A stretch of 64,000 nucleotides of DNA from Gemmatimonadota bacterium. GTDB lineage: Bacteria > Gemmatimonadota > Gemmatimonadetes > Gemmatimonadales > Gemmatimonadaceae. Both the position numbers and the translations under genes were made by a program. Location of the stretch: assembly GCA_040388625.1 (NCBI GenBank), contig JAZKBK010000003.1:248001-312000 (forward strand), given 5' to 3'. Under the pieces are notes generated by a model, which saw only the letters and a program-made list of their open reading frames with translations, was not told the origin of the DNA and did no database searches. How positions within the stretch are numbered: the stretch's first letter is position 1; each line of letters starts with the position of its first letter. Of this stretch, positions 1 through 64,000 are shown piece by piece.

Positions 1-767
1 AACGGATCCGACACGAAAGAGTGGCCGAAGAATTCGATTCCATCGGTGCCCGACTCCTCCTCGAATCCCACGCGGTTGGGCGAGGCGACATACACGCCAT
101 TCGCAATCGCGTGCGCGCGCTGCGCCGTACGCCATGCATCCAGCTGCGCCGGCCCGAACTCCGCCTTCTCCGCGGGATGCCAGCCAATCGCCGTAGGATA
201 GAAGATGACGTCGGCACCGAGTAGTGCGGTGATACGTGCGGCCTCCGGATACCACTGATCCCAGCAGATCAGGACGCCGACATCGGCATAGCGCGTCTTC
301 CAGACTCGAAAGCCGCTAGCCCCCGGGTGTTCTTCCTTCTCGTATGTGCGGTTCGCGTCGCCAGGCGTGAAGTAATACTTCTCGTAGTACAGCGGGTCGT
401 CGGGGATGTGCATTTTGTGATACACACCCAGCAGCGAGCCGTCGGCGTCGATCACCGCAGCCGAGTTGCGATAGAGTCCAGCGGCCTGACGCTCGAAGAT
501 GGGGACGATTATCACGACCTCGAGCTCCCGGGCCAGCTCCTGCATCCGATCCGTTACCGGCCCGGGAATGGGCTCCGCGATGTCGAACCGCTCGCAGCTC
601 TGGCTGGTGCAGAAGTAGTGAGAGTTGAACATCTCCTGCAGGCAGATGATCTGGGCCCCGCGGCCCGCGGCTTCCCGGATCCGGGTCACTGCCCGGTCCA
701 GCGTCTCGGCGGGCGTTGCGGCGACCGCTTCCTGGATGATTCCGACCGTGAAGGGCTCTCTGCGCAT
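1..767 (-). CDS. aguB: N-carbamoylputrescine amidase (C-terminal end missing)
   Basis: Nitrilase-superfamily enzyme that hydrolyses N-carbamoylputrescine to putrescine in the agmatine deiminase route; cytoplasmic. The gene enters from the left edge, so about 255 residues are visible and the stop is missing; the family is usually about 290 residues. The Glu-Lys-Cys triad is visible in LQEMFNSHYF (Glu), YHKMHIPDDP (Lys) and LICWDQWYPE (Cys), and the peptide GVYVASPNRVG near the cut end also fits the family. The start ATG at 767-765 gives MRREPFTVGIIQ, which begins directly at the first strand of the fold. GC is somewhat higher (about 65-70 percent in sampled lines) than in the next genes. Agmatine deiminase (aguA), the usual partner, would lie outside the window. 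Confidence 0.88.
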   Translation of the reverse strand, partial: MRREPFTVGIIQEAVAATPAETLDRAVTRIREAAGRGAQIICLQEMFNSHYFCTSQSCERFDIAEPIPGPVTDRMQELARELEVVIIVPIFERQAAGLYRNSAAVIDADGSLLGVYHKMHIPDDPLYYEKYYFTPGDANRTYEKEEHPGASGFRVWKTRYADVGVLICWDQWYPEAARITALLGADVIFYPTAIGWHPAEKAEFGPAQLDAWRTAQRAHAIANGVYVASPNRVGFEEESGTDGIEFFGHSFVSDP

Positions 768-996
768 AGGCGAAAATTAACCGAATCCCGCTACATACAG
801 GACCGTGGGCGGAGGCCGCTGGCTTCAATCGACGCCGTCGCCTGCCGAAACTCTCTCTAGAGCTGCGTCCCCGTCTGGTGAGATGGTGACACAGTGCTCG
901 TCCATGTCGTCCTTGTAGGGCGGCATCGAGTGGAGCGGCGTCGAGCCGATGGCCTGCCTGGCTGTCTCGGTTGCATTGGTGGCATTGGAGGTTTTG

Positions 997-2109
997 TTGG
1001 ATCGTCGTATCGTCGTCGCGGCTCTTGCCGCGTCCATAAGCACCTTGAGCACCTTGGTCGCCTGCTCCCGTCAGCCTCGGGAGTACCTGCTTGGCGCGGC
1101 CGGTCCCCAGACTGTGGCCTACGGAATCCAGAACCAGCACGGGATCGATCTCGCTGTGGATGAGATCAACCGCGCCGGCGGGATAGACGGTGTGCCGCTA
1201 CGCGTCGTCGCAAGTGACGATCGTGCAAGCGGAGCCGACGCAGCTCGCGTCGCTGGTGAGTTCGTGGCGAACCGGAAGATTCTTGCGGTGATTGGCCACG
1301 CGGGATCCGGTGCCGAGGTATCTGCTGCGCGCGTATACGACGGCGGTCATCTTCCAGCTGTGGCCACGACGCCGTCGTCGCCCGACATAACCGGGATCTC
1401 GCCGTGGGTGTTTCGCATGAGCACCAGCGATTCTGTGAACGGAATAACGCTCGCGCGCTTCGCATCGTCGCTGAGCGACTCGCTGCACCGTCCCGCAAGG
1501 GTCGCCGTTCTGTATCACAACGACTCGTATGGACGCGGGCTGTCCGACGCGTTCCTGCACAGCTTCAAGGGCCAGGTTCTGAGCACAGATCCGATCGGCA
1601 CCGACACGAACCTCGAGCCGTACATCACGTACTTCAAGACACACGCTCCCGACATCGTATTCGTCGCAAGCGATGAGGATCTTGGAATCAAGGTGCTGCG
1701 CGAGGCGCGCAGGCAACACCTGTCGGCCACGTTCCTGGGTGGCGACGGATGGCAGGGTGTGGTGAGTGACCCTGCGTCGGAGGGAGCCTTTGTCGGAACA
1801 CCATTCACCGCGCAGAACAGCAGCGAAGCAACGCAGAGGTTCGCGTCCGCATTTCGCGCCAGGTACGGGATGGTGCCGGACGCACATGCCGCGCTGGCGT
1901 ACGACGCGACACGGCTGATCGCGAGCGCGCTCAGGAGCGGCGCTACCACCAGAACCGAAATTCGCGATTATCTCTCATCGCTGAAGCAATCGACCGCATT
2001 CGCGAGCCTGTCCGGCCCCACCTGGTTTAATGGCACCGATCCAGTTGGAGATACCTTCCGTATGACCCGCATACACGACGGGCTCATGCTTCCTGTGGAG
2101 CGCCGATGA
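997..2109 (+). CDS. Solute-binding lipoprotein, type 1 periplasmic-binding fold (LivJ-like)
   Basis: Extracytoplasmic ligand-binding protein of the branched-chain amino acid/amide ABC-transporter binding family. The N-terminal part carries the family pattern [20 protein letters not shown] and later [13 protein letters not shown] and [15 protein letters not shown] chose the TTG at 997: GGAGG sits five bases upstream (988-991 onward), and translation gives an n-region with Arg-Arg, a short hydrophobic stretch and the lipobox LVAC, an ideal lipoprotein signal. The upstream ATG at 949 would add 16 residues and spoil the signal peptide. Length 370 residues. The stop overlaps the start of a chemoreceptor by four bases, and no permease or ATPase gene is nearby. 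It is therefore likely a ligand sensor for chemotaxis and not a transporter part. Ligand unknown. Confidence 0.82.
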
Positions 2110-3821
2110 GTATCCGCGAACATCTGCGTCTCACGACGATCAGGGATACCCTGCTCGTGGGATTTGCGGCGCTTGTATTCTGCCTGGTAATCGCCGGGAC
2201 TGTCGGATGGATGGCGGTGCGGGCCGGAGCGGGCGACGTTACAGGTGAGCTGCAGAGCGTACTCGCCACGGCGCAGCAGACCTCGGATTATTCGAACATC
2301 GTGACGCGAGAGATCCAGGCCGCGTCCGCCTATCTCGCCAATGGAGATTCCGTATCGCTGCGTGAATTTCGCCAGCTTGGACACTCGGCGCACGGCCTGC
2401 AGCGTCGATTCGGCAGCACGCAACGTGCAACGCCGACCGAAGTTGCAGCGATCGCCGCGGTCGATAACAGACTTGCGGACTTCGAGAACGCCTACGCGCT
2501 CGCGCATCGCCTTCGCGATATGGGACGCACACAGGAAGCCCGCGCGCAGGCCGAGCAGGCGCGCGTCGTGGTTGCCGGTCTTCTCGGGGATCTCACGCGT
2601 TTCGAGGACACCAAGGCCACCGATGTCTCGAACGCGACGAGCCATATCGATTATCTGGCGAAGTGGCGCGCGACAGCGGTACTGGGTGCCGTCGCCATCG
2701 CCGTGTTGCTCGCCATCATGATCGCGATTCGCACCATCCGCGCAATCGCGACGCCACTTCGTGAGTTGTCCAGACACGCTCGCAGCTTCAGCGAAGGCGA
2801 TCTCACGGCCCGCACCGAGACCGCCGGCCTCCCGGGTGAATTTGCGACGGTCGCAATCGCGATGAATCACGCGGCAGATTCGCTGTCGCGCGTCATCGAC
2901 GTCGCGACGCAGACTGCCGACGATGTGACCCACTCGGCGGGTGACCTCGCCAGCGCGTCGCAGCAGATTTCGGACACCGCCAACCAGGTGTCGGAAGCCG
3001 TGACGCAGGTTTCAGCTGGCGCCGAGGCGCAGGTGCGGCAAATCAAGGTAGTGACCCACTCGCTCGACACGATTCGCGACGCGGCTGACAGCGTCGCAGC
3101 CGGCGCCGAGGAAGTACAGGCGCTCGCCGCGTCGATTCACGGTCAGGCAGCCGACAAGCGCACGGAGCTGGAGCGGACTCTCTCGATACTCGTGGACGTT
3201 CGCACGATAGTCCGGCAGGCCGCCGAGGAAGTGCGCGCACTCAATGCGACAGTAGGCGACATCAACAAATTCGTCATCTCTGTCGGACGTATCGCCGATC
3301 AGACGAATTTGCTGTCACTGAACGCCGCGATCGAAGCCGCGCGTGCCGGCGCAGCCGGCCGCGGGTTCGGCGTCGTGGCGGACGAGATTCGCAAGCTTGC
3401 CGATCAGTCACGTGCAGCCGCCGACGATGTCGTCGACCTCACCACTTCCGTTACGAGCCGCGTCAGCCGTACCTACAGCACGATGGAGCGCGGTGAAAAT
3501 CAGGTCGGCGAATTGGAGCGAGTCTCTCGCGACATCGACGACGCGCTCGCATCGATCGCGGCTGCGGCCGAGCGCACTACGCGTGCGGCAGAAGGAGTCG
3601 CGCGCACCGCGGACGACAACGTTCGCGTGGTTCAGCGCGCAACCGACGGCCTTGCCGCCGTCGCACGCACCGCCGAGGGTCATGCCGCAACAGCAATGCA
3701 GGTCAGCGCGTCGACCGAGGAACAGAGCGCCGCATGCGAACAGATGACGACAGCATCGGCCCTGTTGCTGCGCGGAAGCACGCACCTGCGAAACCTGGTC
3801 GGAGAATTGCGCACCGCATAA
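2106..3821 (+). CDS. Methyl-accepting chemotaxis protein
   Basis: Transmembrane chemoreceptor of 571 residues. Visible parts: first membrane segment about residues 16-38; a helical extracytoplasmic domain of about 150 residues resembling four-helix-bundle or CHASE3 sensors; a second membrane segment about 195-212; a HAMP domain about 212-265; and the signalling domain from about 280 to the end. The hairpin tip is unmistakable: [17 protein letters not shown] followed by [19 protein letters not shown] lies five bases before the ATG and the start overlaps the upstream stop (ATGA), so it is translationally coupled to the binding lipoprotein. The C-terminus (VGELRTA) has no CheR-tethering pentapeptide. 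No cheA, cheW or other chemotaxis gene is in the window. The receptor probably reads the liganded lipoprotein; that link is inferred from the coupling. Confidence 0.93.
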
Positions 3822-3913
3822 ACGCCGCGGGCGAAAATCGTACGCCGTTCCGACGATGCGGCATCGGCCGTACACCGCGCCCGATCCATCTGCACCGCAC
3901 CGGAACCGGATGA

Positions 3914-5122
3914 TTACCGGATCAGTCCGAACGCCGCCTCACGTATCGCATCGAACGCCGACGGCCCCTTTCCCGCCGGCCCCGTTCCCGGCGCGAGATC
4001 CGTGTCCGTATTGAACACGGCGATCACGGCTGAGCGATTTGCGGGATTCAGGTACATGAACGACACGAATCCCGCCTGTTCGCCCGTATGACCGATGAAA
4101 GTCGCACCGCCCTTGTGAACCACGAAGAACGACATCCCCATCGCTTCGGTCTCGTCGGCAGTCGCAGGCTTGGTTGGATGGATCGGCCGCCACATTTCTT
4201 CGAGACTCGAGTGCGCGAGGACGATGTCGTAGAGGCGCTGTTTCGCGGAGTCACCGTGTGTCGCGTTGGTCAGGAATCCCATGTATGCGACGAGATCGGC
4301 AAGGGGCGCATTCCAACCGCCATTGGGAATCGTGATCCCGGGATCGAAATCAGTACCGTTGTCCTGCACCAGCTCACGGCCGGTCGAATCACGCAGCAGT
4401 GTGTAATTGTGCGAACGATCCGGCGCCAGATAGTACGGTGTGATTCCGAAATAACTGTGTGTGAGCCCCAGCGGTGAGAGAATATTCTTCTGAACGTAGT
4501 TCTCCCACGGATCACCGGTGACATGCTCGATAATCCGCGCGAGGTAGATGAAGCCGGGATTGGAATAGCTGAACCGCGCGCCCGGCTTGAACAACAGCTC
4601 CTGATATGGCATCATCGCAACCAGCTGATTCCATGTCGTCGGCTCGAACGGCTCCCACGACTTTCCCTGCTTGTACGGCCAGGTCGGATTCTGGAATCCC
4701 GCCGAGTGCGACATCAGCATCCTGATCGTCACGCTGTCCATCGACCCAAATGGATCGTGAACCTGCCGCAGTTCCGGTATGTAGCTGGTGACACGATCGT
4801 CGAGCGACAGCTTGCCGCGATCACGCAGCTGCATGATCGAGATCGCGGTGAGCGTCTTGGTAATCGATCCATAGTGGAAGATCGTATTGTCGTCGATGCG
4901 CTTCTTCGCCACCCTGTCGGCATAGCCGTACTCGTGCCGCGCCACCACGTTCCCATCGCGCATCACCACCAGACTTCCCCCAACTATGCTGTCGCGAGCG
5001 GAACAGCGGTCGAACAGCTGCGTGAACGCATCCCAGCCGGAAGGCAGGGCTGTTCGCTGTGCAGCAAGCGGATGCGTTGCGACGAGCGCAACCAGCCAGA
5101 GCGATCTGCGTAAGAGCATCAT
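3914..5122 (-). CDS. Exported serine hydrolase, beta-lactamase/penicillin-binding family
   Basis: Class C beta-lactamase-like serine hydrolase (Pfam Beta-lactamase family) of 402 residues. A signal peptide is evident (MMLLRRSLWLVALVATHPLAAQ, cleavage near residue 22), so it works outside the inner membrane. The SxxK active-site motif is Ser86-Ile-Thr-Lys89, the second motif is Tyr186-Ser-Asn188, and an HTG triad replaces the third KTG motif near residue 348, typical for esterase or D-aminopeptidase-like members. The exact substrate (beta-lactam, ester or D-peptide) cannot be told. It is convergent with the chemoreceptor and is followed on the same strand by the dehydratase gene 27 bases downstream, which could be co-transcribed. 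Confidence 0.9.
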   Translation of the reverse strand: MMLLRRSLWLVALVATHPLAAQRTALPSGWDAFTQLFDRCSARDSIVGGSLVVMRDGNVVARHEYGYADRVAKKRIDDNTIFHYGSITKTLTAISIMQLRDRGKLSLDDRVTSYIPELRQVHDPFGSMDSVTIRMLMSHSAGFQNPTWPYKQGKSWEPFEPTTWNQLVAMMPYQELLFKPGARFSYSNPGFIYLARIIEHVTGDPWENYVQKNILSPLGLTHSYFGITPYYLAPDRSHNYTLLRDSTGRELVQDNGTDFDPGITIPNGGWNAPLADLVAYMGFLTNATHGDSAKQRLYDIVLAHSSLEEMWRPIHPTKPATADETEAMGMSFFVVHKGGATFIGHTGEQAGFVSFMYLNPANRSAVIAVFNTDTDLAPGTGPAGKGPSAFDAIREAAFGLIR

Positions 5123-5149
5123 TTCACACCAGGAATACCGGTGACTCGC

Positions 5150-6115
5150 CTAATGGGCAAGCACGCGAGCAAAGACGTCGCGATCCACGTTGCCCCCCGA
5201 TAACACCACACCAACTTTACGTCCACGCATCGCCTCGCGCTCCTGCATCAGTGCCGCCAGCGCTGCAGCACCTGCACCTTCTGCAACATTGTGCGTATCG
5301 GTGAAGTACGCGCGCATCGCCTCCTCCACCTCGGCGTCGCTCACCTGCACCACGCGCTCGGCGCCGCGCGTAATGATTGCGAGCGGCTCCGCGAGTGGAG
5401 TGCGACACGCCATTCCATCGGCGATTTCAGTGGTGACTGGGTGCGAGACCACCTCGCCAGCGGAGACCGACAGCGCGTAGGCCGGTGCACCTGTCGAAAC
5501 CACTCCGACGATTCTGGTGGACAGCCCGAGCCCATCCCGCGCCGCTATCATTCCGCAGATCCCGGAGCCGAGCCCGATCGGCACGTAGACCGTATCCATG
5601 TCCGGTGCAGCCCGCAGGAATTCGAGCGCGTAGGTACCGACGCCACTCACCAGATGCGGATGGTACGATGGCAATCTGTGCCAGCCGCGTTCCACGGCGA
5701 TCCGATCAGCCGCCTCGACTGCCGCCTGGAAGTCGTGCCCCTCCTCGACGAGATCGGCGCCCAGCGCTCGCATCGCACTGTTCTTCTCCACGCTGTTCCC
5801 GTGCGGGACCACGACTAGAACCGGAATGTCGTAGCGCCGCGCGGCGAAGGGCACGGACTGGCCATGGTTGCCACGCGTCGCCGTCACGATGCCCGGAACC
5901 CGTTGCGCACCGCGCTGCAGATGATCCATGTACACGATTCCGCCACGAACCTTGAAAGCTCCGACGGGAGTGTGGTTCTCGTGCTTGACGATCACGCGTG
6001 TCCCTGTGCGCTCGGCAAGCAAGGGCCACTCATATTGCGGCGTCGGCGGCATGAGCCCGCGGACGATCTCCGTCGCGGCCTCGAGATCGCTCAGCGATGG
6101 AAGAACGGCTGTCAT
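5150..6115 (-). CDS. PLP-dependent threonine/serine dehydratase family protein
   Basis: Fold-type II PLP enzyme that deaminates a hydroxy-amino acid to a keto acid and ammonia. The PLP-binding lysine lies in GAFKVRGG, the phosphate or substrate loop in [13 protein letters not shown], and the C-terminal glycine-rich motif in VVLSGGNVD. Length 321 residues, matching single-domain catabolic dehydratases without the ACT regulatory domain of IlvA. The open frame extends further upstream, but ATG at 6115 gives the natural start [11 protein letters not shown]; the longer version would run across the start of queC on the other strand. Threonine, serine or 3-hydroxyaspartate are all possible substrates. 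Confidence 0.87.
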
Positions 6116-6218
6116 GCGGTGCAAGATACTCGTTATCGGCGGTCTCGGCGACGACGATGGCCGCCGAAAGCGCACCGCGGCGCGGGCCTGCGGGACACTG
6201 CCTGTTGTAGATTTCACC
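6116..6218. promoter_or_regulatory. Divergent promoter region, dehydratase / queC
   Basis: This 103-base stretch separates two divergent genes and must hold both promoters. I looked for a preQ1 riboswitch in front of queC and saw no convincing pseudoknot or C-rich loop. No clear ribosome-binding site precedes the queC ATG. Confidence 0.4.
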
Positions 6219-6920
6219 ATGTCCCACACACGTCCCGCCGTCGTGCTTTTGAGTGGTGGCCTCGACTCCACAACCGTGCTCGCCATTGCCAGGCGCGACG
6301 GCTATGAGGTCAACGCGCTCTCGTTCAGCTACGGGCAGAGACACGACCGCGAGATCGACGCTGCACGCCGGATAGCGAACAGCTATGGCGTTGCACGTCA
6401 CGAGGTCGTGACCATCGATCTCCGCGTGTTCGGCGGCTCTGCGCTCACATCGGACATCGCAGTACCCAAGGGACGCGACGTGAGCGATGCGACGGACGTG
6501 CCGATCACGTATGTACCGGCTCGCAATACGATTTTTCTCTCGTACGCGCTCGCGTTCGCTGAAGTCACCCACGCGCGAGACATATTCATCGGTGTCAATG
6601 CGGTCGACTATTCCGGCTACCCGGATTGCCGGCCCGAGTACATCCATGCATTCGAGTGCATGGCCAATCTCGCGACCCGCGCCGGTGCCGAAGGCAACAC
6701 GATCGCCATCCGCACACCGCTCATCGATCTGACCAAGGCGCAGATCATCGCGCTCGGCGTGTCGCTCGGCGTGGATTACTCGATGACCACGAGCTGCTAC
6801 GATCCATCCGCCACCGGCGAGGCATGCGGCCAGTGTGATGCGTGCCAGCTCCGCCTGGCTGGATTCAGTGCGGCAGGAGCCACCGATCCCATAGCATACG
6901 CACGCGCAGGGCGCGCTTAG
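6219..6920 (+). CDS. queC: 7-cyano-7-deazaguanine synthase QueC
   Basis: Converts 7-carboxy-7-deazaguanine to preQ0 with ATP and ammonia, for queuosine or other 7-deazaguanine products. The PP-loop SGGLDSTT is at residues 12-19 and the C-terminal zinc-binding cysteines appear as CYDP, then EACGQCDAC. Length 233 residues, normal for the family. The start at 6219 ([14 protein letters not shown]) is preferred to upstream in-frame ATGs, which would read back through the divergent gene. queE follows after four bases, so the two form an operon. No queD, queF or tgt is in the window, so the final product cannot be deduced here. Confidence 0.96.
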
Positions 6921-6924
6921 CGCG

Positions 6925-7563
6925 ATGGCGTACACAGTCAAGGAAATCTTCTACACGCTGCAAGGGGAAGGAGCAAACACCGGCCGCGCGGCAGTGTTCT
7001 GCCGTTTTTCAGGGTGCAACCTGTGGACGGGTCGCGAGAGCGACCGCGCGAGTGCCGTCTGTACGTTCTGTGACACTGATTTCGTCGGTGTTGGCCCTGA
7101 CGGCGGGAAGTTCGCGGATGCTGAAGCACTCGCGAGTGCGGTGGAGTCGGCCTGGAGACCGACCACGGACGACGGTGCTGAACGGTTCGTGGTGTGCACG
7201 GGTGGTGAGCCGTTATTGCAGCTCGACGGGCCGGCGGTGGAGGCACTGCATCGCCGTGGCTTTCGCGTTGCTGTCGAAACGAATGGAACGCAGCCTGCAA
7301 TAGCCGGCCTCGACTGGATCTCTGTGAGCCCCAAATCAGACGCAGCGCTCGCGATCACGACTGGTGACGAGCTCAAGCTGGTCTATCCGCAGGAGCGCGC
7401 ACTTCCGGAGCATTTCGCAAATCTCCAGTTCACGCACTTCTACCTTCAGCCCATGGATGGACCGGCGCTTGAACAGGCAACCCGAGCAGCAATCCAGTAT
7501 TGCCTCGATCATCCGAAGTGGCGGCTATCGGTGCAGACGCACAAGGTGGCCGGAATCCGCTGA
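6925..7563 (+). CDS. queE: 7-carboxy-7-deazaguanine synthase QueE (radical SAM)
   Basis: Radical-SAM enzyme that contracts 6-carboxy-tetrahydropterin to 7-carboxy-7-deazaguanine, the step before QueC. The N-terminus EIFYTLQGEGANTGRAAVF is characteristic. The cluster cysteines have the long QueE spacing: one in SGCNLW, then after 14 residues CTFC, i.e. CX14CX2C in place of the usual CX3CX2C. CTGGEP is the GGE motif that contacts SAM, and SVSPKSDAAL fits the substrate-binding part. Length 212 residues, complete. It sits four bases after queC. Confidence 0.95.
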   Translation: MAYTVKEIFYTLQGEGANTGRAAVFCRFSGCNLWTGRESDRASAVCTFCDTDFVGVGPDGGKFADAEALASAVESAWRPTTDDGAERFVVCTGGEPLLQLDGPAVEALHRRGFRVAVETNGTQPAIAGLDWISVSPKSDAALAITTGDELKLVYPQERALPEHFANLQFTHFYLQPMDGPALEQATRAAIQYCLDHPKWRLSVQTHKVAGIR

Positions 7564-7670
7564 CATTGCGACCGTATCGGCTTTGCACCCGCTGTTGCGG
7601 AGGGGCTGTCATATGCGTCGTAAAGTCGATGAGCACGACGATGGCTACCACACCAGACGCGGGCTGACGC

Positions 7671-9449
7671 TTGTCCGATGAATGGAACGCGATTCACGGC
7701 GACGGCCGGGATGTCGCGGGACAGGATCGGACCTACGAAGCCGTGCTGGCCAGCGAGGCGCGCTTCCGAGCCGTCTTTGAGCACTCCGCCGTCGGCATCG
7801 CACTCATCGATACCGATGGCCGGATCATCGCCACGAATGCTGCCATGCAGCAGTTCCTTGGCTACTCCAGCGAAGAGCTGCTGAACCGTCACCTGTACCA
7901 GCTCGTTCCCGACGATGACGCCAACGGTCTCGCCGCAGCGATGGCGGCGATCTCGAGCGGCGCAAGTCCGGAGCTCGCGACCGAGCAGCGCTATACTCGC
8001 CGCGATGGCGAGATCGTATGGGCCGCGTTGACGATGTCGCGCGCACACAGCGCAACCAGCGGCAAGTCGCTCGGCGTCATCGCCATGGTGCAGGACATAC
8101 GCACACGCAAATCGCTCGAAGAACGACTCACACATCAGGCATCACACGATCCACTCACGGACCTCCCGAATCGCACGCTGTTCAGGCAGCGAGTCGAGAT
8201 GGCACTGCAACGCGCAGCTCGCCGTGATCGCGTGGTGGTGATGTTTCTCGATGTCGACAACTTCAAGGCGGTGAACGACAGCGCTGGGCACAGTGCGGGC
8301 GACCAGCTGCTCGTCGTCGCAGCAGCCCGCTTGCTCAACGCGACGCGCGGCTCGGATACCGTCGCGCGCTTCGGAGGCGACGAGTTCGCTATCCTCCTCG
8401 AGAATGTGCGCGACGACGAGGAGGCGAGGATCGTTGCCGATCGCATCACACGCGCCATGCGACAGCCGATCCCGATCGGAAACGAGATGGTGACCGTCGG
8501 AATCAGCACAGGCATCGCGCGGCCACACTCGGACAGCGACGGCGCCGATGAGGTGCTCCGCAATGCCGACGTGGCGATGTACTCCGCCAAGGGATCGGGC
8601 AAGAACCGCTACCAGTTCTTCGAGCCTTCGATGCACACGGCCGTGGTCGACAGGATCGGTCTCGAGACCGACCTGCGCCACGCAGTGGCGGTACCAGCGT
8701 CGGAATTCGTGCTGCACTATCAGCCGCTCGTCCAGCTCGATACCGACACCGTCGTCGGCGTCGAAGCTCTCGTGCGCTGGAATCACCCTCGCCGCGGCGA
8801 ATTGCAGCCCGCTGATTTCATCACGGTAGCCGAGGAAACTGGTCTCATCGTTCCGCTTGGCCGATGGGTGCTTCATGAAGCCTGCACTCAGGCCTTCGCC
8901 TGGTGGCACGGCTTGCCGGATGAACATCGCATGAGCGTCGCCGTAAACGTCTCCGGGAAGCAGATCCAGGACGCGACCTTCGTTTCCGACGTCGCGGCTG
9001 CTCTCGCCGACTCCGGACTTCCGCCGGAGCGACTGGTCCTCGAGATCACGGAAACCGTCATCATGCACCGTACCGAGATGATGGTCCAGCGGCTGCAGGA
9101 GCTGAAGGAGCTCGGAGTTCATCTCGCAATCGATGACTTCGGCACGGGCTATTCATCGCTCAGCTATCTGCAGCAGTTCCCGATCGACATCATCAAGATC
9201 GACAAGGCCTTCATCGAAGGGATGGAGCGTGACGCGGCCGGCGCTGCCCTCACCCGCACGATCATCGGACTCGGCGGGACGCTCGGCCTTTCGACCATCG
9301 CCGAGGGAATCGAGCATGCGTCGCAGCGCGTGACGCTCGAGGATCTGGGCTGCGTCATGGGCCAGGGTTTCCTGTTCGCGCGGCCATCCATAGCGGCCGG
9401 CGTAGGCGAGAACGTCAGCAAGCCAAACAAGGCTCCAGAGAAGAAGTGA
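7671..9449 (+). CDS. PAS-GGDEF-EAL cyclic di-GMP signalling protein
   Basis: Cytoplasmic protein of 592 residues with a PAS domain (about 25-145), a GGDEF domain (about 155-320) and an EAL domain (about 335-585). GGDEF is intact at residues 235-239, and an inhibitory-site RGSD lies five residues upstream, so the cyclase half looks active and feedback-controlled. The EAL half keeps VEALVRW, VAVNVS, LEITET, IDDFGTGYSS, IKIDKAF, AEGIE and MGQGFLF, the residues needed for metal binding and c-di-GMP hydrolysis. Either activity may dominate. The frame is closed upstream by TGA at 7665, so the TTG at 7671 is the first possible start; there is no good ribosome-binding site. No transmembrane segment is visible. 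Confidence 0.94.
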   Translation: MSDEWNAIHGDGRDVAGQDRTYEAVLASEARFRAVFEHSAVGIALIDTDGRIIATNAAMQQFLGYSSEELLNRHLYQLVPDDDANGLAAAMAAISSGASPELATEQRYTRRDGEIVWAALTMSRAHSATSGKSLGVIAMVQDIRTRKSLEERLTHQASHDPLTDLPNRTLFRQRVEMALQRAARRDRVVVMFLDVDNFKAVNDSAGHSAGDQLLVVAAARLLNATRGSDTVARFGGDEFAILLENVRDDEEARIVADRITRAMRQPIPIGNEMVTVGISTGIARPHSDSDGADEVLRNADVAMYSAKGSGKNRYQFFEPSMHTAVVDRIGLETDLRHAVAVPASEFVLHYQPLVQLDTDTVVGVEALVRWNHPRRGELQPADFITVAEETGLIVPLGRWVLHEACTQAFAWWHGLPDEHRMSVAVNVSGKQIQDATFVSDVAAALADSGLPPERLVLEITETVIMHRTEMMVQRLQELKELGVHLAIDDFGTGYSSLSYLQQFPIDIIKIDKAFIEGMERDAAGAALTRTIIGLGGTLGLSTIAEGIEHASQRVTLEDLGCVMGQGFLFARPSIAAGVGENVSKPNKAPEKK

Positions 9450-9492
9450 TCGCCCGCTAAGTTTAGGGAGCGTACAACACACTACCTCCGGA

Positions 9493-9615
9493 ATGCCGAT
9501 CCATCTGGCAAAAGGCCTCACCCTCGCACTGGCGTTGCTCGCGCCCGTTGTCACCACACTCTTCTTTCACAGACGATCACTTGCTGCAGCCCGGCGACAG
9601 GGTCAGGTGCAATAG
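9493..9615 (+). CDS. Small single-pass membrane protein, 40 residues
   Basis: A short frame from ATG 9493 to TAG 9615. Residues 9-25 form one hydrophobic segment (LTLALALLAPVVTTLFF) followed by a basic tail (HRRSLAAARRQ), which would place the tail in the cytoplasm. The stop TAG shares its last base with the GTG start of the next gene (TAGTG), the arrangement expected for translational coupling. I recognise no family. It could also be an unexpressed leader frame. Confidence 0.4.
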   Translation: MPIHLAKGLTLALALLAPVVTTLFFHRRSLAAARRQGQVQ

Positions 9616-10145
9616 TGTACGCTGGTCACATCGGCTTTGGGCTTGGTGCGTACTCGTTCCGGAAGACGCTCCCTCTGTGGCTCGTGCTCGTCGCGGCGCA
9701 GATCCCGGATTGGCTCGACGCCGGATACTGTGTCGCGGACATCAGTCGCGGTCCCAACGGCATGTACACACACGGATTCATTCCCGTTGGAGCTGCTGCG
9801 ATCGTCTTTGGGTTGCTTGCATATGCAATCACTCGCGACGTGACCGGCATGTTGATCGTGGCACTGGTGGTCGTGTCGCACTGGGGTCTGGACTATTTTA
9901 CCGGGATCAAGCCGACGTGGCCGGGCGGACCGACCGTGGGTATGAATCTCTATGCGCGGCCGTTGGTCGACTTCGCGCTGGAGTCGGCGACGATTCTCGC
10001 GGGATGGCTGCTGTATCGTCGTACGCTTCCGAAGTCGGTAAGAAATCACGGTTGGACATACGCCACACTGCTGATGCTGTGCACACTGCAAGTGCTCGCA
10101 GGCGCAGCATTCGCCCTCAGTCTTGGAGGTCACACAAAATGCTGA
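9615..10145 (+). CDS. Membrane-bound metal-dependent hydrolase-like protein (YdjM/DUF457-like)
   Basis: Integral membrane protein of 176 residues with about four hydrophobic segments. Conserved polar residues sit at membrane edges: GHIGFGLGAY, IPDWLD, RGPNGMYTHGF and SHWGLDYF. This His/Asp pattern is that of the YdjM/DUF457 group, often annotated as membrane-bound metal-dependent hydrolases. The start is GTG at 9615, overlapping the preceding 40-residue frame by one base. Its 3' end overlaps the following 90-residue gene by seven bases, so three genes appear to be one unit. The activity is not established for the family. Confidence 0.62.
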   Translation: MYAGHIGFGLGAYSFRKTLPLWLVLVAAQIPDWLDAGYCVADISRGPNGMYTHGFIPVGAAAIVFGLLAYAITRDVTGMLIVALVVVSHWGLDYFTGIKPTWPGGPTVGMNLYARPLVDFALESATILAGWLLYRRTLPKSVRNHGWTYATLLMLCTLQVLAGAAFALSLGGHTKC

Positions 10146-10411
10146 TGAGCATCCCCATCATATCGCCGATCGAGATACGGGTTGGCGAGCCGGCCGTTCG
10201 CATGCTGCCAGCGCCGGATTACGAAATTCACGCACTTCCCCCCGCTGCCATCCTGAGCGCGGAGACGTCAACGCCGCCCGAGGACCCCGCAATCACGGCG
10301 CTGAATGAGATCGAGCTCGCCGCACAGATCAGCGAATATCATGATTTCTCCTGGTGGGATGAACGCATTCGTCAGATCCGTGAGCGACTCGCGCAGGATG
10401 GAGCAAGCTGA
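10139..10411 (+). CDS. Hypothetical protein, 90 residues
   Basis: Small acidic, proline-rich protein of unknown function. The N-terminal half is extended (SIPIISPIEIRVGE, then MLPAPDYEIHALPPAAI). The C-terminal third looks helical and amphipathic, with ISEYHDFSWWDERIRQIRERLAQ. GGAGG lies nine bases before the ATG at 10139, a good ribosome-binding site that supports translation. The start overlaps the end of the upstream membrane-protein gene by seven bases. No signal peptide or membrane segment is present. I do not recognise a family. Confidence 0.6.
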   Translation: MLMSIPIISPIEIRVGEPAVRMLPAPDYEIHALPPAAILSAETSTPPEDPAITALNEIELAAQISEYHDFSWWDERIRQIRERLAQDGAS

Positions 10412-10467
10412 CGGGAACCGTCGAAGGAACGTCAGCCCTGCGAAAGCGGGTTCGATAGCATTTACAG

Positions 10468-10502
10468 TGACAGGCACGGATGCATCCGTGCCCCACATTC
10501 GC
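10468..10502 (+). repeat. 35-base hairpin repeat element, copy A
   Basis: Contains a perfect 20-base palindrome, GGCACGGATG joined to its complement, at 10473-10492, with flanks TGACA on the left and CCACATTCGC on the right. The same 35-base element, differing only inside the central loop, lies in reverse orientation at 61588-61622. It sits between convergent genes (the 90-residue protein and the Fpg/Nei glycosylase), where it could also act as a bidirectional terminator. Confidence 0.8.
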
Positions 10503-10562
10503 CTGCCGCCGGTTACGCCTGCTACGTGACGGTGTTGAATCCGATCGGACGATGCTTCCGCA

Positions 10563-11444
10563 TCACAGGTCATCCACCGACTTGGGCCAGTCGTGTTTGA
10601 GTAATCGCGACAGTCCGCGATCCGCCAGCAACTTCCCATTTGTCTGGCACCGGGCGCAGTAATCAGTCTCGTTGCTTGCATACCTGATACGTTGCACTGG
10701 CGTACCGCATACCGGGCACGGCTGCCTGTACTTGCCGTGCACCGCCATCTCAGGACGGAACGCCGTGACACGCTCCGGAAACTTGTCGCCGGTCTCCGCG
10801 CGCAGACGATCGGTCCACTCGCGCAGCACCACGCGTGTTGCGTCGTACAATCTGAGTGCGTCATCGTCGCTGATGCGTCCGCTCAGTGCGACCGGCGAGA
10901 GACGCGCGCGATGCAGTATCTCGTCGGAATATGCGTTCCCTATTCCATCGAACAGACGCGGATCGGTGAGTGACCGCTTGAGCGTGTGATTCTCGCTCCG
11001 CAGTCGCGTCGCGAACTCGCTGAAATCCGACGCGAAGACATCGAGCCCGCCCCGATCCAGCTGCGACAGCGCTTCCCTGCCGCGGATCAGTGACAGCGAG
11101 GCACGTCGCGTGGTTCCGGCTTCGGTGAGAACGAGCGTGCCAGTTTCAAACGCGAACGTCGCGAGACTCAGCTTTTTCGGGGCAGCCTTGCCAGCCGGCA
11201 ACCAGCGCAACCGGCCGGCGATCATGAGATGGATGACGATGAACAACTCGCCTTCCAGTCCAATCACGATTCGCTTACCGATCCTCCCAACCTCCACGAC
11301 TTCACGCCCGCTCGCTTCGGCGATTGGCGGATCGAAAGTCCGGAGCACGAACGGATTCAATACAGAAAGCGCGATGAGGCGCTGATGCAGAATTCGTGCG
11401 TTCAGCGCCTCGATGTAGACAGTGATGTCGGGAAGCTCAGGCAC
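10563..11444 (-). CDS. Fpg/Nei-family DNA glycosylase (AP lyase)
   Basis: Base-excision repair enzyme that removes oxidised bases and cleaves the resulting abasic site. The mature N-terminus PELPDI provides the catalytic Pro and Glu. A basic loop RIGKR near residue 58 matches the conserved lysine region, and a C-terminal zinc finger CPVC ... CARC is complete. A tail of about 25 residues (LADRGLSRLLKHDWP) follows the finger, longer than in E. coli MutM but seen in a proteobacterial-type subgroup. Length 293 residues. The start codon is GTG at 11444. The upstream Rieske gene ends six bases before it on the same strand, so they are probably co-transcribed, an unexpected pairing. Whether it prefers oxidised purines or pyrimidines cannot be told. 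Confidence 0.9.
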   Translation of the reverse strand: MPELPDITVYIEALNARILHQRLIALSVLNPFVLRTFDPPIAEASGREVVEVGRIGKRIVIGLEGELFIVIHLMIAGRLRWLPAGKAAPKKLSLATFAFETGTLVLTEAGTTRRASLSLIRGREALSQLDRGGLDVFASDFSEFATRLRSENHTLKRSLTDPRLFDGIGNAYSDEILHRARLSPVALSGRISDDDALRLYDATRVVLREWTDRLRAETGDKFPERVTAFRPEMAVHGKYRQPCPVCGTPVQRIRYASNETDYCARCQTNGKLLADRGLSRLLKHDWPKSVDDL

Positions 11445-11450
11445 TCTCGG

Positions 11451-12545
11451 TCACGTCAGAAATTCGTGCAGCAACGAATGAAAATGGTGCACGCCATTCT
11501 CTCGCTTGACCGAGTAGCGTCCACGATCGTAGATCCTGGATCTCAGATTCTTCTGAACCGCCTCGCAGATCTCGATATCCTCGACCTGTATCTCATCGCT
11601 GAACTTCAACAGTCGAGTCCATGTCTCGTCGGCCTCCACGTCCGCCGGAGGGCTGGCGGAATACCACTCGAATATCGTCAGCGTGCGATCGACGCCGAGT
11701 GGCAGGATCACGTTCGTCTGCATCTGACCAAGGTAGACATTGAGCATGACATTCGGGAACAGCCAGTAGTATTGTGCCTGGTCGTCGGCGGTGCCGCTCT
11801 GCTCCGGAGGAAGATAGTTGCGCTCCTCCCGGTTCCCGGCGACAGGGCGCAGCGGGGCATGTTGCAGCGAGTAGTACCGGTGCGGCTCGACGCGATACTG
11901 GTCGTACGCTATCTCCTTGTGAAGGCCGGGATGCACCACCGGAATGTGATAGCCTTCGAGATAGTTGTCGATGTACACCTTCCAGTTGCAGTTGAGGGTG
12001 TACTCACGCCGCATCACGTAGCGCATCTCGTCGATGCGAAAGTGCCGCGCACGATCCGGAATGTCCTCCAGAAATTCGCTCAACGGTGGCGCCTTGAGAT
12101 CGAGGTTCGCGAAGACGAGCGGCCCCCACTGCGCCACCTGGACAGGCTTGAGGTGCATGTCCTCCATGGAGAATCGCTCGACACCTTCCATCTCCGGCGC
12201 GCGAATCAGGTCGCCCTGAAGATTGTACGTCCATCCGTGATAGTGGCACTGCAATGTCTTGCGCTTGCCGCACCCCACGGCGACCATCCCGGCCCTGTGC
12301 AGACAGACGTTGTGAAAGCCGCGCAGCGTTGGACCGTCGCGCAGTATCACGATTCCCTCGCCCGCGACGTCGGCAGTGAAGAACTGTCCCGACTCGGCGA
12401 CCTGCTCCGCACGCCCCACGAGCTGCCACGTTCGGCCGAATATCCGCTCCTGCTCCAGCTCGAGATACACCGCATCCGTATAGAGACGCGACGGAATCGT
12501 CGATGCGCTCGCGATCGACGCGTCGAACGGGAAATGGACCGGCAT
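11451..12545 (-). CDS. Rieske-type ring-hydroxylating oxygenase, alpha subunit
   Basis: Non-heme iron oxygenase that uses a Rieske [2Fe-2S] cluster and a mononuclear iron to hydroxylate or demethylate a substrate. The Rieske ligands are CLHRAG and CHYHGW. The catalytic iron site is visible as NWKVYIDNYLEGYHIPVVHPGL (Asn, Asp, His, His). Length 364 residues. I chose ATG 12545 (MPVHFPFD), which has AGGA eight bases upstream; the open frame could extend through a terminator hairpin, which is not sensible. The family includes aromatic-ring dioxygenases and choline or betaine monooxygenases; no beta subunit, reductase or ferredoxin is adjacent, so the substrate is unknown. Confidence 0.85.
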   Translation of the reverse strand: MPVHFPFDASIASASTIPSRLYTDAVYLELEQERIFGRTWQLVGRAEQVAESGQFFTADVAGEGIVILRDGPTLRGFHNVCLHRAGMVAVGCGKRKTLQCHYHGWTYNLQGDLIRAPEMEGVERFSMEDMHLKPVQVAQWGPLVFANLDLKAPPLSEFLEDIPDRARHFRIDEMRYVMRREYTLNCNWKVYIDNYLEGYHIPVVHPGLHKEIAYDQYRVEPHRYYSLQHAPLRPVAGNREERNYLPPEQSGTADDQAQYYWLFPNVMLNVYLGQMQTNVILPLGVDRTLTIFEWYSASPPADVEADETWTRLLKFSDEIQVEDIEICEAVQKNLRSRIYDRGRYSVKRENGVHHFHSLLHEFLT

Positions 12546-12583
12546 GAGAAATTCCTGGATCGATTGGTCGGAAATTGTAACAC

Positions 12584-12621
12584 AAAAAAAGGGGCCCGGC
12601 AGCATCACGCCGCCGGACCCC
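12584..12621 (-). terminator. Intrinsic terminator after the coiled-coil lipoprotein gene
   Basis: On the minus strand a GC-rich stem (GGGGTCCGGC pairing with GCCGGGCCCC, one mismatch) ends in seven T residues. It lies 28 bases past the lipoprotein stop and 39 bases before the Rieske gene start, so it separates these two transcripts. Confidence 0.85.
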
Positions 12622-12648
12622 TTCATCAAGAGCCCTATCGTAACGTGC

Positions 12649-13578
12649 CTACGGCACGAGCAGAATCAGGTACGGCGAGGGGCGCCAAAAGGTCTTCGGG
12701 TCAGTAATGTGAATCGCCCCGTGGAACACCCGGCCCTTTGCATTGGACCGATCTGCACCGGTGAGGTCCTGCGACGAGATGATCTCGTACGTGCGCGTCG
12801 TATCTACTGGAACCGTCGTCATCGCAGACATGTCGAACGCACGGAACAGCGTGGAATCCGGATGGCCATTCGCCGGTCGGATGGTCTGGCCGATCTTCAC
12901 GATGAACGGGAAGCGCGATCCGCCAACCACCTGCGCGATGTGGTGCTTCACGAGATAGTCGGCCGTGCCGCTTACGACGAACACCCTGCGATTCTCATAG
13001 GCTGTGGAATCGATGGTGTAGCCCAGCTGCTGCGTACGGTACTGCAGCGAATCGCCACGAATGTTCGCCGCGTAGAGCTGCCGGACCAGTGAATCGGCCC
13101 GCGTCTGCGACGACGCGAGCTGGGTCTGCAATGCCGCGACCGTCGTCTGGAACTCTGTAACCTGCGCCTTGAGCTGGGAGTTCTGGCCACCCAACCTGGA
13201 AACCCGTTCGTCGATGGTGCGAAGACGGGCCTGAGTGCTTTTGAGCCGCGCGAGAGCCTGGACCGTCCGTGCGCGAACGCCTTCTTCATAAGAAGTAATC
13301 GGCTCTCCCTTGTTCTTCGCCTTGATGCCAGCGGAGGAGGTTGCCGAGTCGATTGACGCCATCGCCGCCAGAAGGCTGCGCGTAACGCCCATGAGCGAGT
13401 CCTTCTGTGCCTGTAGCTCCGCCGTCTGGGACACGGTTGTTGAATCGGTGGCCGGCGCCGTGGCGTTGCTGGCTGACGTTGTCGCGCCCGCACTCGTGCC
13501 CTTTTCACCCTTCTGGCAAGCGGCGAGCGTAATCGCCAGCAGGACAGCTGGTGATATCCATCTTGCGGCACGACTCAT
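12649..13578 (-). CDS. Lipoprotein with long coiled coil, unknown function
   Basis: 309-residue envelope protein. Signal peptide MSRAARWISPAVLLAITLAAC ends in lipobox LAAC at about residue 21. A Ser/Thr/Ala-rich linker follows, then about residues 50-190 are predicted coiled coil (repeated heptads such as LARLKSTQARLRTIDERVSRLGGQ in short form: ARLKSTQARL, AALQTQLASSQ). The C-terminal 110 residues form a separate, probably beta-rich domain containing RRVFVVSGTADYLVKHH and SRFPFIVKIGQTI. GGAG lies about ten bases before the ATG. The gene is monocistronic: it has its own terminator downstream and a 416-base gap upstream. I do not recognise the C-terminal domain. Confidence 0.75.
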   Translation of the reverse strand: MSRAARWISPAVLLAITLAACQKGEKGTSAGATTSASNATAPATDSTTVSQTAELQAQKDSLMGVTRSLLAAMASIDSATSSAGIKAKNKGEPITSYEEGVRARTVQALARLKSTQARLRTIDERVSRLGGQNSQLKAQVTEFQTTVAALQTQLASSQTRADSLVRQLYAANIRGDSLQYRTQQLGYTIDSTAYENRRVFVVSGTADYLVKHHIAQVVGGSRFPFIVKIGQTIRPANGHPDSTLFRAFDMSAMTTVPVDTTRTYEIISSQDLTGADRSNAKGRVFHGAIHITDPKTFWRPSPYLILLVP

Positions 13579-13994
13579 ATATGCTGATCTCCCATAGTGG
13601 TTACATGCGCCGCTGCATCCGCAGAGGGCATATTCCGGACTGCTGTTCGAGTGAATGTCTGCCAGTATCGCGCCAGACTAATAATCATATGTTTATCATG
13701 CCGTTGAGCTCGGATATGGTCCAGCGGCGCGCGCGCAAGACGGTATGTTTCTCCTATGAAACAGCCCCGTGAGACGCGTTGAATCACGACCCCATATTTT
13801 CGACTTTGATAGCGCAAGAAATTGGACTGGAGGCACCCCGGCGGAGCGCTGGATCGGGGAACAGGGAAATTTTGGCTGGTCAGAGAATCCCCGCTCCGAC
13901 CGGGATCGAAGCAAGGCGTTTGACTCCCTATAGAGACAACGGCGACGTACCAGCCGCACCATTTGGACGGCGGCCGACGGCGGCCCGCTCGCCA
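13579..13994. other. 416-base intergenic region, divergent promoters
   Basis: Separates the coiled-coil lipoprotein (minus) from the CopC-CopD gene (plus). An open frame in phase with the CopC-CopD gene runs back to TTG 13779, but its translation (RRSAGSGNREIL and similar) has no recognisable character and would put 72 residues before a signal peptide. AT-rich patches near 13675-13700 may belong to promoters. I see no RNA gene or repeat here. Confidence 0.5.
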
Positions 13995-15440
13995 GTGATT
14001 GCGACACGTACTGCCCGATGGCTGATAGCGATCGTCGTGGCAGCACTGACGGTCGCCGCCCCCCGAACGGCGTGGGCCCACGCACACCTGGTCAGGAGCA
14101 CACCGTCGGCGGGATCTCACATGACCGTCGCGCCGACCGGGATCGAACTGTGGTACAGTGAAGCTGCCGAAGCCACGCTGACCACGATCTCCATAACCGG
14201 GCCGGGTGCCAGCCGCACAGCGGTCGGGCCGGTGAAGGTCGACCCCACCAATCCGCTGCACCTGCTTGCGACGATCGATGCCCCTCTTCGGCCGGGAAAG
14301 TACACGGTAGCCTGGCGCACGGTCGCGAAGGATGATGGGCACCCCTCCAGAGGCAGCTTCACCTTCGTGGTCGACAGCGCAGCCGGGGAAACGACAGGCG
14401 CCGGCAGTACATCCACCGGCGCAATACAGCACGATAGCGTCGGGGCAGCAAGCGCCAGGACATCTCCCGCTCCCGTGCAGGGAATGGATGTGGAAGCGCC
14501 GGCCTACGTCCTGGCGCGCTGGCTGACCTTCGTCGCCCTTATAACGGTAGTGGGCGTGGCAGCGTTCGTACTGCTGGTACTGTCGAGGGTGAGCTCGGAG
14601 GGCGATGCAGACACTGTCGGGGCGTTCGACGATCGCGCGACGAGGCAGGCGGCCAGGCTCGGGCTTGCCGCCGGAATCGTCTTTCTCATAGCCTCGGTAT
14701 GCCGGCTGTACGCGGAGCACGCCGTCGTCGGAGGAAACCTGGCGATGGGGTCGCTCCTGGGCATGTTCTGGGGGAGAGTCTGGATCACGCAGTTTGTCAT
14801 CACGGTGATCGTGTGCATCGCCTTTGCATCGGCTCGTGGCTCGCGTCGACAAGGAACACCTTGGCTCGTGGTGGCGTTTGTTTCAGTGGCGCTTGCTGCA
14901 ACGCCTGCATTCTCCGGACACGCCATGGCGGCGCCCGGAAACAGAAGCCTCTCCATTGCCATCGACGTGATTCACGTGGTTGCGGCAGGCGCGTGGCTGG
15001 GTGGCCTGCTGACCCTCACAGTGGTTGGCGTGCCCGCGGCGCTCTCGATTGGGAATTCCATCGACACGGATGCGCGCGCGCCCGGAGGGCTGCCATTGGT
15101 TGCAAGACTGGTGAATGCGTTCAGTCCGCTGGCGCTGGTGTCTGCGGGATTCGTCGTCGCCAGCGGAGGGCTTGCCGCGTGGATGCGTGTCGGATCTTTT
15201 GCGGCGCTGTTCCATTCGACGTACGGGACGGTGCTCCTAATAAAGCTTGGGTTCGTGATGCTGGTACTCGCGGGCGGTGCGTTCAACTGGCTGCGGATGC
15301 GGGGAGCACTCGCTCATCGGGAGACCGGTGGATCTGCAGTCGGCGGCTTCCGACGCTCGGTGTGGATCGAGCTCACAGCTGGAGTGCTCGTGATCGCGGC
15401 GACGGCTGTCCTCGTGGCGACCCAGCCGCCGGTGCGTTGA
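13995..15440 (+). CDS. CopC-CopD fusion protein, copper handling
   Basis: Fusion of a periplasmic CopC copper-binding domain with a CopD integral membrane domain, as in Bacillus YcnJ; expected to bind copper outside the membrane and carry it inward. From GTG 13995 there is a signal peptide ending AWA, then the mature protein starts HAHLVRSTPSAG, giving the N-terminal copper-ligand histidine. DDGHPSRGSF holds the second conserved site. After a Thr/Ser/Ala-rich linker, about eight hydrophobic segments fill residues 165-480. CopD-like histidines appear in FSGHAMAAPGNR and IDVIHVVAAGAWLGGL. Length 481 residues. GTG 13995 was chosen because it places the signal peptide at the N-terminus; no strong ribosome-binding site supports it. 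Confidence 0.86.
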   Translation: MIATRTARWLIAIVVAALTVAAPRTAWAHAHLVRSTPSAGSHMTVAPTGIELWYSEAAEATLTTISITGPGASRTAVGPVKVDPTNPLHLLATIDAPLRPGKYTVAWRTVAKDDGHPSRGSFTFVVDSAAGETTGAGSTSTGAIQHDSVGAASARTSPAPVQGMDVEAPAYVLARWLTFVALITVVGVAAFVLLVLSRVSSEGDADTVGAFDDRATRQAARLGLAAGIVFLIASVCRLYAEHAVVGGNLAMGSLLGMFWGRVWITQFVITVIVCIAFASARGSRRQGTPWLVVAFVSVALAATPAFSGHAMAAPGNRSLSIAIDVIHVVAAGAWLGGLLTLTVVGVPAALSIGNSIDTDARAPGGLPLVARLVNAFSPLALVSAGFVVASGGLAAWMRVGSFAALFHSTYGTVLLIKLGFVMLVLAGGAFNWLRMRGALAHRETGGSAVGGFRRSVWIELTAGVLVIAATAVLVATQPPVR

Positions 15441-15606
15441 ATCGCGGAACTCTCATTTCGTAGCAGAAATACTCGTTTGTCTCCGGGGCGACCCGGGACC
15501 ATGCTGCCGATCGCTGGGTATGATATCGCTTCTGGTGACGTGACCGGATGCTGATCCGAGCCACGATGCGCCCCCTTTCGCGACGTCAACGATCGAGGAA
15601 CTCGGC

Positions 15607-17115
15607 ATGACAGGCGGGCCAACTCAATCCAGCCTGACGCGTTGGGCGACGCCGGCGCGAGGATATAGCGCCGGAAGTATTGATCATTCCGCTTCGGCGA
15701 CGCGACGAACGGCATGGTGGGCGCCTCTCGCATTCGTCGCCGTCGTACTCGCGGTTCTGACCGCGACTCCGGTGCTGGTGAGTTATCGCGTGCGCCGGTT
15801 GCGCGATCAACTTACCGATGGCAGCGGCGCGGGACGAGTGATCGTCAACGATCTCGAAGTGGCGTTCGCGACACAACTACTGATCCACGAAGGTGAGAAT
15901 GCCGCCGGCACGCCGGCGGCGAGTGCGTCGGGTGACTCGGTCGCCAAGTTGCGTGAGCGGGTCGACGAATTGGCGCTCGATTCGGTTGCACGACGTGTGG
16001 GGCCGGATGCCGTCGAGCAATTCGTGGAGCTGCGCACGCTTGCAAAATCGTGGCACGACCGGATGGATTCGGAGGTGGCCACGTCTGGAGTTGCGGCGGC
16101 GAGACTCACGAAAGGTCTGAGCATAACCGGGCAACAGGTTCTCAACTCCGCCGAGTCGCTGGACAGCTATTTCCAGGCGCTGGGACTGCAGCAACGCGGG
16201 CGCATTCGACGCCTCGAGCGTGTCAACCTGATATCGGCCGTCATACTCGCACCGCTGGCACTTGCCGCGGCGCTGGTGCTCTTCTGGACAGGGCGGCGCA
16301 CGCTGTTCTTCGCGCACGCCGCGGAGCGCGACAGAGCAGCGCTCGCACGTGCGATGCTATCCAAGGCCACGCTCGTTCGCGGCCTTACGCACGACCTCAA
16401 GAATCCACTCGGCGCAGCGTACGGCTATGCGGAGCTGCTCGAAGACAACATGGTGGGGCCTGTTTCCACGGAGCAGCGCGAAATGCTCGGCAGGATCAAG
16501 GGACTCGTCACATTATCCGTGACTACCGTGAATGACCTGCTGGAACTGTATCGCGATGGCTCCGACGGTCTGCAACTGCAGCGAGTGCCGACCGAAGTGG
16601 AGAGTCTTGCGCGAATCGTGGTAGCGGATTTCATGGCTGAAGCGCAGCACTCCGATCTGGACCTCGCGTTCGACACCGACACCCTGATGGAATCGGATGA
16701 ACCGCGCGCCGCTGGCAATTCGTCCATTCTTGCGAGCACCGATCCGGCGCGCGTACGCCAGATTCTTGGCAATCTCGTTTCGAATGCGATCAAGTACACG
16801 CCGGCCGGCGGCCGCGTGCGACTGTCGGTGCGCGGACCGAGCAAGAGCGATCCGCGAATCGCGATCGACGTGCGGGATACGGGCCCCGGCATCCCGGCGC
16901 CGTTTCAGGAGCGCATCTTCGAAGAGTTCTTCCGGTTGCCGGAGAACGAAGGGATCGCCGGATCGGGTGTAGGACTCGCAATCAGTCGTCGCTTCGCGCG
17001 CCTCCTGGGCGGCGACATCACGGTGACTGACTGGTTCGAGGGCGGATCCGTGTTCACGCTATGGCTGCCGGCGGATCAGGCGGGAAAACACAACGCGCCG
17101 GTAAGAGTTGCATAA
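15607..17115 (+). CDS. Membrane sensor histidine kinase (orphan)
   Basis: Two-component sensor of 502 residues. Membrane segments lie at about 38-59 and 208-227 and enclose a helical extracytoplasmic sensor of about 150 residues. The phospho-acceptor His262 is in GLTHDLKNPLGAAYGYAELL. The ATPase domain shows NLVSNAIKYTP (N box), DTGPGIP (G1) and GSGVGLAIS (G2). No receiver domain is attached and no response-regulator gene is adjacent, so the partner is elsewhere. The following gene is on the opposite strand, with hairpin repeats in between. The signal is unknown. Confidence 0.93.
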   Translation: MTGGPTQSSLTRWATPARGYSAGSIDHSASATRRTAWWAPLAFVAVVLAVLTATPVLVSYRVRRLRDQLTDGSGAGRVIVNDLEVAFATQLLIHEGENAAGTPAASASGDSVAKLRERVDELALDSVARRVGPDAVEQFVELRTLAKSWHDRMDSEVATSGVAAARLTKGLSITGQQVLNSAESLDSYFQALGLQQRGRIRRLERVNLISAVILAPLALAAALVLFWTGRRTLFFAHAAERDRAALARAMLSKATLVRGLTHDLKNPLGAAYGYAELLEDNMVGPVSTEQREMLGRIKGLVTLSVTTVNDLLELYRDGSDGLQLQRVPTEVESLARIVVADFMAEAQHSDLDLAFDTDTLMESDEPRAAGNSSILASTDPARVRQILGNLVSNAIKYTPAGGRVRLSVRGPSKSDPRIAIDVRDTGPGIPAPFQERIFEEFFRLPENEGIAGSGVGLAISRRFARLLGGDITVTDWFEGGSVFTLWLPADQAGKHNAPVRVA

Positions 17116-17157
17116 TTGACGACACTGTCCACGCGCCGAATTGGCGGTCTCGCGTAG

Positions 17158-17177
17158 GGCGCGGATTCTTCCGCGCC
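17158..17177 (+). repeat. Hairpin repeat, copy near the histidine kinase end
   Basis: Eight-base arms GGCGCGGA and TCCGCGCC around a TTCT loop. It belongs to the same CGGA-N4-TCCG hairpin family as the copies at 10473, 38948 and 61590. It lies 43 bases past the kinase stop, between convergent genes. Confidence 0.7.
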
Positions 17178-17242
17178 TGGCCCATTTACGTGCGATCGGA
17201 ATCGGATGTCCGTGGGATGTATCCGCGCCTGGCCCATTTACG
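17170..17242 (+). repeat. 21-base direct repeat pair
   Basis: The same 21 bases, starting TCCGCGCC and ending CCCATTTACG, occur at 17170-17190 and 17222-17242. The first copy starts inside the hairpin at 17158-17177; the second follows a degenerate half of that hairpin (GGGATGTATCC from 17214). This looks like a tandem partial duplication of the hairpin element. Confidence 0.75.
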
Positions 17243-17254
17243 CGTGATCGAACG

Positions 17255-19552
17255 TCAGGGTTTCGCCGGCGGCAGGTTGGTCAGCAGATACCGCGTCAAC
17301 AACGAGTAGACGTGAAGCGTGGTTCCCGCGCCCTCACAAATGCAGTGAGTGCGATTGGGATATACCATCATGTCGAACTCCTTGCCGAGTGACACGAGGC
17401 GATTGACGAGACGCTCGGTGCCCTGATAGTGAACGTTGTCATCACCCGAGCCGTGCACCACCAGCAACTTGCCGCGCAACCCCTCTGCGAAGTTGATCGG
17501 CGATCCGACATCGTAGCCGTGCGCATTGGTGGACGGCAGGCCGACGTAGCGCTCCTCGTAAATCGTGTCGTACAACCGTTGATCCGCGACTGGTGCCACG
17601 GCCATGCCGAGCTTGTACACATCGGGATAACGGAACATCGCGTTTAGCGTGCTCGATCCGCCGCCGCTCCAGCCCCATATCGCGACGCGATTGCTATCGG
17701 CGTACGATCTGGTGCGCGCGAAGGTGCGTACCGCATCCGCCTCTTCCTGACTCGAAAGCGGACCGATCGCGCCGTAGATGACGTGACGCCATGCCCGACC
17801 CTTTGGCGCTGGCGTACCGCGGGTGTCGAAGCTGACAACGATATAGCCCAGGTCGGCCAGCATACGATGCCACAACATTCCGGGGCCGCCCCAGCGGTCC
17901 ACCACCGTCTGTGCGGCCGGCTCGCCATATACCTGGACGAGCACTGGATATTTCTTCTTCGGATCGAAATTGCGCGGGCGCAGCATCCAGCCATCGAGTG
18001 TAGCACCGTCGCTGATGTGAACCTGGAAGAACTCGACGGGAGGCTGCATGAGTGGCGCGACCGCGGTCTTGAGCGCCGCGTTGCTGACGAGCGTGCGCGC
18101 GGAGCGGTGCGCCGGCAGCTCGACGATGTCGGTAACGGGCGGCGTGTCGAACGTCGAATACGCGTGGACTGCCCACTGTGCGTTCGGCGAAATCGAATAG
18201 TTGTTGGTGCCAGTGAGATTTGCGGGAGTCACGCGCTCGGGCGGACCTGGCGACCGGTACGATACGCGGTAGAGATACCGTTGCGTAGCGTTCGTCGGCG
18301 ACGCGACGACGTAGAGCCAGCCACGCTTCTGATCGATGCCAGCGACGGAGATCACGTCGTACGCACCGGGTGTGACAAGCCGCAATTCGCTTGTCGCACG
18401 ACTGCCTACATATATATGGCGCCATCCGTCGCGCTCGCTCGGCCAGAGAAATTCCTTGCCGCCGTTCAACCACTGGAAGTCCTGCTCACGCATGTCGACC
18501 CAGGTGGTATCCTGTTCCGTGAGCAGATGATGAACGTCACCGGTACTCACGCTCGCGAGCACGAGATTATCCGTGTTCTGGAGCCGGTTCATCCGCTGGA
18601 TGACTACGTTGTTCGAGTCGGCCCATTCCATCCAGGGGACGTAGTTGTTGCGCGGGTCGCCGGTGAGCTTGGCCCAGACCACGGGGCCACCGGTGGCATC
18701 GACGACGCCGACCCGAACGGCTGAATTGGTTGTTCCTGCCTTGGGGTACTGAATTTCCTTCGTTACGGGATACAACGAGTCCGTATCGTTGATGAGCGTG
18801 AAGTCACGGACCCCGGACATGTCGAATTGCCAGAACGCAATGTGTCGCGAGTCGGGGCTCCATCTGAACCCATCGCGCAGATCGAATTCCTCTTCGTATA
18901 CCCAGTCACTCATGCCGTTGACGAGCGTGCGTGTCGCATCGCTCGTCAGTCTCGTTACGGCACCACCGGCAGTCGGCTCGACGTACAGGTCGCCCTTGTA
19001 GACGTACGCAACGTGCGACCCGTCCGGGGAGAACTTGGCAAACATGAGCGTGCTCGGCTCAGTGCTGGCACCCACGCGATGCAGCACACCGGAACGCGTA
19101 TCGAGCACCCAGTAATCACCGCGTGTGTTCTGGCGCCACACCTTCTGGGTGTTCGTGAATATGAGCAGATGGCTTCCGTCCGGCGACCACGCGTAGTTAT
19201 CCACTTCGAGCGGCTTCGCCGAAGTCGATGGACGGAGCAGTCGTGCCGAGACCAGAACCTCTCGCGCGCCGGTCCCCGCTGCATACTGCACGATGTCGGT
19301 GCCGTCCGCGACATCCTTCGATGGCTCGAGTGTGGTGTAGTGAATCCCGTCATCACGCCAGCGTGCGGGGGCGGCCCGATCGCCGACGTAGGCTCTTGAA
19401 TCGAAGATCCGGTGTAGCGATGAATCGACATGCGCGGGTAGCTGCGCGTGCAGCCGTACCGGAACACCCGACACGATGGTCGCTGCTGCCGCGACGTACG
19501 CCAGGCGGTGAAGCATTTCTGACCGTACGGCGCAGCTCGAATGAAGATTCAT
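17255..19552 (-). CDS. Exported S9 peptidase, dipeptidyl-peptidase IV-like
   Basis: Prolyl-type serine exopeptidase expected to cut dipeptides after Pro (or hydroxyproline) in the periplasm or at the surface. The 765-residue protein has a signal peptide (ending RLHAQ), an eight-bladed propeller, and a C-terminal alpha/beta-hydrolase domain. The catalytic Ser is in GWSGGGS (usual form GWSYGGY), Asp in HGSGDDNVHYQG, and His in NRTHCICEG. The double-Glu motif DWVYEEEF, which holds the substrate N-terminus in DPP-IV enzymes, is present. Start 19552 is used; ATG 19516 would give a tidier signal peptide and is equally possible. The gene begins 27 bases after the deaminase gene of the hydroxyproline operon on the same strand, so it is probably its last member. 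Confidence 0.9.
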   Translation of the reverse strand: MNLHSSCAVRSEMLHRLAYVAAAATIVSGVPVRLHAQLPAHVDSSLHRIFDSRAYVGDRAAPARWRDDGIHYTTLEPSKDVADGTDIVQYAAGTGAREVLVSARLLRPSTSAKPLEVDNYAWSPDGSHLLIFTNTQKVWRQNTRGDYWVLDTRSGVLHRVGASTEPSTLMFAKFSPDGSHVAYVYKGDLYVEPTAGGAVTRLTSDATRTLVNGMSDWVYEEEFDLRDGFRWSPDSRHIAFWQFDMSGVRDFTLINDTDSLYPVTKEIQYPKAGTTNSAVRVGVVDATGGPVVWAKLTGDPRNNYVPWMEWADSNNVVIQRMNRLQNTDNLVLASVSTGDVHHLLTEQDTTWVDMREQDFQWLNGGKEFLWPSERDGWRHIYVGSRATSELRLVTPGAYDVISVAGIDQKRGWLYVVASPTNATQRYLYRVSYRSPGPPERVTPANLTGTNNYSISPNAQWAVHAYSTFDTPPVTDIVELPAHRSARTLVSNAALKTAVAPLMQPPVEFFQVHISDGATLDGWMLRPRNFDPKKKYPVLVQVYGEPAAQTVVDRWGGPGMLWHRMLADLGYIVVSFDTRGTPAPKGRAWRHVIYGAIGPLSSQEEADAVRTFARTRSYADSNRVAIWGWSGGGSSTLNAMFRYPDVYKLGMAVAPVADQRLYDTIYEERYVGLPSTNAHGYDVGSPINFAEGLRGKLLVVHGSGDDNVHYQGTERLVNRLVSLGKEFDMMVYPNRTHCICEGAGTTLHVYSLLTRYLLTNLPPAKP

Positions 19553-19579
19553 GACAGTTGCCGTGAAGAGGGTAACCGA

Positions 19580-20515
19580 TCAGGCAGCAGACGCCGTGGT
19601 CGTCATCGGTGTGGATTTGATGGCGGGACGACGCGCCAGGTGATCCCGAAGCAGCGCTCTGGTTTCTGCGGCTGCGGCAGGCGGCAGCTCGAGACGCGGC
19701 GCACGGACGGACGCCGTCCCGCAACCCATCTCCTGCTGCACGAACTTGATGTACTGAACGAATTCCGGCACGGTATCGAGGCGTAGCAGCGGCAGGAACC
19801 AGTCGTAGATCGCTCGCGCTTCCTTGATCTTGCCCGCGCTGGCCAGCCGCACCAGCTCCACGGATTCGGCAGGAAACGCGTTGACCAGGCCGGCGACCCA
19901 TCCGCTGGCGCCCATGACGATGGATTCGACGATCATGTCGTCCAGGCCGGCGAATACGTTGAGTCTGTCGCCCACTCGCGCAACGACCGCCGTCACCCGG
20001 CGTACGTCGCCACTGGATTCCTTCACTGCGTGGAGATTCGGATGCTTCGTCAGCTCAGCCACCTGTTCCGGAGTGACGTCCGTACCGTACGCGATCGGGT
20101 TGTTGTAGAGCATGCACGAAAGATCCGTCGCCTCGATCACGGCGCTGAAGTGTGCGCGCATTTCGGGCCACGTGCCCTTGTACACGTAGGGAGGAAGCAC
20201 CATGAGGCCTTCGCATCCCGCCTGCGCCGCTCGTTTGGCGAGCATGACACATTCAGCGGTCTGAAGGCCCGCGATGCCGGCGACGACCGGAACACGCTTG
20301 CCGACCGAGCTCACGCAGGTTCGAAGTACCTCGACCTTTTCGTCGAAGTCGAGTGTTGCACTTTCACCAAGCGACCCGAGCGCAACGATACCGGTGCAGC
20401 CGTGATCTACGAGCCACGAAACATGGCGTGCCACGAATTCGTGATCGACAGTCAGATCCTGCTTGAACGGCGTTGTGATCGCGGGGAACACACCCGTCCA
20501 TTGCGCCTTCTTCAT
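19580..20515 (-). CDS. DapA-family lyase, probable 1-pyrroline-4-hydroxy-2-carboxylate deaminase
   Basis: Class I aldolase-fold enzyme of 311 residues. The Schiff-base Lys165 is in AVKESSG, Tyr137 in MLYNNP, and the pocket motif is GSLGES at 47-52. By sequence alone it could be any dihydrodipicolinate-synthase-like lyase. Its position, overlapping the D-hydroxyproline dehydrogenase alpha subunit by four bases and two genes from an epimerase, points to the deaminase step that turns pyrroline-4-hydroxy-2-carboxylate into alpha-ketoglutarate semialdehyde. The assignment rests on context. Confidence 0.85.
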   Translation of the reverse strand: MKKAQWTGVFPAITTPFKQDLTVDHEFVARHVSWLVDHGCTGIVALGSLGESATLDFDEKVEVLRTCVSSVGKRVPVVAGIAGLQTAECVMLAKRAAQAGCEGLMVLPPYVYKGTWPEMRAHFSAVIEATDLSCMLYNNPIAYGTDVTPEQVAELTKHPNLHAVKESSGDVRRVTAVVARVGDRLNVFAGLDDMIVESIVMGASGWVAGLVNAFPAESVELVRLASAGKIKEARAIYDWFLPLLRLDTVPEFVQYIKFVQQEMGCGTASVRAPRLELPPAAAAETRALLRDHLARRPAIKSTPMTTTASAA

Positions 20516-21858
20516 TGGTACGCATCTCCGACAGAGGAATTGAAAAGGATCGAAGCAGCCGCGTCATCCGCGAGCTCCGACGACAGAACTGACACCAGCG
20601 CCGGTTCGATTGGCGGTCGAACCGTGTCCGGCTGCCAGGCGAGAAGAAAATCCAGCCCTGGCATGCACGTGCGGCCCTGGCAAGGACCCATGCCGACACG
20701 TGTGTACAACTTGGCCTGGCGCGCGCAGACCGAATCCTTCACAGCGCCGTACGACACATCCTCGCACCGGCACACGATCGTTTCGGCGGAAGGAAGCGAC
20801 CGCAGTTCCTGCCGAAGTGCGAAGGCGTCGAGCATGCGTCGAGCGGCGATCTCGAGCGCAGCTCGCTTTCGTAGCAATGCATCGGAGACACGGGCCCGCG
20901 GCGAGACGGCCGACCCTGCGATCTCGCCTTCGATCAACGACAACGGCGCTCCGCCAATCCCCGTCGCCTCGCCTACCGCGAGCACGTTGGCAACGGTGGT
21001 GCGCTGTTGCGCATCCACTGCAATGGCCCCGTCTCGCGTCTCGCAACCAAGCAGTCGTGCGAGCTCGACGTTCGGTATGAGGCCGTAGCCGGTGCAGAGC
21101 ACGTCGACTGCCTCACGCCAGGTCCGGCGACCATTGGTTACCGTCACGCTCTCCAACCGATCGGCTCCGTGTGCCGCAGTCACCCACGTGCCGGTCGAGT
21201 ATGATGTCGATAGAAAGCGTGCGCGATAGCGAGCCGCCTGCGCGACCAGCGCAGGTGCTCGCCACAAGCCGGCTGCAAAGCGCATCACCGCGCTGCGCCG
21301 GGCCTGCTCGGCGACGAGTATCAGCTTCGCGCCCGAGTTCGCGAGCGATGCCGCGACGGGGAGCATGAGCGGCCCCGATCCGGCAATAATCACGCGCTTG
21401 CCGGCGAATGATGCACCGGACTTGAGCAATGCCTGGGCGCCGCCGATGCCCATTACACCGGGAAGGGTCCATCCGTCGAATGGGATGAACAGTTCGCGCG
21501 CCCCCGTCGCGAGTATGATCCTGCCAGCACGCACGCGCAGCGCGCTGCCGGACGAATCCGCCAGAATCTCGAATTCTGCGTCTTCATGCTGCACATCTAC
21601 TACGGATGTACCGTGAATCACCTGCGCACCGGAACGCGAGAGCTGTGCAATCCAGTGCTGCGCGATGCGCGGAACCGGGCCGCCACTCATGTGACGCCAG
21701 ATCTGTCCGCCGGTCTCCAGTCCGCGATCGAGCACGACAACACGCAAACCCGACTCCGCCGCGCGGGTGGCGGCGGCGATTCCGGCCGGTCCCGCACCGA
21801 TGACCGCGACGTCAGCTACGATGAGCGTCGCATCCGTGCCAGCTAGCGGCGCCATCAT
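20512..21858 (-). CDS. D-hydroxyproline dehydrogenase, alpha subunit (FAD/NAD, BFD-like [2Fe-2S])
   Basis: 448-residue flavoprotein of the type found in heterotrimeric sarcosine-oxidase-like and D-hydroxyproline dehydrogenases. The N-terminal FAD motif GAGPAG is at residues 21-26, and a second nucleotide motif GSGPLMLPVA lies in the middle. The C-terminal domain carries cysteines CRCEDV and GPCQGRTC, a BFD-like [2Fe-2S] site. It would pass electrons from the beta subunit to the respiratory chain. It overlaps the small ferredoxin-like subunit upstream by four bases and the deaminase downstream by four bases, so the subunits are made together. Confidence 0.88.
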   Translation of the reverse strand: MMAPLAGTDATLIVADVAVIGAGPAGIAAATRAAESGLRVVVLDRGLETGGQIWRHMSGGPVPRIAQHWIAQLSRSGAQVIHGTSVVDVQHEDAEFEILADSSGSALRVRAGRIILATGARELFIPFDGWTLPGVMGIGGAQALLKSGASFAGKRVIIAGSGPLMLPVAASLANSGAKLILVAEQARRSAVMRFAAGLWRAPALVAQAARYRARFLSTSYSTGTWVTAAHGADRLESVTVTNGRRTWREAVDVLCTGYGLIPNVELARLLGCETRDGAIAVDAQQRTTVANVLAVGEATGIGGAPLSLIEGEIAGSAVSPRARVSDALLRKRAALEIAARRMLDAFALRQELRSLPSAETIVCRCEDVSYGAVKDSVCARQAKLYTRVGMGPCQGRTCMPGLDFLLAWQPDTVRPPIEPALVSVLSSELADDAAASILFNSSVGDAYQ

Positions 21859-22124
21859 GCTTCGGTGGCCGTGCGAATGTGCATTCCGTCAGCGACAGCG
21901 ATGAGACACGCACGCTGATGTGGTCTGCTGTCGATCGTCACTCTGCATTCGAAGCAGACACCCATGCCACAGACGGGGCCGCGCGGCTCGCCTGAAACCG
22001 ATCTGCGAAAAGCCGCAGTTCCAAGATTGAACAGCGCGGCCGCCACAGTCGTCCCGGCAGCTACACGAATGCGCTGGTCGTCAACAACGATGTTCAGCTC
22101 CGCCGCGGCACCGTTGATTGCCAT
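21855..22124 (-). CDS. D-hydroxyproline dehydrogenase, small [2Fe-2S] subunit
   Basis: 89-residue ferredoxin-like protein. Its cysteines follow CX4CX2CX12C: CGMGV, CFEC and a final QRAC, the plant-ferredoxin pattern of the small subunit in three-part amino-acid dehydrogenases. ATG 22124 (MAINGAAAELNIVV) shares one base with the stop of the beta subunit (TGATG). A longer open frame exists upstream, but only this start leaves the neighbouring gene intact and gives normal family length. Confidence 0.87.
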   Translation of the reverse strand: MAINGAAAELNIVVDDQRIRVAAGTTVAAALFNLGTAAFRRSVSGEPRGPVCGMGVCFECRVTIDSRPHQRACLIAVADGMHIRTATEA

Positions 22125-23248
22125 CAATGCGCTCCAACGCCGGCGAGCACCCGCGACGGAGCGAATGGCGCTGGATCGATCGCGGGGGCGCGCCCAGTGA
22201 TGAGATCGGCGAGCAGCTGTCCCGTTCCAACCGATGTCGTAATACCGAGTCCCTCGTGACCGGCCGCGATCCATAGTCCCGGCATCTCGTCCCATGAGCC
22301 GATGAGGGGCAGCTTGTCCGGGGTCGTAGGACGAAAGCCGGTCCACGTCCGGATCGCCGATGCGAGCGCCAGTCCCGGCATGAAGTCGAGCGCGCGATCG
22401 AGCATCCTGCGCACGATGGACCGATTGATCGATCCGTCCCATCCGACGAGCTCGCGCGATGAACCGATCAACATCTGCCCGGTAGCCCGCGGCTGAACGT
22501 TGAACGCGACCGATTCAGTCGTCATCGTGTGAGCGCTGGTCAGATATCCAAGCTCGACCAGCTGGTGCCGGCAGAATCCCGGATACCGGTCTGTGATGAC
22601 GAGATGTCCCTTGCGTGGTACGATCGGAATGCCGGGAGTAAGCTCCGGCGCCAGCGCACCGGCTGCGTTGATCACGCAGTCGCATGAGATCCGTTCGTTG
22701 CCGGCAATCACTTCACGCGCGCCGATCGCGTTTACACGAACGCCCTCCCGCACGCTGGCCCCGTTGGCGATCGCGCGCTGCAGCAGCGCCCGCGCACCAT
22801 TCGGCGGATAGATGACCGCATCGCCGCGCACGAGCAGGGCGCCAGCCAGACCGGGTCGCAGATGCGGTTCGGCTTCGGCAAGCTGCGCTGGGGACAGTAT
22901 CTCAGTCGCGACGCCGCTATCGGCATACACACTTTGCTTTGCGCGCACTGCTTCGAGCTGCTCATCATCTTCCGCAACCCAGAGGGTGCCGCACGCCTCG
23001 TGCTCGACGTTACGCGGCAGCTCTGGCGCCAGCGCCGCCCACAGCCGTCCTGAATACGCGGTGAGAGCGAGCTGCGCAGGCGAGTCATCCATCACAACCA
23101 GATGACCCATGCCAGCCGCTGTCGTACCGCTTCCGGCGAAGCTCGCGTCGAGCACGAGCACGCTCATCCCCGACCGGGACAGCGCCTCGGCGCACGCTGC
23201 ACCGACGATCCCCGCGCCGACAACCACAGCGTCGTGGTGCGCAGTCAC
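22124..23248 (-). CDS. D-hydroxyproline dehydrogenase, beta subunit (DAO-type FAD oxidoreductase)
   Basis: Catalytic subunit of the DadA/D-amino-acid-oxidase family; expected to oxidise cis-4-hydroxy-D-proline to 1-pyrroline-4-hydroxy-2-carboxylate. The FAD motif VVVGAGIVGAACAEALSRSG is near the N-terminus, and the C-terminal signature GFRPTTPDKLPLIG and AAGHEGLGITTS is typical. I use GTG 23248 (MTAHHDAVVVG, 374 residues), which starts just before the Rossmann fold. An ATG at 23305 would add 19 residues and overlap the epimerase gene by 20 bases. Confidence 0.88.
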   Translation of the reverse strand: MTAHHDAVVVGAGIVGAACAEALSRSGMSVLVLDASFAGSGTTAAGMGHLVVMDDSPAQLALTAYSGRLWAALAPELPRNVEHEACGTLWVAEDDEQLEAVRAKQSVYADSGVATEILSPAQLAEAEPHLRPGLAGALLVRGDAVIYPPNGARALLQRAIANGASVREGVRVNAIGAREVIAGNERISCDCVINAAGALAPELTPGIPIVPRKGHLVITDRYPGFCRHQLVELGYLTSAHTMTTESVAFNVQPRATGQMLIGSSRELVGWDGSINRSIVRRMLDRALDFMPGLALASAIRTWTGFRPTTPDKLPLIGSWDEMPGLWIAAGHEGLGITTSVGTGQLLADLITGRAPAIDPAPFAPSRVLAGVGAH

Positions 23249-23285
23249 CGCGTCCCGTCCACGTGCAGCACCAGTGCAGTGCGGA

Positions 23286-24293
23286 TCACGCCGAAGGGAT
23301 TCCACCGCGGAACGGGTCCGTCGGATCGAATAGCAGCGTAGCCTCAGCGGTCACGTAAGCCGTACCGCGAATGTGCGGAATCAGCTCACCGCGCTCGTTC
23401 GTCGTGAGCCAACCCGTGAAAAGGCTTCCGCTGATGCTCTCCTGGCGCCACCGAGTCCCGAGCGTGATCTCACCCTTGGCATAGAGCACGGCAAGCTTGG
23501 CCGACGTTCCGGTGCCACACGGAGAGCGGTCGTATTCACCACCAGAGCACAGCACGAAGTTTCTGCAATCCGCATCCGCGCGCGTCGGTGCCGCCGAGAT
23601 CTCGATGTGATCGATCGGCTCCCCGTTCGCGCCGGTGATGCCGGCGGCGTTGATCGCATCCTGAATCGCCTGCGTCACGCGGGTCAATTCCTTCGCGTTC
23701 GAGGCGGTTACCGGGATCGGCGTGTCGTGCGTGATGAAGAACCAGTTGCCGCCCCACGCGACGTCGCCCACTACGAGACCAATGCCTGGCACCTGAACCT
23801 CGACGTTGCGCGCGTGACAGAATGACGGGACGTTCTCGATCGTCACGCTGCCATCGACACTGAACTCAGCCGAAACCGTCCCGACTGGCGTGTCCAGACG
23901 GATTGTGCCTGGTTGCACGCGGCCGAGGTGCTGCAGCGTGCGCACGACACCGATCGCGCCGTGTCCGCACATCCCCAGATACGTTCCGTTGTTGAAGAAG
24001 ATCACACCGGTCGTCGAATCCGGATTCACGGGTGGCGTCAACAGCGCGCCGACGATCGCGTCGTTGCCGCGCGGCTCGCACACCACTGCACGTCGCAGAT
24101 GATCGAAGTGCGTGCGCATATCGTCGCTCCGCTCCGCCATCGTAGCGCCGCGCGGCTGTGGCCACCCATCCAGCACCACGCGCGTGGGCTCGCCCTCGGT
24201 GTGCGAATCGACAACGTGAATCTTCGCGGGAAAGGTCGCAGTCGGTTCTTCTGCAATCACACCCGACTCCATGGTGGCGGTGCCGTCGGTCAC
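23286..24293 (-). CDS. 4-Hydroxyproline 2-epimerase (proline racemase family)
   Basis: Inverts the alpha carbon of trans-4-hydroxy-L-proline to cis-4-hydroxy-D-proline without a cofactor. Both catalytic cysteines are present: Cys109 in GMCGHGAIG and Cys259 in DRSPCGTGTSA. Two cysteines mean an epimerase; the related 3-hydroxyproline dehydratases have Thr at the second place. The N-terminal HTEGEPTRVV is also characteristic. Length 335 residues. The start overlaps the aldehyde dehydrogenase stop by four bases (ATGA). Proline racemase is the alternative reading, but the operon makes hydroxyproline by far the better substrate. Confidence 0.92.
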   Translation of the reverse strand: MTDGTATMESGVIAEEPTATFPAKIHVVDSHTEGEPTRVVLDGWPQPRGATMAERSDDMRTHFDHLRRAVVCEPRGNDAIVGALLTPPVNPDSTTGVIFFNNGTYLGMCGHGAIGVVRTLQHLGRVQPGTIRLDTPVGTVSAEFSVDGSVTIENVPSFCHARNVEVQVPGIGLVVGDVAWGGNWFFITHDTPIPVTASNAKELTRVTQAIQDAINAAGITGANGEPIDHIEISAAPTRADADCRNFVLCSGGEYDRSPCGTGTSAKLAVLYAKGEITLGTRWRQESISGSLFTGWLTTNERGELIPHIRGTAYVTAEATLLFDPTDPFRGGIPSA

Positions 24294-25744
24294 GGATTCA
24301 CCTGTACAGTCTTGATCTCGGTGTAGAACTCACGCGCAGCAGGTCCCTGCTCGCGACTACCGGAACTCGAGCCCTTCATTCCGCCAAAGGGCGCATGCGG
24401 GTCGACACCAGTGGTGTCTCCATTCACGCGCACCAGGCCGACGTGAATGCGATTGATGTAATCCAGCGCCGTCGTCAGGTCGCGCGTGAAAATCGATGCG
24501 CTCAGACCATAGGACGTGCGATTCGCCAGCTCGATTGCGTGATCTGCGTCGTCTGCGGTGAATGCGGCCAGCACTGGACCGAACAGTTCGCGCTGCGCGA
24601 GCAATCCATCCGGATCGCCTCCACGCACGACTGTCGGTGGAAAGAAGTTGCCGTTGCTGAACTCGGCGGACCCCGGTATGGGGACCGAAAACAGCGCCTC
24701 GGCGTTCGCATCCCTGAGCGCCTGCGTTATCGAATCGTGCGACACTCGACTGATCAGCGGACCCACTGCGGCCTTCGCGTCCGTGACCGGGCCGATGGGA
24801 AGCGATTCGACCTGCGAGCGAAGCTGGCTCAGAAACTCATTCTCGACGCTGCGGGCGACGACCACTCTGCTCGTCGCGGTGCACTTCTGGCCCGCGTAGC
24901 GCATTGCGCCCGCCGCGGTGAGTGATGCAGCCTTTGCAATGTCGGCATCCGGCATGACGATGACGACGTTCTTGCCGCCCATCTCGGTCTGATACCGTAT
25001 ATTGCGCGCCGCCGCGGTCGCAGCGACACGTGCCCCCACGGCGCCGGATCCGGTGAAGCTGACAGCGCGAACTTCCGGGGCCTCGAGTATTGCCGCGCCA
25101 ACTGTGGCTCCGGCACCGAACAGTACATTGAACACGCCGGCAGGAATGCCCGCTGCAGAAGCAGTTTCGGCAAGCAACGCCGCGAGGTACGACGACGACT
25201 CCGCGGGCTTGAGTACGACGGTATTACCGAATGCGAGCGCAGGCGCGACTTTCCATAGCGGAATCGCCAGTGGAAAATTCCACGGCGTGATCATCGCCAC
25301 CACACCGAGCGGCTCGCGCAAACTGAATTGAAGCGCGCCTGGAGATTGTGCTGGAATCACGTCGCCGATCTGGCGCACCGCGTCACCGGCGTAGTACCGC
25401 AGAATCACAACGCAGCGGGATACTTCGCCCCGCGCCTCGCCGATCGGCTTTCCGACCTCGCGCGCCATGACCTGCGCCAGCTCTTCGGCCCGGTCGCCGA
25501 TCGCCGCGGCCCATTTGTAAAGATGCTCGGCGCGTGCGGGACCCGTGAGCGCGCGCCACGCCGGGAACGCCCGCGCAGCGGCACTTGCCGCAGCATGCGC
25601 GTCGTTCGTCGAACCCTTCGGCACGAGTGCGATGACGTCGCGCACGTCGGAAGGGTTTACATCATCTATCCATCCATCTGTCTCGCTGTCACGCCAGCCA
25701 TTATCGATGAAGTGCTGCAGTCGTCTGGCAGTACTACCTGTCAT
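24290..25744 (-). CDS. Aldehyde dehydrogenase, probable alpha-ketoglutarate semialdehyde dehydrogenase
   Basis: NAD(P)-dependent aldehyde dehydrogenase of 484 residues. The catalytic Cys288 is in GQKCTATSR, the general-base Glu254 in YQTEMGGKN, and the cofactor motifs TPWNFPLAIP and FTGSGAVG are intact. In this operon the substrate should be 2,5-dioxopentanoate (alpha-ketoglutarate semialdehyde), giving alpha-ketoglutarate for the citric acid cycle. It overlaps the GntR gene upstream and the epimerase downstream by four bases each. Substrate choice is by context. Confidence 0.92.
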   Translation of the reverse strand: MTGSTARRLQHFIDNGWRDSETDGWIDDVNPSDVRDVIALVPKGSTNDAHAAASAAARAFPAWRALTGPARAEHLYKWAAAIGDRAEELAQVMAREVGKPIGEARGEVSRCVVILRYYAGDAVRQIGDVIPAQSPGALQFSLREPLGVVAMITPWNFPLAIPLWKVAPALAFGNTVVLKPAESSSYLAALLAETASAAGIPAGVFNVLFGAGATVGAAILEAPEVRAVSFTGSGAVGARVAATAAARNIRYQTEMGGKNVVIVMPDADIAKAASLTAAGAMRYAGQKCTATSRVVVARSVENEFLSQLRSQVESLPIGPVTDAKAAVGPLISRVSHDSITQALRDANAEALFSVPIPGSAEFSNGNFFPPTVVRGGDPDGLLAQRELFGPVLAAFTADDADHAIELANRTSYGLSASIFTRDLTTALDYINRIHVGLVRVNGDTTGVDPHAPFGGMKGSSSGSREQGPAAREFYTEIKTVQVNP

Positions 25745-26511
25745 GATCTTCGTTCCTTTGTTGGTCGCCCTTCTTCAGCCTCTCGCTCCGCGCTGACGAA
25801 CCTGACGAGCTGACGGCCGGCGCCGAGTATGTGTTGCCGCATGAGCGAACAAGCCTGCTTGACATCCTGTGCCGCGACGGCCGCAAGAATGGCGCGATGC
25901 TCGTCGATCGCGCGCGATTCACCGTGCGTGAGCACCAGCTGCATGCGTAGATACCGATCGCTCTGCTGGTGCAACCGCTGAATGATCGCCATGGTGAATG
26001 GGCGATCGGCGGCAGCATAGAGGGTCGAGTGAAATTCCCAGTTCAACTTGCCCCACTCGGCGACCTCACCAGCTCGGAATGCCGCCTCGTAGGCCTTGAG
26101 TATGTCCTTGGCGCGGGAGATGCTTTCCACCGTGGTCTGCATGATCGCGCGGCGGACCAGGTCACCCTCGATCTGCGCGCGCAGCTCGAACAACTCGTTG
26201 ATCTCATCCACGGAGAGCGACGAAACCACCGCGCCGCGATGCGGATTGAATACGACGAGTCCTTCCGCTTCCAGCTGACGAAGTGCTTCGCGAATCGGGA
26301 TTCGACTCACGCCCAGTTCGGCGGCAAGCGCATCCTGTCGAAGCGGCGTGTCGTCGGCGTAAACCCCGCGCAGGATCCTCTCGCGCAACGCCTCCGTCGC
26401 CTGGTGCGTGACGGTTTGGCGCGTGATCGGCACTACCATCATCTTCGTCTCGTTCGAACTCTTGCCGACGGCCTTGACGGCCTTGTTGGATGAACCGAGG
26501 GTGCGACCCAT
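25741..26511 (-). CDS. GntR-family regulator (FCD domain), first gene of the hydroxyproline operon
   Basis: 256-residue DNA-binding repressor or activator. The winged helix is at about residues 33-95 (ATEALRERILRG, then LGVSRIPIREALRQLEAEGLV), followed by a helical FCD ligand domain with metal-binding-type residues at about 100-230. GGAG lies ten bases before ATG 26511. The stop overlaps the aldehyde dehydrogenase start by four bases, so the regulator is made with the enzymes and likely controls its own operon. Its probable operator is the dyad at 26609-26621. An internal start at MMVVPITRQ (residue 24) is possible. Confidence 0.92.
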   Translation of the reverse strand: MGRTLGSSNKAVKAVGKSSNETKMMVVPITRQTVTHQATEALRERILRGVYADDTPLRQDALAAELGVSRIPIREALRQLEAEGLVVFNPHRGAVVSSLSVDEINELFELRAQIEGDLVRRAIMQTTVESISRAKDILKAYEAAFRAGEVAEWGKLNWEFHSTLYAAADRPFTMAIIQRLHQQSDRYLRMQLVLTHGESRAIDEHRAILAAVAAQDVKQACSLMRQHILGAGRQLVRFVSAEREAEEGRPTKERRS

Positions 26512-26608
26512 TTGCTATGTTCTCCGGAGTTGGGATGTGGCCTGTTGGGCCAAGCAATCCGTAGAGATAAGCCGACTTGCCGCGACTCGCCAGCAGCGCT
26601 GGTGGATT

Positions 26609-26641
26609 GGATACAATATCCTATTTTTCGACGCGCGGCAA
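26609..26641 (-). promoter_or_regulatory. Promoter and candidate GntR operator of the hydroxyproline operon
   Basis: On the minus strand TTGCCG (26641-26636), 17 bases and TATTGT (26618-26613) form a sigma70-like promoter about 100 bases before the GntR start. A dyad GGATA-N3-TATCC at 26609-26621 covers the -10 element, a place where a bound repressor would block initiation. A near-identical dyad occurs upstream of the susC gene at 34761-34773. Binding by this GntR protein is inferred. Confidence 0.6.
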
Positions 26642-26677
26642 GTGCGGAGTGCCGCCGCGGCACCAGTCCATCGACAC

Positions 26678-29600
26678 CTACCGGCGGCCGCCGCTGCCGA
26701 ACGACGTGGGGATCGCCCCCACCTTTCCCTGCATCCGGCTGTTGAACGCCGGTACGTCGCGATCGACCAGGGTCGTATAGCTGGCCCGTGCCGCGGCCAG
26801 ATCCCGCTCGATCCCGCTCAGCACTTCGAGCGACTGCGATGTGGGCCGATAATCCGCCCCGCCGGCAACGTCGCCAGCACCGCTACCCACCTCGCCCGAG
26901 AGCCAGACCAGGTTCATGTATACCTTGAATTGCTCGACGTAATACTTGTCATCGCTCTGCATGTCCGAGCGCGTCAATAATTGCAGCTCGACGCCGAGCA
27001 TCTGGTTGTTCAGACGATCCAGGTCCGCAACGACGTCCGATTTGCCCGTATTGGCGGCGCGCTCGTCGGCGATGGTCTTCCGCATCGACTCGATGTGGTT
27101 GATCATGTTCACCGCCTCGGTCATGTCGTTGCGAATCCGCAGCTGGGTCTGGGTCGATGCAACGAGGTCCGCTGTCGGCGATGGCATGTCCGGGTCGCGA
27201 ATCACTTCGAACGGCTGAGTCCAGCTCTTTCCCGACGCCGTGAGCCGCACTGAATACTTGCCCGGTGATGCGATCGGGCCAGTCCGCACAGGAGCTTCGA
27301 TTCCCCAGTGCAACACGGGCCGAGTCGAGCTTCCGGCGAATCGCGGATCGGCAAAGATGTGCGGGTTGTCAGGAGCGACCGTGCGCAGCACGACCTGCGG
27401 CGCTGCTTCGTAGCGCAGATCCCACGGCACGCGATTGAGTCCTGCACGAGCTCTGAGATGGAACGTGCGAATCGGGGTGCCTGATGCATCCAGCACTTCG
27501 ACGCCCACGCTGTCCTGCGCCTGTGGTAGCTCGAAGGTGAAGTCGGCGCGGCCGGACCGTGACTGGCGAAATGCCAGATGCGGCGCGAAGAGACGTGGCG
27601 CCGCCGGCGTCGCGGACGCTCCCTGCTCCAGCGCAGTAACGTCGCGCAGAATGTACAGCCCACGTCCATACGTCGACACGACGACGTCGTTCCATTTCTT
27701 CGGAACGGCTATCCACGTCACCGGCGCCGCCGGGAGACCGGCGTTGAACTTCGTCCAGTGCGCGCCGTCGTTCACCGAGTAGTAGAACGCGTTCCCCGTT
27801 CCCGCAAACAACATCCCCTTCCTGTCCGGATTCTCCGCGATCGTCATCACGTACGCGAGCGGGTGATCGTTCGGGAGATCCGACGTGATGTTGGTCCACG
27901 TGTGTCCGTAGTCGGTCGTCTTGTAGATGTACGGCTTGCGGTTATCCATGATGTGGAAATCGATCGCCACGTATGCCGTCGCGGGATCGAAGTGCGACGG
28001 CTCGATCCTCCGGATCGTTCCCCACGGCGGCAATCCCTTCATGTTGGCCGTGACGTTGTTCCAGTGACCGCCAGCGTCCGAAGTGTACCATACCTGCCCG
28101 TCGTTCGTACCAGCCCAGATCAGGCCACGCTTGATCTCCGATGGAGCAATCGCGAATACAACCTCGCCGTAGAACTGTCCGAGGTTGTCGGCAACGATTC
28201 CGCCGGACGACACGATGCGCGAAGGATCGCGCGTCGAGAGATCCGGACTGATCACGGTCCAGTGCTGTCCCGCATCCGAAGTGCGGAAGATCACCTGGCA
28301 GCCGTAATACACGGTCTTGGTATCGAATGGATCGATGGCGAGCGGCGGCGTCCAGTGACAGCGATACTTCGTCTTGTCGGGCGGAGAATCGAGTGTGTGA
28401 ACCCAGGGACTTACCGAGTGCGCAAGCTTGGTGCGTGCATCGTAACGAGTGACCTCGTTTCCGTAGCAGCTCGCCCACACTATGTCGGTGTTTGCCTTGT
28501 CCGGCAGCGTGAAGCCCGACTCGCATCCGCCAAGTCCATTCTCCCATGGCGTGCGGCTGTACACATTGCCAAAGCTCTGCGGCGGAAATTCCGGATTCTC
28601 ACTCGTAGCCGGAGCGCGACGGCGTCCCTCGCCCGCTGTCGTGTCACGAGCCGCTCCGCGCCGGATCGTCGAATCCCTTCGCATGCTGTCGGCGTGGATC
28701 GTGTCGGCTGGCGGCTCCGGACGGCGGCGCTCGAAATTGCGAATTGGTGCGTCGCTCGCGCCGCGCATCGGAAAGCTGTTGTCCTGCCGGTTGGAATAGA
28801 TCCAGTACGGCACCCTGGCATCGACGGCGACGTGGTACATCTGCCCGTTGGGAAGCGATACCTGCGTGAAGCTCTTCCCGTGATTGAGCGTGATGTGCGC
28901 GCCAGCGTCATCCGTCAGCGCAAAGCTGTCCGGGTCCTTTGGATCGATCCAGATGTCGTGCGTATCGCCGCCCCACGGCACTGCCTTGAACGTCTTCCCG
29001 CCATCCTTCGATTGCCAGAAGCTGCTGTTGGCAATGAGTATTTCATCCGCGTTCCCGCTGGACACCTTGATGTTGATGTAGTAGCCGGCGCGGCCTATGA
29101 GTGTTCGCTGCCAGTTCACGTTCTTCCACGTGCGTCCGGCATCATCGGATCGCCAGACGGATCCCTGATCAGCGGTCTGTATCAGTGCATAGACGCGATT
29201 CGAATTGGTCGGCGCAACAGCGACATCGATCTTGCCAAGCGGTGACTTCGGAAGACCCGGATCGGTGAGCTTGCTCCACGTGTTGCCGCCATCGCGCGTG
29301 ACGTAGAGTCCGCTCGATGGACCACCGCCCAACATTACCCAGGTGTGCATCACGACCTGCCACATTCCTGCAAATACAACGTTCGGATCGTGCGCATCCA
29401 TCGACAACCCGGAGCATCCCGTGCCATCGTCGACAAACAGCACGCGTGTCCACGACTTGCCCCCATCAGTCGTGCGATACACTCCGCGCTCCTGCTGCGG
29501 GCCGGTCGTGCGTCCGAGCGCGCAGACGAATACGATGTTCGCATTGGTCGGATTGACTATGATCCGGCCAATTCGCCCCGTCTCGCGCAAGCCCATGTTC

Positions 29601-30025
29601 TTCCACGTCTTGCCCGCATCCGTGGACTTGTAAATCCCATCACCCATGACGTCCGCATCACGAATCGCCCACGCCTCGCCGGTCCCGGCCCATACGGTGC
29701 CGGGTTCCGACGGAGCAGTGGCGAGCGCACCGATCGCCTGAACATCCATACTGTCAAACACTGGCACGAAGGTGCGCCCGCTATCGCTCGACTTCCACAC
29801 ACCGCCCGACGCCGAGCCCATGTACCACGTACGCGGATCACCCGCGACGCCCGACACCGAAGCGATGCGGCCACCGTTCGCCGGCCCCATGTACTCGAAA
29901 GCAAACGGTTCCGTTTCAAGCCCGCGATTTGGCGGACCCGTACGCTGCGCCACTGCGGACGCAGGGCCAAGCGTTGTCGCTATTCCGATAGTTGCGGCGA
30001 TCAGGAAAATCGAGCGATTGTGCAT
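26678..30025 (-). CDS. Large exported Asp-box (VPS10/sortilin-like) beta-propeller protein
   Basis: 1115-residue secreted protein. A signal peptide (MHNRSIFLIAATIGIATTLGPASAVAQ) is followed by at least nine Asp-box/BNR repeats of the form S-x-D-x-G-x-T-W: SSDSGRTF, STDAGKTW, TTDGGKSW, TRDGGNTW, SDDAGRTW, SKDGGKTF, TSDAGQHW, TSDAGGHW, TTDYGHTW. They imply two sortilin-type propellers. The C-terminal third is a beta-sandwich region and a helical tail. Such proteins are often called glycosyl hydrolases, but no sialidase catalytic residues are evident; sortilin-type propellers bind peptides. It starts 21 bases after the SusD gene, so it belongs to the susCD operon. Confidence 0.85.
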   Translation of the reverse strand: MHNRSIFLIAATIGIATTLGPASAVAQRTGPPNRGLETEPFAFEYMGPANGGRIASVSGVAGDPRTWYMGSASGGVWKSSDSGRTFVPVFDSMDVQAIGALATAPSEPGTVWAGTGEAWAIRDADVMGDGIYKSTDAGKTWKNMGLRETGRIGRIIVNPTNANIVFVCALGRTTGPQQERGVYRTTDGGKSWTRVLFVDDGTGCSGLSMDAHDPNVVFAGMWQVVMHTWVMLGGGPSSGLYVTRDGGNTWSKLTDPGLPKSPLGKIDVAVAPTNSNRVYALIQTADQGSVWRSDDAGRTWKNVNWQRTLIGRAGYYINIKVSSGNADEILIANSSFWQSKDGGKTFKAVPWGGDTHDIWIDPKDPDSFALTDDAGAHITLNHGKSFTQVSLPNGQMYHVAVDARVPYWIYSNRQDNSFPMRGASDAPIRNFERRRPEPPADTIHADSMRRDSTIRRGAARDTTAGEGRRRAPATSENPEFPPQSFGNVYSRTPWENGLGGCESGFTLPDKANTDIVWASCYGNEVTRYDARTKLAHSVSPWVHTLDSPPDKTKYRCHWTPPLAIDPFDTKTVYYGCQVIFRTSDAGQHWTVISPDLSTRDPSRIVSSGGIVADNLGQFYGEVVFAIAPSEIKRGLIWAGTNDGQVWYTSDAGGHWNNVTANMKGLPPWGTIRRIEPSHFDPATAYVAIDFHIMDNRKPYIYKTTDYGHTWTNITSDLPNDHPLAYVMTIAENPDRKGMLFAGTGNAFYYSVNDGAHWTKFNAGLPAAPVTWIAVPKKWNDVVVSTYGRGLYILRDVTALEQGASATPAAPRLFAPHLAFRQSRSGRADFTFELPQAQDSVGVEVLDASGTPIRTFHLRARAGLNRVPWDLRYEAAPQVVLRTVAPDNPHIFADPRFAGSSTRPVLHWGIEAPVRTGPIASPGKYSVRLTASGKSWTQPFEVIRDPDMPSPTADLVASTQTQLRIRNDMTEAVNMINHIESMRKTIADERAANTGKSDVVADLDRLNNQMLGVELQLLTRSDMQSDDKYYVEQFKVYMNLVWLSGEVGSGAGDVAGGADYRPTSQSLEVLSGIERDLAAARASYTTLVDRDVPAFNSRMQGKVGAIPTSFGSGGRR

Positions 30026-30046
30026 TGAAATCCCGGTGTGTTGTTA

Positions 30047-31420
30047 TCAGGCGCCGCACGCGTGCGGATCGTTCCAGTTGAGCGTCGGATCCGCAGGGAC
30101 GTTCGGATTCGTCTGACGCTCTGAATTCGTGTAGAGCATTCGGCCAGGCAGCGACGCCGCACCATTCGCCGGTACGAGCGCGGGCAGGCACGTGCGCTTG
30201 TAGTCGTTCCACGCCTCGACGTTCTGGAACAGAGTGATGTACTTCTCCTGCATGATGCTGGCGAGCGATACGGGCCCCGCTATTGCCGGAAGCGTCAACG
30301 CCGAGTGCCACGGTGTCGCGGTGGCCCATGCGGCACGCTCACGGTTGAGCGTATCGAGCGCTGCCTGAGTGTTACCCAGCTGGAACAACGCCTCCGCCTT
30401 GATCAACAGATTCTCGTTGTATGTGACGAGCGGTTGGCGATAATCAGGCGCAAGTCGCTTCGCGCTGATCGTGGACATGTTTCCCGCGAGCCCCTGTCCC
30501 GGCGACGCGCCGATGTAATCTGTCGCGCCAGCCGCAATCTGGTAATACTCGGCAAGCCGTGGATCACCGAGGCTCTTGAGCAGGTCTACCTGATACTTGC
30601 CGGCGCGCATGAAGCCGGTACGCGTTCCGGTGAGCATGAACTGATACCAGTCATTCTGCTCGTTCGCGTTGCTCGTCTGGTAGGTGATGTAGTCAGCCGC
30701 GTTGCTCGAGATGCCCAGATTGGCCTCGGTCAGCGCCTTTGCATAGTTCGTGGGATCCCGCTCGGCCAGATGCAGATAGAAGCGGGCCTTGAGCGTGTGC
30801 GCAAGCTGCAACCAGAGAGCTGGATTCCCCTTGTAGACAATCTCCGCGGCGCCTGGCCCGACTCCCGTAGCGCCACTCAGATTCGCAATCGCCTGATCCA
30901 GCGTTGCCAGCACACTGTCGTACACGACCTGCTGCGGATCGTACTTTGGCGTCGGGAACGAATCGGCCTTGGCCGCCTGGCTGTACGGCACGTCGCCCCA
31001 TACGTCGGCGAGCGTCCCAATCTCCCATGCCTTGAGCGTCTGCGCTATGCCAAGAAATATCTTGTCCCCAGACGCGGCCGAGTTTGCCTCGATCGAGCGG
31101 ATGTCGATCAGCCCGCCGCCGGTGTACGGCATGCTGAAGTCGCCACTACCGCCGTCCAGAACGTACAGATCCTGCACCTGATACTGCAGCTGCGTCCCTG
31201 CCATCTGCTGCATCCACATGGATACCACGCGTGGCAGGTTGCCGTTGAGAAACTGTGTGAGCTTCGCCTGCACAGCGACGAGACGCTGCGTGGAAGTTGC
31301 TGCTGTCGGTGCGTTTGGACTGGTGATGCAGTCGGCGCACTTGAGATAGTTATCGCCGCAGCTCGCAACGACGACTGGAATCGCCGCCGCCAGTGCCGCA
31401 CTTCTGATGTATCGCTTCAC
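30047..31420 (-). CDS. SusD/RagB-family outer-membrane lipoprotein
   Basis: Surface lipoprotein that captures the ligand and acts as lid for its SusC-type transporter. Signal peptide MKRYIRSAALAAAIPVVVASC ends in lipobox VASC. The 457-residue body is helical, with repeated TPR-like pairs, such as IFLGIAQTLKAWEIGTLADVWGDVPYSQA, shared with the SusD-like_2 group. The SusC gene ends 19 bases upstream on the same strand. RagB-type proteins bind peptides, SusD-type bind glycans; this sequence alone does not decide. Confidence 0.9.
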   Translation of the reverse strand: MKRYIRSAALAAAIPVVVASCGDNYLKCADCITSPNAPTAATSTQRLVAVQAKLTQFLNGNLPRVVSMWMQQMAGTQLQYQVQDLYVLDGGSGDFSMPYTGGGLIDIRSIEANSAASGDKIFLGIAQTLKAWEIGTLADVWGDVPYSQAAKADSFPTPKYDPQQVVYDSVLATLDQAIANLSGATGVGPGAAEIVYKGNPALWLQLAHTLKARFYLHLAERDPTNYAKALTEANLGISSNAADYITYQTSNANEQNDWYQFMLTGTRTGFMRAGKYQVDLLKSLGDPRLAEYYQIAAGATDYIGASPGQGLAGNMSTISAKRLAPDYRQPLVTYNENLLIKAEALFQLGNTQAALDTLNRERAAWATATPWHSALTLPAIAGPVSLASIMQEKYITLFQNVEAWNDYKRTCLPALVPANGAASLPGRMLYTNSERQTNPNVPADPTLNWNDPHACGA

Positions 31421-31439
31421 GGATGGATCTCCTTTGGGA

Positions 31440-34400
31440 TCAGCGGTTCAGAGCGACTGAAAACACGAACGATCGCGTCTGCGGCATGTTGAAGAAGTCA
31501 TAGCCCTGCACCAGCGCGTCTGCTCCAGCGAGATTGGTTTCGGGATCGATGCCCGAGTACTTCGTCCACGTGTGCAGATTGCGCCCCGAAATCCGAAGGT
31601 CGGCGCTGCTGAACCCGGCATGGCGCACGAATGCGCCGGTGAGCGAGTATGTCACCGACAACTCGCGCAGCTTGGTGTATGTGCCATCCTCCATGAACGG
31701 CTCGCCAATTCCGGAGTAGATGCTTCCAAGCCCCGTGTACCATGACTGCCCGATCTGAACAGGAGTGCCCTTGCCCGGTCCCACCGTTGCTCCCGGCATG
31801 AAGTCCACTCCGAAGGTGCGGGTGACGTCGCGCTGCTCTGTTTCAATGGACGTCCCGAAGTTGTTGAGTGCACCCTTGGTCATGTTAGCGACCATACCAC
31901 CCTGCTTGTGGTCGAGCAGCGCCGACAGCGCCCAGCTTCCGAAGTGGACGGTCGTGTGCATGTTGCCGGTCCAGTGCGGATTGGGATCGCCGATTACACG
32001 ATTCACAGGATCGTTCACCGGGAAGCCCGACGCTCCGATGTACAACGCGCCTCGCGGCGCACCCGCGCACGCTGACGCAAGGTCGACCGGATGACCGGCG
32101 GGATCCTTCAGATTGGTGCTCGTGGTGACGCCGCAGCGAACGTAGCCCAGTCCGCGGAACGCGAATGTTCCACCGACTGTTGCTGAAGGCTGTGCTTCGG
32201 AGAACGTTCCGCCACCAGCGCCAATGTACGTGGCACCGTTGAGGCTGAGAACGCGAGTTTCATTCTGTGCCCACTGACCACCAATTTCCCACGTCAGCTT
32301 CTGCGTCGTTATCGGCCGCACGTTCAGTGTAGCCTCCCAACCGCGGTTGAGGATCGCCGCTCCATTGAGAAGCTGCGCCGAGAAGCCCGTCGTGGATGGA
32401 CGCGGCACACTCAGGATGACGTCCGTCGAGTTGTCGCGATAATACGTGATGCCTGCGTCCGCCATCTGATTGAACAGACCAACGTCGAGACCTGTCTCGA
32501 ACTCCTTCTGGCGCTCGGGCCTGAGGTTGTTGTTGCCCTGTGTGCCAGAGGTAACCAGACCGCCGTAGCCACCCTGCGTCGATGACAGCTGATCGGTGTA
32601 GCCGCTGGCGAAGGTCGCACGACCGAGTGTCGAAAGAGTGGAGTAGACGTTCGGCTCCTTGCCCGTCTCGCCGTACGACGCGCGCACCTTGCCGTAGCTG
32701 AGCAGTCCGCGATGGTCGGTATTGCCCAGTGCATTCGTGAACGTCCAGGCGAGGCTCGCCTTGGGGTACGACGCACGCGGATTGCTCGCGCCGAACGTCG
32801 AGAACCCGTCGTTTCGAACGGCGCCAGTGAGATACAACTGGTTGTAGAGATCGACAGTCGCCTCGCCGAAATACGACAGTGCATGGATCACGTAGTCGTA
32901 TTCCGTCGCGAGCTGCGTCACCGTGTTGTTCAGAGAGAACGGCGACGGTGCGATGAGTCCGTTGCCGGTCGCATCCACTTCGCGACCCCGCCGGCTGTTG
33001 ACGTTGTTCCCAACCGTCAACGTGCCGCTCACGTTGGAATTGAAGGTGTGCGTTGCGGTTGCGATGAGATTCTGGTCGATCTGGAGGTGCATCAGATCTG
33101 CGCGTCTGACGAGACCGAGTGGCGATTCGCTCGCGGTGAACGACTCGCCCGTGAGCTGCGTGTCGCCGAAGTAGTCGCCGCCCAGATTCTCCGCCAGGCG
33201 CAGCCAGCTCTTTGGCTGCCAGTCGGCGGTGAGATTGGCGATCGTGCGGTTCGTCTCTTCCGTGCTCGGATTCTCGTATACGGCGAACAGCGGGTTGTCA
33301 TAACCACGCGACCGCGTGAGCGATGCCGGCGATGGGTCGGGAAAACGATATGAACGTTGCAGCCCCGTCGTCGTCGAGAGATACGGGAACTGATTGAAGT
33401 CCGGCGGCGTCCGCAGTGCGCCCAGCATCAGACCGGACACCGACCCGCCACGAAGGATCGATGCACCGCGGTCATCCGCGAACGAGATGTTGCCGCCAAG
33501 CTTGAAATTGTCGAAGACCTGGTGCGTCGCCTTGAGACGCACGTCGGTTCTGTCGTAGTAATTGTTCGGGCCGATGATCACGCCGTTCTGCGCATCGCGC
33601 CCGCCGGATGCGAAGAACGTGGTGCGCTCGTTTCCACCCGATATCGTGATGTGGTTGTTCGTCGTATGACCGGTGTGGAACAGCTCGCTGAAGTGATCGT
33701 ACGTCGGAACTCCCGAGAGCGCCGGTCCCCACGAGCCGCTCGCCGCGGAGCAGTCTGGTGTCGAGCATGCGCCAGGTTTGCCAAGGCTGCCCTGGCCATA
33801 CTTGGTCTGCAACGGGATGCTGTGGTTGACGTCGTCCACGGAATAGCTCGAATTCAACGAGTAACGCGTCGGGCCCGCCTGTCCCGATTTCGTTGTGATG
33901 AGCACGACACCGTTGGATGCGCGCGCGCCGTAGATGGCGGCCGCTGCGGCGCCTTTGAGTATGTCGACCGATGCGATGTCGTCGGGGTTGATATCCGACG
34001 CACGGTTCGGCGTGTTCGAGCCAGTGAGGTTGCTGCCATTGACGTTGGTCGTGTTGTCGATCGGCACTCCATCGACCACGAACAGTGGCTGTCCGTCACC
34101 CGATAGCGACTTGATGCCGCGAATGCGGATGTACGCCGACGATCCGGGCACGCCCGATTCGGATACGACCGACACACCGGGCGCCTTGGCTGCAAGTGCG
34201 TTGACCACATTCGACTCGTTGCTCTTGGCAATGGCTGTCGAGTCGACGGAGTTGATCACGTTACCCAGCTTCTCGCGCGTGCTGCTCGTGCCGGCGCCGG
34301 TGACGACCACCTCGCCAAGACGCAGTGGATTGCTCGCAAGACTGAAGTTCTGCGTTACAGTCCCGGGGCTGAGTGTGATCTGGACTGATTTCGGTGCGAA

Positions 34401-34661
34401 ACCGATGAGTCGCGCGGTGAGCGTGACCTTCTGCCCGAGCGATCGAGCGGCAGACACGGTTATGGTGTAGTGACCGTCAGCGCGCGTCGCCGCGCCGAGT
34501 CCCATCGTCTGCACCACGACTTCCGCAGCCTGAAGCGGCACGCCCTTGTCTGTTGTGACCACGCCGACGATCGTGGTTCCAGTTTGCTGCGCGGCTGCGC
34601 GCTGGGGCGCGATCTCCGCGCCAATACAGAGCGGCAACACCAACCATACCGTAGCTCTCAT
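31440..34661 (-). CDS. SusC/RagA-family TonB-linked outer-membrane transporter
   Basis: Outer-membrane beta-barrel importer of 1073 residues, energised by TonB. Signal peptide [16 protein letters not shown] ... AAAQQ; then a carboxypeptidase-regulatory-like domain (about 27-110, [16 protein letters not shown]), the TonB-box region [10 protein letters not shown], a plug with [16 protein letters not shown] and [10 protein letters not shown], and the barrel ending in the aromatic strand [12 protein letters not shown] chose ATG 34661 because GGAGAGGAG precedes it directly and the signal peptide starts there; the frame is open for another 43 residues upstream, across the promoter. The operon order is susC, susD, VPS10-like gene. 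Confidence 0.93.
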
Positions 34662-34760
34662 GACTCCTCTCCGACCGCACGCAGCAAAGTGCGGCAGAAA
34701 TGTGAAAGCAGACGGACGCCGCCCACCCGGGACTCCGGCGCCCTCCGCCGAGGACAGGCA

Positions 34761-34790
34761 GGATATAGTATCCCATTTTGGATTGCGCAA
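34761..34790 (-). promoter_or_regulatory. Promoter and candidate shared operator of the susC operon
   Basis: On the minus strand TTGCGC (34790-34785), 17 bases and TATATC (34767-34762) make a promoter-like pair about 100 bases before the SusC start. The dyad GGATA-N3-TATCC at 34761-34773 overlaps the -10. Read on the plus strand, the 18 bases from the dyad onward match those at 26609 except for three transitions. The GH35 gene ends at 34815, just upstream. Confidence 0.6.
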
Positions 34791-34814
34791 GCACGCCTTT
34801 TCCGGCGTCGCAGA

Positions 34815-36686
34815 CTATTGAGGATGTGATTCCGTGTTTAGTTGTGTCAGAATCGGCCGTGTCAGCCCGGAGATTTCAGACGCGCCACCGTGACCGCTCA
34901 GCTCGAACACAACCACGTCATTTCGCCCGCGCCGTAGCCATGCACCCGGAAGGTACAAAGTCTGCTGCGGACCGGAATTCCAGTATCTGCCGACGTTGAT
35001 GCCGTTCACAAAAACGATTCCCTTGTTCCATTCCCGCATGTCGAGAAACGTGTCGCCAGTGCGATCGAGGGTGAAGCTGCCCCGATACAGAGTCGGCATT
35101 CCCGCTGTTGCACCCACCGCTCGTTTGGCATTTCGCCGACTTGGTACGCTGGCGAACGGTAGTCGATACATCGACCAGCCGGTGATCGCCGCACTCTCAA
35201 TCGTCACGGGCTGAACTATTCCCTTCCGGTCACTCACGAGTGCCGACCCATAGTTGATTCGCCCCATGTTCTCGACCAGAATGTCCAGCCGGCCACCCGC
35301 AGGAACATCCACTGCACAGGAGAAGTTCTTCGTGCGGCGATCGAGTGTCGCAACGCGACGCCCATCCACGAATACTGCTGCGTAATCGCGCAGACCCGGC
35401 ACGTTCAGAACGCCATGCATTGCACTCGCGGATCGGTGGCGATACAGCACGTATCCACTGGACTGATCGAGATCCTCGAACGACATCGGCTGACTCGAAT
35501 TCACCGGTGTGACATGATCGACGATGCCGAAGAGATCACTCACAGCCGTGAGATGAACTGGCGGCACTGCTATCACTGGCAATGAATCCGGCACATCCGG
35601 AATGGCGTACGACACGTTCCGCCGTATCACGTCCCGCAACGCGTAATACTTGGGAGTCGCCCATCCAGCCTCGGACAGCGGTGCGTCGTAATCATAACTC
35701 GTCATACTCGGCTCGATCGGCATCGCCTTTGTGTAGTTGGCGCCGGACGTAAAACCGAAGTTGGTGCCGCCGTGAAACATGTACAGATTGATGCTCACCC
35801 CCCGCTTCAGCAGACTGTCGTACGCGGGAAGAAAACTGTCGACAGGTGTGACGGGAAACGGCTCCCCCCAGTGAGTGAGCCAGCCCGGGTAAAGCTCCGC
35901 GACCATGTACGGACCGGCGCCACCGTTGAACGCGTCGACTCGCTTGGTGAGACTGTCGTAATTCATCTCGCCGTTCGCAGCCGCGAACACGCCGGGAATT
36001 CCGCCCTTCTGCAACAGCCAATCGCCATCGGCTGTGAACAGTGGCACATCGATGCCGGCGTCGACCAGCATTCTGCGAGTCGCTTCCTTGTAGCTGGCGT
36101 CTGAGCCGAACGAGCCGTACTCGTTCTCCACCTGCACCATGAGAATCGGGCCGCCGTGCGTAACGAGTAATGGCCGTATCTCCTTCGCCATCGCGTCGAT
36201 GTACCGTTGCGCGGCTTTCATGTAGCGCGGATCGTTGCTGCGTACAGCCACCGCCGGCGTCTTGAGCAGATACGATGGCAATCCTCCGAAGTCCCATTCG
36301 GCGCAGACGTACGGTCCCGGACGCAGAATCACCCACAGGCCTTCCTCCTGCGCGATCCTGATGAACGCGCCGAGATCACGATTCCCGGTGTGGAAGTCGA
36401 ATACGCCGGGCCGCACTTCGTGATAATTCCAGAACACGTAGGTGGCGATGGTGTTGAGACCCATCGCCCTGGCCATCCTGAGGCGATGGCGCCAGTACTC
36501 GCGAGGGATGCGTGCATAGTGCAGCTCGCCCGATATGATCTGGAGCGGCTTTCCGTCGAGCAGAAACGCGCCCTTCGCGATCTGGAAGGAATGCGTGGCT
36601 GGTTTCTGAGCTGCGGACGGCTGGGCCATGCCGACGAGGCACGCCATCACGACCCAGAAACGTCCAAAGGCGTCAGATAGTCGCAT
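34815..36686 (-). CDS. Exported beta-galactosidase, GH35
   Basis: Retaining beta-galactosidase of 623 residues, secreted through a signal peptide (MACLVGMAQPSAAQ). The GH35 signature GGPILMVQVENEYG holds the acid/base Glu, and the nucleophile Glu is in VAELYPGWLTHWGE. Early barrel strands read SGELHYARIPREYWRHRL and NYHEVRPGVFDF. C-terminal beta domains follow, with FVNGINVGRYWN near the end. ATG 36686 has AGGA eight bases upstream and is preferred over ATG 36695. It is divergent from the Tat-exported alpha-galactosidase and belongs to the galactoside cluster. Confidence 0.93.
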   Translation of the reverse strand: MRLSDAFGRFWVVMACLVGMAQPSAAQKPATHSFQIAKGAFLLDGKPLQIISGELHYARIPREYWRHRLRMARAMGLNTIATYVFWNYHEVRPGVFDFHTGNRDLGAFIRIAQEEGLWVILRPGPYVCAEWDFGGLPSYLLKTPAVAVRSNDPRYMKAAQRYIDAMAKEIRPLLVTHGGPILMVQVENEYGSFGSDASYKEATRRMLVDAGIDVPLFTADGDWLLQKGGIPGVFAAANGEMNYDSLTKRVDAFNGGAGPYMVAELYPGWLTHWGEPFPVTPVDSFLPAYDSLLKRGVSINLYMFHGGTNFGFTSGANYTKAMPIEPSMTSYDYDAPLSEAGWATPKYYALRDVIRRNVSYAIPDVPDSLPVIAVPPVHLTAVSDLFGIVDHVTPVNSSQPMSFEDLDQSSGYVLYRHRSASAMHGVLNVPGLRDYAAVFVDGRRVATLDRRTKNFSCAVDVPAGGRLDILVENMGRINYGSALVSDRKGIVQPVTIESAAITGWSMYRLPFASVPSRRNAKRAVGATAGMPTLYRGSFTLDRTGDTFLDMREWNKGIVFVNGINVGRYWNSGPQQTLYLPGAWLRRGRNDVVVFELSGHGGASEISGLTRPILTQLNTESHPQ

Positions 36687-36847
36687 GTGATTCATCCTGA
36701 AGAATTTGCGCTGCCGTCTGCGACTGGCCAGAGGCGCGAATAAGGTGCTGCCTCTCCTTGACCGCCGCCCACCCAGGCGATAATCTCGCCACCACGGCGA
36801 TCGATTCCGATCCGCTCGCAACACGCATATATAAGGAGCACGGACCT
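36687..36847. promoter_or_regulatory. Divergent promoter region between the two galactosidase genes
   Basis: 161 bases shared by the GH35 gene (minus) and the alpha-galactosidase gene (plus). AAGGAG at the right end is the ribosome-binding site of the latter. I see no clear operator dyad and no GGATA-N3-TATCC site here. Confidence 0.45.
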
Positions 36848-38947
36848 GTGGCGGATAGCCGGGATCGTTCCAATTCATCGCCCCCCACGTCCCGTTCCGG
36901 GCTCAGTCGGCGCGACTTCCTCGACCGGACGGGCCGGATCGCCGTCGGACTCGGCGCGCTGCAGCTCGGCTTGGGCCGCAGTGGCTTCGCAGAAGGACTC
37001 AGCCTGCTCGGCGGATCCGTCACGCCGCTCGCGAGTCGCGCCGCTGTGTCGGCAGATGATTTCACGCTCGGTAATGATGCCATTACTGCGATCTGGACCA
37101 CCGCAGGTGGCTCGTTTCGTCCGGTTCGGCTGACCGACGTGCTCAATAACGCGGCGCTCCCCGTATCCGCACAGGCATTCACCCTGACGCTCGCGGACAA
37201 GTCCACGATCCAGGCGAGCGAGATGCGCATTACCTCAGCGCCGCGCACTGAAGTGTTGTCCGCCAGTGCCAATGCATCGCGAATGGCCGAGCGACTTGCG
37301 GGACATCAAGTGACGATGACACTGCAGGATCAGGCAGGGCGTATCGAAGCGGTGTGGCGTGGAATACTGCGCGATGGATCGAGCTACGTTCGTCAGGAAA
37401 TCACGCTGCGCGCGCTGGGTGGCGAGGTACCGGTGCACGAGATCGCCCTGCTCGATTTCAACGCGCGCAACGCGATGACGCCCGGAACCGTACGAGGCAC
37501 GCCGATCGTCGTTGGAGACGCGTACTTCGCATTCGAGCATCCTCTCGCCAACAACGCAGTGGATGGCGACCGCGTGCGTTGCCGGATGTCGCGCACGTTG
37601 CCGCTCCGACCCGGCACGGCCATCGACTTCAGCTCTGTCGTCGGCGTCACGCACCCGGGTCAGCTGCGACGCGACTTTCTCAAGTACGTCGAGCGCGAGC
37701 GTGCCCATCCGTATCGCACCTTTCTGCACTACAACTCATGGTACGACATCGGGTACTTCAACAAGTACACCGAGGCCGATGCACTCGGCGCCATAGCGGC
37801 ATTCGGAACGGAGCTTCACGAGAAGCGTGGCGTGACGCTCGATTCGTTTCTCTTCGACGACGGATGGGACGACTCGAAGACATTGTGGCACTTCAATTCG
37901 GGATTCCCCAACGGATTCACCAACGTAGAAGCTGCAACTCACAAGTACGGCGCCGCGCCCGGAGTGTGGATGTCGCCGTGGGGCGGATACGGTGAACCGC
38001 ACAAGGAACGCATCGAGTACGGCAAGGCGCAGGGCTACGAGACCAACAAGGACGGGTTCGCGCTTTCCGGGCCGATCTACTACAAGCACTTCCGCGATAC
38101 ATGCATCGACATGATCCGCAAGTACGGCGTGAATCAGTTCAAGTTCGACGGAACGGGAAACTATGCGAGCACCTATCCCGGAAGTCCATTCGACAGCGAC
38201 TTTGACGCAGCGATCCATCTCATCGGCGAACTGCGCACGGAGAAGCCGGATCTGTATGTGAACCTCACGACCGGCACGTATCCGTCGCCGTTCTGGCTGC
38301 GTTACGCCGATTCGATCTGGCGCGGCGGGGACGACCACGACTTCGCGGGAATCGGCACGAGCAGACAGCGCTGGATCACGTATCGCGACGCCGATACGTA
38401 CGAGCACGTCGTCCGTGCAGGGGCACTCTTCCCGATCAATTCGTTGATGCTGCATGGAATGATCTATGCCAGGCAGGCGCACAATCTGATGACCGATCCC
38501 GGCAACGACTTCACATCCGAAGTTCGCGACTACTTTGGCACGGGGACTCAGCTGCAGGAGATGTACATCACCCCTTCGCTGCTCTCACAGGCGAACTGGG
38601 ATACGATCGCTGAATGCGCAAAGTGGTCCCGCAACAACGCTCAGACCCTGGTCGACACGCACTGGGTGGGAGGCGATCCGCAACGACTGGAGCCGTACGG
38701 ATGGGCGTCGTGGTCGCCCCGCAAGGGAATTCTCACGCTTCGAAACCCCAGCAACGTTGCGCAGAACATCGCGATCGACGTCGAGCGTGCGTTCGAGCTT
38801 CCGGACTCGGCACCGCGGAAGTATTTCGCGCGGAGTCCGTGGGCCCCAGTCCGTGGAGTCCCGCCGATCGGATTCCGCGCCGGCGAGGAGCACAAGGTAC
38901 GACTGGAGCCGTTCGAGGTACTGACGCTTGAAATGATACCGGCGTAG
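36848..38947 (+). CDS. Tat-exported alpha-galactosidase-like glycoside hydrolase (clan GH-D)
   Basis: 699-residue enzyme with a twin-arginine signal: LSRRDFLDRTG followed by a hydrophobic stretch, about residues 18-45. The start GTG 36848 has AAGGAG nine bases upstream. The middle is a GH36/GH27-type barrel: HYNSWYDIG, FLFDDGWDD, GVWMSPWGGYG, and FKFDGTGNY with the probable nucleophile Asp; RGGDDHDF supplies the second acidic region. N-terminal and C-terminal beta domains flank it. Alpha-galactosidase is the likely activity, but other clan GH-D substrates are possible. Tat export suggests it folds before leaving the cytoplasm. Confidence 0.83.
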   Translation: MADSRDRSNSSPPTSRSGLSRRDFLDRTGRIAVGLGALQLGLGRSGFAEGLSLLGGSVTPLASRAAVSADDFTLGNDAITAIWTTAGGSFRPVRLTDVLNNAALPVSAQAFTLTLADKSTIQASEMRITSAPRTEVLSASANASRMAERLAGHQVTMTLQDQAGRIEAVWRGILRDGSSYVRQEITLRALGGEVPVHEIALLDFNARNAMTPGTVRGTPIVVGDAYFAFEHPLANNAVDGDRVRCRMSRTLPLRPGTAIDFSSVVGVTHPGQLRRDFLKYVERERAHPYRTFLHYNSWYDIGYFNKYTEADALGAIAAFGTELHEKRGVTLDSFLFDDGWDDSKTLWHFNSGFPNGFTNVEAATHKYGAAPGVWMSPWGGYGEPHKERIEYGKAQGYETNKDGFALSGPIYYKHFRDTCIDMIRKYGVNQFKFDGTGNYASTYPGSPFDSDFDAAIHLIGELRTEKPDLYVNLTTGTYPSPFWLRYADSIWRGGDDHDFAGIGTSRQRWITYRDADTYEHVVRAGALFPINSLMLHGMIYARQAHNLMTDPGNDFTSEVRDYFGTGTQLQEMYITPSLLSQANWDTIAECAKWSRNNAQTLVDTHWVGGDPQRLEPYGWASWSPRKGILTLRNPSNVAQNIAIDVERAFELPDSAPRKYFARSPWAPVRGVPPIGFRAGEEHKVRLEPFEVLTLEMIPA

Positions 38948-38967
38948 GGCGCGGATGCATCCGCGCC
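38948..38967 (+). repeat. Perfect 20-base palindrome (hairpin repeat family)
   Basis: GGCGCGGATG followed by its exact complement, starting on the base after the alpha-galactosidase stop codon TAG. A shorter copy with core GGATGCATCC lies at 39005-39014 in the same gap. Both belong to the CGGA-N4-TCCG hairpin family. Confidence 0.75.
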
Positions 38968-39103
38968 TTCTCCGGCACCACGCAGTTATTTATATCGCTA
39001 CCGAGGATGCATCCGCGCATCCACCCGCACCACGCATTGCCTACGCCCACGCGCCCGTGACGTTACCGCACCTACATCTACACAGCCAACAGGGTACAAC
39101 CGA

Positions 39104-41719
39104 ATGCAGCTGACGTCGCTTGATTGGGTGATCGTCGCGGTAAGCCTCTTTCTCTGCTATCTGCCGGCACTGTTCTACATCCGGCGCTCTCAGTCGAGCG
39201 TGGCGGAGTTCTTTACATCCGGTCAGTCGGCGCCATGGTGGCTGGTCGGCACATCGATGGTGGCGACAACATTCAGCACGGACACGCCGAATCTGGTCAC
39301 GGACTTCGTGCGCTCCCACGGTGTCTCCTACAACTGGGTTTGGTGGGCCTTCCTGCTCACGGGAATGGCCACGGTCTTCTTTTACGCTCAGCTGTGGCGC
39401 CGGTCGGGCGTTCTCACCGATCTCGAGTTCTACGAGCTGCGCTACTCCGGTCGCCCCGCTGCGCTCGTGCGCGGATTCCGGGCTGTGTACCTCGGCTTTT
39501 TCTTCAACATCATGATCATGTCGACGGTAACGCTCGCCGCCGTCAAGATCGCGAACGTGATGCTCGGCTGGGGCCGTCTCGAAACGATCGTGATCGCCGG
39601 AACGGCGTGCGTTCTGTTCGCCTCGATATCGGGCCTGTGGGGTGTACTCGCGACTGACATGGTTCAGTTCGCGCTCGCGATGATCGGCGTGATCGCTGCC
39701 GCGTATGTCTCGCTGGATCAGCCGGCCGTCGGCGGCCTCGCCGGAATGCTCTCCAAGATCGACCCCAAGACGCTGTCGCTCCTTCCCGATTTCAACGACA
39801 CTTCGCTCACTCTCACCGTTCTCGTCATCCCGCTCACAATTCAATGGTGGTCGGTCTGGTACCCGGGTTCGGAACCCGGCGGCGGTAGCTACGTCGCGCA
39901 GCGCATCCTCGCATCCAAGAACGAGCGTCACGCTCTCGGCGCGACACTCTGGTTCAACGTTGCGAACTACGCTTTGCGTCCGTGGCCGTGGATAATCGTC
40001 GCGCTCTGTTCCATGCTGGTTTTCCCGACGCTTGGCGACATTCACCGTGCATTGCCAAACGTCGATCCGAAGCTGATCGGCAACGATCTCGCCTATCCCG
40101 CGATGCTCACGTTGCTGCCGGTTGGAATGAAGGGACTGATCATCGCTGCGCTCTTCGCAGCGTACAGATCGACCATGGAAACGCATCTCAACTGGGGATC
40201 ATCGTATCTGGTGATCGATTTCTACCAGCGCTTTCTCGCGCCTGGAAAGAGCGAGCGTCACTACCTATGGATCTCGCGTTCACTCACTGCTGTCCTGATG
40301 ATAGCCGCGGGTGCGTTCACCCTGTTTCTATCGACCGCCAGTGACGCATTTCAGTTGCTGCTGTCCGTCGGCGCCGGAACGGGACTCATCTATCTGCTCC
40401 GCTGGTTCTGGTGGCGCATAAATGCGTGGAGCGAGATATCGGCGATGGCATCGTCGTTCATCGTTGCGATTGGATTCTTCGTGGCTGAGAAGATGGGTCA
40501 CGCGGCACCCGAGCCGATGCCGCTTCTCGTCACTGTTGCGGTAACTACCGTGGTCTGGGTTTCCGTCACCATGTTCACGAGCCCTGCCGATCACGCGACG
40601 CTGCTTCGCTTCTACGAGCTCACGCGCCCCGCCGGCCCGGGATGGAAGGCGATTCGCGCGGAGTCTAAAATAGCCGCCTCACCTGACAGTCTGCCCCAGA
40701 TGCTGCTCGGCTGGACTTCCGGTGTCATGTTCGTTTACGCAGGCCTGTTCGGAACCGGCAGCGTCATCTACGGGCGTACGTTCCAGGCATCGATATGGTT
40801 CGTGGCGTTCATCGTAAGCGGTGTTGTTCTCATGCAGGTCGTGCGACGCATCTGGTCGGCAGACGAGCCAGTGCGCAGCGACGACACATCTGCGATTGCG
40901 GCCAACCGGCCGTGCACCAAGGCTGTGATCCTGGCCCGCGGCCTTGGCAAGCGCATGCGCGAAGCCGACGCCAGCGCCACCCTCGATCCGGCCCAGGCGG
41001 CAGCCGCCGAGTCTGGCGTCAAGGGGATGATTCCCATCGGCCGGCCCTTCCTTGATTACGTGCTGAGCTCGCTCGCCGACGCCGGGTTCACCGACGTTTG
41101 CATTGTCGTCGCGCCGGATCATGCGGAGATGGAGAGCTACTACACCAGCCGCGCCGTCCCGAAACGACTGCGCATCTCGTTCGCCGTTCAGTCCGCGGCG
41201 ATCGGCACCGCTGACGCTGTGCTGGCCGCTGAGGAGTTCACCGCGGGCGAGCCATTTGTCGTACTCAATTCGGATAACTACTACCCGTCTGCTCCGCTCA
41301 CGCGTCTCCGCCTTGCTGACGGACCCGCAACGCTCGGGTTCTCCCGCGCGGGGCTGTTGCGCGGCAACATTCCCGCTGAGCGCGTCGCAGCATTTGCCTT
41401 GCTCGACGTCGCGCCGGATGGCACGCTACGCCGGATATCCGAGAAGCCCGACGCAGCATCGCTCGCTGCGCTGGGCGACGACGTCGACGTGAGCATGAAT
41501 TGCTGGCGCCTCACGTCCCAGTTCTTCCGTGCATGCAGAGACGTGCAACCGTCTCCGCGCGGCGAGCTGGAGCTTCCGCTCGCGGTGCAGTATGCAATCG
41601 ATATTCTCGGGATGCGCTTCAAGGTCATTCCTGTGAACGAAGCTGTGCTCGACCTCTCCAGACGAGCGGATATTCCGCGCGTCGCGGCGCTGCTTTCAGG
41701 GACTGAGGTATCACTCTGA
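39104..41719 (+). CDS. Sodium/solute symporter fused to a sugar-1-phosphate nucleotidyltransferase
   Basis: One uninterrupted 871-residue frame joins two proteins. Residues 1 to about 590 are a solute:sodium symporter with about 13-14 membrane segments (LDWVIVAVSLFLCYLPALFYI, STDTPNLVTDFV, LYPGSEPGG-like WYPGSEPGGG, MKGLIIAALFAAYRSTMETHLNWGSSYL). Residues about 604-871 are a nucleotidyltransferase: AVILARGLGKRMREA is the nucleotide-binding loop, KGMIPIGRPFLDYVL the Lys motif, VVLNSDNYYP the metal Asp, and ISEKP and VSMNCWRL later sugar-site motifs. The cytoplasmic C-terminus suits the second domain. It is followed by a galactokinase gene. I infer uptake of galactose or a galactoside and activation of galactose-1-phosphate to a nucleotide sugar. 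Confidence 0.88.
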   Translation: MQLTSLDWVIVAVSLFLCYLPALFYIRRSQSSVAEFFTSGQSAPWWLVGTSMVATTFSTDTPNLVTDFVRSHGVSYNWVWWAFLLTGMATVFFYAQLWRRSGVLTDLEFYELRYSGRPAALVRGFRAVYLGFFFNIMIMSTVTLAAVKIANVMLGWGRLETIVIAGTACVLFASISGLWGVLATDMVQFALAMIGVIAAAYVSLDQPAVGGLAGMLSKIDPKTLSLLPDFNDTSLTLTVLVIPLTIQWWSVWYPGSEPGGGSYVAQRILASKNERHALGATLWFNVANYALRPWPWIIVALCSMLVFPTLGDIHRALPNVDPKLIGNDLAYPAMLTLLPVGMKGLIIAALFAAYRSTMETHLNWGSSYLVIDFYQRFLAPGKSERHYLWISRSLTAVLMIAAGAFTLFLSTASDAFQLLLSVGAGTGLIYLLRWFWWRINAWSEISAMASSFIVAIGFFVAEKMGHAAPEPMPLLVTVAVTTVVWVSVTMFTSPADHATLLRFYELTRPAGPGWKAIRAESKIAASPDSLPQMLLGWTSGVMFVYAGLFGTGSVIYGRTFQASIWFVAFIVSGVVLMQVVRRIWSADEPVRSDDTSAIAANRPCTKAVILARGLGKRMREADASATLDPAQAAAAESGVKGMIPIGRPFLDYVLSSLADAGFTDVCIVVAPDHAEMESYYTSRAVPKRLRISFAVQSAAIGTADAVLAAEEFTAGEPFVVLNSDNYYPSAPLTRLRLADGPATLGFSRAGLLRGNIPAERVAAFALLDVAPDGTLRRISEKPDAASLAALGDDVDVSMNCWRLTSQFFRACRDVQPSPRGELELPLAVQYAIDILGMRFKVIPVNEAVLDLSRRADIPRVAALLSGTEVSL

Positions 41720-41751
41720 CCGATGTAGCGGCCCGTCTCAACGCGGCGGGA

Positions 41752-43092
41752 ATGAGTATCGCGGAATCAGAGGTCAAGGCCCGACGCATCGCGCAGCTCG
41801 CGCGTGACCTCGCACGGCTCCGCGGTGACGTGCCAGCCGCTGCCGACAATCCGGTGTCCTTCTGGGTGCCGGGACGAATCGAGGTTCTGGGCAAGCACAC
41901 CGATTACGGCGGCGGCCGCAGTTTGTTGTGTGCCGTGGAACGCGGAATCTGTATCGTAGCCAGCGCACGGCCGGGACATGCAGCGTCAACGAGCACTGCG
42001 AGTACTGTGCGCATACTCGATGCACGTTCTGGCGACGTCGCGGAGTTGGAACTTTCGCCCGATGTCGAGTCGACGCCGCGGCACTGGTCCAACTACGCGA
42101 TCACCGTTGCGCGCCGTATCGCGATGAACTTTCCCGGCGAGATGCGTGGCGCGGACATCGCATTCACGAGCGATCTTCCGCCCGCTGCCGGCGTGAGCAG
42201 CTCGAGCGCTCTCGTTGTCGCGTTCTTCCTGGCTCTCTCCGCAATCAATGATCTGCCTGCGCGGCAGGAGTATCGCGACAGCATTCAGACGCCCGAAGAC
42301 CTGGCCGGCTACCTTGGGTGCGTCGAGAATGGACTCGATTTCAAGTCACTGCACGGTCGTGCAGGGGTCGGAACGTTCGGTGGAAGCGAGGACCAGACGG
42401 CGATTCTCTGCGCACGACCGAACGCTCTGGTACAGTACTCGTTCTGTCCGGTGAGATTCGAGCGAGCGATCGCTGTTCCGAACGATCTTACATTCGTGAT
42501 CGCGGCGAGCGGCGTTCTCGCAGAGAAAACCGGTTCCGCGCTGGAGCTTTACAATCGCGTATCACGCCGCCTGAGCGTAGGACTCGAATCGTGGAACCGA
42601 GCCACTGGCCGGACTGACGTGTCGATGGGCGCGGCCATCGCGTCGTCGCCGGATGCCAGGATGCAGATCCGGGAAGTACTTCGCGCCACTGTCGACGCGG
42701 CTTATCCGCCGGAGTCGCTATTACGAAGATTCGACCAGTTCGATACCGAAGCGAACGAGATCATTCCCGCAGCGGCGGACTCGCTCGCTCGTGGAGACGT
42801 CGCCGCGTTTGGCAGTCAGGTGGCTGAATCTCAGCGCGGTGCGGAGCGCGCGCTGGAGAATCAGATTCCGGAGACGGTCGCGCTGGTGCGTCGTGCTCGC
42901 ACGATAGGCGCCGTCGCCGCGTCGGCGTTTGGGGCAGGTTTCGGCGGCAGTGTGTGGGCACTGGTCGATTCATCGTCCGCCGAGGATTTTCGGCGCGAAT
43001 GGATGCAGCGCTATCACATGGCGTTCCCGGAACGCGCAGACCGATCGGATTTCTTCAGCACACGCGCCGGCCCCGCAGCTACGGCGCTATAA
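41752..43092 (+). CDS. Galactokinase-like GHMP kinase
   Basis: 446-residue sugar kinase. The galactokinase signature appears as GRIEVLGKHTDYGGG (usual GEHTDY, here GKHTDY). The ATP loop is LPPAAGVSSSSAL and the C-terminal GHMP motif is AFGAGFGGSVWALV. It should phosphorylate galactose, or a close sugar, at C1. The ATG at 41752 has no good ribosome-binding site. The frame stays open backwards to a CTG at 41716 that overlaps the upstream TGA, and the intervening translation (TDVAARLNAAG) looks protein-like, so the true start may be non-standard. No galT or galE is nearby. Confidence 0.82.
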   Translation: MSIAESEVKARRIAQLARDLARLRGDVPAAADNPVSFWVPGRIEVLGKHTDYGGGRSLLCAVERGICIVASARPGHAASTSTASTVRILDARSGDVAELELSPDVESTPRHWSNYAITVARRIAMNFPGEMRGADIAFTSDLPPAAGVSSSSALVVAFFLALSAINDLPARQEYRDSIQTPEDLAGYLGCVENGLDFKSLHGRAGVGTFGGSEDQTAILCARPNALVQYSFCPVRFERAIAVPNDLTFVIAASGVLAEKTGSALELYNRVSRRLSVGLESWNRATGRTDVSMGAAIASSPDARMQIREVLRATVDAAYPPESLLRRFDQFDTEANEIIPAAADSLARGDVAAFGSQVAESQRGAERALENQIPETVALVRRARTIGAVAASAFGAGFGGSVWALVDSSSAEDFRREWMQRYHMAFPERADRSDFFSTRAGPAATAL

Positions 43093-43132
43093 CCTCGGCG
43101 CTTGTTGCGTTCGCCGCACCGACGACGCTCTG

Positions 43133-46100
43133 TTACTCCGCCCCGTTCGAGCGGATGCGATGAATTTCGCCAGTCGCGCCATGCTGCGATAGCGCTGTAA
43201 GTATCGCTTCGTACGCACCAACCTGCTTGTCATACCTGGACTTGCGCGCTGCCCATTCATCGCCGCTCGCTGAATCGGTCTTCCAGTCCACGACCAGCCA
43301 CTCACCATCCGTCAATGCGGCGGCATCGATGACGCCTTCGGTCAGCAGCGCACGACCATCATGGTCGCTGACGTGCATGAGCGGGAGTTCGAACCGTGCA
43401 TTCTCGCCGCGCATCAATTGCTTCCAGACGTCCGACTGTTGCAATTCCCCAACAAGCGTGCACAGCTCGGCGGCGCACTCATCGTTCAGCTCTTCGTCCG
43501 CGACTACTGCGGCGGCGAATGCACTCAGCACCGCACCAGTTCTCCCGCGCCCCGCCGCCTCGATGCAACGGTGAACCGCGCGGCCCCACGCCACTCCGCG
43601 TCCGGAGGCGCGCAGCAGATCGTACGCACGCGCCGTCTCGCGTTCATCGCGAGCTGATTCCGTAACCGTACGACGTGTGAGTGACGGCGTGGCTGCCGTC
43701 ATTACGCGCCCGTTCGCAGCAGCGACCGCATCCAGCAGCTCGGACAGCGGCTGTTCCGACGTGCGCCGCCCTGGCGCCGGTGTTACCTGCATCTCCACCT
43801 GTCCACCGACGTCACTAAGCACCGTTGCGAATGGCGCCCAAGCCGACGTATCCTGCCTGTCGCCGGTAGAGCCTTTCGTTGGCGGGTACTTGCAGCACGC
43901 AATCACCAGCTCCCTGGCCGCGCGCGTGGCGGCAACGTAGCGAAGCCGCTCCTTCTCTGCCTCGGCGAAACCACACTCCTCAGCCGCCATCGCTGCCCAA
44001 CCCGTGGGCCGCGCAATGATCTTCCTCTCGTTGTCCAGAACGATCCCGCTGGTAACGGGACCGGACGTACCACGTGTGACGTGCACCTTCGGCGGATGCT
44101 CCCCGTCCGGAGTCGGAGCTGCAAGTATCACCACTTTTGCTTCCAGACCTTTCGCCTTGTGCAGGTTCATCACGCGAACCGCATCGGATCCGCCCCCTAT
44201 CAGCGTCGCGTCGTCGGAATCCTGGCTCAGCAGCAGCTCAATGCGATCGATGGCGTCCACAGTTCCCGACGCACCGGTCAAAGATGCTTCGCGAAGTGTT
44301 TCGACGACACGCATCAGCGCACCGGCGCGAACATCACCCAGCGTCTGGCTCGCGGCGAAGTACAGAAGACCCGTGTCGTCCAGTAGCCTTTCGAGCAGCA
44401 CGTCCGCCGATTGCTGCTGGGATACCATCCACCACTCGTGCAACTGGCGCAGCGCTCGCATCACGATACCTTCGCCTGTGCCCGGGGAGCTCGTTACCCG
44501 GAAGCGAATTCCATCGGCGTGGGCGTCGTAGAGATCCGCCGGTCCGCAGCCGAAGAACAATCCCTCCAGCGCGGCGACCACGGCAATGGCATTGTCGGGA
44601 TCGGCGATCGCGTGCAACACCAGCAGCAGCTCGGATAACTCCAGCTCGCGCGGGATCTTCGCTCCGGCAGTCGTGACCGGGATATTGCGTTCGGCGAGCG
44701 CACGCGCATAGCTGGCGACAGGATCGCGTTTCGCGGTCAGTATGAGAAAGTCTCCGGGCTCACACTCACCACTCGCCACCCGCTGCGCGATCCACGATGC
44801 CACCAGAGCACAGTCCGCGTCGACGATCGAGCCGATGTTGCGCTTCTCCGGCGTGACGGTGTACGCCTTCACCCCGTCCGTCGCGCTGGCGCCATGCGTC
44901 GCGTGCATCGGCGTGAACGCGGCCTGCACGTCCGATGCGGTCGCGCCGAACACCTCCTGAAAGTAGCGATCGACGAACTCGGCGATCGGTGTCACCGAAC
45001 GGAAATTGCGCGTCAGCGCGAGCACGACCCCGTGCACCGCCATGCGCTCCTTCGCGAATTCGTACACCTGGATATCCGCGCGGCGGAACCGATAGATGCT
45101 CTGCTTGGGGTCGCCGACAAGAAATATCGCACCTGCACGCGGCTTCACGTTGTGCCAGTCGTTCCCCTCCGACGACTCCGATGCGAGGAGAAAGCACACT
45201 TCGGCCTGCACACGATCAGTATCCTGAAATTCATCAACGAGCAACCGCCTGTAGCGCATGCCAAGCGCATCACGTACGCGAGGATGCTCGCGCAGCAGCG
45301 TTGCCGAGAGCATCAGCAGGTCCTCGAAGCCAAGCTGGCCCGTCTCGTGCCGCTCACGCGCGAAGTCCTCCGACGCACGCTTGAGGAAGCGCATCACAAG
45401 TGGATAGCGGAACTCGTACCAGCAACCGAGAACTTCCGCTATCTCACCTTCGAGCAGCGCGACGAACTCGGCCCCCAGATCCCTCGCCGCGTTTTTCACC
45501 GCCTTGTCGCTGCCCCAGCGGTTCTGCGTGACGGCGCAGGAAGTCGCTGTGATCTGCTCCAGTGTTGCGCAAAATGTTGCGGCGTCGCTCCAGTCATCGC
45601 TTCGACGGGCGTATTCGAGGCGATTGACCAGCTTCATCAGCTCGTCGCGCCCGCCTTCCGGCTCCATCTTCGGCATCATCTCACGCGCGCGCGCGAGCAG
45701 CGCCTCGAGCTTGCCTCGGCATGCCGTCGTCTCGGGCAATACCGTTTCCACGAGTGGAAAGTCCACGTCCATGTACTGCAGCACGCGCGCGAAACTCCTG
45801 TACAGCGCCTGTGGATCGACGCCCACGCTGGCAAGACCGACCAGCATCGCGTCGCCCCTGGCCTTGCAGCGCTCCAGCCACCGGTTCCAGAACCTTCTGC
45901 ACAGCTCCTCCCAACCGTTCTCGCTCACCTCGGCAAAGTTGGGATCGAGAGAAATCTCGAGCGGATGCTCCCGGAGAATTCGCGCGCAGAACGAATGGAT
46001 CGTGCCCAGAAATGCACGATCGATATCACGCAGCGCGCGCTCGCAACGCAGCCGCGCTTCACTGTCGGCTTCCGATTCCGCGAGCCGCTTCTCCAGCTCG

Positions 46101-46345
46101 TTCTGAAATCGCTCCCTCAGCTCGTTGGCTGCCTTCCTCGTGAATGTCACCGCCGCGATTCTCTCGACGGGTTCGCCCTGCATGATCAGCGAGCACATCC
46201 GGCCTACCAGCGACGTCGTCTTCCCTGAGCCGGCACCAGCCTCCACGAGCATGTTGCAGTCGAGATCGGAGCGAATCCGATCGCGCGCGGCTGCATCGCT
46301 CTCCCACGCCGCATTGTCACTTCCAGCATCCGCTGGGGTGCTCAT
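43133..46345 (-). CDS. addA: AddA-like helicase-nuclease subunit
   Basis: UvrD-type SF1 helicase fused to a RecB-family nuclease, 1070 residues; with AddB it processes double-strand breaks for recombination. Walker A EAGAGSGKTT is at 35-44, motif II LLVDEFQDTD, the motif near ALTRNFRS, and VMNLHKAKGLEAKVV is motif V-like. The C-terminal nuclease centre is EGVIDAAAL followed by LVVDWKTDS, near residues 1003-1022. It overlaps addB by four bases (ATGA), and the pair forms a two-gene operon. No Chi-recognition claim can be made from sequence reading. Confidence 0.9.
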   Translation of the reverse strand: MSTPADAGSDNAAWESDAAARDRIRSDLDCNMLVEAGAGSGKTTSLVGRMCSLIMQGEPVERIAAVTFTRKAANELRERFQNELEKRLAESEADSEARLRCERALRDIDRAFLGTIHSFCARILREHPLEISLDPNFAEVSENGWEELCRRFWNRWLERCKARGDAMLVGLASVGVDPQALYRSFARVLQYMDVDFPLVETVLPETTACRGKLEALLARAREMMPKMEPEGGRDELMKLVNRLEYARRSDDWSDAATFCATLEQITATSCAVTQNRWGSDKAVKNAARDLGAEFVALLEGEIAEVLGCWYEFRYPLVMRFLKRASEDFARERHETGQLGFEDLLMLSATLLREHPRVRDALGMRYRRLLVDEFQDTDRVQAEVCFLLASESSEGNDWHNVKPRAGAIFLVGDPKQSIYRFRRADIQVYEFAKERMAVHGVVLALTRNFRSVTPIAEFVDRYFQEVFGATASDVQAAFTPMHATHGASATDGVKAYTVTPEKRNIGSIVDADCALVASWIAQRVASGECEPGDFLILTAKRDPVASYARALAERNIPVTTAGAKIPRELELSELLLVLHAIADPDNAIAVVAALEGLFFGCGPADLYDAHADGIRFRVTSSPGTGEGIVMRALRQLHEWWMVSQQQSADVLLERLLDDTGLLYFAASQTLGDVRAGALMRVVETLREASLTGASGTVDAIDRIELLLSQDSDDATLIGGGSDAVRVMNLHKAKGLEAKVVILAAPTPDGEHPPKVHVTRGTSGPVTSGIVLDNERKIIARPTGWAAMAAEECGFAEAEKERLRYVAATRAARELVIACCKYPPTKGSTGDRQDTSAWAPFATVLSDVGGQVEMQVTPAPGRRTSEQPLSELLDAVAAANGRVMTAATPSLTRRTVTESARDERETARAYDLLRASGRGVAWGRAVHRCIEAAGRGRTGAVLSAFAAAVVADEELNDECAAELCTLVGELQQSDVWKQLMRGENARFELPLMHVSDHDGRALLTEGVIDAAALTDGEWLVVDWKTDSASGDEWAARKSRYDKQVGAYEAILTALSQHGATGEIHRIRSNGAE

Positions 46346-49300
46346 TCCGTATCCTCGATACCACGCCGTTCCCGCATTCCGCGGAACGCGTCAAGCCCCG
46401 AATTGGCTTTCGCCCATTCTGCACGTGGTGACTTCTTTACCATACCGTGGTCGTCCTCGTGCGTTCTGCAGATCGTTCGCGCGTCGCAGTATCTGCAATC
46501 GTGCATGTCCGTAGTCGGAACGAACTCTCCGTCGCGAACATGCTCCAGCAACTGCGTCACGACCGGCCGCGCGTCGGCGAGCTCCGCGGCGTCATATGCT
46601 ATGATCTCGTTGTGCCCTCTCGCGGTGGGAAACCGGTACTCGAACCGTGACACGTCGCCGCCGAGCAGAGCCTCCAATGCACCCGCGTAGATCGCCGGCT
46701 GCAACTGCCTGCCGCCGTTGAACGGACCCATCTTCGACACACTCCTGAAGCGATCCGGCTTTCCGGCCTTGTAATCGATCACGCGGAACGAGCCTTCCGT
46801 CAGCGCGTCGATTCGATCGACGCGGCCGCGCATGGGAAGTGAGCTTCCGTCGGTGAGCGTGTAGTGCACACTCTGCCCGTTGTCTCCGAATGCAAATTCC
46901 AGATGCCGCCACGTGGCGCTATCTCCATCCGCACGCGCGTCGTTCTCCATCCGATGGAACGAAGCCGCGGCGCGCCTCAGCTCATCGATCTCCTGCGCCA
47001 GAACCAGCTCGCCGGGCGGCGGTACGTCGATTTGCCATTGTGCGATGATCTCATCAACGATCGCGTCCAGCTCTCTGGATGCCGCAGGCGTTGCGATGGC
47101 CTCCATGCGATCGGCGAAGCGGACGCCGAATTGCTCGAAGATCTGGTGCAGCAGCGCACCTCGCTGCCTCGAATCGAGCCACGCTTCCGGATCGTACTCC
47201 GGATCTTCCGGAGCACGCAGCCACAGTCCGTAACGATAGAACCACGCCAGCGGACACTTTGCGAGCAGCTCGAGCGACGAAGGCGAGATCGGCCTGTCGA
47301 GACGATCTCGCGGATCCAGTTCTCCCGCGGCACGCCTCACCAATCCGTTGAACTGCGTCAGCTCCGCGCGTCTCATCTCGACCGCCGCGCGCATTCCGCT
47401 GTCGAGACCCTTGAAGTACGCTCGCACCAGCGACTCGCCATCCAGCAGCATCGTTCCGTCACTCAGAGCTCCGAACCATACATCTCTCGCATCGAGCGAC
47501 TCGGAGCCGCCGCTTGTATCTGAACGTATCGCGCAGGCTGGCGCTCCCAGTCGCGCCCGCAACTCTGCGTACGACAGATTGCTTTCACAGTCGAGCGCAC
47601 GCCTGAGTTGCAGCAGCTGGGGTGCAGGCCTCGCCTCGCCGGCATCGGCTGATCGCGCGGCGGCGTACGACAGCGTGATGCGTCCACGTGCAGACGCCAG
47701 TGCGCTCGCGATCTGCTCGGCACGATCCTGGCGCCGCTGAGCGCTCGTCGACAGCGCGTCGTGCTGGAGCGCCGCGCGTACCGAGTCGGCGATCAACGGA
47801 TCCTGGCGCGACGGACCGGCGGTCGCATCGGCATCCAATCCTACCAGAAATGTCCGAGCGCGACCCGTCGTTCCAGCGTGTGCCACGTCGGTCAGGTGCA
47901 CCATGCCACCGCTTGCGGTCCACGGCTTCGCTTCGCTCGTCACGAGCGGCCACGCGCGCATGTCGCTCAACGCGTCGCGCAGTGTCGCTAGTGCAGCGCC
48001 GAACGTCGTCTCCGCGTCATCGACCTCGACGAGATCGCGCAAGCGATTGCAGACACGCTCACGCGTCTGAGACTCGGCTGGCCCGTGTACGTACGCGAGA
48101 GAGATCCATCCGAGAGTGGCCGTCGCGAGCTTCGATACCGATGACCTGATTACCGTGTCATCGCCGCGCTCCGGAACGGGAGGTGTCGATGCGAGCAGTT
48201 CCTGCAGCACGGTTCGCAGTGCATCGGCACACGTGGCTTCGAATGCCGCGCGCACGCGGAATTCATCCTCCGACTCGTCGTCGTAACGGCGGAGATGCGA
48301 CTCCGCATCGGGCTCGTTCAGGTGATCCACGGCGTCCGTGTAGCGCCCGCGTCCCCATCCGATGTGGAGTTTGCGAAGCTTGCGCGCAAGCAGCACCGGC
48401 TGCACCTCGACGTTCGCTCCGATCTCACCGGCTTCCAGCGCCTCGCGCAGCACGTCCGCTGGCAGACCGTCGCCAAGCCACGTGAAACAACGTTCCAGTA
48501 TGCGCCCGAAACGAGTACGCGCCAGCGGGATACCGCGCGTCATCGTTCCGCCAACGCCGGTCTGCTGGCACAGCACATCCAGCGACACTCCGTACGTATC
48601 AACATTTGTTGATACGATCTCGACGTCGTCCCAGCGCAGCCCTTCCGCGACCACCCTGCGGAACACCTCGCGTAATTCATCGGCTGGCGACGTGGCCACG
48701 AACATGTCTGCATGTGTGGCATTCACGCCTTCCCTATCGCAATCCAGGCGCTGCGCTCCGAACGACACCAGGCGCTCGAGAAACGCGCCTGGCAGCCCGC
48801 GCTCCACGATCGACGGCGCGAGCAGCAGCCGTCCGCCCAGGCAGTACGGCGCCTGGTCGTCGAAATTCGCGAGCGCTGCTTCGAATACGCCGGCAGGATC
48901 GGCGGTGCGATGTTTCTGAAGCAGCGCCTCGTACTCCGCGAGAACCGCCGCGACCCCTCGGGCGGGTGATCCCGTCGCCGTCACAGCGTGCAACGCATCC
49001 GGTGTGATGCCGCCGACGCGCAATTCCAGCACCGAGTCCAGCAGCGCCTGCCGGAATCCGACGCTCCGGCCGAGCCGCGCGAATTCCCGGCTGACCAGAT
49101 CACGCTCGATCACACCATCCAGCGCCCGATTCACGAGGACACGAATGCTGATGTCGCTGCCGATGCGGATCCCAGCCGCGTGAAGAGGCACGAACGCAAC
49201 CTCGTCGGCGAGCCGTCGCAGGCTCGTCGCCGTCCATCCGATCCAGCCACCGGTCCGTTGTGCGAGTGCGGCGAGCAGCTCCCGCCCGTAATACACGTCC

Positions 49301-49431
49301 GGCCCGATCAGCCGCTTGGGTTCGTACGGATATGCTTCGGTCTCCAGTCGCAGCGATCGCAGCAACGTCGATTCCTGCAACTCTCCTCGTCGTGGCTTCA
49401 TCGCGTTCGTGCTTACCGGAGATTCGTCCAT
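46342..49431 (-). CDS. addB: AddB-like nuclease subunit with iron-sulfur cysteines
   Basis: 1029-residue partner of AddA. The C-terminal PD-(D/E)XK nuclease shows RGRVDRIDAL and FRVIDYKAGKPDRF. The iron-sulfur staple is complete: one Cys in LLAKCPLAWFYRYGLW, then CRYCDARTIC (CX2CX5C) near the C-terminus. The N-terminal part resembles an inactivated helicase; I find no Walker A there, as expected for many AddB proteins. The gene stands first in the addB-addA operon and is divergent from an SRPBCC gene 83 bases away. A 22-base inverted repeat lies inside the coding sequence at 48595-48616. Confidence 0.87.
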   Translation of the reverse strand: MDESPVSTNAMKPRRGELQESTLLRSLRLETEAYPYEPKRLIGPDVYYGRELLAALAQRTGGWIGWTATSLRRLADEVAFVPLHAAGIRIGSDISIRVLVNRALDGVIERDLVSREFARLGRSVGFRQALLDSVLELRVGGITPDALHAVTATGSPARGVAAVLAEYEALLQKHRTADPAGVFEAALANFDDQAPYCLGGRLLLAPSIVERGLPGAFLERLVSFGAQRLDCDREGVNATHADMFVATSPADELREVFRRVVAEGLRWDDVEIVSTNVDTYGVSLDVLCQQTGVGGTMTRGIPLARTRFGRILERCFTWLGDGLPADVLREALEAGEIGANVEVQPVLLARKLRKLHIGWGRGRYTDAVDHLNEPDAESHLRRYDDESEDEFRVRAAFEATCADALRTVLQELLASTPPVPERGDDTVIRSSVSKLATATLGWISLAYVHGPAESQTRERVCNRLRDLVEVDDAETTFGAALATLRDALSDMRAWPLVTSEAKPWTASGGMVHLTDVAHAGTTGRARTFLVGLDADATAGPSRQDPLIADSVRAALQHDALSTSAQRRQDRAEQIASALASARGRITLSYAAARSADAGEARPAPQLLQLRRALDCESNLSYAELRARLGAPACAIRSDTSGGSESLDARDVWFGALSDGTMLLDGESLVRAYFKGLDSGMRAAVEMRRAELTQFNGLVRRAAGELDPRDRLDRPISPSSLELLAKCPLAWFYRYGLWLRAPEDPEYDPEAWLDSRQRGALLHQIFEQFGVRFADRMEAIATPAASRELDAIVDEIIAQWQIDVPPPGELVLAQEIDELRRAAASFHRMENDARADGDSATWRHLEFAFGDNGQSVHYTLTDGSSLPMRGRVDRIDALTEGSFRVIDYKAGKPDRFRSVSKMGPFNGGRQLQPAIYAGALEALLGGDVSRFEYRFPTARGHNEIIAYDAAELADARPVVTQLLEHVRDGEFVPTTDMHDCRYCDARTICRTHEDDHGMVKKSPRAEWAKANSGLDAFRGMRERRGIEDTE

Positions 49432-49514
49432 GCCGCCAATGTACTGCGAAACTGTCGCTCCGGTTACGTCTCGACCGGTCTGATGAATCCGCCAACCCCG
49501 TGCTAGCTTCCGTT

Positions 49515-49994
49515 ATGGCGCACGGACAGCACGTTCTATCGACCCGGACATTCGTCTCCAGACCGCGCAGCGAGGTATTCGCGTTCTTCTCCAACGCCGA
49601 AAACCTCGAACAGATCACCCCACCGCAACTCCGGTTCGCGATGATCACTCCCACGCCGATACGGATGCGCGCCGGCGCGATCATCGAGTATCACCTGCGG
49701 CTGTTCGCAGTTCCCATCTACTGGAAAACGCGAATCGTGGAGTGGACCCCTGACAGCAGTTTCATCGATGAACAGCTCGCGGGCCCGTACGCCGAGTGGA
49801 TCCACACCCACTCGTTTCGTGAGGTGGACGGAGGCACGGAGATGACGGACGTTGTCCGCTATCGCCTACCGCTCTACCCGTTCGGTGAACTCGCGCACCC
49901 GCTCGTCGCGATGCAACTGAATCAAATCTTCGCGTTCCGCGCACATGCCATCGCGAAACTCCTCGGCGCACCCGGCGTACCGGCCATCCGCTAG
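49515..49994 (+). CDS. SRPBCC-fold protein
   Basis: 159-residue START/SRPBCC-like protein of the group sometimes labelled cell-division-inhibitor-like (COG4276). The N-terminal pattern STRTFVSRPRSEVFAFFSNAENLEQITPP is typical, and later IVEWTPDSSFIDEQLAGPYAEWIHTH and LPLYPFGELAHPLV match the group. The start is ATG 49515; a longer open frame upstream overlaps addB. Its role is unknown; the fold binds small hydrophobic ligands. A UV-dimer glycosylase gene follows after two bases. Confidence 0.85.
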   Translation: MAHGQHVLSTRTFVSRPRSEVFAFFSNAENLEQITPPQLRFAMITPTPIRMRAGAIIEYHLRLFAVPIYWKTRIVEWTPDSSFIDEQLAGPYAEWIHTHSFREVDGGTEMTDVVRYRLPLYPFGELAHPLVAMQLNQIFAFRAHAIAKLLGAPGVPAIR

Positions 49995-49996
49995 TC

Positions 49997-50440
49997 ATGC
50001 GAATCTGGTCTCTTCATCCGAAATATCTCGATCAGAAGGGACTTGTTGCGCTGTGGCGCGAGGGACTGCTTGCGCAGGCTGTGATCAATGGAAGAACGCG
50101 AGGCTACACCAGGCATCCCCAGCTGAGCCGTTTCCTCGAATCGGAGAATCCGGGCGCGCAGATCGCTGCATATCTGCGCGCCGTGCACGCCGAAGCCACA
50201 CACAGGAACTACAACTTCGACTCATGCAAGCTCGGCGCGCCCGAGGGAGCCAAACAGTTGCTGGTGACGCGCGGTCAGCTGGACTACGAGTGGTTGCACC
50301 TGTGCCGCAAGCTCGCGACACGCGCTCCCGCCTGGCGCCAGGAGCTCGGCAACGTGCAGAACCCGCGCCCGCATCCCATGTTCGATGTGATCGACGGAGG
50401 GATAGCCGCGTGGGAAGTCGTGACGACCACGACGCGCTGA
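49997..50440 (+). CDS. Pyrimidine-dimer DNA glycosylase (endonuclease V-like)
   Basis: 147-residue protein of the Pyr_excise family, expected to remove one base of a UV-induced pyrimidine dimer. The N-terminus MRIWSLHPKYLDQKGLVALW and the stretch GYTRHPQLSRF are characteristic of the bacterial branch. T4 endonuclease V uses Thr2 as nucleophile; here residue 2 is Arg, as in this branch, so the catalytic details may differ. It begins two bases after the SRPBCC stop, and both lie divergent from addB-addA, making this a DNA-repair neighbourhood. Confidence 0.83.
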   Translation: MRIWSLHPKYLDQKGLVALWREGLLAQAVINGRTRGYTRHPQLSRFLESENPGAQIAAYLRAVHAEATHRNYNFDSCKLGAPEGAKQLLVTRGQLDYEWLHLCRKLATRAPAWRQELGNVQNPRPHPMFDVIDGGIAAWEVVTTTTR

Positions 50441-50491
50441 ATCCGGCCGCGCGTGAATGCGCGCCCCACCGGCGCTACTCACACTCGATTC

Positions 50492-52231
50492 TCATTGCTT
50501 CCATCCCGCCCCTCTCACCGCCCTTCCCGGCTTCGCGTTCGTCACTGCGCCATTGCTCACGACGGCGGTCCCGTTCACGAATACATCCTGTATCCCCGCA
50601 GACAACTGGTGCGGCCTGTCGTACGTCGCACGGTCGATTACCGTCTTCGGATCGAGCACCACGACATCCGCGAAGAAGCCAGCGCGAAGCTGTCCGCGCT
50701 CGCGCAGTCCAAGCCTGTCAGCCGGCAACGACGTCATCTTCCGAACCGCATCCTCCAGCGTGAGCAGCTTCTGCTCGCGAACGTATCGCCCGAGTATGCG
50801 CGGAAAGCTTCCGTACGCACGCGGATGCGTGAGCCCCTTGAGCGAGTCCGCAGGATTCCATGCTTCGGCATCGGTACCGAACATCATCCACGGCTTCTGC
50901 ATCTCCATCGCAACGTTGGATTCGTTCATCGAGAAGGTCACGCGACCTGGCGTATCTCCCGCGAGCGTTATCTCGACCACTGCGTGCTGCCAGGTCGTGC
51001 CCATCGACTTCGCGATCTCCGACAGTCGCTTGCCCTCGTACTTCTTGAATTGCGGCTTCGTGAAGCCGACCACCATTATCTGAGCCGGCGCGATCCCTTG
51101 GCAATCGGCGGTGACGCCGAGCGACGCGTCGGCCATCTCGCGCTCGATGCGCGCACTCTTCGTCGAATCACGCAGATTCTCCAGCAGCTTTCCATTTGCT
51201 GATACATACGGCGGAATGCAGGAAGCCAATCCGTTGGACGATGCAGGATACGGATACATCGTCGCTGTCACGTCCTGTCCCGCCGCGCGCGCCGAATCGA
51301 TCTTCGCGAGCAGCGCCGGCTCCTTGAACCAGTTCCGGGGCCCTGCCGCCTTCAGATGATAGAGAATCACTGGTACTCCACCCTCACGCCCGATCCGCAT
51401 CGCTTCATCGGTCGCTTCAAGAAGCGAGTCATCCTCCGAGCGCATGTGCGTGATGTAGGTCCCATGAAACGGCGACATTGCGCGCGCGATCTCTATCAGC
51501 TCAGGCGTGCCCGCGTATGAGCCCGGCGGATAGATCAGCGCGCTCGCAACCCCGAACGCGCCGTCGCGCATCGCGTCGCGAACGACTCTGCGCATCGTAT
51601 CGAGTTGAGCCGCGGACGGCGCTCCAGGCGCCGCTCCCATCGCGTACGTGCGCACGGTCGCCGCACCGAGATAAGAACCTACGTTCACCGCAACGCCGTG
51701 ATGCTCCATCGCATCCAGCCACGCGCTGAACCCGTGCTCGCCGGTGAATCCGTGCATCGCGCGTATCATCGCGGTATCCGATGGCGACGCCGCTGCGGAA
51801 TCCAACGCCAGTATCTTTTCGTTCGCCGGCGCCGGCGTGCTGCCTTCCCCGAGTATTTCGGATGTGACGCCCTGCGTGATCTTGCTGATCGCACGTCCGT
51901 CCCCGTTCACGAATGCGTCGGCAGACTGGCCCTGCATGTCGATGAAGCCGGGCGTGACCACGAGACCCTTCGCGTCGATGCGACGCGTCGCCTTCGCGGA
52001 GTCGAGCGCGTGTGGCGGCGCCACGGCGGCGATCCGGTCACCGCGAATTGCTACATCGGCGTAATACCACGGATTACCGGTCCCATCCACTACTCGGCCG
52101 TTTGCTATTATGACGTCGAACGGGCCCGAGAGATCGGTCGGTGTAGAAGTGCTGCCCGTACCAGCCCGGGTACAACCGCCAAGGAGAAGGATCGTCGCCA
52201 GCCACCCGGCGCCACACCGAATTTTGTGCAT
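50492..52231 (-). CDS. Exported D-aminoacylase-type amidohydrolase lipoprotein
   Basis: 579-residue amidohydrolase resembling N-acyl-D-amino-acid deacylases. From ATG 52231 it has a lipoprotein signal (WLATILLLGGC), placing it in the envelope. Family features include FDVIIANGRVVDGTGNPWYYADVAIRGDRIAAV, TPGFIDM, THMRSEDDSLLEA and the closing GLRERGQLRAGFFADVVVLDP. The usual metal-binding HxH after GFID is missing: the sequence reads GFIDMQGQSAD. FGTDAEAW keeps the late Asp. It may work with one metal bound at the other site, or be specialised. The frame extends 21 residues upstream without a better signal. Confidence 0.84.
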   Translation of the reverse strand: MHKIRCGAGWLATILLLGGCTRAGTGSTSTPTDLSGPFDVIIANGRVVDGTGNPWYYADVAIRGDRIAAVAPPHALDSAKATRRIDAKGLVVTPGFIDMQGQSADAFVNGDGRAISKITQGVTSEILGEGSTPAPANEKILALDSAAASPSDTAMIRAMHGFTGEHGFSAWLDAMEHHGVAVNVGSYLGAATVRTYAMGAAPGAPSAAQLDTMRRVVRDAMRDGAFGVASALIYPPGSYAGTPELIEIARAMSPFHGTYITHMRSEDDSLLEATDEAMRIGREGGVPVILYHLKAAGPRNWFKEPALLAKIDSARAAGQDVTATMYPYPASSNGLASCIPPYVSANGKLLENLRDSTKSARIEREMADASLGVTADCQGIAPAQIMVVGFTKPQFKKYEGKRLSEIAKSMGTTWQHAVVEITLAGDTPGRVTFSMNESNVAMEMQKPWMMFGTDAEAWNPADSLKGLTHPRAYGSFPRILGRYVREQKLLTLEDAVRKMTSLPADRLGLRERGQLRAGFFADVVVLDPKTVIDRATYDRPHQLSAGIQDVFVNGTAVVSNGAVTNAKPGRAVRGAGWKQ

Positions 52232-52291
52232 TTCACACCCCGAAGAATGACGCGCAAAACATAGACGTCGCTTCGTGCACTCTGCAAGATG

Positions 52292-52329
52292 CAAACGGCG
52301 GCGAGATCGATGTTTCGGTCTCGCCGCCG
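52292..52329 (-). terminator. Probable terminator after the M14 peptidase gene
   Basis: A perfect 11-base stem (CGGCGGCGAGA at 52296-52306 with its complement at 52319-52329) and a 12-base loop. On the minus strand it is followed by TTTGCATCTT, a weak T tract. It lies 38 bases past the M14 stop and before the amidohydrolase gene. Confidence 0.6.
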
Positions 52330-52366
52330 GATGTCGCCCTAAAAACCCAGTTTCAGTTTGTGAGAC

Positions 52367-55183
52367 CTACTTCGCCCCGCCTCCGTAGATCCCGTTGAAG
52401 AGAAAGCGGAACGTCCCGTGCGGCTGCGCACGGAAGGTGATCTCCGGACCGAACATGAAGAGCTGTCCCTGTCCAACCTTCGCTTCCGCAATCGCGACTG
52501 CTCCATCGAGATAATTCTGGCCCCATGCCCAACCGCTGCGAAGCGGGTGATCCGAATCGAACCACGCCACCGGATGAACGCCCTTGAGAGCGGCATCGGG
52601 GGCCAGACGGAACGCGGGACTGTTGTCGAAAAAGACATCCATGCGCGATGGAGCACCCGCGGCAATGCCAAGGTTGTTGTTCACCGCCACGCTCAGAACC
52701 GAGCCCGGCACGTAGAACTTGTCGCCCGGCAGCGGACGCGTCTTCCCGTTCGGCGATTGCTCGACGAGCGCGTTGCCCACCGGGAGGCCAATCATCGACG
52801 CCAGAGACGTCGATCCGCCGATCGTGAGCACGTTACCGCCCTGCTCCATGAACTTCTTGAGCATCGGCGCGCTCTTCTCGGCAGAGAGTCGCCCAGTCAT
52901 GTGTTGATACTCCTGCGGAACGTCGCTTTCGCGCGACGCGCCACCGAATCCGCGGGCAGCTGCATCACTGAGTGCGCCGGATGGAAGAATGACCGCGTCG
53001 AACTTCCCATCGAGCTTGCCACCGTCGATGTCCTGCGGATACACCAGCGTGTACGGGAACTCGAACTGCTCCAGCATCCAGCGAATCTGACCCGACGGCA
53101 TCGATCCACCGTACGTATCCCACAGCGCAAGCCGCTCCTGCTTGAGCTTGGTGTCGTTTGGCGTCGCGCGCGTGCTCGTTCCCTGGAAGCTCACTCCGAG
53201 TTCCTTCGCGGCTTTCGTGATCACAGGCATCGCCGCCGATCCCGCAGAGACGTAGAACGTTCCGGCCGGATACGTCTTCCCGTGAGCACTCACTGGCTCC
53301 TTGAGCCAGTACACGTCAGCGTGATTCCTGAGCAGACGATTCACTACGGTGAATGCGTCATTCTCTGCGTGCGAGAACAGGAATCCCGCTGCTCCACCTG
53401 CATCCGCCACAGTGCCAGTCGGTGGACTTGCAAGTCCGTTCACCGTCTCGAACGGTCCATTGAACGCATCCAGGATACGATCGAAGTGCACGCCCATCAT
53501 GTACGCGAGCGTGTAGCCGGTGTTGTCGTATGGCCGCGTCGGCGGACCGCCAGGATACGGAAAGTCGTTCGGATAATCCTGCGGCTCGAACATGTCCATC
53601 ACGTACGGACGGAATGCCTGCGCCGTCTTCACGACGAACGATCCAGCGGGATACTGCTTGCCATTCACGGTGAACGCCGCCGTCGCCCGCTGAACCGTAA
53701 TGCCATTGTGCCGCAGCGTGTTGACGAACTTCACAGCCGTGAGAAAGTCGGGCTGATCAGTACTGATTATGTAGCCGCGTGGATCACGCTTTGCCGGATC
53801 GTGCAGCACACTGGCGTAATACTTGTCATCCACGCCGCGCGAACGCCCGGCCGCCGCCCGCGCGCCGTGTGCTCCGCTCTGATCTGCCGCAACGGCGGAA
53901 TCCACTGCGGCGATCCGGTCACCAGAAATGGTCCAGGTGTCGCGATTCCCCTTGTCGATCGAGTTGCGTCCCATCGCGTACAGGTCGTACAGAAACTCAT
54001 CCTTCTGCCGCGACGCGAGGTCCAGCACCGCATAGTTCGCAGTGACTTCGTAGTCGATCGACTGCTTGAAGTGCCATTCCTGTGGCGCAATCGGATACGG
54101 CACGTCGCCACGCGGAAGTTGCATCTCCGGTACGAACGGAATCTTCTCCGGCGTCGGATTGCCGATCGCTTCGGTGAGCAAACCGATCATGTTGTGGAAG
54201 TACGGCGTCGTACGCAGCCCGCCGTTCCACCACGTCGAATAGTTCGCCGCGGAGCGCGTTACGACTCCTGGCTTGTGCTCTCGATTGAACCTGTCGTGCA
54301 TCGCCGCGCCGATGAGGTCCAGGTCGGTCGCGATCATCGGATCGTAGTTGTAGTTGAACGGATCTCTGAACGGTGGCGAGAACATCACGGCGCCAGCAGG
54401 GCCGGTCTGGTGATGGTTGTAAACGATCTGCGGAAACCACTCCCAGTACAGCACGTGATTGATGTTCTTCGTCTCGGCCTGATTCGACATGTAGAAGTCA
54501 CGATTGTTGTCGTGTCCCGTGTACTTCTGCCATAGACGCGGTACATCCTCGTTGCGCTTCAGCGTGTCGGCATCCTTCATGTACCAGTTCGACACCAGCT
54601 GCATGCCGTCGGGATTGGCGTGCACCGCGAGAATTATGCAGTCGTTGAGGATGCGCTTCGTCTCCGGATCGTTGCGACTCAACAGGTCGTACACCGTCTG
54701 CATCAGCTGGTGCGCACCGAGCACCTCGCTCGCGTGCAATCCGCCGTCGATCCAGACTACAGCCTTCCCTTCCTCCGCCAGCGCGCGTGCCTGCGCGTCC
54801 GTCAGCCCCTCTGCGTGCGCGAGCCGCGCGGAGATTTCCTTGTAGCGATCCAGATGCTTCATGTTCTCCGGCGACGATATGATCGCCATGAGCTGAGTGC
54901 GTCCCTCTTCCGTCTTCCCGATATCAACCAGCTTCATCCGATCGGATTCGCCAGCCAGCTTGTGCCAGTACGCCGAGAACTGATCGTAATTCGCGAGCCA
55001 GTAATCGTCACCGATGTTATGGCCAAACTGCTGTTTTGGCGTCGTGATCGATGCATTTATCGACGTGTCCGCGGATTGTTGCGCTCGCGCGAGCGACGGA
55101 ATCACGACTGTACCGGCCGGCGCCAGTACGATTGCGGCGCCCAGCAATGCTCGGCGCAGGGACTGCCTGGATATCTTCATCAT
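52367..55183 (-). CDS. Exported M14 zinc carboxypeptidase with C-terminal amidotransferase-like domain
   Basis: 938-residue secreted peptidase. From ATG 55183 (second ATG 55180) there is a signal peptide ending SLARAQ. The zinc motif HxxE is His150-Ala-Ser-Glu153 in DGGLHASEVLGAH; HANPDG follows, NHHQTGP may give the third ligand, and LLTEAIG the catalytic Glu. The last 250 residues look like a class I glutamine-amidotransferase-like fold (QIRWMLEQFEFPYTLV, FDAVILPSGALS, FMEQGGNVLTIGGS), probably non-catalytic. Release of C-terminal residues from peptides is expected. Upstream in-frame ATGs would put over 50 residues before the signal peptide. Confidence 0.88.
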   Translation of the reverse strand: MMKISRQSLRRALLGAAIVLAPAGTVVIPSLARAQQSADTSINASITTPKQQFGHNIGDDYWLANYDQFSAYWHKLAGESDRMKLVDIGKTEEGRTQLMAIISSPENMKHLDRYKEISARLAHAEGLTDAQARALAEEGKAVVWIDGGLHASEVLGAHQLMQTVYDLLSRNDPETKRILNDCIILAVHANPDGMQLVSNWYMKDADTLKRNEDVPRLWQKYTGHDNNRDFYMSNQAETKNINHVLYWEWFPQIVYNHHQTGPAGAVMFSPPFRDPFNYNYDPMIATDLDLIGAAMHDRFNREHKPGVVTRSAANYSTWWNGGLRTTPYFHNMIGLLTEAIGNPTPEKIPFVPEMQLPRGDVPYPIAPQEWHFKQSIDYEVTANYAVLDLASRQKDEFLYDLYAMGRNSIDKGNRDTWTISGDRIAAVDSAVAADQSGAHGARAAAGRSRGVDDKYYASVLHDPAKRDPRGYIISTDQPDFLTAVKFVNTLRHNGITVQRATAAFTVNGKQYPAGSFVVKTAQAFRPYVMDMFEPQDYPNDFPYPGGPPTRPYDNTGYTLAYMMGVHFDRILDAFNGPFETVNGLASPPTGTVADAGGAAGFLFSHAENDAFTVVNRLLRNHADVYWLKEPVSAHGKTYPAGTFYVSAGSAAMPVITKAAKELGVSFQGTSTRATPNDTKLKQERLALWDTYGGSMPSGQIRWMLEQFEFPYTLVYPQDIDGGKLDGKFDAVILPSGALSDAAARGFGGASRESDVPQEYQHMTGRLSAEKSAPMLKKFMEQGGNVLTIGGSTSLASMIGLPVGNALVEQSPNGKTRPLPGDKFYVPGSVLSVAVNNNLGIAAGAPSRMDVFFDNSPAFRLAPDAALKGVHPVAWFDSDHPLRSGWAWGQNYLDGAVAIAEAKVGQGQLFMFGPEITFRAQPHGTFRFLFNGIYGGGAK

Positions 55184-55295
55184 CAGGTAGGCGGGATGGG
55201 AAGGTGACGAGAGCGCGCGAGGCGCCCTGCCGAAAATACGCGGTGGAGGGGCCGAGTGATGAAATTCAGTATCCGCGAATTCAACAGGAGCTGTC

Positions 55296-55703
55296 ATGCG
55301 AGCCGATCGAGCAACCGGGAAGTTCGACGTAAAACTTGCCCCACTCACGAGTTACAACGCCGATGACACGTCCATGGGGCGAATGTCCATCGACAAGCAA
55401 TTTCACGGAGATCTCGAGGCGACCAGCAAGGGAGAGATGCTCAGTTCCATGGACCGTGTTGTTGGCTCCGGCGCATACGTTGCCATCGAACGCGTGACGG
55501 GCACTCTCGCGGGCCGCCAGGGCGCCTTTGCGCTCTACCACATCGGCACGATGGACCGCGGTAAACCGCAACTATCGATCAGGGTAGTACCCGACTCAGG
55601 CGCCGGTCAGCTGACCGGCCTCACCGGCACAATGACGATCGACATCGATGCCGGGAATCACTCCTACGGCTTCGACTATTCGCTTCCCGAACTGGACGAA
55701 TAA
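55296..55703 (+). CDS. DUF3224-family protein
   Basis: 135-residue beta-barrel-like protein. The pattern GKFDVKLAPL, ATSKGEMLSS, GAYVAIERVTGTLAGRQGAF and LTGLTGTMTIDI ... HSYGFDYSLP is that of DUF3224 (allene-oxide-cyclase-like barrel); function unknown. GGAG lies five bases before ATG 55296, a good ribosome-binding site. It is divergent from the M14 gene and convergent with the M15-like gene. It has no signal peptide. Confidence 0.88.
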   Translation: MRADRATGKFDVKLAPLTSYNADDTSMGRMSIDKQFHGDLEATSKGEMLSSMDRVVGSGAYVAIERVTGTLAGRQGAFALYHIGTMDRGKPQLSIRVVPDSGAGQLTGLTGTMTIDIDAGNHSYGFDYSLPELDE

Positions 55704-55803
55704 TTGCCGGGAGCGTTCCATGTCGCATCAGGGAATTCCGCGCGACGTTTGGTCTCAGGTTCCGAAATCGGCCGCGACTTCGGGTGTAGCTGACAACTTC
55801 GCG

Positions 55804-56898
55804 TCAGCGCGTGTGTCGAAACCCCTGGCACAACACCGCCGACGCACCTTCGGCCTGACAGTGACTGCTGGGTGCGGATGTCTCACGCCTTCCGTACGAG
55901 CCAGAGTACAATGACGCTCCGCTCGCGTACACGTGCTGGTCCGCGGTCCCCCATCTGGCACGCGTTCCGCGCACGTCGATGTGCGCAAATGGCCCACTGG
56001 GTCCCATCTCTCGATACAGCCCGAGGCCGCCTGCGAGCTCGGGGTGAGCAAGCTCCACGCGATCGACCGCTGCTTCGATCACGCGTACGTCGCCCGCATC
56101 CACACGGCCGTCATGATTGAGGTCGTCCATACGGCCGTCCCCGTCGGAATCGATTATCATGTCGACAGCATCGCCATACTGATGCCGGCTCTCGCGTGCG
56201 CGGCCGCTCGCATCGCCGAGCGCAAAATTGTATGACGGTGTGCGGAATCCGGACAGCACTCGCACGTGCTCGGTGGAAACGCCGTGCATCTCTAGATCTG
56301 CGAGCACCAGCTCCACCTTGTCGAGCAACGCCTCACGCAGCACGATGTACTTCGGAAAGGGCGCAGCATCGTGCGTCACGAAATCGCCGAGTGTGAAGTG
56401 ATCCGAGACCGGGGTGCTGGCATTCTCCGCCGTTACTTCGACGAAGCCGGCGGGATTCTCATACGCATCCGATTGCACCGCGTGTATTTCCGCGGGCCAG
56501 AAACCCACACGATAGTCGTCGATGAACTCACCGCGCTTCGCCGCGAAAGGGATGACGCCGATGAACGCAAACGGATGTCCGCCAACCCCCTTCGGGATCG
56601 CGTACACTCCGCTCGGTGCACTCCCCGCTGCAAGGAGATGAATGCGGAGGCGCCCACTCGCGCCGGTGCTGGTGTCGCCGCGCTCCGCGAGCGGCACAAC
56701 GGACAACCCGTCTGGCACGGCCGGCGTCTCGGCTCGCGAGTCGTCGCGTGGAAGTCGCGCCGCAACTGCAGTGCTCTTACTCTTCGCCGCGGTGGCCTTC
56801 GGGCCGGATCCACGCGCGAATGCGGGGATCGCAACGGCACCAAGCAACAGGCACAACGCAGCGGCCCCCATCGCGTGAAGGCGGGGAATGGGCGACAT
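55804..56898 (-). CDS. Exported M15-like peptidase with dockerin-like calcium loops
   Basis: 364-residue protein with a signal peptide (ending IPAFARG). The C-terminal half matches D-Ala-D-Ala carboxypeptidase/M15 zinc peptidases: SGFRTPSYN at 216-224, SRHQYGDAVDM with His239 and Asp246, and FAHIDVRG with His306. Between the second and third motif, residues 250-270 read as two calcium loops, DSDGDGRMDD and NHDGRVDAGD, like a dockerin or EF-hand pair inserted in the fold. The N-terminal part (RIHLLAAGSAPSGVYAIPKG) is not recognised. Likely peptidoglycan-related; calcium dependence is inferred. Confidence 0.8.
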   Translation of the reverse strand: MSPIPRLHAMGAAALCLLLGAVAIPAFARGSGPKATAAKSKSTAVAARLPRDDSRAETPAVPDGLSVVPLAERGDTSTGASGRLRIHLLAAGSAPSGVYAIPKGVGGHPFAFIGVIPFAAKRGEFIDDYRVGFWPAEIHAVQSDAYENPAGFVEVTAENASTPVSDHFTLGDFVTHDAAPFPKYIVLREALLDKVELVLADLEMHGVSTEHVRVLSGFRTPSYNFALGDASGRARESRHQYGDAVDMIIDSDGDGRMDDLNHDGRVDAGDVRVIEAAVDRVELAHPELAGGLGLYREMGPSGPFAHIDVRGTRARWGTADQHVYASGASLYSGSYGRRETSAPSSHCQAEGASAVLCQGFRHTR

Positions 56899-56954
56899 GC
56901 CCCGAGTATCGGCAGCTGACCGCTATCCGCTACCCCCGGATTTGCCCTAGCCGC

Positions 56955-58097
<1,143 letters not shown>

Positions 58098-58182
58098 TTA
58101 CTCGGGGTCTAGCGTCCGTGCGATTTCGGACGTATAGCTCCGGAGCAGAGTTCGCCCGCTTTCCGCCCCCAACGAGACGACC

Positions 58183-60342
58183 ATGCATCGTTCCGCCCCA
58201 CTCGCGACTGCCTTCCTCCTCGCCGCCCTCGCCGGATCCTCCGCTGCCCAGCAGGCCCCGAGTAGTAAACGGGCGTTTACACCGACAGACTACTATAAGA
58301 TCACCAACCTCGCGGCGCCGGAAATCTCGCCGGACGGCAAGCTGGTCGCGTTCACCGTGACCACGGTCAAGGAGAAGGACAACAAGCGTCATTCCGAAGT
58401 CTGGGTGGTGCCAACCACGAGCGGCGCGCCAACGCGCTATACGTCGTCCGGCTTCGAGAGCAGCAACCCGCACTTCTCGCCCGATGGCAAGTATCTCTTT
58501 TTCACCTCTCGCCGCCCCGAAGGAAAGGGTGCACGCTGGGCTCTTCGAATGGATGTCCCCGGCGGCGAGGCATTCCAGATGGATGACTACCCCAACTCGA
58601 CCTCCGTCTCGGCAGATCATCGCATCGGCGTCTGGGCCGACACGGTCGACGCACCGGCGCGCGACACGAGCAAGCACGCAGCGGGTCCGTACGCAGCGAT
58701 GGGCAAGTTGTCCCGTCCGCCATTCGATGCGATCACAAAGCCAATCGACGCAAAACGCTTCGATGGAATGCAGTTCACCGACATGCGATTCAAGAGCAAC
58801 GATGCTGGCTTCGTCGCCAGTCGCAGCGAGCCGCGTCGTTATTCCGCGTCGCAGATCTGGATCCAGTCCTACGACGGCACACCGAAGAAGATGTTGACGA
58901 ACACGGCGTACTCGCATCGCGACGTCGTCATATCGCCGGATGGCAGATCGATCGCGTTCATCGCTGATGCTGAGCTGCGTCCCGACTCGGTTGTCGAAGC
59001 GGAGCGCGATTCGCTCGCGAAGCTGCCGTACGACTCCGTGCGTGACGAGCGCACGCGTGACGACGTCGACGTGTTCGTCATCCCCAGTGACGGCAGCGGT
59101 GCACCGCGTCGCGTAACGCGCTTCGCCGGAACCAAGCGGTCGCTCCAGTGGTCGCCCGATTCCAGGTCGATATCGTTTACGAGTGCACCGTCGCGCGTGA
59201 AGTCACAGCGCATCTATGTTGCGGGCATCACCGATGGCAACCCGCAGAACGTGCTGGGCGACTTCAAGTACGAGCCACAGCAGTACCAGTGGACTCCCAA
59301 GGGCGAGATAGTGATGAGTGCGTCAGTCGGCGGGCGGGCGGCGCTCTTCACCGTGAATCCGAAGGCCAAAGCGGTGAAGGAGATACTCGGTGGACGTCGT
59401 GCACTGCGCGGCTGGGATATCAACGTGCAGCACGGCCAGATTGCGTTCATCGCAACCGACATGACGCATCCCACCGAGCTGTTCATCGCGGACGCCACCG
59501 GCGCGCACGAGCGGAAGCTCACCGGCTTCAATGACCGGATGAACTCCGAGATCGCATTCGCCGACGGCGAGCGATTTACCTACAATTCCGTCGGCGGACT
59601 CGAGATCGAAGGTTGGCTGATGAAGCCGTACGGATACCAGGCCGGAAAGAAGTATCCACTCGTTCTCTACATCCACGGTGGTCCGCACTCGCAGTACGAC
59701 GAAGGATGGTTCGACGAATTTCAGAATCTCGCCGGCGCCGGAATGATGGTGTTGTTCACCAACCCGCGCGGATCGTCCGGCTACGGCGCGGACTTCACGT
59801 ATTCCACGCGCGGCCGCTGGGGCGCGGAAGATTACACCGATCTGATGAAGGCAGTCGACATTGCAGCCGCGCGACCCGACGTCGACTCCACGCGGATGGG
59901 CGTCACCGGCGGCTCCTACGGCGGATACATGACTGCATGGATCGAAACGAAAACCGATCGCTTCAAGGCCGCGCAGACGGATCGCATGATCAGCGACTGG
60001 ACCTACTGGTACGGAGCGAGCGACGCCCAGGGTCTCACCGAATTCGAATTCTACGGAAAGCCGTGGGATAATTTCGCGATGTACGATTCACTCTCGCCCA
60101 TCCGCCACGTGACCAGGGTCCGAACACCGACGCTGCTGGTGCAGAGCGAGAACGACTTCCGCGCACCGATGGGCGACGCCGAGTTGTGGTATCTTGCTCT
60201 CAAGAAGCAGGGAGTTCCGGCTGAGTTCGTGCGATATCCACGGTCGACGCACGAGCTGTCGCGTTCAGGCGAGCCCTGGCTCCTGGTAGACAGACTCGGC
60301 CGCATCCGCCAGTGGTTCTCGCACTGGCTCAGGTCCACATGA
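58183..60342 (+). CDS. Exported S9 peptidase, acylaminoacyl-peptidase/prolyl-oligopeptidase type
   Basis: 719-residue serine peptidase. A signal peptide (ending SSAAQ) is followed by a WD/PD40-type propeller (SPDGKLVAF, FSPDGKYLFF, SPDGRSIAF, SPDSRSISF) and the hydrolase domain. Catalytic Ser578 is in GGSYGGYMTAW, Asp in VQSENDFRAP and His in PRSTHELSR. Domain order fits subfamily S9C. A GH27 alpha-galactosidase gene overlaps its stop by four bases, so the two are co-translated, an unusual pairing of a peptidase with a glycosidase. Upstream lies a divergent trpS. Confidence 0.93.
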   Translation: MHRSAPLATAFLLAALAGSSAAQQAPSSKRAFTPTDYYKITNLAAPEISPDGKLVAFTVTTVKEKDNKRHSEVWVVPTTSGAPTRYTSSGFESSNPHFSPDGKYLFFTSRRPEGKGARWALRMDVPGGEAFQMDDYPNSTSVSADHRIGVWADTVDAPARDTSKHAAGPYAAMGKLSRPPFDAITKPIDAKRFDGMQFTDMRFKSNDAGFVASRSEPRRYSASQIWIQSYDGTPKKMLTNTAYSHRDVVISPDGRSIAFIADAELRPDSVVEAERDSLAKLPYDSVRDERTRDDVDVFVIPSDGSGAPRRVTRFAGTKRSLQWSPDSRSISFTSAPSRVKSQRIYVAGITDGNPQNVLGDFKYEPQQYQWTPKGEIVMSASVGGRAALFTVNPKAKAVKEILGGRRALRGWDINVQHGQIAFIATDMTHPTELFIADATGAHERKLTGFNDRMNSEIAFADGERFTYNSVGGLEIEGWLMKPYGYQAGKKYPLVLYIHGGPHSQYDEGWFDEFQNLAGAGMMVLFTNPRGSSGYGADFTYSTRGRWGAEDYTDLMKAVDIAAARPDVDSTRMGVTGGSYGGYMTAWIETKTDRFKAAQTDRMISDWTYWYGASDAQGLTEFEFYGKPWDNFAMYDSLSPIRHVTRVRTPTLLVQSENDFRAPMGDAELWYLALKKQGVPAEFVRYPRSTHELSRSGEPWLLVDRLGRIRQWFSHWLRST

Positions 60343-61505
60343 AAATACGCATCGGTATTGCCGCACTGTCGCTCGCACTGGTCGGTGCGAGCGCCCCCCA
60401 GTCTCGCAGTGTGTATGTCGACAATGGACTCGCGCTGACGCCACCGATGGGATGGAACAGCTGGAACCATTTCGGTTGCAACGTGAGCGAGTCGTTGATC
60501 CGGGAGACCGCTGATTCGATGGCAGCGAACGGGATGCGTGATGCCGGATACAAGTACGTTGTGATCGACGACTGCTGGCAGGTGGCACGCGCCGCGGACG
60601 GAACCATCATTGCGGACTCCACGCGCTTCCCGCATGGCATCGCCGCGCTCGCCGACTACGTCCACAGCAAGGGACTCAAATTCGGCATCTACACGGACGC
60701 AGGAACAAAAACCTGTCAGGGACGACCGGGCACTTACGGACATGAAGTGCAGGATGCACGCACGTATGCCGCGTGGCACGTCGATTACGTCAAGGAAGAC
60801 TGGTGCAACGCAACCGGACTCGATGCACCGACACAGTATGCAAAGTTCCGTGACGCACTGGCGCATTCCGGCCGCAAGATCGTTTTCAGCATCTGCGAGT
60901 GGGGACACAACCAGCCGTGGGACTGGGCACCGAAAACCGGCAATCTCTGGCGCACGACCGAGGACATCGAGGACAAGTGGCCGTCGATGCTCACGAATCT
61001 CGACATCTCTGCGCAGCACTCCAAGATCGCCGGCCCCGGTGCGTGGAACGACCCCGACATGCTCGAAGTCGGCAACGGCGGAATGACCGACGGCGAGTAT
61101 CGCGCGCACTTCAGCATGTGGGCAATCATGGCTGCACCGTTGCTGGCTGGGAACGACGTACGCACGATGTCAGCCGCGACAAAGTTAATTCTTCTCAACC
61201 CCGAAGTCATCGCCGTCGACCAGGACTCCCTCGGCGCACAGGGCGTGATAGTGTGGGAGCCGACGCCCGAGCTTCAGGTGTGGTCCAAACGTCTGCACGA
61301 CGGCTCGATCGCCGTTGCGCTGCTCAACCGCTCGACGGCCCCCGCGAAGATCTCCGCAAACTTCTGGCGAGCAGGACTTCACGTTGGATCAGCAAGCGTG
61401 CGCGATCTGTGGGCCCACTCGGATCTCGGCACATTCAAGAACGAATACGCAACAACCGTCGCCGCCCACGCCGTCGTCATGATACGCGTAAAACCCGTCG
61501 GATAG
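60339..61505 (+). CDS. Exported alpha-galactosidase, GH27
   Basis: 388-residue retaining enzyme that removes terminal alpha-galactose. Start ATG 60339 overlaps the peptidase stop (ATGA). A signal peptide (MKIRIGIAALSLALVGASA) precedes LTPPMGWNSWNHFGC, the family N-terminus. The nucleophile Asp is in YVKEDWCNATG, the acid/base in WNDPDMLEVGNGGM. DDCWQ and GIYTDAGTKTC complete the pocket. A small C-terminal beta domain ends the protein. It is unrelated in layout to the Tat-exported enzyme at 36.8 kb, so the window holds two alpha-galactosidase types. Confidence 0.94.
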   Translation: MKIRIGIAALSLALVGASAPQSRSVYVDNGLALTPPMGWNSWNHFGCNVSESLIRETADSMAANGMRDAGYKYVVIDDCWQVARAADGTIIADSTRFPHGIAALADYVHSKGLKFGIYTDAGTKTCQGRPGTYGHEVQDARTYAAWHVDYVKEDWCNATGLDAPTQYAKFRDALAHSGRKIVFSICEWGHNQPWDWAPKTGNLWRTTEDIEDKWPSMLTNLDISAQHSKIAGPGAWNDPDMLEVGNGGMTDGEYRAHFSMWAIMAAPLLAGNDVRTMSAATKLILLNPEVIAVDQDSLGAQGVIVWEPTPELQVWSKRLHDGSIAVALLNRSTAPAKISANFWRAGLHVGSASVRDLWAHSDLGTFKNEYATTVAAHAVVMIRVKPVG

Positions 61506-61587
61506 GACCCAAACCACCCTATCCCCAATGACACCGGCCACCACAACGACGCTCGGCGGCTGACACGTTCCGCCGCAACGATGTTCC

Positions 61588-61622
61588 GCGAATGTGGGGC
61601 ACGGACGTGTCCGTGCCTGTCA
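61588..61622 (-). repeat. 35-base hairpin repeat element, copy B
   Basis: Reverse-complement copy of the element at 10468-10502: arms GGGCACGGA and its partner, the same outer flanks, and a different four-base centre (ACGTGT core on this strand). It lies 83 bases after the GH27 stop, between convergent genes. Confidence 0.8.
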
Positions 61623-61679
61623 TTCCAGATGCAATCGAGCCCCGTTTATCCCCGACTGCATCGTATGTCCTGAGACTCG

Positions 61680-62405
61680 CTACGACATCAGGCGAAAATC
61701 GTCCTCGACACGCCTGATGATGCTCGTCGGCGAGTTGGAGTTTGGAAACAGCAGCGCATCGCTCACCGAAGTCAGCGCGATGCGCATCACGCGAAAGCGG
61801 TCGGCAGCGAGCGAGTAGAACTCGCTTATCCCGGCTTCCTGCGCGAGCCTGTGATTCGCGGCGAGCTCGTAGCCTCGCCTGCCCATCGATTCATAATATT
61901 CGAGATCGGGCCCGCCCTTCCGCCAGCGTCGCTCCTCGATGTGATCGGGGAACACACCACTGAGCCAGAGCGCGTAATTGCCAAGATGTTCGCGCGCCAG
62001 AAAGCTCCGCTTGGGATCCGAACTGTCAGCTGCGGCGAGGATTGCGCCGAGCGTGTCGTAGGTATCGTCATCGAATCGGCTGATGCGTTGTGCGCGATCC
62101 CGTACGCCGAACTCCATGAAGAGCGATGCGAGGAAGTCCGCCAGAACGCGGTCGCGCTCGCCGATGCGAGTGAGCGCATGGCGCATCACCACATACGTCA
62201 GAAGCGCATAGGATGCGATGACACCGCGATCCGTCCTCAGTAAGCCAATGAGCAAGCGCGGGTCGTCGAGCAGGACATCGACACCATCGTGCGCGAGCCG
62301 CCGCTCGCCTTCCTCCAGATCGGCGATGCGACCCGAAGCAATTACGTGAAGCGCGAGCTGAGCATCATCCCTCGTGAGTGAAGCGCGAACATTGGGTTTG
62401 ACCAT
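61680..62405 (-). CDS. Hypothetical helical protein, 241 residues
   Basis: Soluble, mostly helical protein; no signal peptide or membrane segment. From ATG 62405 it reads MVKPNVRASLTRDDAQLALHV. Regions of note are LLDDPRLLIGLLRT, FLASLFMEFGVRDRAQRISRFDDDTYDTL and EHLGNYALWLSGVFPDHIEERRWRKGG. The frame is open a further 53 residues upstream, but that part is not protein-like. I do not recognise a family, and the neighbours (a GH27 gene and a tRNA) give no hint. Confidence 0.65.
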   Translation of the reverse strand: MVKPNVRASLTRDDAQLALHVIASGRIADLEEGERRLAHDGVDVLLDDPRLLIGLLRTDRGVIASYALLTYVVMRHALTRIGERDRVLADFLASLFMEFGVRDRAQRISRFDDDTYDTLGAILAAADSSDPKRSFLAREHLGNYALWLSGVFPDHIEERRWRKGGPDLEYYESMGRRGYELAANHRLAQEAGISEFYSLAADRFRVMRIALTSVSDALLFPNSNSPTSIIRRVEDDFRLMS

Positions 62406-62528
62406 TGCGCGTACCCTCCGGCTGAAGCCTGTGGGTAGGAGTATCGGCAGGTGATTTTCTCCCAAAGCCGTCCGAGCACCGAGCCCCAAGTTCAGGGTCG
62501 GATAGGCATCATCGCACCACCAGAAACG

Positions 62529-62555
62529 AAAAAATCCCCGCCTGGTCAGGCGAGG
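62529..62555 (-). terminator. Intrinsic terminator of the tRNA-Gln transcript
   Basis: On the minus strand an eight- to nine-base stem (CCTCGCCTG with CAGGCGGGG, one G-T pair) is followed by A and six T residues. It starts 11 bases after the tRNA 3' end. Confidence 0.88.
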
Positions 62556-62565
62556 ACCCTTCAAT

Positions 62566-62637
62566 TGCCCCTCCTGGGGTCGAACCAGGACTCTTCCGCT
62601 CCAGAGGCGGACGTGTTGCCAGTTACACCAAGGGGCA
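62566..62637 (-). tRNA. tRNA-Gln (anticodon CTG)
   Basis: 72-base cloverleaf on the minus strand. Acceptor arms TGCCCCT and AGGGGCA pair fully. The anticodon stem TCCGC/GCGGA holds the loop CTCTGGA, giving anticodon CTG for codon CAG. The T arm is CCTGG-TTCGACC-CCAGG. CCA is not encoded. A strong terminator follows directly. Confidence 0.95.
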
Positions 62638-62842
62638 TCGGCCGGATTCCTTCCCCGGCAGATCCACCAAAGCTAAACCCACGCCACACCCCCATCAACC
62701 CCAATCAGCCCGCCCCCTCGGGCACAAACAACCCTCGCGCCCCGTCGCGCGTATCTATATACTGTGCAACCGGAAACGACCGACTGGGCATGGGTCCATC
62801 CCGCGCCTGCGTTTCCCGGCCGATTACCCATCGCTACCAGCC

Positions 62843-64000
62843 ATGAAACGCTTCTCCATTATCGCGGCTTCCATGCTCGCGCCTGCGCTCCTTGGAGCCC
62901 AACAGGCAGCAACGGAAGCACCGCCGACCATCGTCCCGTACCCGCCGACGACGCTCCCGCTCAAGCACGCTGCGCAGCCGACGACCTCGGCGATCACAGC
63001 GCAGGACCTGATGACGCGGCTCTACATCTTCGCCGACGACTCCATGCAGGGCCGCGAAGCCGGAACGATCGGCAACTTCAAGGGCACCGATTACATCGCC
63101 GCAGAGGCGAAGAAGATGGGCCTCATTCCCGCCGGCGATAACGGCGGCTACTTCCAGACGATTCCGCTCAAGGTTCGCTCGATCGACAATGGCTCGACCT
63201 TCACCGTCGGCGACGCCAACCTCGCTTACGGAAGCGACTGGGTTGCGACAGGCTCCAAGTCGGTCGACGGCAGCAACGTACAGATCATCTACGGCGGCAT
63301 CCTCGGCGACACAACGCAGATGATCAAGGCCGGCGAGGGCGCCGGAAAGATCGTCGTCTTCACCATGCCTCCAGGCACATCGCCACGCGCGATGCGCAGC
63401 GCTGCTCGGGCAGTCGAAGGCGCCGTCGCGGTCGGCATCGTCGGGCTCGACCAGTTCATGCCGTTCTTCACTCGTCCGCAGACCTTTGTCGATGATCCGA
63501 GCAACGAGCCGGCCGAGACGCCGCCGCCCACCCTGCTCATCTCGCACGCTGCTGCCGGCAAACTGATCCAGGGCAGCCCCGCTCCCGGCGCAACTCTGGG
63601 AGGCGCTCCGGCCAAGCTCGACCTCAAGCTTTCCGTCGAGCCGGTACCCTATCCCGCGCGTAACGTCGTCGGAATCATCCGCGGCAGCGATCCCAAGCTC
63701 GCGGGAGAGTACGTCGCGATGGGTGCGCATAACGACCACATCGGCTTCAACAACCGCCCGGTGGATCACGATTCGCTGCGCTTCTTCAACCACATCGTCC
63801 GTCCGGGTGGCGCCGAGGATGGCGCGAACCAGGCGACTCCGGAGCAGCAGGCTGAGGTGAACAAGGTGCTCGCCGCATATCGCGCGGGACATCCGAACTC
63901 GGCTCGCCCCGATTCGATCTCAAACGGCGCCGACGACGACGGCTCAGGCTCCGTGAGCGTTCTCGAGATCGCTCAGAAGATGGTGTCGGCCAGACCCAAG
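62843..64000 (+). CDS. Exported M28 peptidase with PA domain (C-terminal end missing)
   Basis: Zinc aminopeptidase family M28, cut by the right edge after 386 residues with no stop. Signal peptide MKRFSIIAASMLAPALLGAQ. Residues about 130-240 form a protease-associated (PA) domain, with VQIIYGGILGD, GKIVVFTMPPG and PTLLISHAAAGKL. The peptidase domain starts at PARNVVGIIRGSDPKLAGEYVAMGAHNDHIGF, giving the first zinc His, and NGADDDGSGSVSVLEIA supplies the bridging Asp. The remaining ligands lie outside the window. Expected to release N-terminal residues from peptides in the envelope. Confidence 0.9.
   Translation, partial: MKRFSIIAASMLAPALLGAQQAATEAPPTIVPYPPTTLPLKHAAQPTTSAITAQDLMTRLYIFADDSMQGREAGTIGNFKGTDYIAAEAKKMGLIPAGDNGGYFQTIPLKVRSIDNGSTFTVGDANLAYGSDWVATGSKSVDGSNVQIIYGGILGDTTQMIKAGEGAGKIVVFTMPPGTSPRAMRSAARAVEGAVAVGIVGLDQFMPFFTRPQTFVDDPSNEPAETPPPTLLISHAAAGKLIQGSPAPGATLGGAPAKLDLKLSVEPVPYPARNVVGIIRGSDPKLAGEYVAMGAHNDHIGFNNRPVDHDSLRFFNHIVRPGGAEDGANQATPEQQAEVNKVLAAYRAGHPNSARPDSISNGADDDGSGSVSVLEIAQKMVSARPK

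Follow-up and report, generated by a model that had tools for sequence, protein, structure and literature searches.

The hydroxyproline (hyp) genes of Sinorhizobium meliloti are repressed by HypR, a GntR regulator of the FCD type (White et al. 2012, as cited in PMC5343134 and PMC6608401). HypR is described there as encoded with, and controlling, the pathway that leads from L-hydroxyproline to alpha-ketoglutarate. Autoregulation is reported to be common in the HypR-type FCD-GntR group, and the HypR regulon as given in the same article comprises neither SusCD nor sortilin-type proteins (PMC5343134). HypR of Streptomyces coelicolor is likewise presented as an FCD-GntR repressor with a site over its own −10, the operator being CTNTGC(A/C)ATGTCAC. 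Its regulon, in the account of PMC6608401, joins the hydroxyproline genes to a distant gene coding a secreted protease, a putative M9 collagenase, and is given without SusCD, propeller or arabinofuranosidase members. An FCD-GntR hydroxyproline regulon is thus already known as a kind; the operator, the phylum and the gene content reported here are new. Few Gemmatimonadota regulons and SusCD substrates have been described so far, and our search of the open-access literature retrieved no hydroxyproline or SusCD regulon from this phylum.

SusCD importers of Bacteroidota (RagAB, Sus) take up peptides or glycans by means of a TonB-dependent SusC and a SusD lipoprotein encoded beside hydrolases. They are usually under local sensors of the ECF/anti-sigma, hybrid two-component or SusR types, whereas in the Gemmatimonadota genome several SusCD loci are predicted to respond simultaneously to a cytoplasmic metabolite sensor of the GntR type. 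In Bifidobacterium, the GH127/GH146-family beta-L-arabinofuranosidases HypBA1 and HypBA2 act on plant hydroxyproline-rich glycoproteins, and the sugars of this beta-arabinooligosaccharide system enter through an ABC importer (PMC7263609, PMC10850190). The Gemmatimonadota genes of the arabinofuranosidase family differ in sharing a predicted operator with hydroxyproline catabolism.

The two operons and their promoters

The window, the whole stretch of 64,000 nucleotides analysed here, carries two operons transcribed from the minus strand:

17255..19552, minus strand, DPPIV/S9 prolyl peptidase, last gene of the hydroxyproline operon
19580..20515, minus strand, DHDPS-family pyrroline-4-hydroxy-2-carboxylate deaminase (the sequence gives the family only, the role comes from operon context)
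20512..21858, minus strand, Pyr_redox_2/Fer2_BFD subunit of the dehydrogenase
21855..22145, minus strand, 2Fe-2S (Fer2_4) subunit, its start, within a 195-aa ORF (21855-22442), judged by where the preceding gene ends
22124..23305, minus strand, DAO-family FAD subunit, putative D-hydroxyproline dehydrogenase
23286..24293, minus strand, 4-hydroxyproline 2-epimerase (NF052296, 3.2e-117, 391 of 450 bits)
24290..25744, minus strand, alpha-ketoglutaric semialdehyde (KGSA) dehydrogenase (NF042993, 6.6e-160, under its cut-off)
25741..26511, minus strand, FCD-type GntR regulator of 256 aa, predicted regulon repressor, with GntR and FCD domains and recognition helix segment LRQDALAAELGVSRIPIREAL
26678..30025, minus strand, Sortilin-Vps10 beta-propeller protein of 1115 aa
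30047..31420, minus strand, SusD-like_2 lipoprotein
31440..34661, minus strand, SusC-type TonB-dependent receptor (probable start at 34661)

The domain assignments agree with the genes named in the original prediction: SusC, SusD and a VPS10 propeller in one operon, and hydroxyproline genes headed by an FCD-type GntR gene in the other. The first is a SusCD-type importer, with TonB plug and barrel and a CarboxypepD_reg domain followed by the SusD-like lipoprotein. The second provides a complete trans-4-hydroxy-L-proline degradation route (epimerase, D-hydroxyproline dehydrogenase, deaminase and KGSA dehydrogenase), with scores below the NCBIfam equivalog cut-offs. This gene set is kept in relatives, where nearly every cluster with a regulator orthologue includes such genes. 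As in HypR-type regulons, the regulator gene is clustered with the catabolic genes and has its predicted operator in common with them.

The regulator has an N-terminal winged helix (PF00392, 3.5e-17) and a C-terminal FCD domain (PF07729, 6.8e-28), which place it in the FCD/FadR subfamily. The TKGT/ACMA boxes typical of this subfamily are not present in the conserved operator, G[G/T]ATA-N3-TAT[C/A]C. They are typical but not universal, BioR and NanR being described deviations (PMC4494728), and the assignment is kept because of such exceptions.

The following elements were found upstream of the operons:

26609..26621, minus strand, predicted operator dyad O1, GGATACAATATCC (coding strand GGATATTGTATCC), over the −10 of the GntR/hydroxyproline operon
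26613..26618, minus strand, putative −10 TATTGT inside O1, 17 bp from TTGCCG, in the register of GntR promoters of other genera
26636..26641, minus strand, putative −35 TTGCCG of the GntR operon, in line with the CTTG preference upstream of dyads
34761..34773, minus strand, predicted operator dyad O2, GGATATAGTATCC (coding strand GGATACTATATCC), upstream of susC
34762..34767, minus strand, putative −10 TATATC inside O2, 17 bp from TTGCGC, in the register of orthologous susC promoters
34785..34790, minus strand, putative −35 TTGCGC of susC, within a CTTGCGC kept in diverged upstream DNA

O1 and O2 are the only exact matches to GGATA-N3-TATCC in the window. Shuffled sequences gave a mean of 0.04 and in 0 of 100 cases two matches, so that the pair noticed initially is not a product of chance. 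A recount including the right flank reproduced the agreement claimed for them, 15 of 18 bases with three mismatches, all transitions. The proposed overlap of each dyad with a −10 at 17-base spacing also holds at both promoters. Since TATTGT and TATATC are placed differently, two −10 registers lie under the dyad, and both are kept in relatives. CTTG is found 17-24 nt upstream of the dyad at 27 of 52 sites (1.8 in shuffles). The DNA upstream of orthologous susC genes is largely diverged, CTTGCGC and the dyad being conspicuous exceptions.

Distribution of the dyad

A scan of the 3.84-Mb genome, proposed as a check with the original prediction, found the dyad to be rare and upstream of genes: 10 exact places (3 for a reversed control pattern) that define 9 loci, nearly all for peptide uptake or digestion. 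The GT form, GTATA-N3-TATMC, occurs at 6 sites (0 for the control). Its sites were considered as plain −10 elements, but this was dropped. They were taken as operators because of the null control, their recurrence at orthologues within the genus and the exchange of forms at orthologous promoters (GG, GT and doubly-GT at PepX, SusC_C6 and DUF885). Other one-mismatch sites within ORFs (most of L130-L139) were treated as background.

Phylogenetic footprinting covered 20 of the 21 family genomes with a close regulator orthologue, all except G130. Sixteen of the 21, representing six genera, keep the exact dyad 51-262 bp upstream of the orthologue. Four more have a near-match. In G004 and G094 it lies upstream of the orthologue, with one mismatch; in G118 and G124 the regulator follows a DPPIV gene in its operon, and a dyad with 1-2 mismatches precedes that gene. 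TGATGGTNTATCC, considered as an operator variant upstream of three g14 regulators, was rejected because it is part of the DPPIV reading frame that precedes them, and this DPPIV gene has better dyads upstream. None of nine remoter GntR homologues (24-38% identical) has the dyad.

The four genomes of the genus (G001, with two copies, G002 and G003 besides the source) all have the dyad at the orthologous susC promoter. Dyads are also kept within the genus at a second susCD locus (as tandem dyads), a third susCD locus, DPPIV-OPT, GH31 and GH127b. Sites number 69 in the 21 genomes with the regulator versus 32 in the 127 without it. Homologues of one SusC carry the dyad in 6 of 12 cases with the regulator versus 0 of 18 without. 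Target content therefore differs by genus, since even with the regulator present 6 of these 12 homologues are without a dyad.

These distributions bear on two other readings of the dyad. It might be a promoter element, a −10 variant for a particular sigma factor: it lies over the −10 with a CTTGC element at fixed spacing, and all GT-form sites of the genome face their gene. We give this very little credence, as the arms are conserved symmetrically although promoter registers differ, site frequency goes with the regulator rather than with the family as a whole, and tandem copies occur 21-22 bp apart. A different transcription factor, such as a general peptide or starvation regulator, could instead bind the dyad with the GntR gene merely another target. 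The dyad-bearing genes, mostly concerned with peptides in general, would suit such a factor, and there is a small chance that a non-FCD protein co-occurring by coincidence is the one that binds. Against this idea, which we regard as improbable, the dyad is found at the GntR gene in six genera, and its occurrence follows that of the gene. The only further FCD protein encoded in the genome has a palindrome of its own near its gene, where the G[G/T]ATA-N3-TAT[C/A]C dyad is absent.

Two distant genera argue in the same direction. Xaviernesmea and Vibrio have the dyad at hydroxyproline genes beside regulators with an identical recognition helix, so that the shared parts are regulator, genes and dyad. 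Counting against the assignment, the dyad is absent from the 12 kb examined around the Thalassospira and Burkholderia regulators (46% identical), although their recognition helices are similar. The GntR protein encoded next to the hyp genes of S. meliloti is 30% identical, with recognition helix IDEVQLAERFKMSRTPIREAL and palindromes TTGTCGACAA, and the dyad is absent from 28 kb around those genes. Identity, helix and palindrome thus all set the regulator apart from an orthologue of S. meliloti HypR using the same operator.

Predicted regulon and its probable substrate

G[G/T]ATA-N3-TAT[C/A]C is very probably the operator of the GntR regulator and would form a joint switch for hydroxyproline breakdown, protein digestion and outer-membrane uptake. 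The control of both operons by this protein through a common operator, as originally proposed, passed the genome scan and the footprinting. From the sequence, position and conservation of the dyad and its co-occurrence with the regulator we infer binding, repression, effector and substrate as follows. Most likely, a regulator dimer across the −10 would shut out RNA polymerase at the hydroxyproline operon that encodes it, at the SusC-SusD-VPS10 operon and at about 13 more loci for capture and digestion of proteins or glycoproteins. The regulator would come off the DNA when its FCD domain is occupied by a metabolite derived from hydroxyproline, leading to a joint rise of surface uptake, X-Pro/prolyl peptidases, arabinofuranosidases, oligopeptide import and hydroxyproline catabolism.

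Judged from its sites, the regulon is predicted to comprise about 15 loci once the GT form is included. The two operons would be part of it, and not the self-contained 17-kb system first envisaged. Predicted members are three SusCD systems, sortilin-type propellers, prolyl, X-Pro and M1 peptidases, an oligopeptide transporter, a GH31 gene and two GH127/GH146-type genes. Three of the five SusD-like_2 loci of the genome carry the dyad. It counts against this reading that the MLE/amidase site and the VPS10 and BNR members have no obvious part in hydroxyproline use. A conserved operator would in this way unite a dozen scattered hydrolases, SusCD pairs and sortilin-type propellers under a predicted inducer.

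The original prediction had guessed at collagen-like material. Prolyl and X-Pro peptidases together with hydroxyproline catabolism would fit collagen peptides. A search for M9 collagenase gave zero matches, its control queries being silent too. The predicted operator is found at both genes of the GH127 family (beta-L-arabinofuranosidase type) in the genome and at one GH31 gene, and close relatives come from peat. We consider it unlikely that an otherwise correct regulon serves animal collagen or gelatin; plant hydroxyproline-rich glycoproteins, of the extensin or arabinogalactan-protein type, are favoured because of the predicted operators at both GH127-family genes and the peat origin of the relatives, and are the likely food. 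The operator then suggests a route by which hydroxyproline-rich protein of plant cell walls is recycled by bacteria of soil and peat.

We see an even chance that these regulators constitute an undescribed FCD-GntR hydroxyproline clade (segment LRQDA...GVSRIP, operator G[G/T]ATA-N3-TAT[C/A]C) spread across Gemmatimonadota and some Alpha- and Gammaproteobacteria, which in Gemmatimonadota commands SusCD, propeller, peptidase and arabinofuranosidase loci, with hydroxyproline as single inducer for plant hydroxyproline-rich glycoproteins. It would be a second type of hydroxyproline regulator, set apart from classical HypR by its operator and recognition helix.

The putative dyad promoters of the window

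The original prediction placed one copy of the dyad GGATA-N3-TATCC in front of each of two operons. Both copies are present, and a pattern search of the 64,000 nt of the window found no other exact one:

26609-26621, minus strand: dyad of the GntR/hydroxyproline operon, GGATATTGTATCC on the coding strand; -10 TATTGT at dyad positions 4-9, 17 bp from TTGCCG
34761-34773, minus strand: dyad of the susC operon, GGATACTATATCC on the coding strand; -10 TATATC at dyad positions 7-12, 17 bp from TTGCGC

Chance would supply 0.04 dyads in the window, and two copies were reached in 0 of 100 shuffles. The promoter spacing of 17 bases claimed for both sites is correct, with -10 registers that differ within the dyad. 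The first dyad precedes genes for the FCD GntR regulator, KGSA dehydrogenase, 4-hydroxyproline epimerase, DAO-type FAD, 2Fe-2S and Pyr_redox/BFD subunits, a DHDPS-family deaminase and a DPPIV/S9 peptidase. Judged by family content, at scores that do not reach the NCBIfam equivalog cut-offs, the trans-4-hydroxy-L-proline pathway appears complete. The second precedes SusC, SusD-like_2 and a Sortilin-Vps10 propeller, in this order. The gene of a 687-aa protein (34815-36878, minus strand), with weak exo-beta-glucosaminidase and GH35 family matches, ends directly upstream of the susC operator; it also adjoins susC in G003, another genome of the genus, and no dyad of its own was seen.

Genome-wide sites and proposed operator form

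The scan proposed with the original prediction, run over the complete genome (3.84 Mb, 22 contigs), favours it: ten exact dyads were found versus three for the reversed control pattern, spread over nine loci. Three of the five SusD-like_2 loci carry the dyad. Substituting T at position 2 (GTATA-N3-TATCC) yielded six sites versus none for the control.

Loci with the predicted operator in the genome of the window
Exact dyad: GntR/hydroxyproline operon and SusC operon of the window
Exact dyad: second SusC-SusD, with a tandem pair upstream
Exact dyad: third SusC-SusD, with a PD40 protein
Exact dyad: lone VPS10 protein
Exact dyad: DPPIV peptidase, then OPT oligopeptide transporter
Exact dyad: M1 aminopeptidase
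Exact dyad: GH127-family protein
Exact dyad: between an amidase and an MLE-type enolase
GT form: upstream of an M1-like peptidase, DUF885 and a BNR protein
GT form: upstream of an S15 X-Pro dipeptidyl peptidase, GH31 and a second GH127-family protein

Because the forms swap at orthologous promoters, the operator is read as G[G/T]ATA-N3-TAT[C/A]C: PepX carries GT in the genome of the window (G000) and G003 but GG in G002; at the third SusC it is G002 that carries GT, and three genomes carry GG; DUF885 has GTATA-N3-TATAC in G001 and G002. With this widening the predicted regulon comprises about 15 loci. A D-serine dehydratase/alanine-racemase-fold gene (L012, 9337-10527) separates the M1 gene from the GH127-family gene, both of which bear the dyad.

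CTTG stands 17-24 nt upstream of the dyad at 27 of 52 sites (1.8 in shuffles), many of which are orthologous and thus not independent events. GntR promoters mostly have an offset of 20 and G at dyad position 8, while those of susC, VPS10 and DPPIV-OPT have 17 and A. Offset and position 8 change together, so that the -35 to -10 spacing stays constant at 17. CTTGC is the apparent -35 core across the Gemmatimonadota promoters compared, and may be common to promoters throughout the phylum. We infer repression because a regulator dimer on the dyad would cover the -10; the 21-22 bp between tandem dyads suggests two dimers on one DNA face. All regulation in this system is deduced from comparative genomics.

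Conservation with the regulator

Close orthologues of the regulator (>250 bits) were found in 21 of 148 family genomes, nearly always clustered with hydroxyproline genes. The footprinting that had been proposed supports the site: an exact dyad lies 51-262 bp upstream (to the first aligned codon) in 16 of the 21, with diverged flanks and across six genera, the counts per genome otherwise ignoring phylogeny. A single mismatch separates the sites of G004 and G094 from the exact form. The regulator stands behind a DPPIV gene in G118 and G124, where a dyad departing at one or two bases precedes that gene; in G130 the contig runs out before the upstream region. Within 1.5 kb of nine more remote GntR homologues (24-38% identity) there is no dyad, one mismatch allowed. 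Exact sites number 69 in the 21 regulator-positive genomes versus 32 in the 127 negative ones; outside the genus, 17 positive genomes hold 31. Homologues of one dyad-bearing SusC have an upstream dyad in 6 of 12 positive versus 0 of 18 negative genomes.

The predicted link to the window susC is also supported in relatives, its orthologue keeping the dyad in G001 (twice), G002 and G003; essentially CTTGCGC and the dyad alone are conspicuous in these promoters. Tandem dyads precede the second susCD in all four genomes of the genus, within which the dyad is also kept at the third susCD, DPPIV-OPT, M1 (three genomes) and VPS10 (two genomes). In G049, from another genus, a susCD pair diverges from the regulator with one dyad in between.

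Second regulator copies with dyads nearby occur in G001 and G002 (L085, L087, L095), a duplication of regulator and targets; that of G002 is 67% identical and adjoins DPPIV and another SusCD pair. G019 has on contig C3 (L106, L107, L108) a second regulator copy and a hydroxyproline operon with dyads in pairs ahead of a VPS10 gene and of a second proline-racemase-family gene.

Probable regulator and substrate

Besides the regulator gene, the genome has just one FCD-GntR gene (about 320.1 kb, on L140, G000:C5:316000-325000), with a 16-bp palindrome close upstream, CATCATACGTATGATG, probably its own operator; a search of the surrounding 9 kb that allowed two mismatches gave no dyad. Orthologues of the regulator share the recognition segment LRQDA...GVSRIP (GVSRVP in one). 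It is the same in Xaviernesmea regulators (48% identical), where GTATAAAATATCC lies in the promoter between deaminase and regulator genes. The Vibrio regulator (44.5%) has LRQDALAKEFNVSRIP, and GTATAAAATATAC is found where the hydroxyproline dehydrogenase-like and epimerase genes diverge, with a second copy before another gene. The DNA read around Thalassospira and Burkholderia relatives has no dyad.

An FCD-GntR regulator is known to control hydroxyproline use in S. meliloti; such control is also predicted in many Proteobacteria (PMC5343134) and has been shown in Streptomyces, where the operator is CTNTGC(A/C)ATGTCAC (PMC6608401). FadR-subfamily sites have as a rule TKGT/ACMA boxes, with a GT-AC gap of 2 nt for HypR (PMC4494728). 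In S. meliloti, the GntR gene next to the hyp genes has a TTGTCGACAA palindrome on either side (pSymB, L189, about 1216 and 1963). Both palindromes agree with the TKGT-N2-ACMA pattern reported for the HypR operator, and the region lacks a G[G/T]ATA-N3-TAT[C/A]C dyad. Since the S. meliloti protein is also only 30% identical, the Gemmatimonadota regulator is, on this comparison, probably HypR-like in its working, not a HypR orthologue, and would read a different operator. In line with the original prediction, the open-access literature yielded no paper in which SusCD or sortilin-type proteins belong to a hydroxyproline regulon.

The collagen-like substrate first proposed now seems unlikely. Both GH127-family genes of the genome have the operator upstream; collagen is not known to be decorated with beta-L-arabinofuranose. 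One gene most resembles GH146-type beta-L-arabinofuranosidases (5opj, 8k7x), and the closest match of the other is GH127 (4qjy). In plants, beta-L-arabinofuranose is found on extensins, arabinogalactan proteins and arabinans (PMC10850190, PMC7263609). Two MAGs among the close relatives bear the names palsa and fen. For these reasons a plant hydroxyproline-rich glycoprotein is the better guess, and a reasonably probable one.
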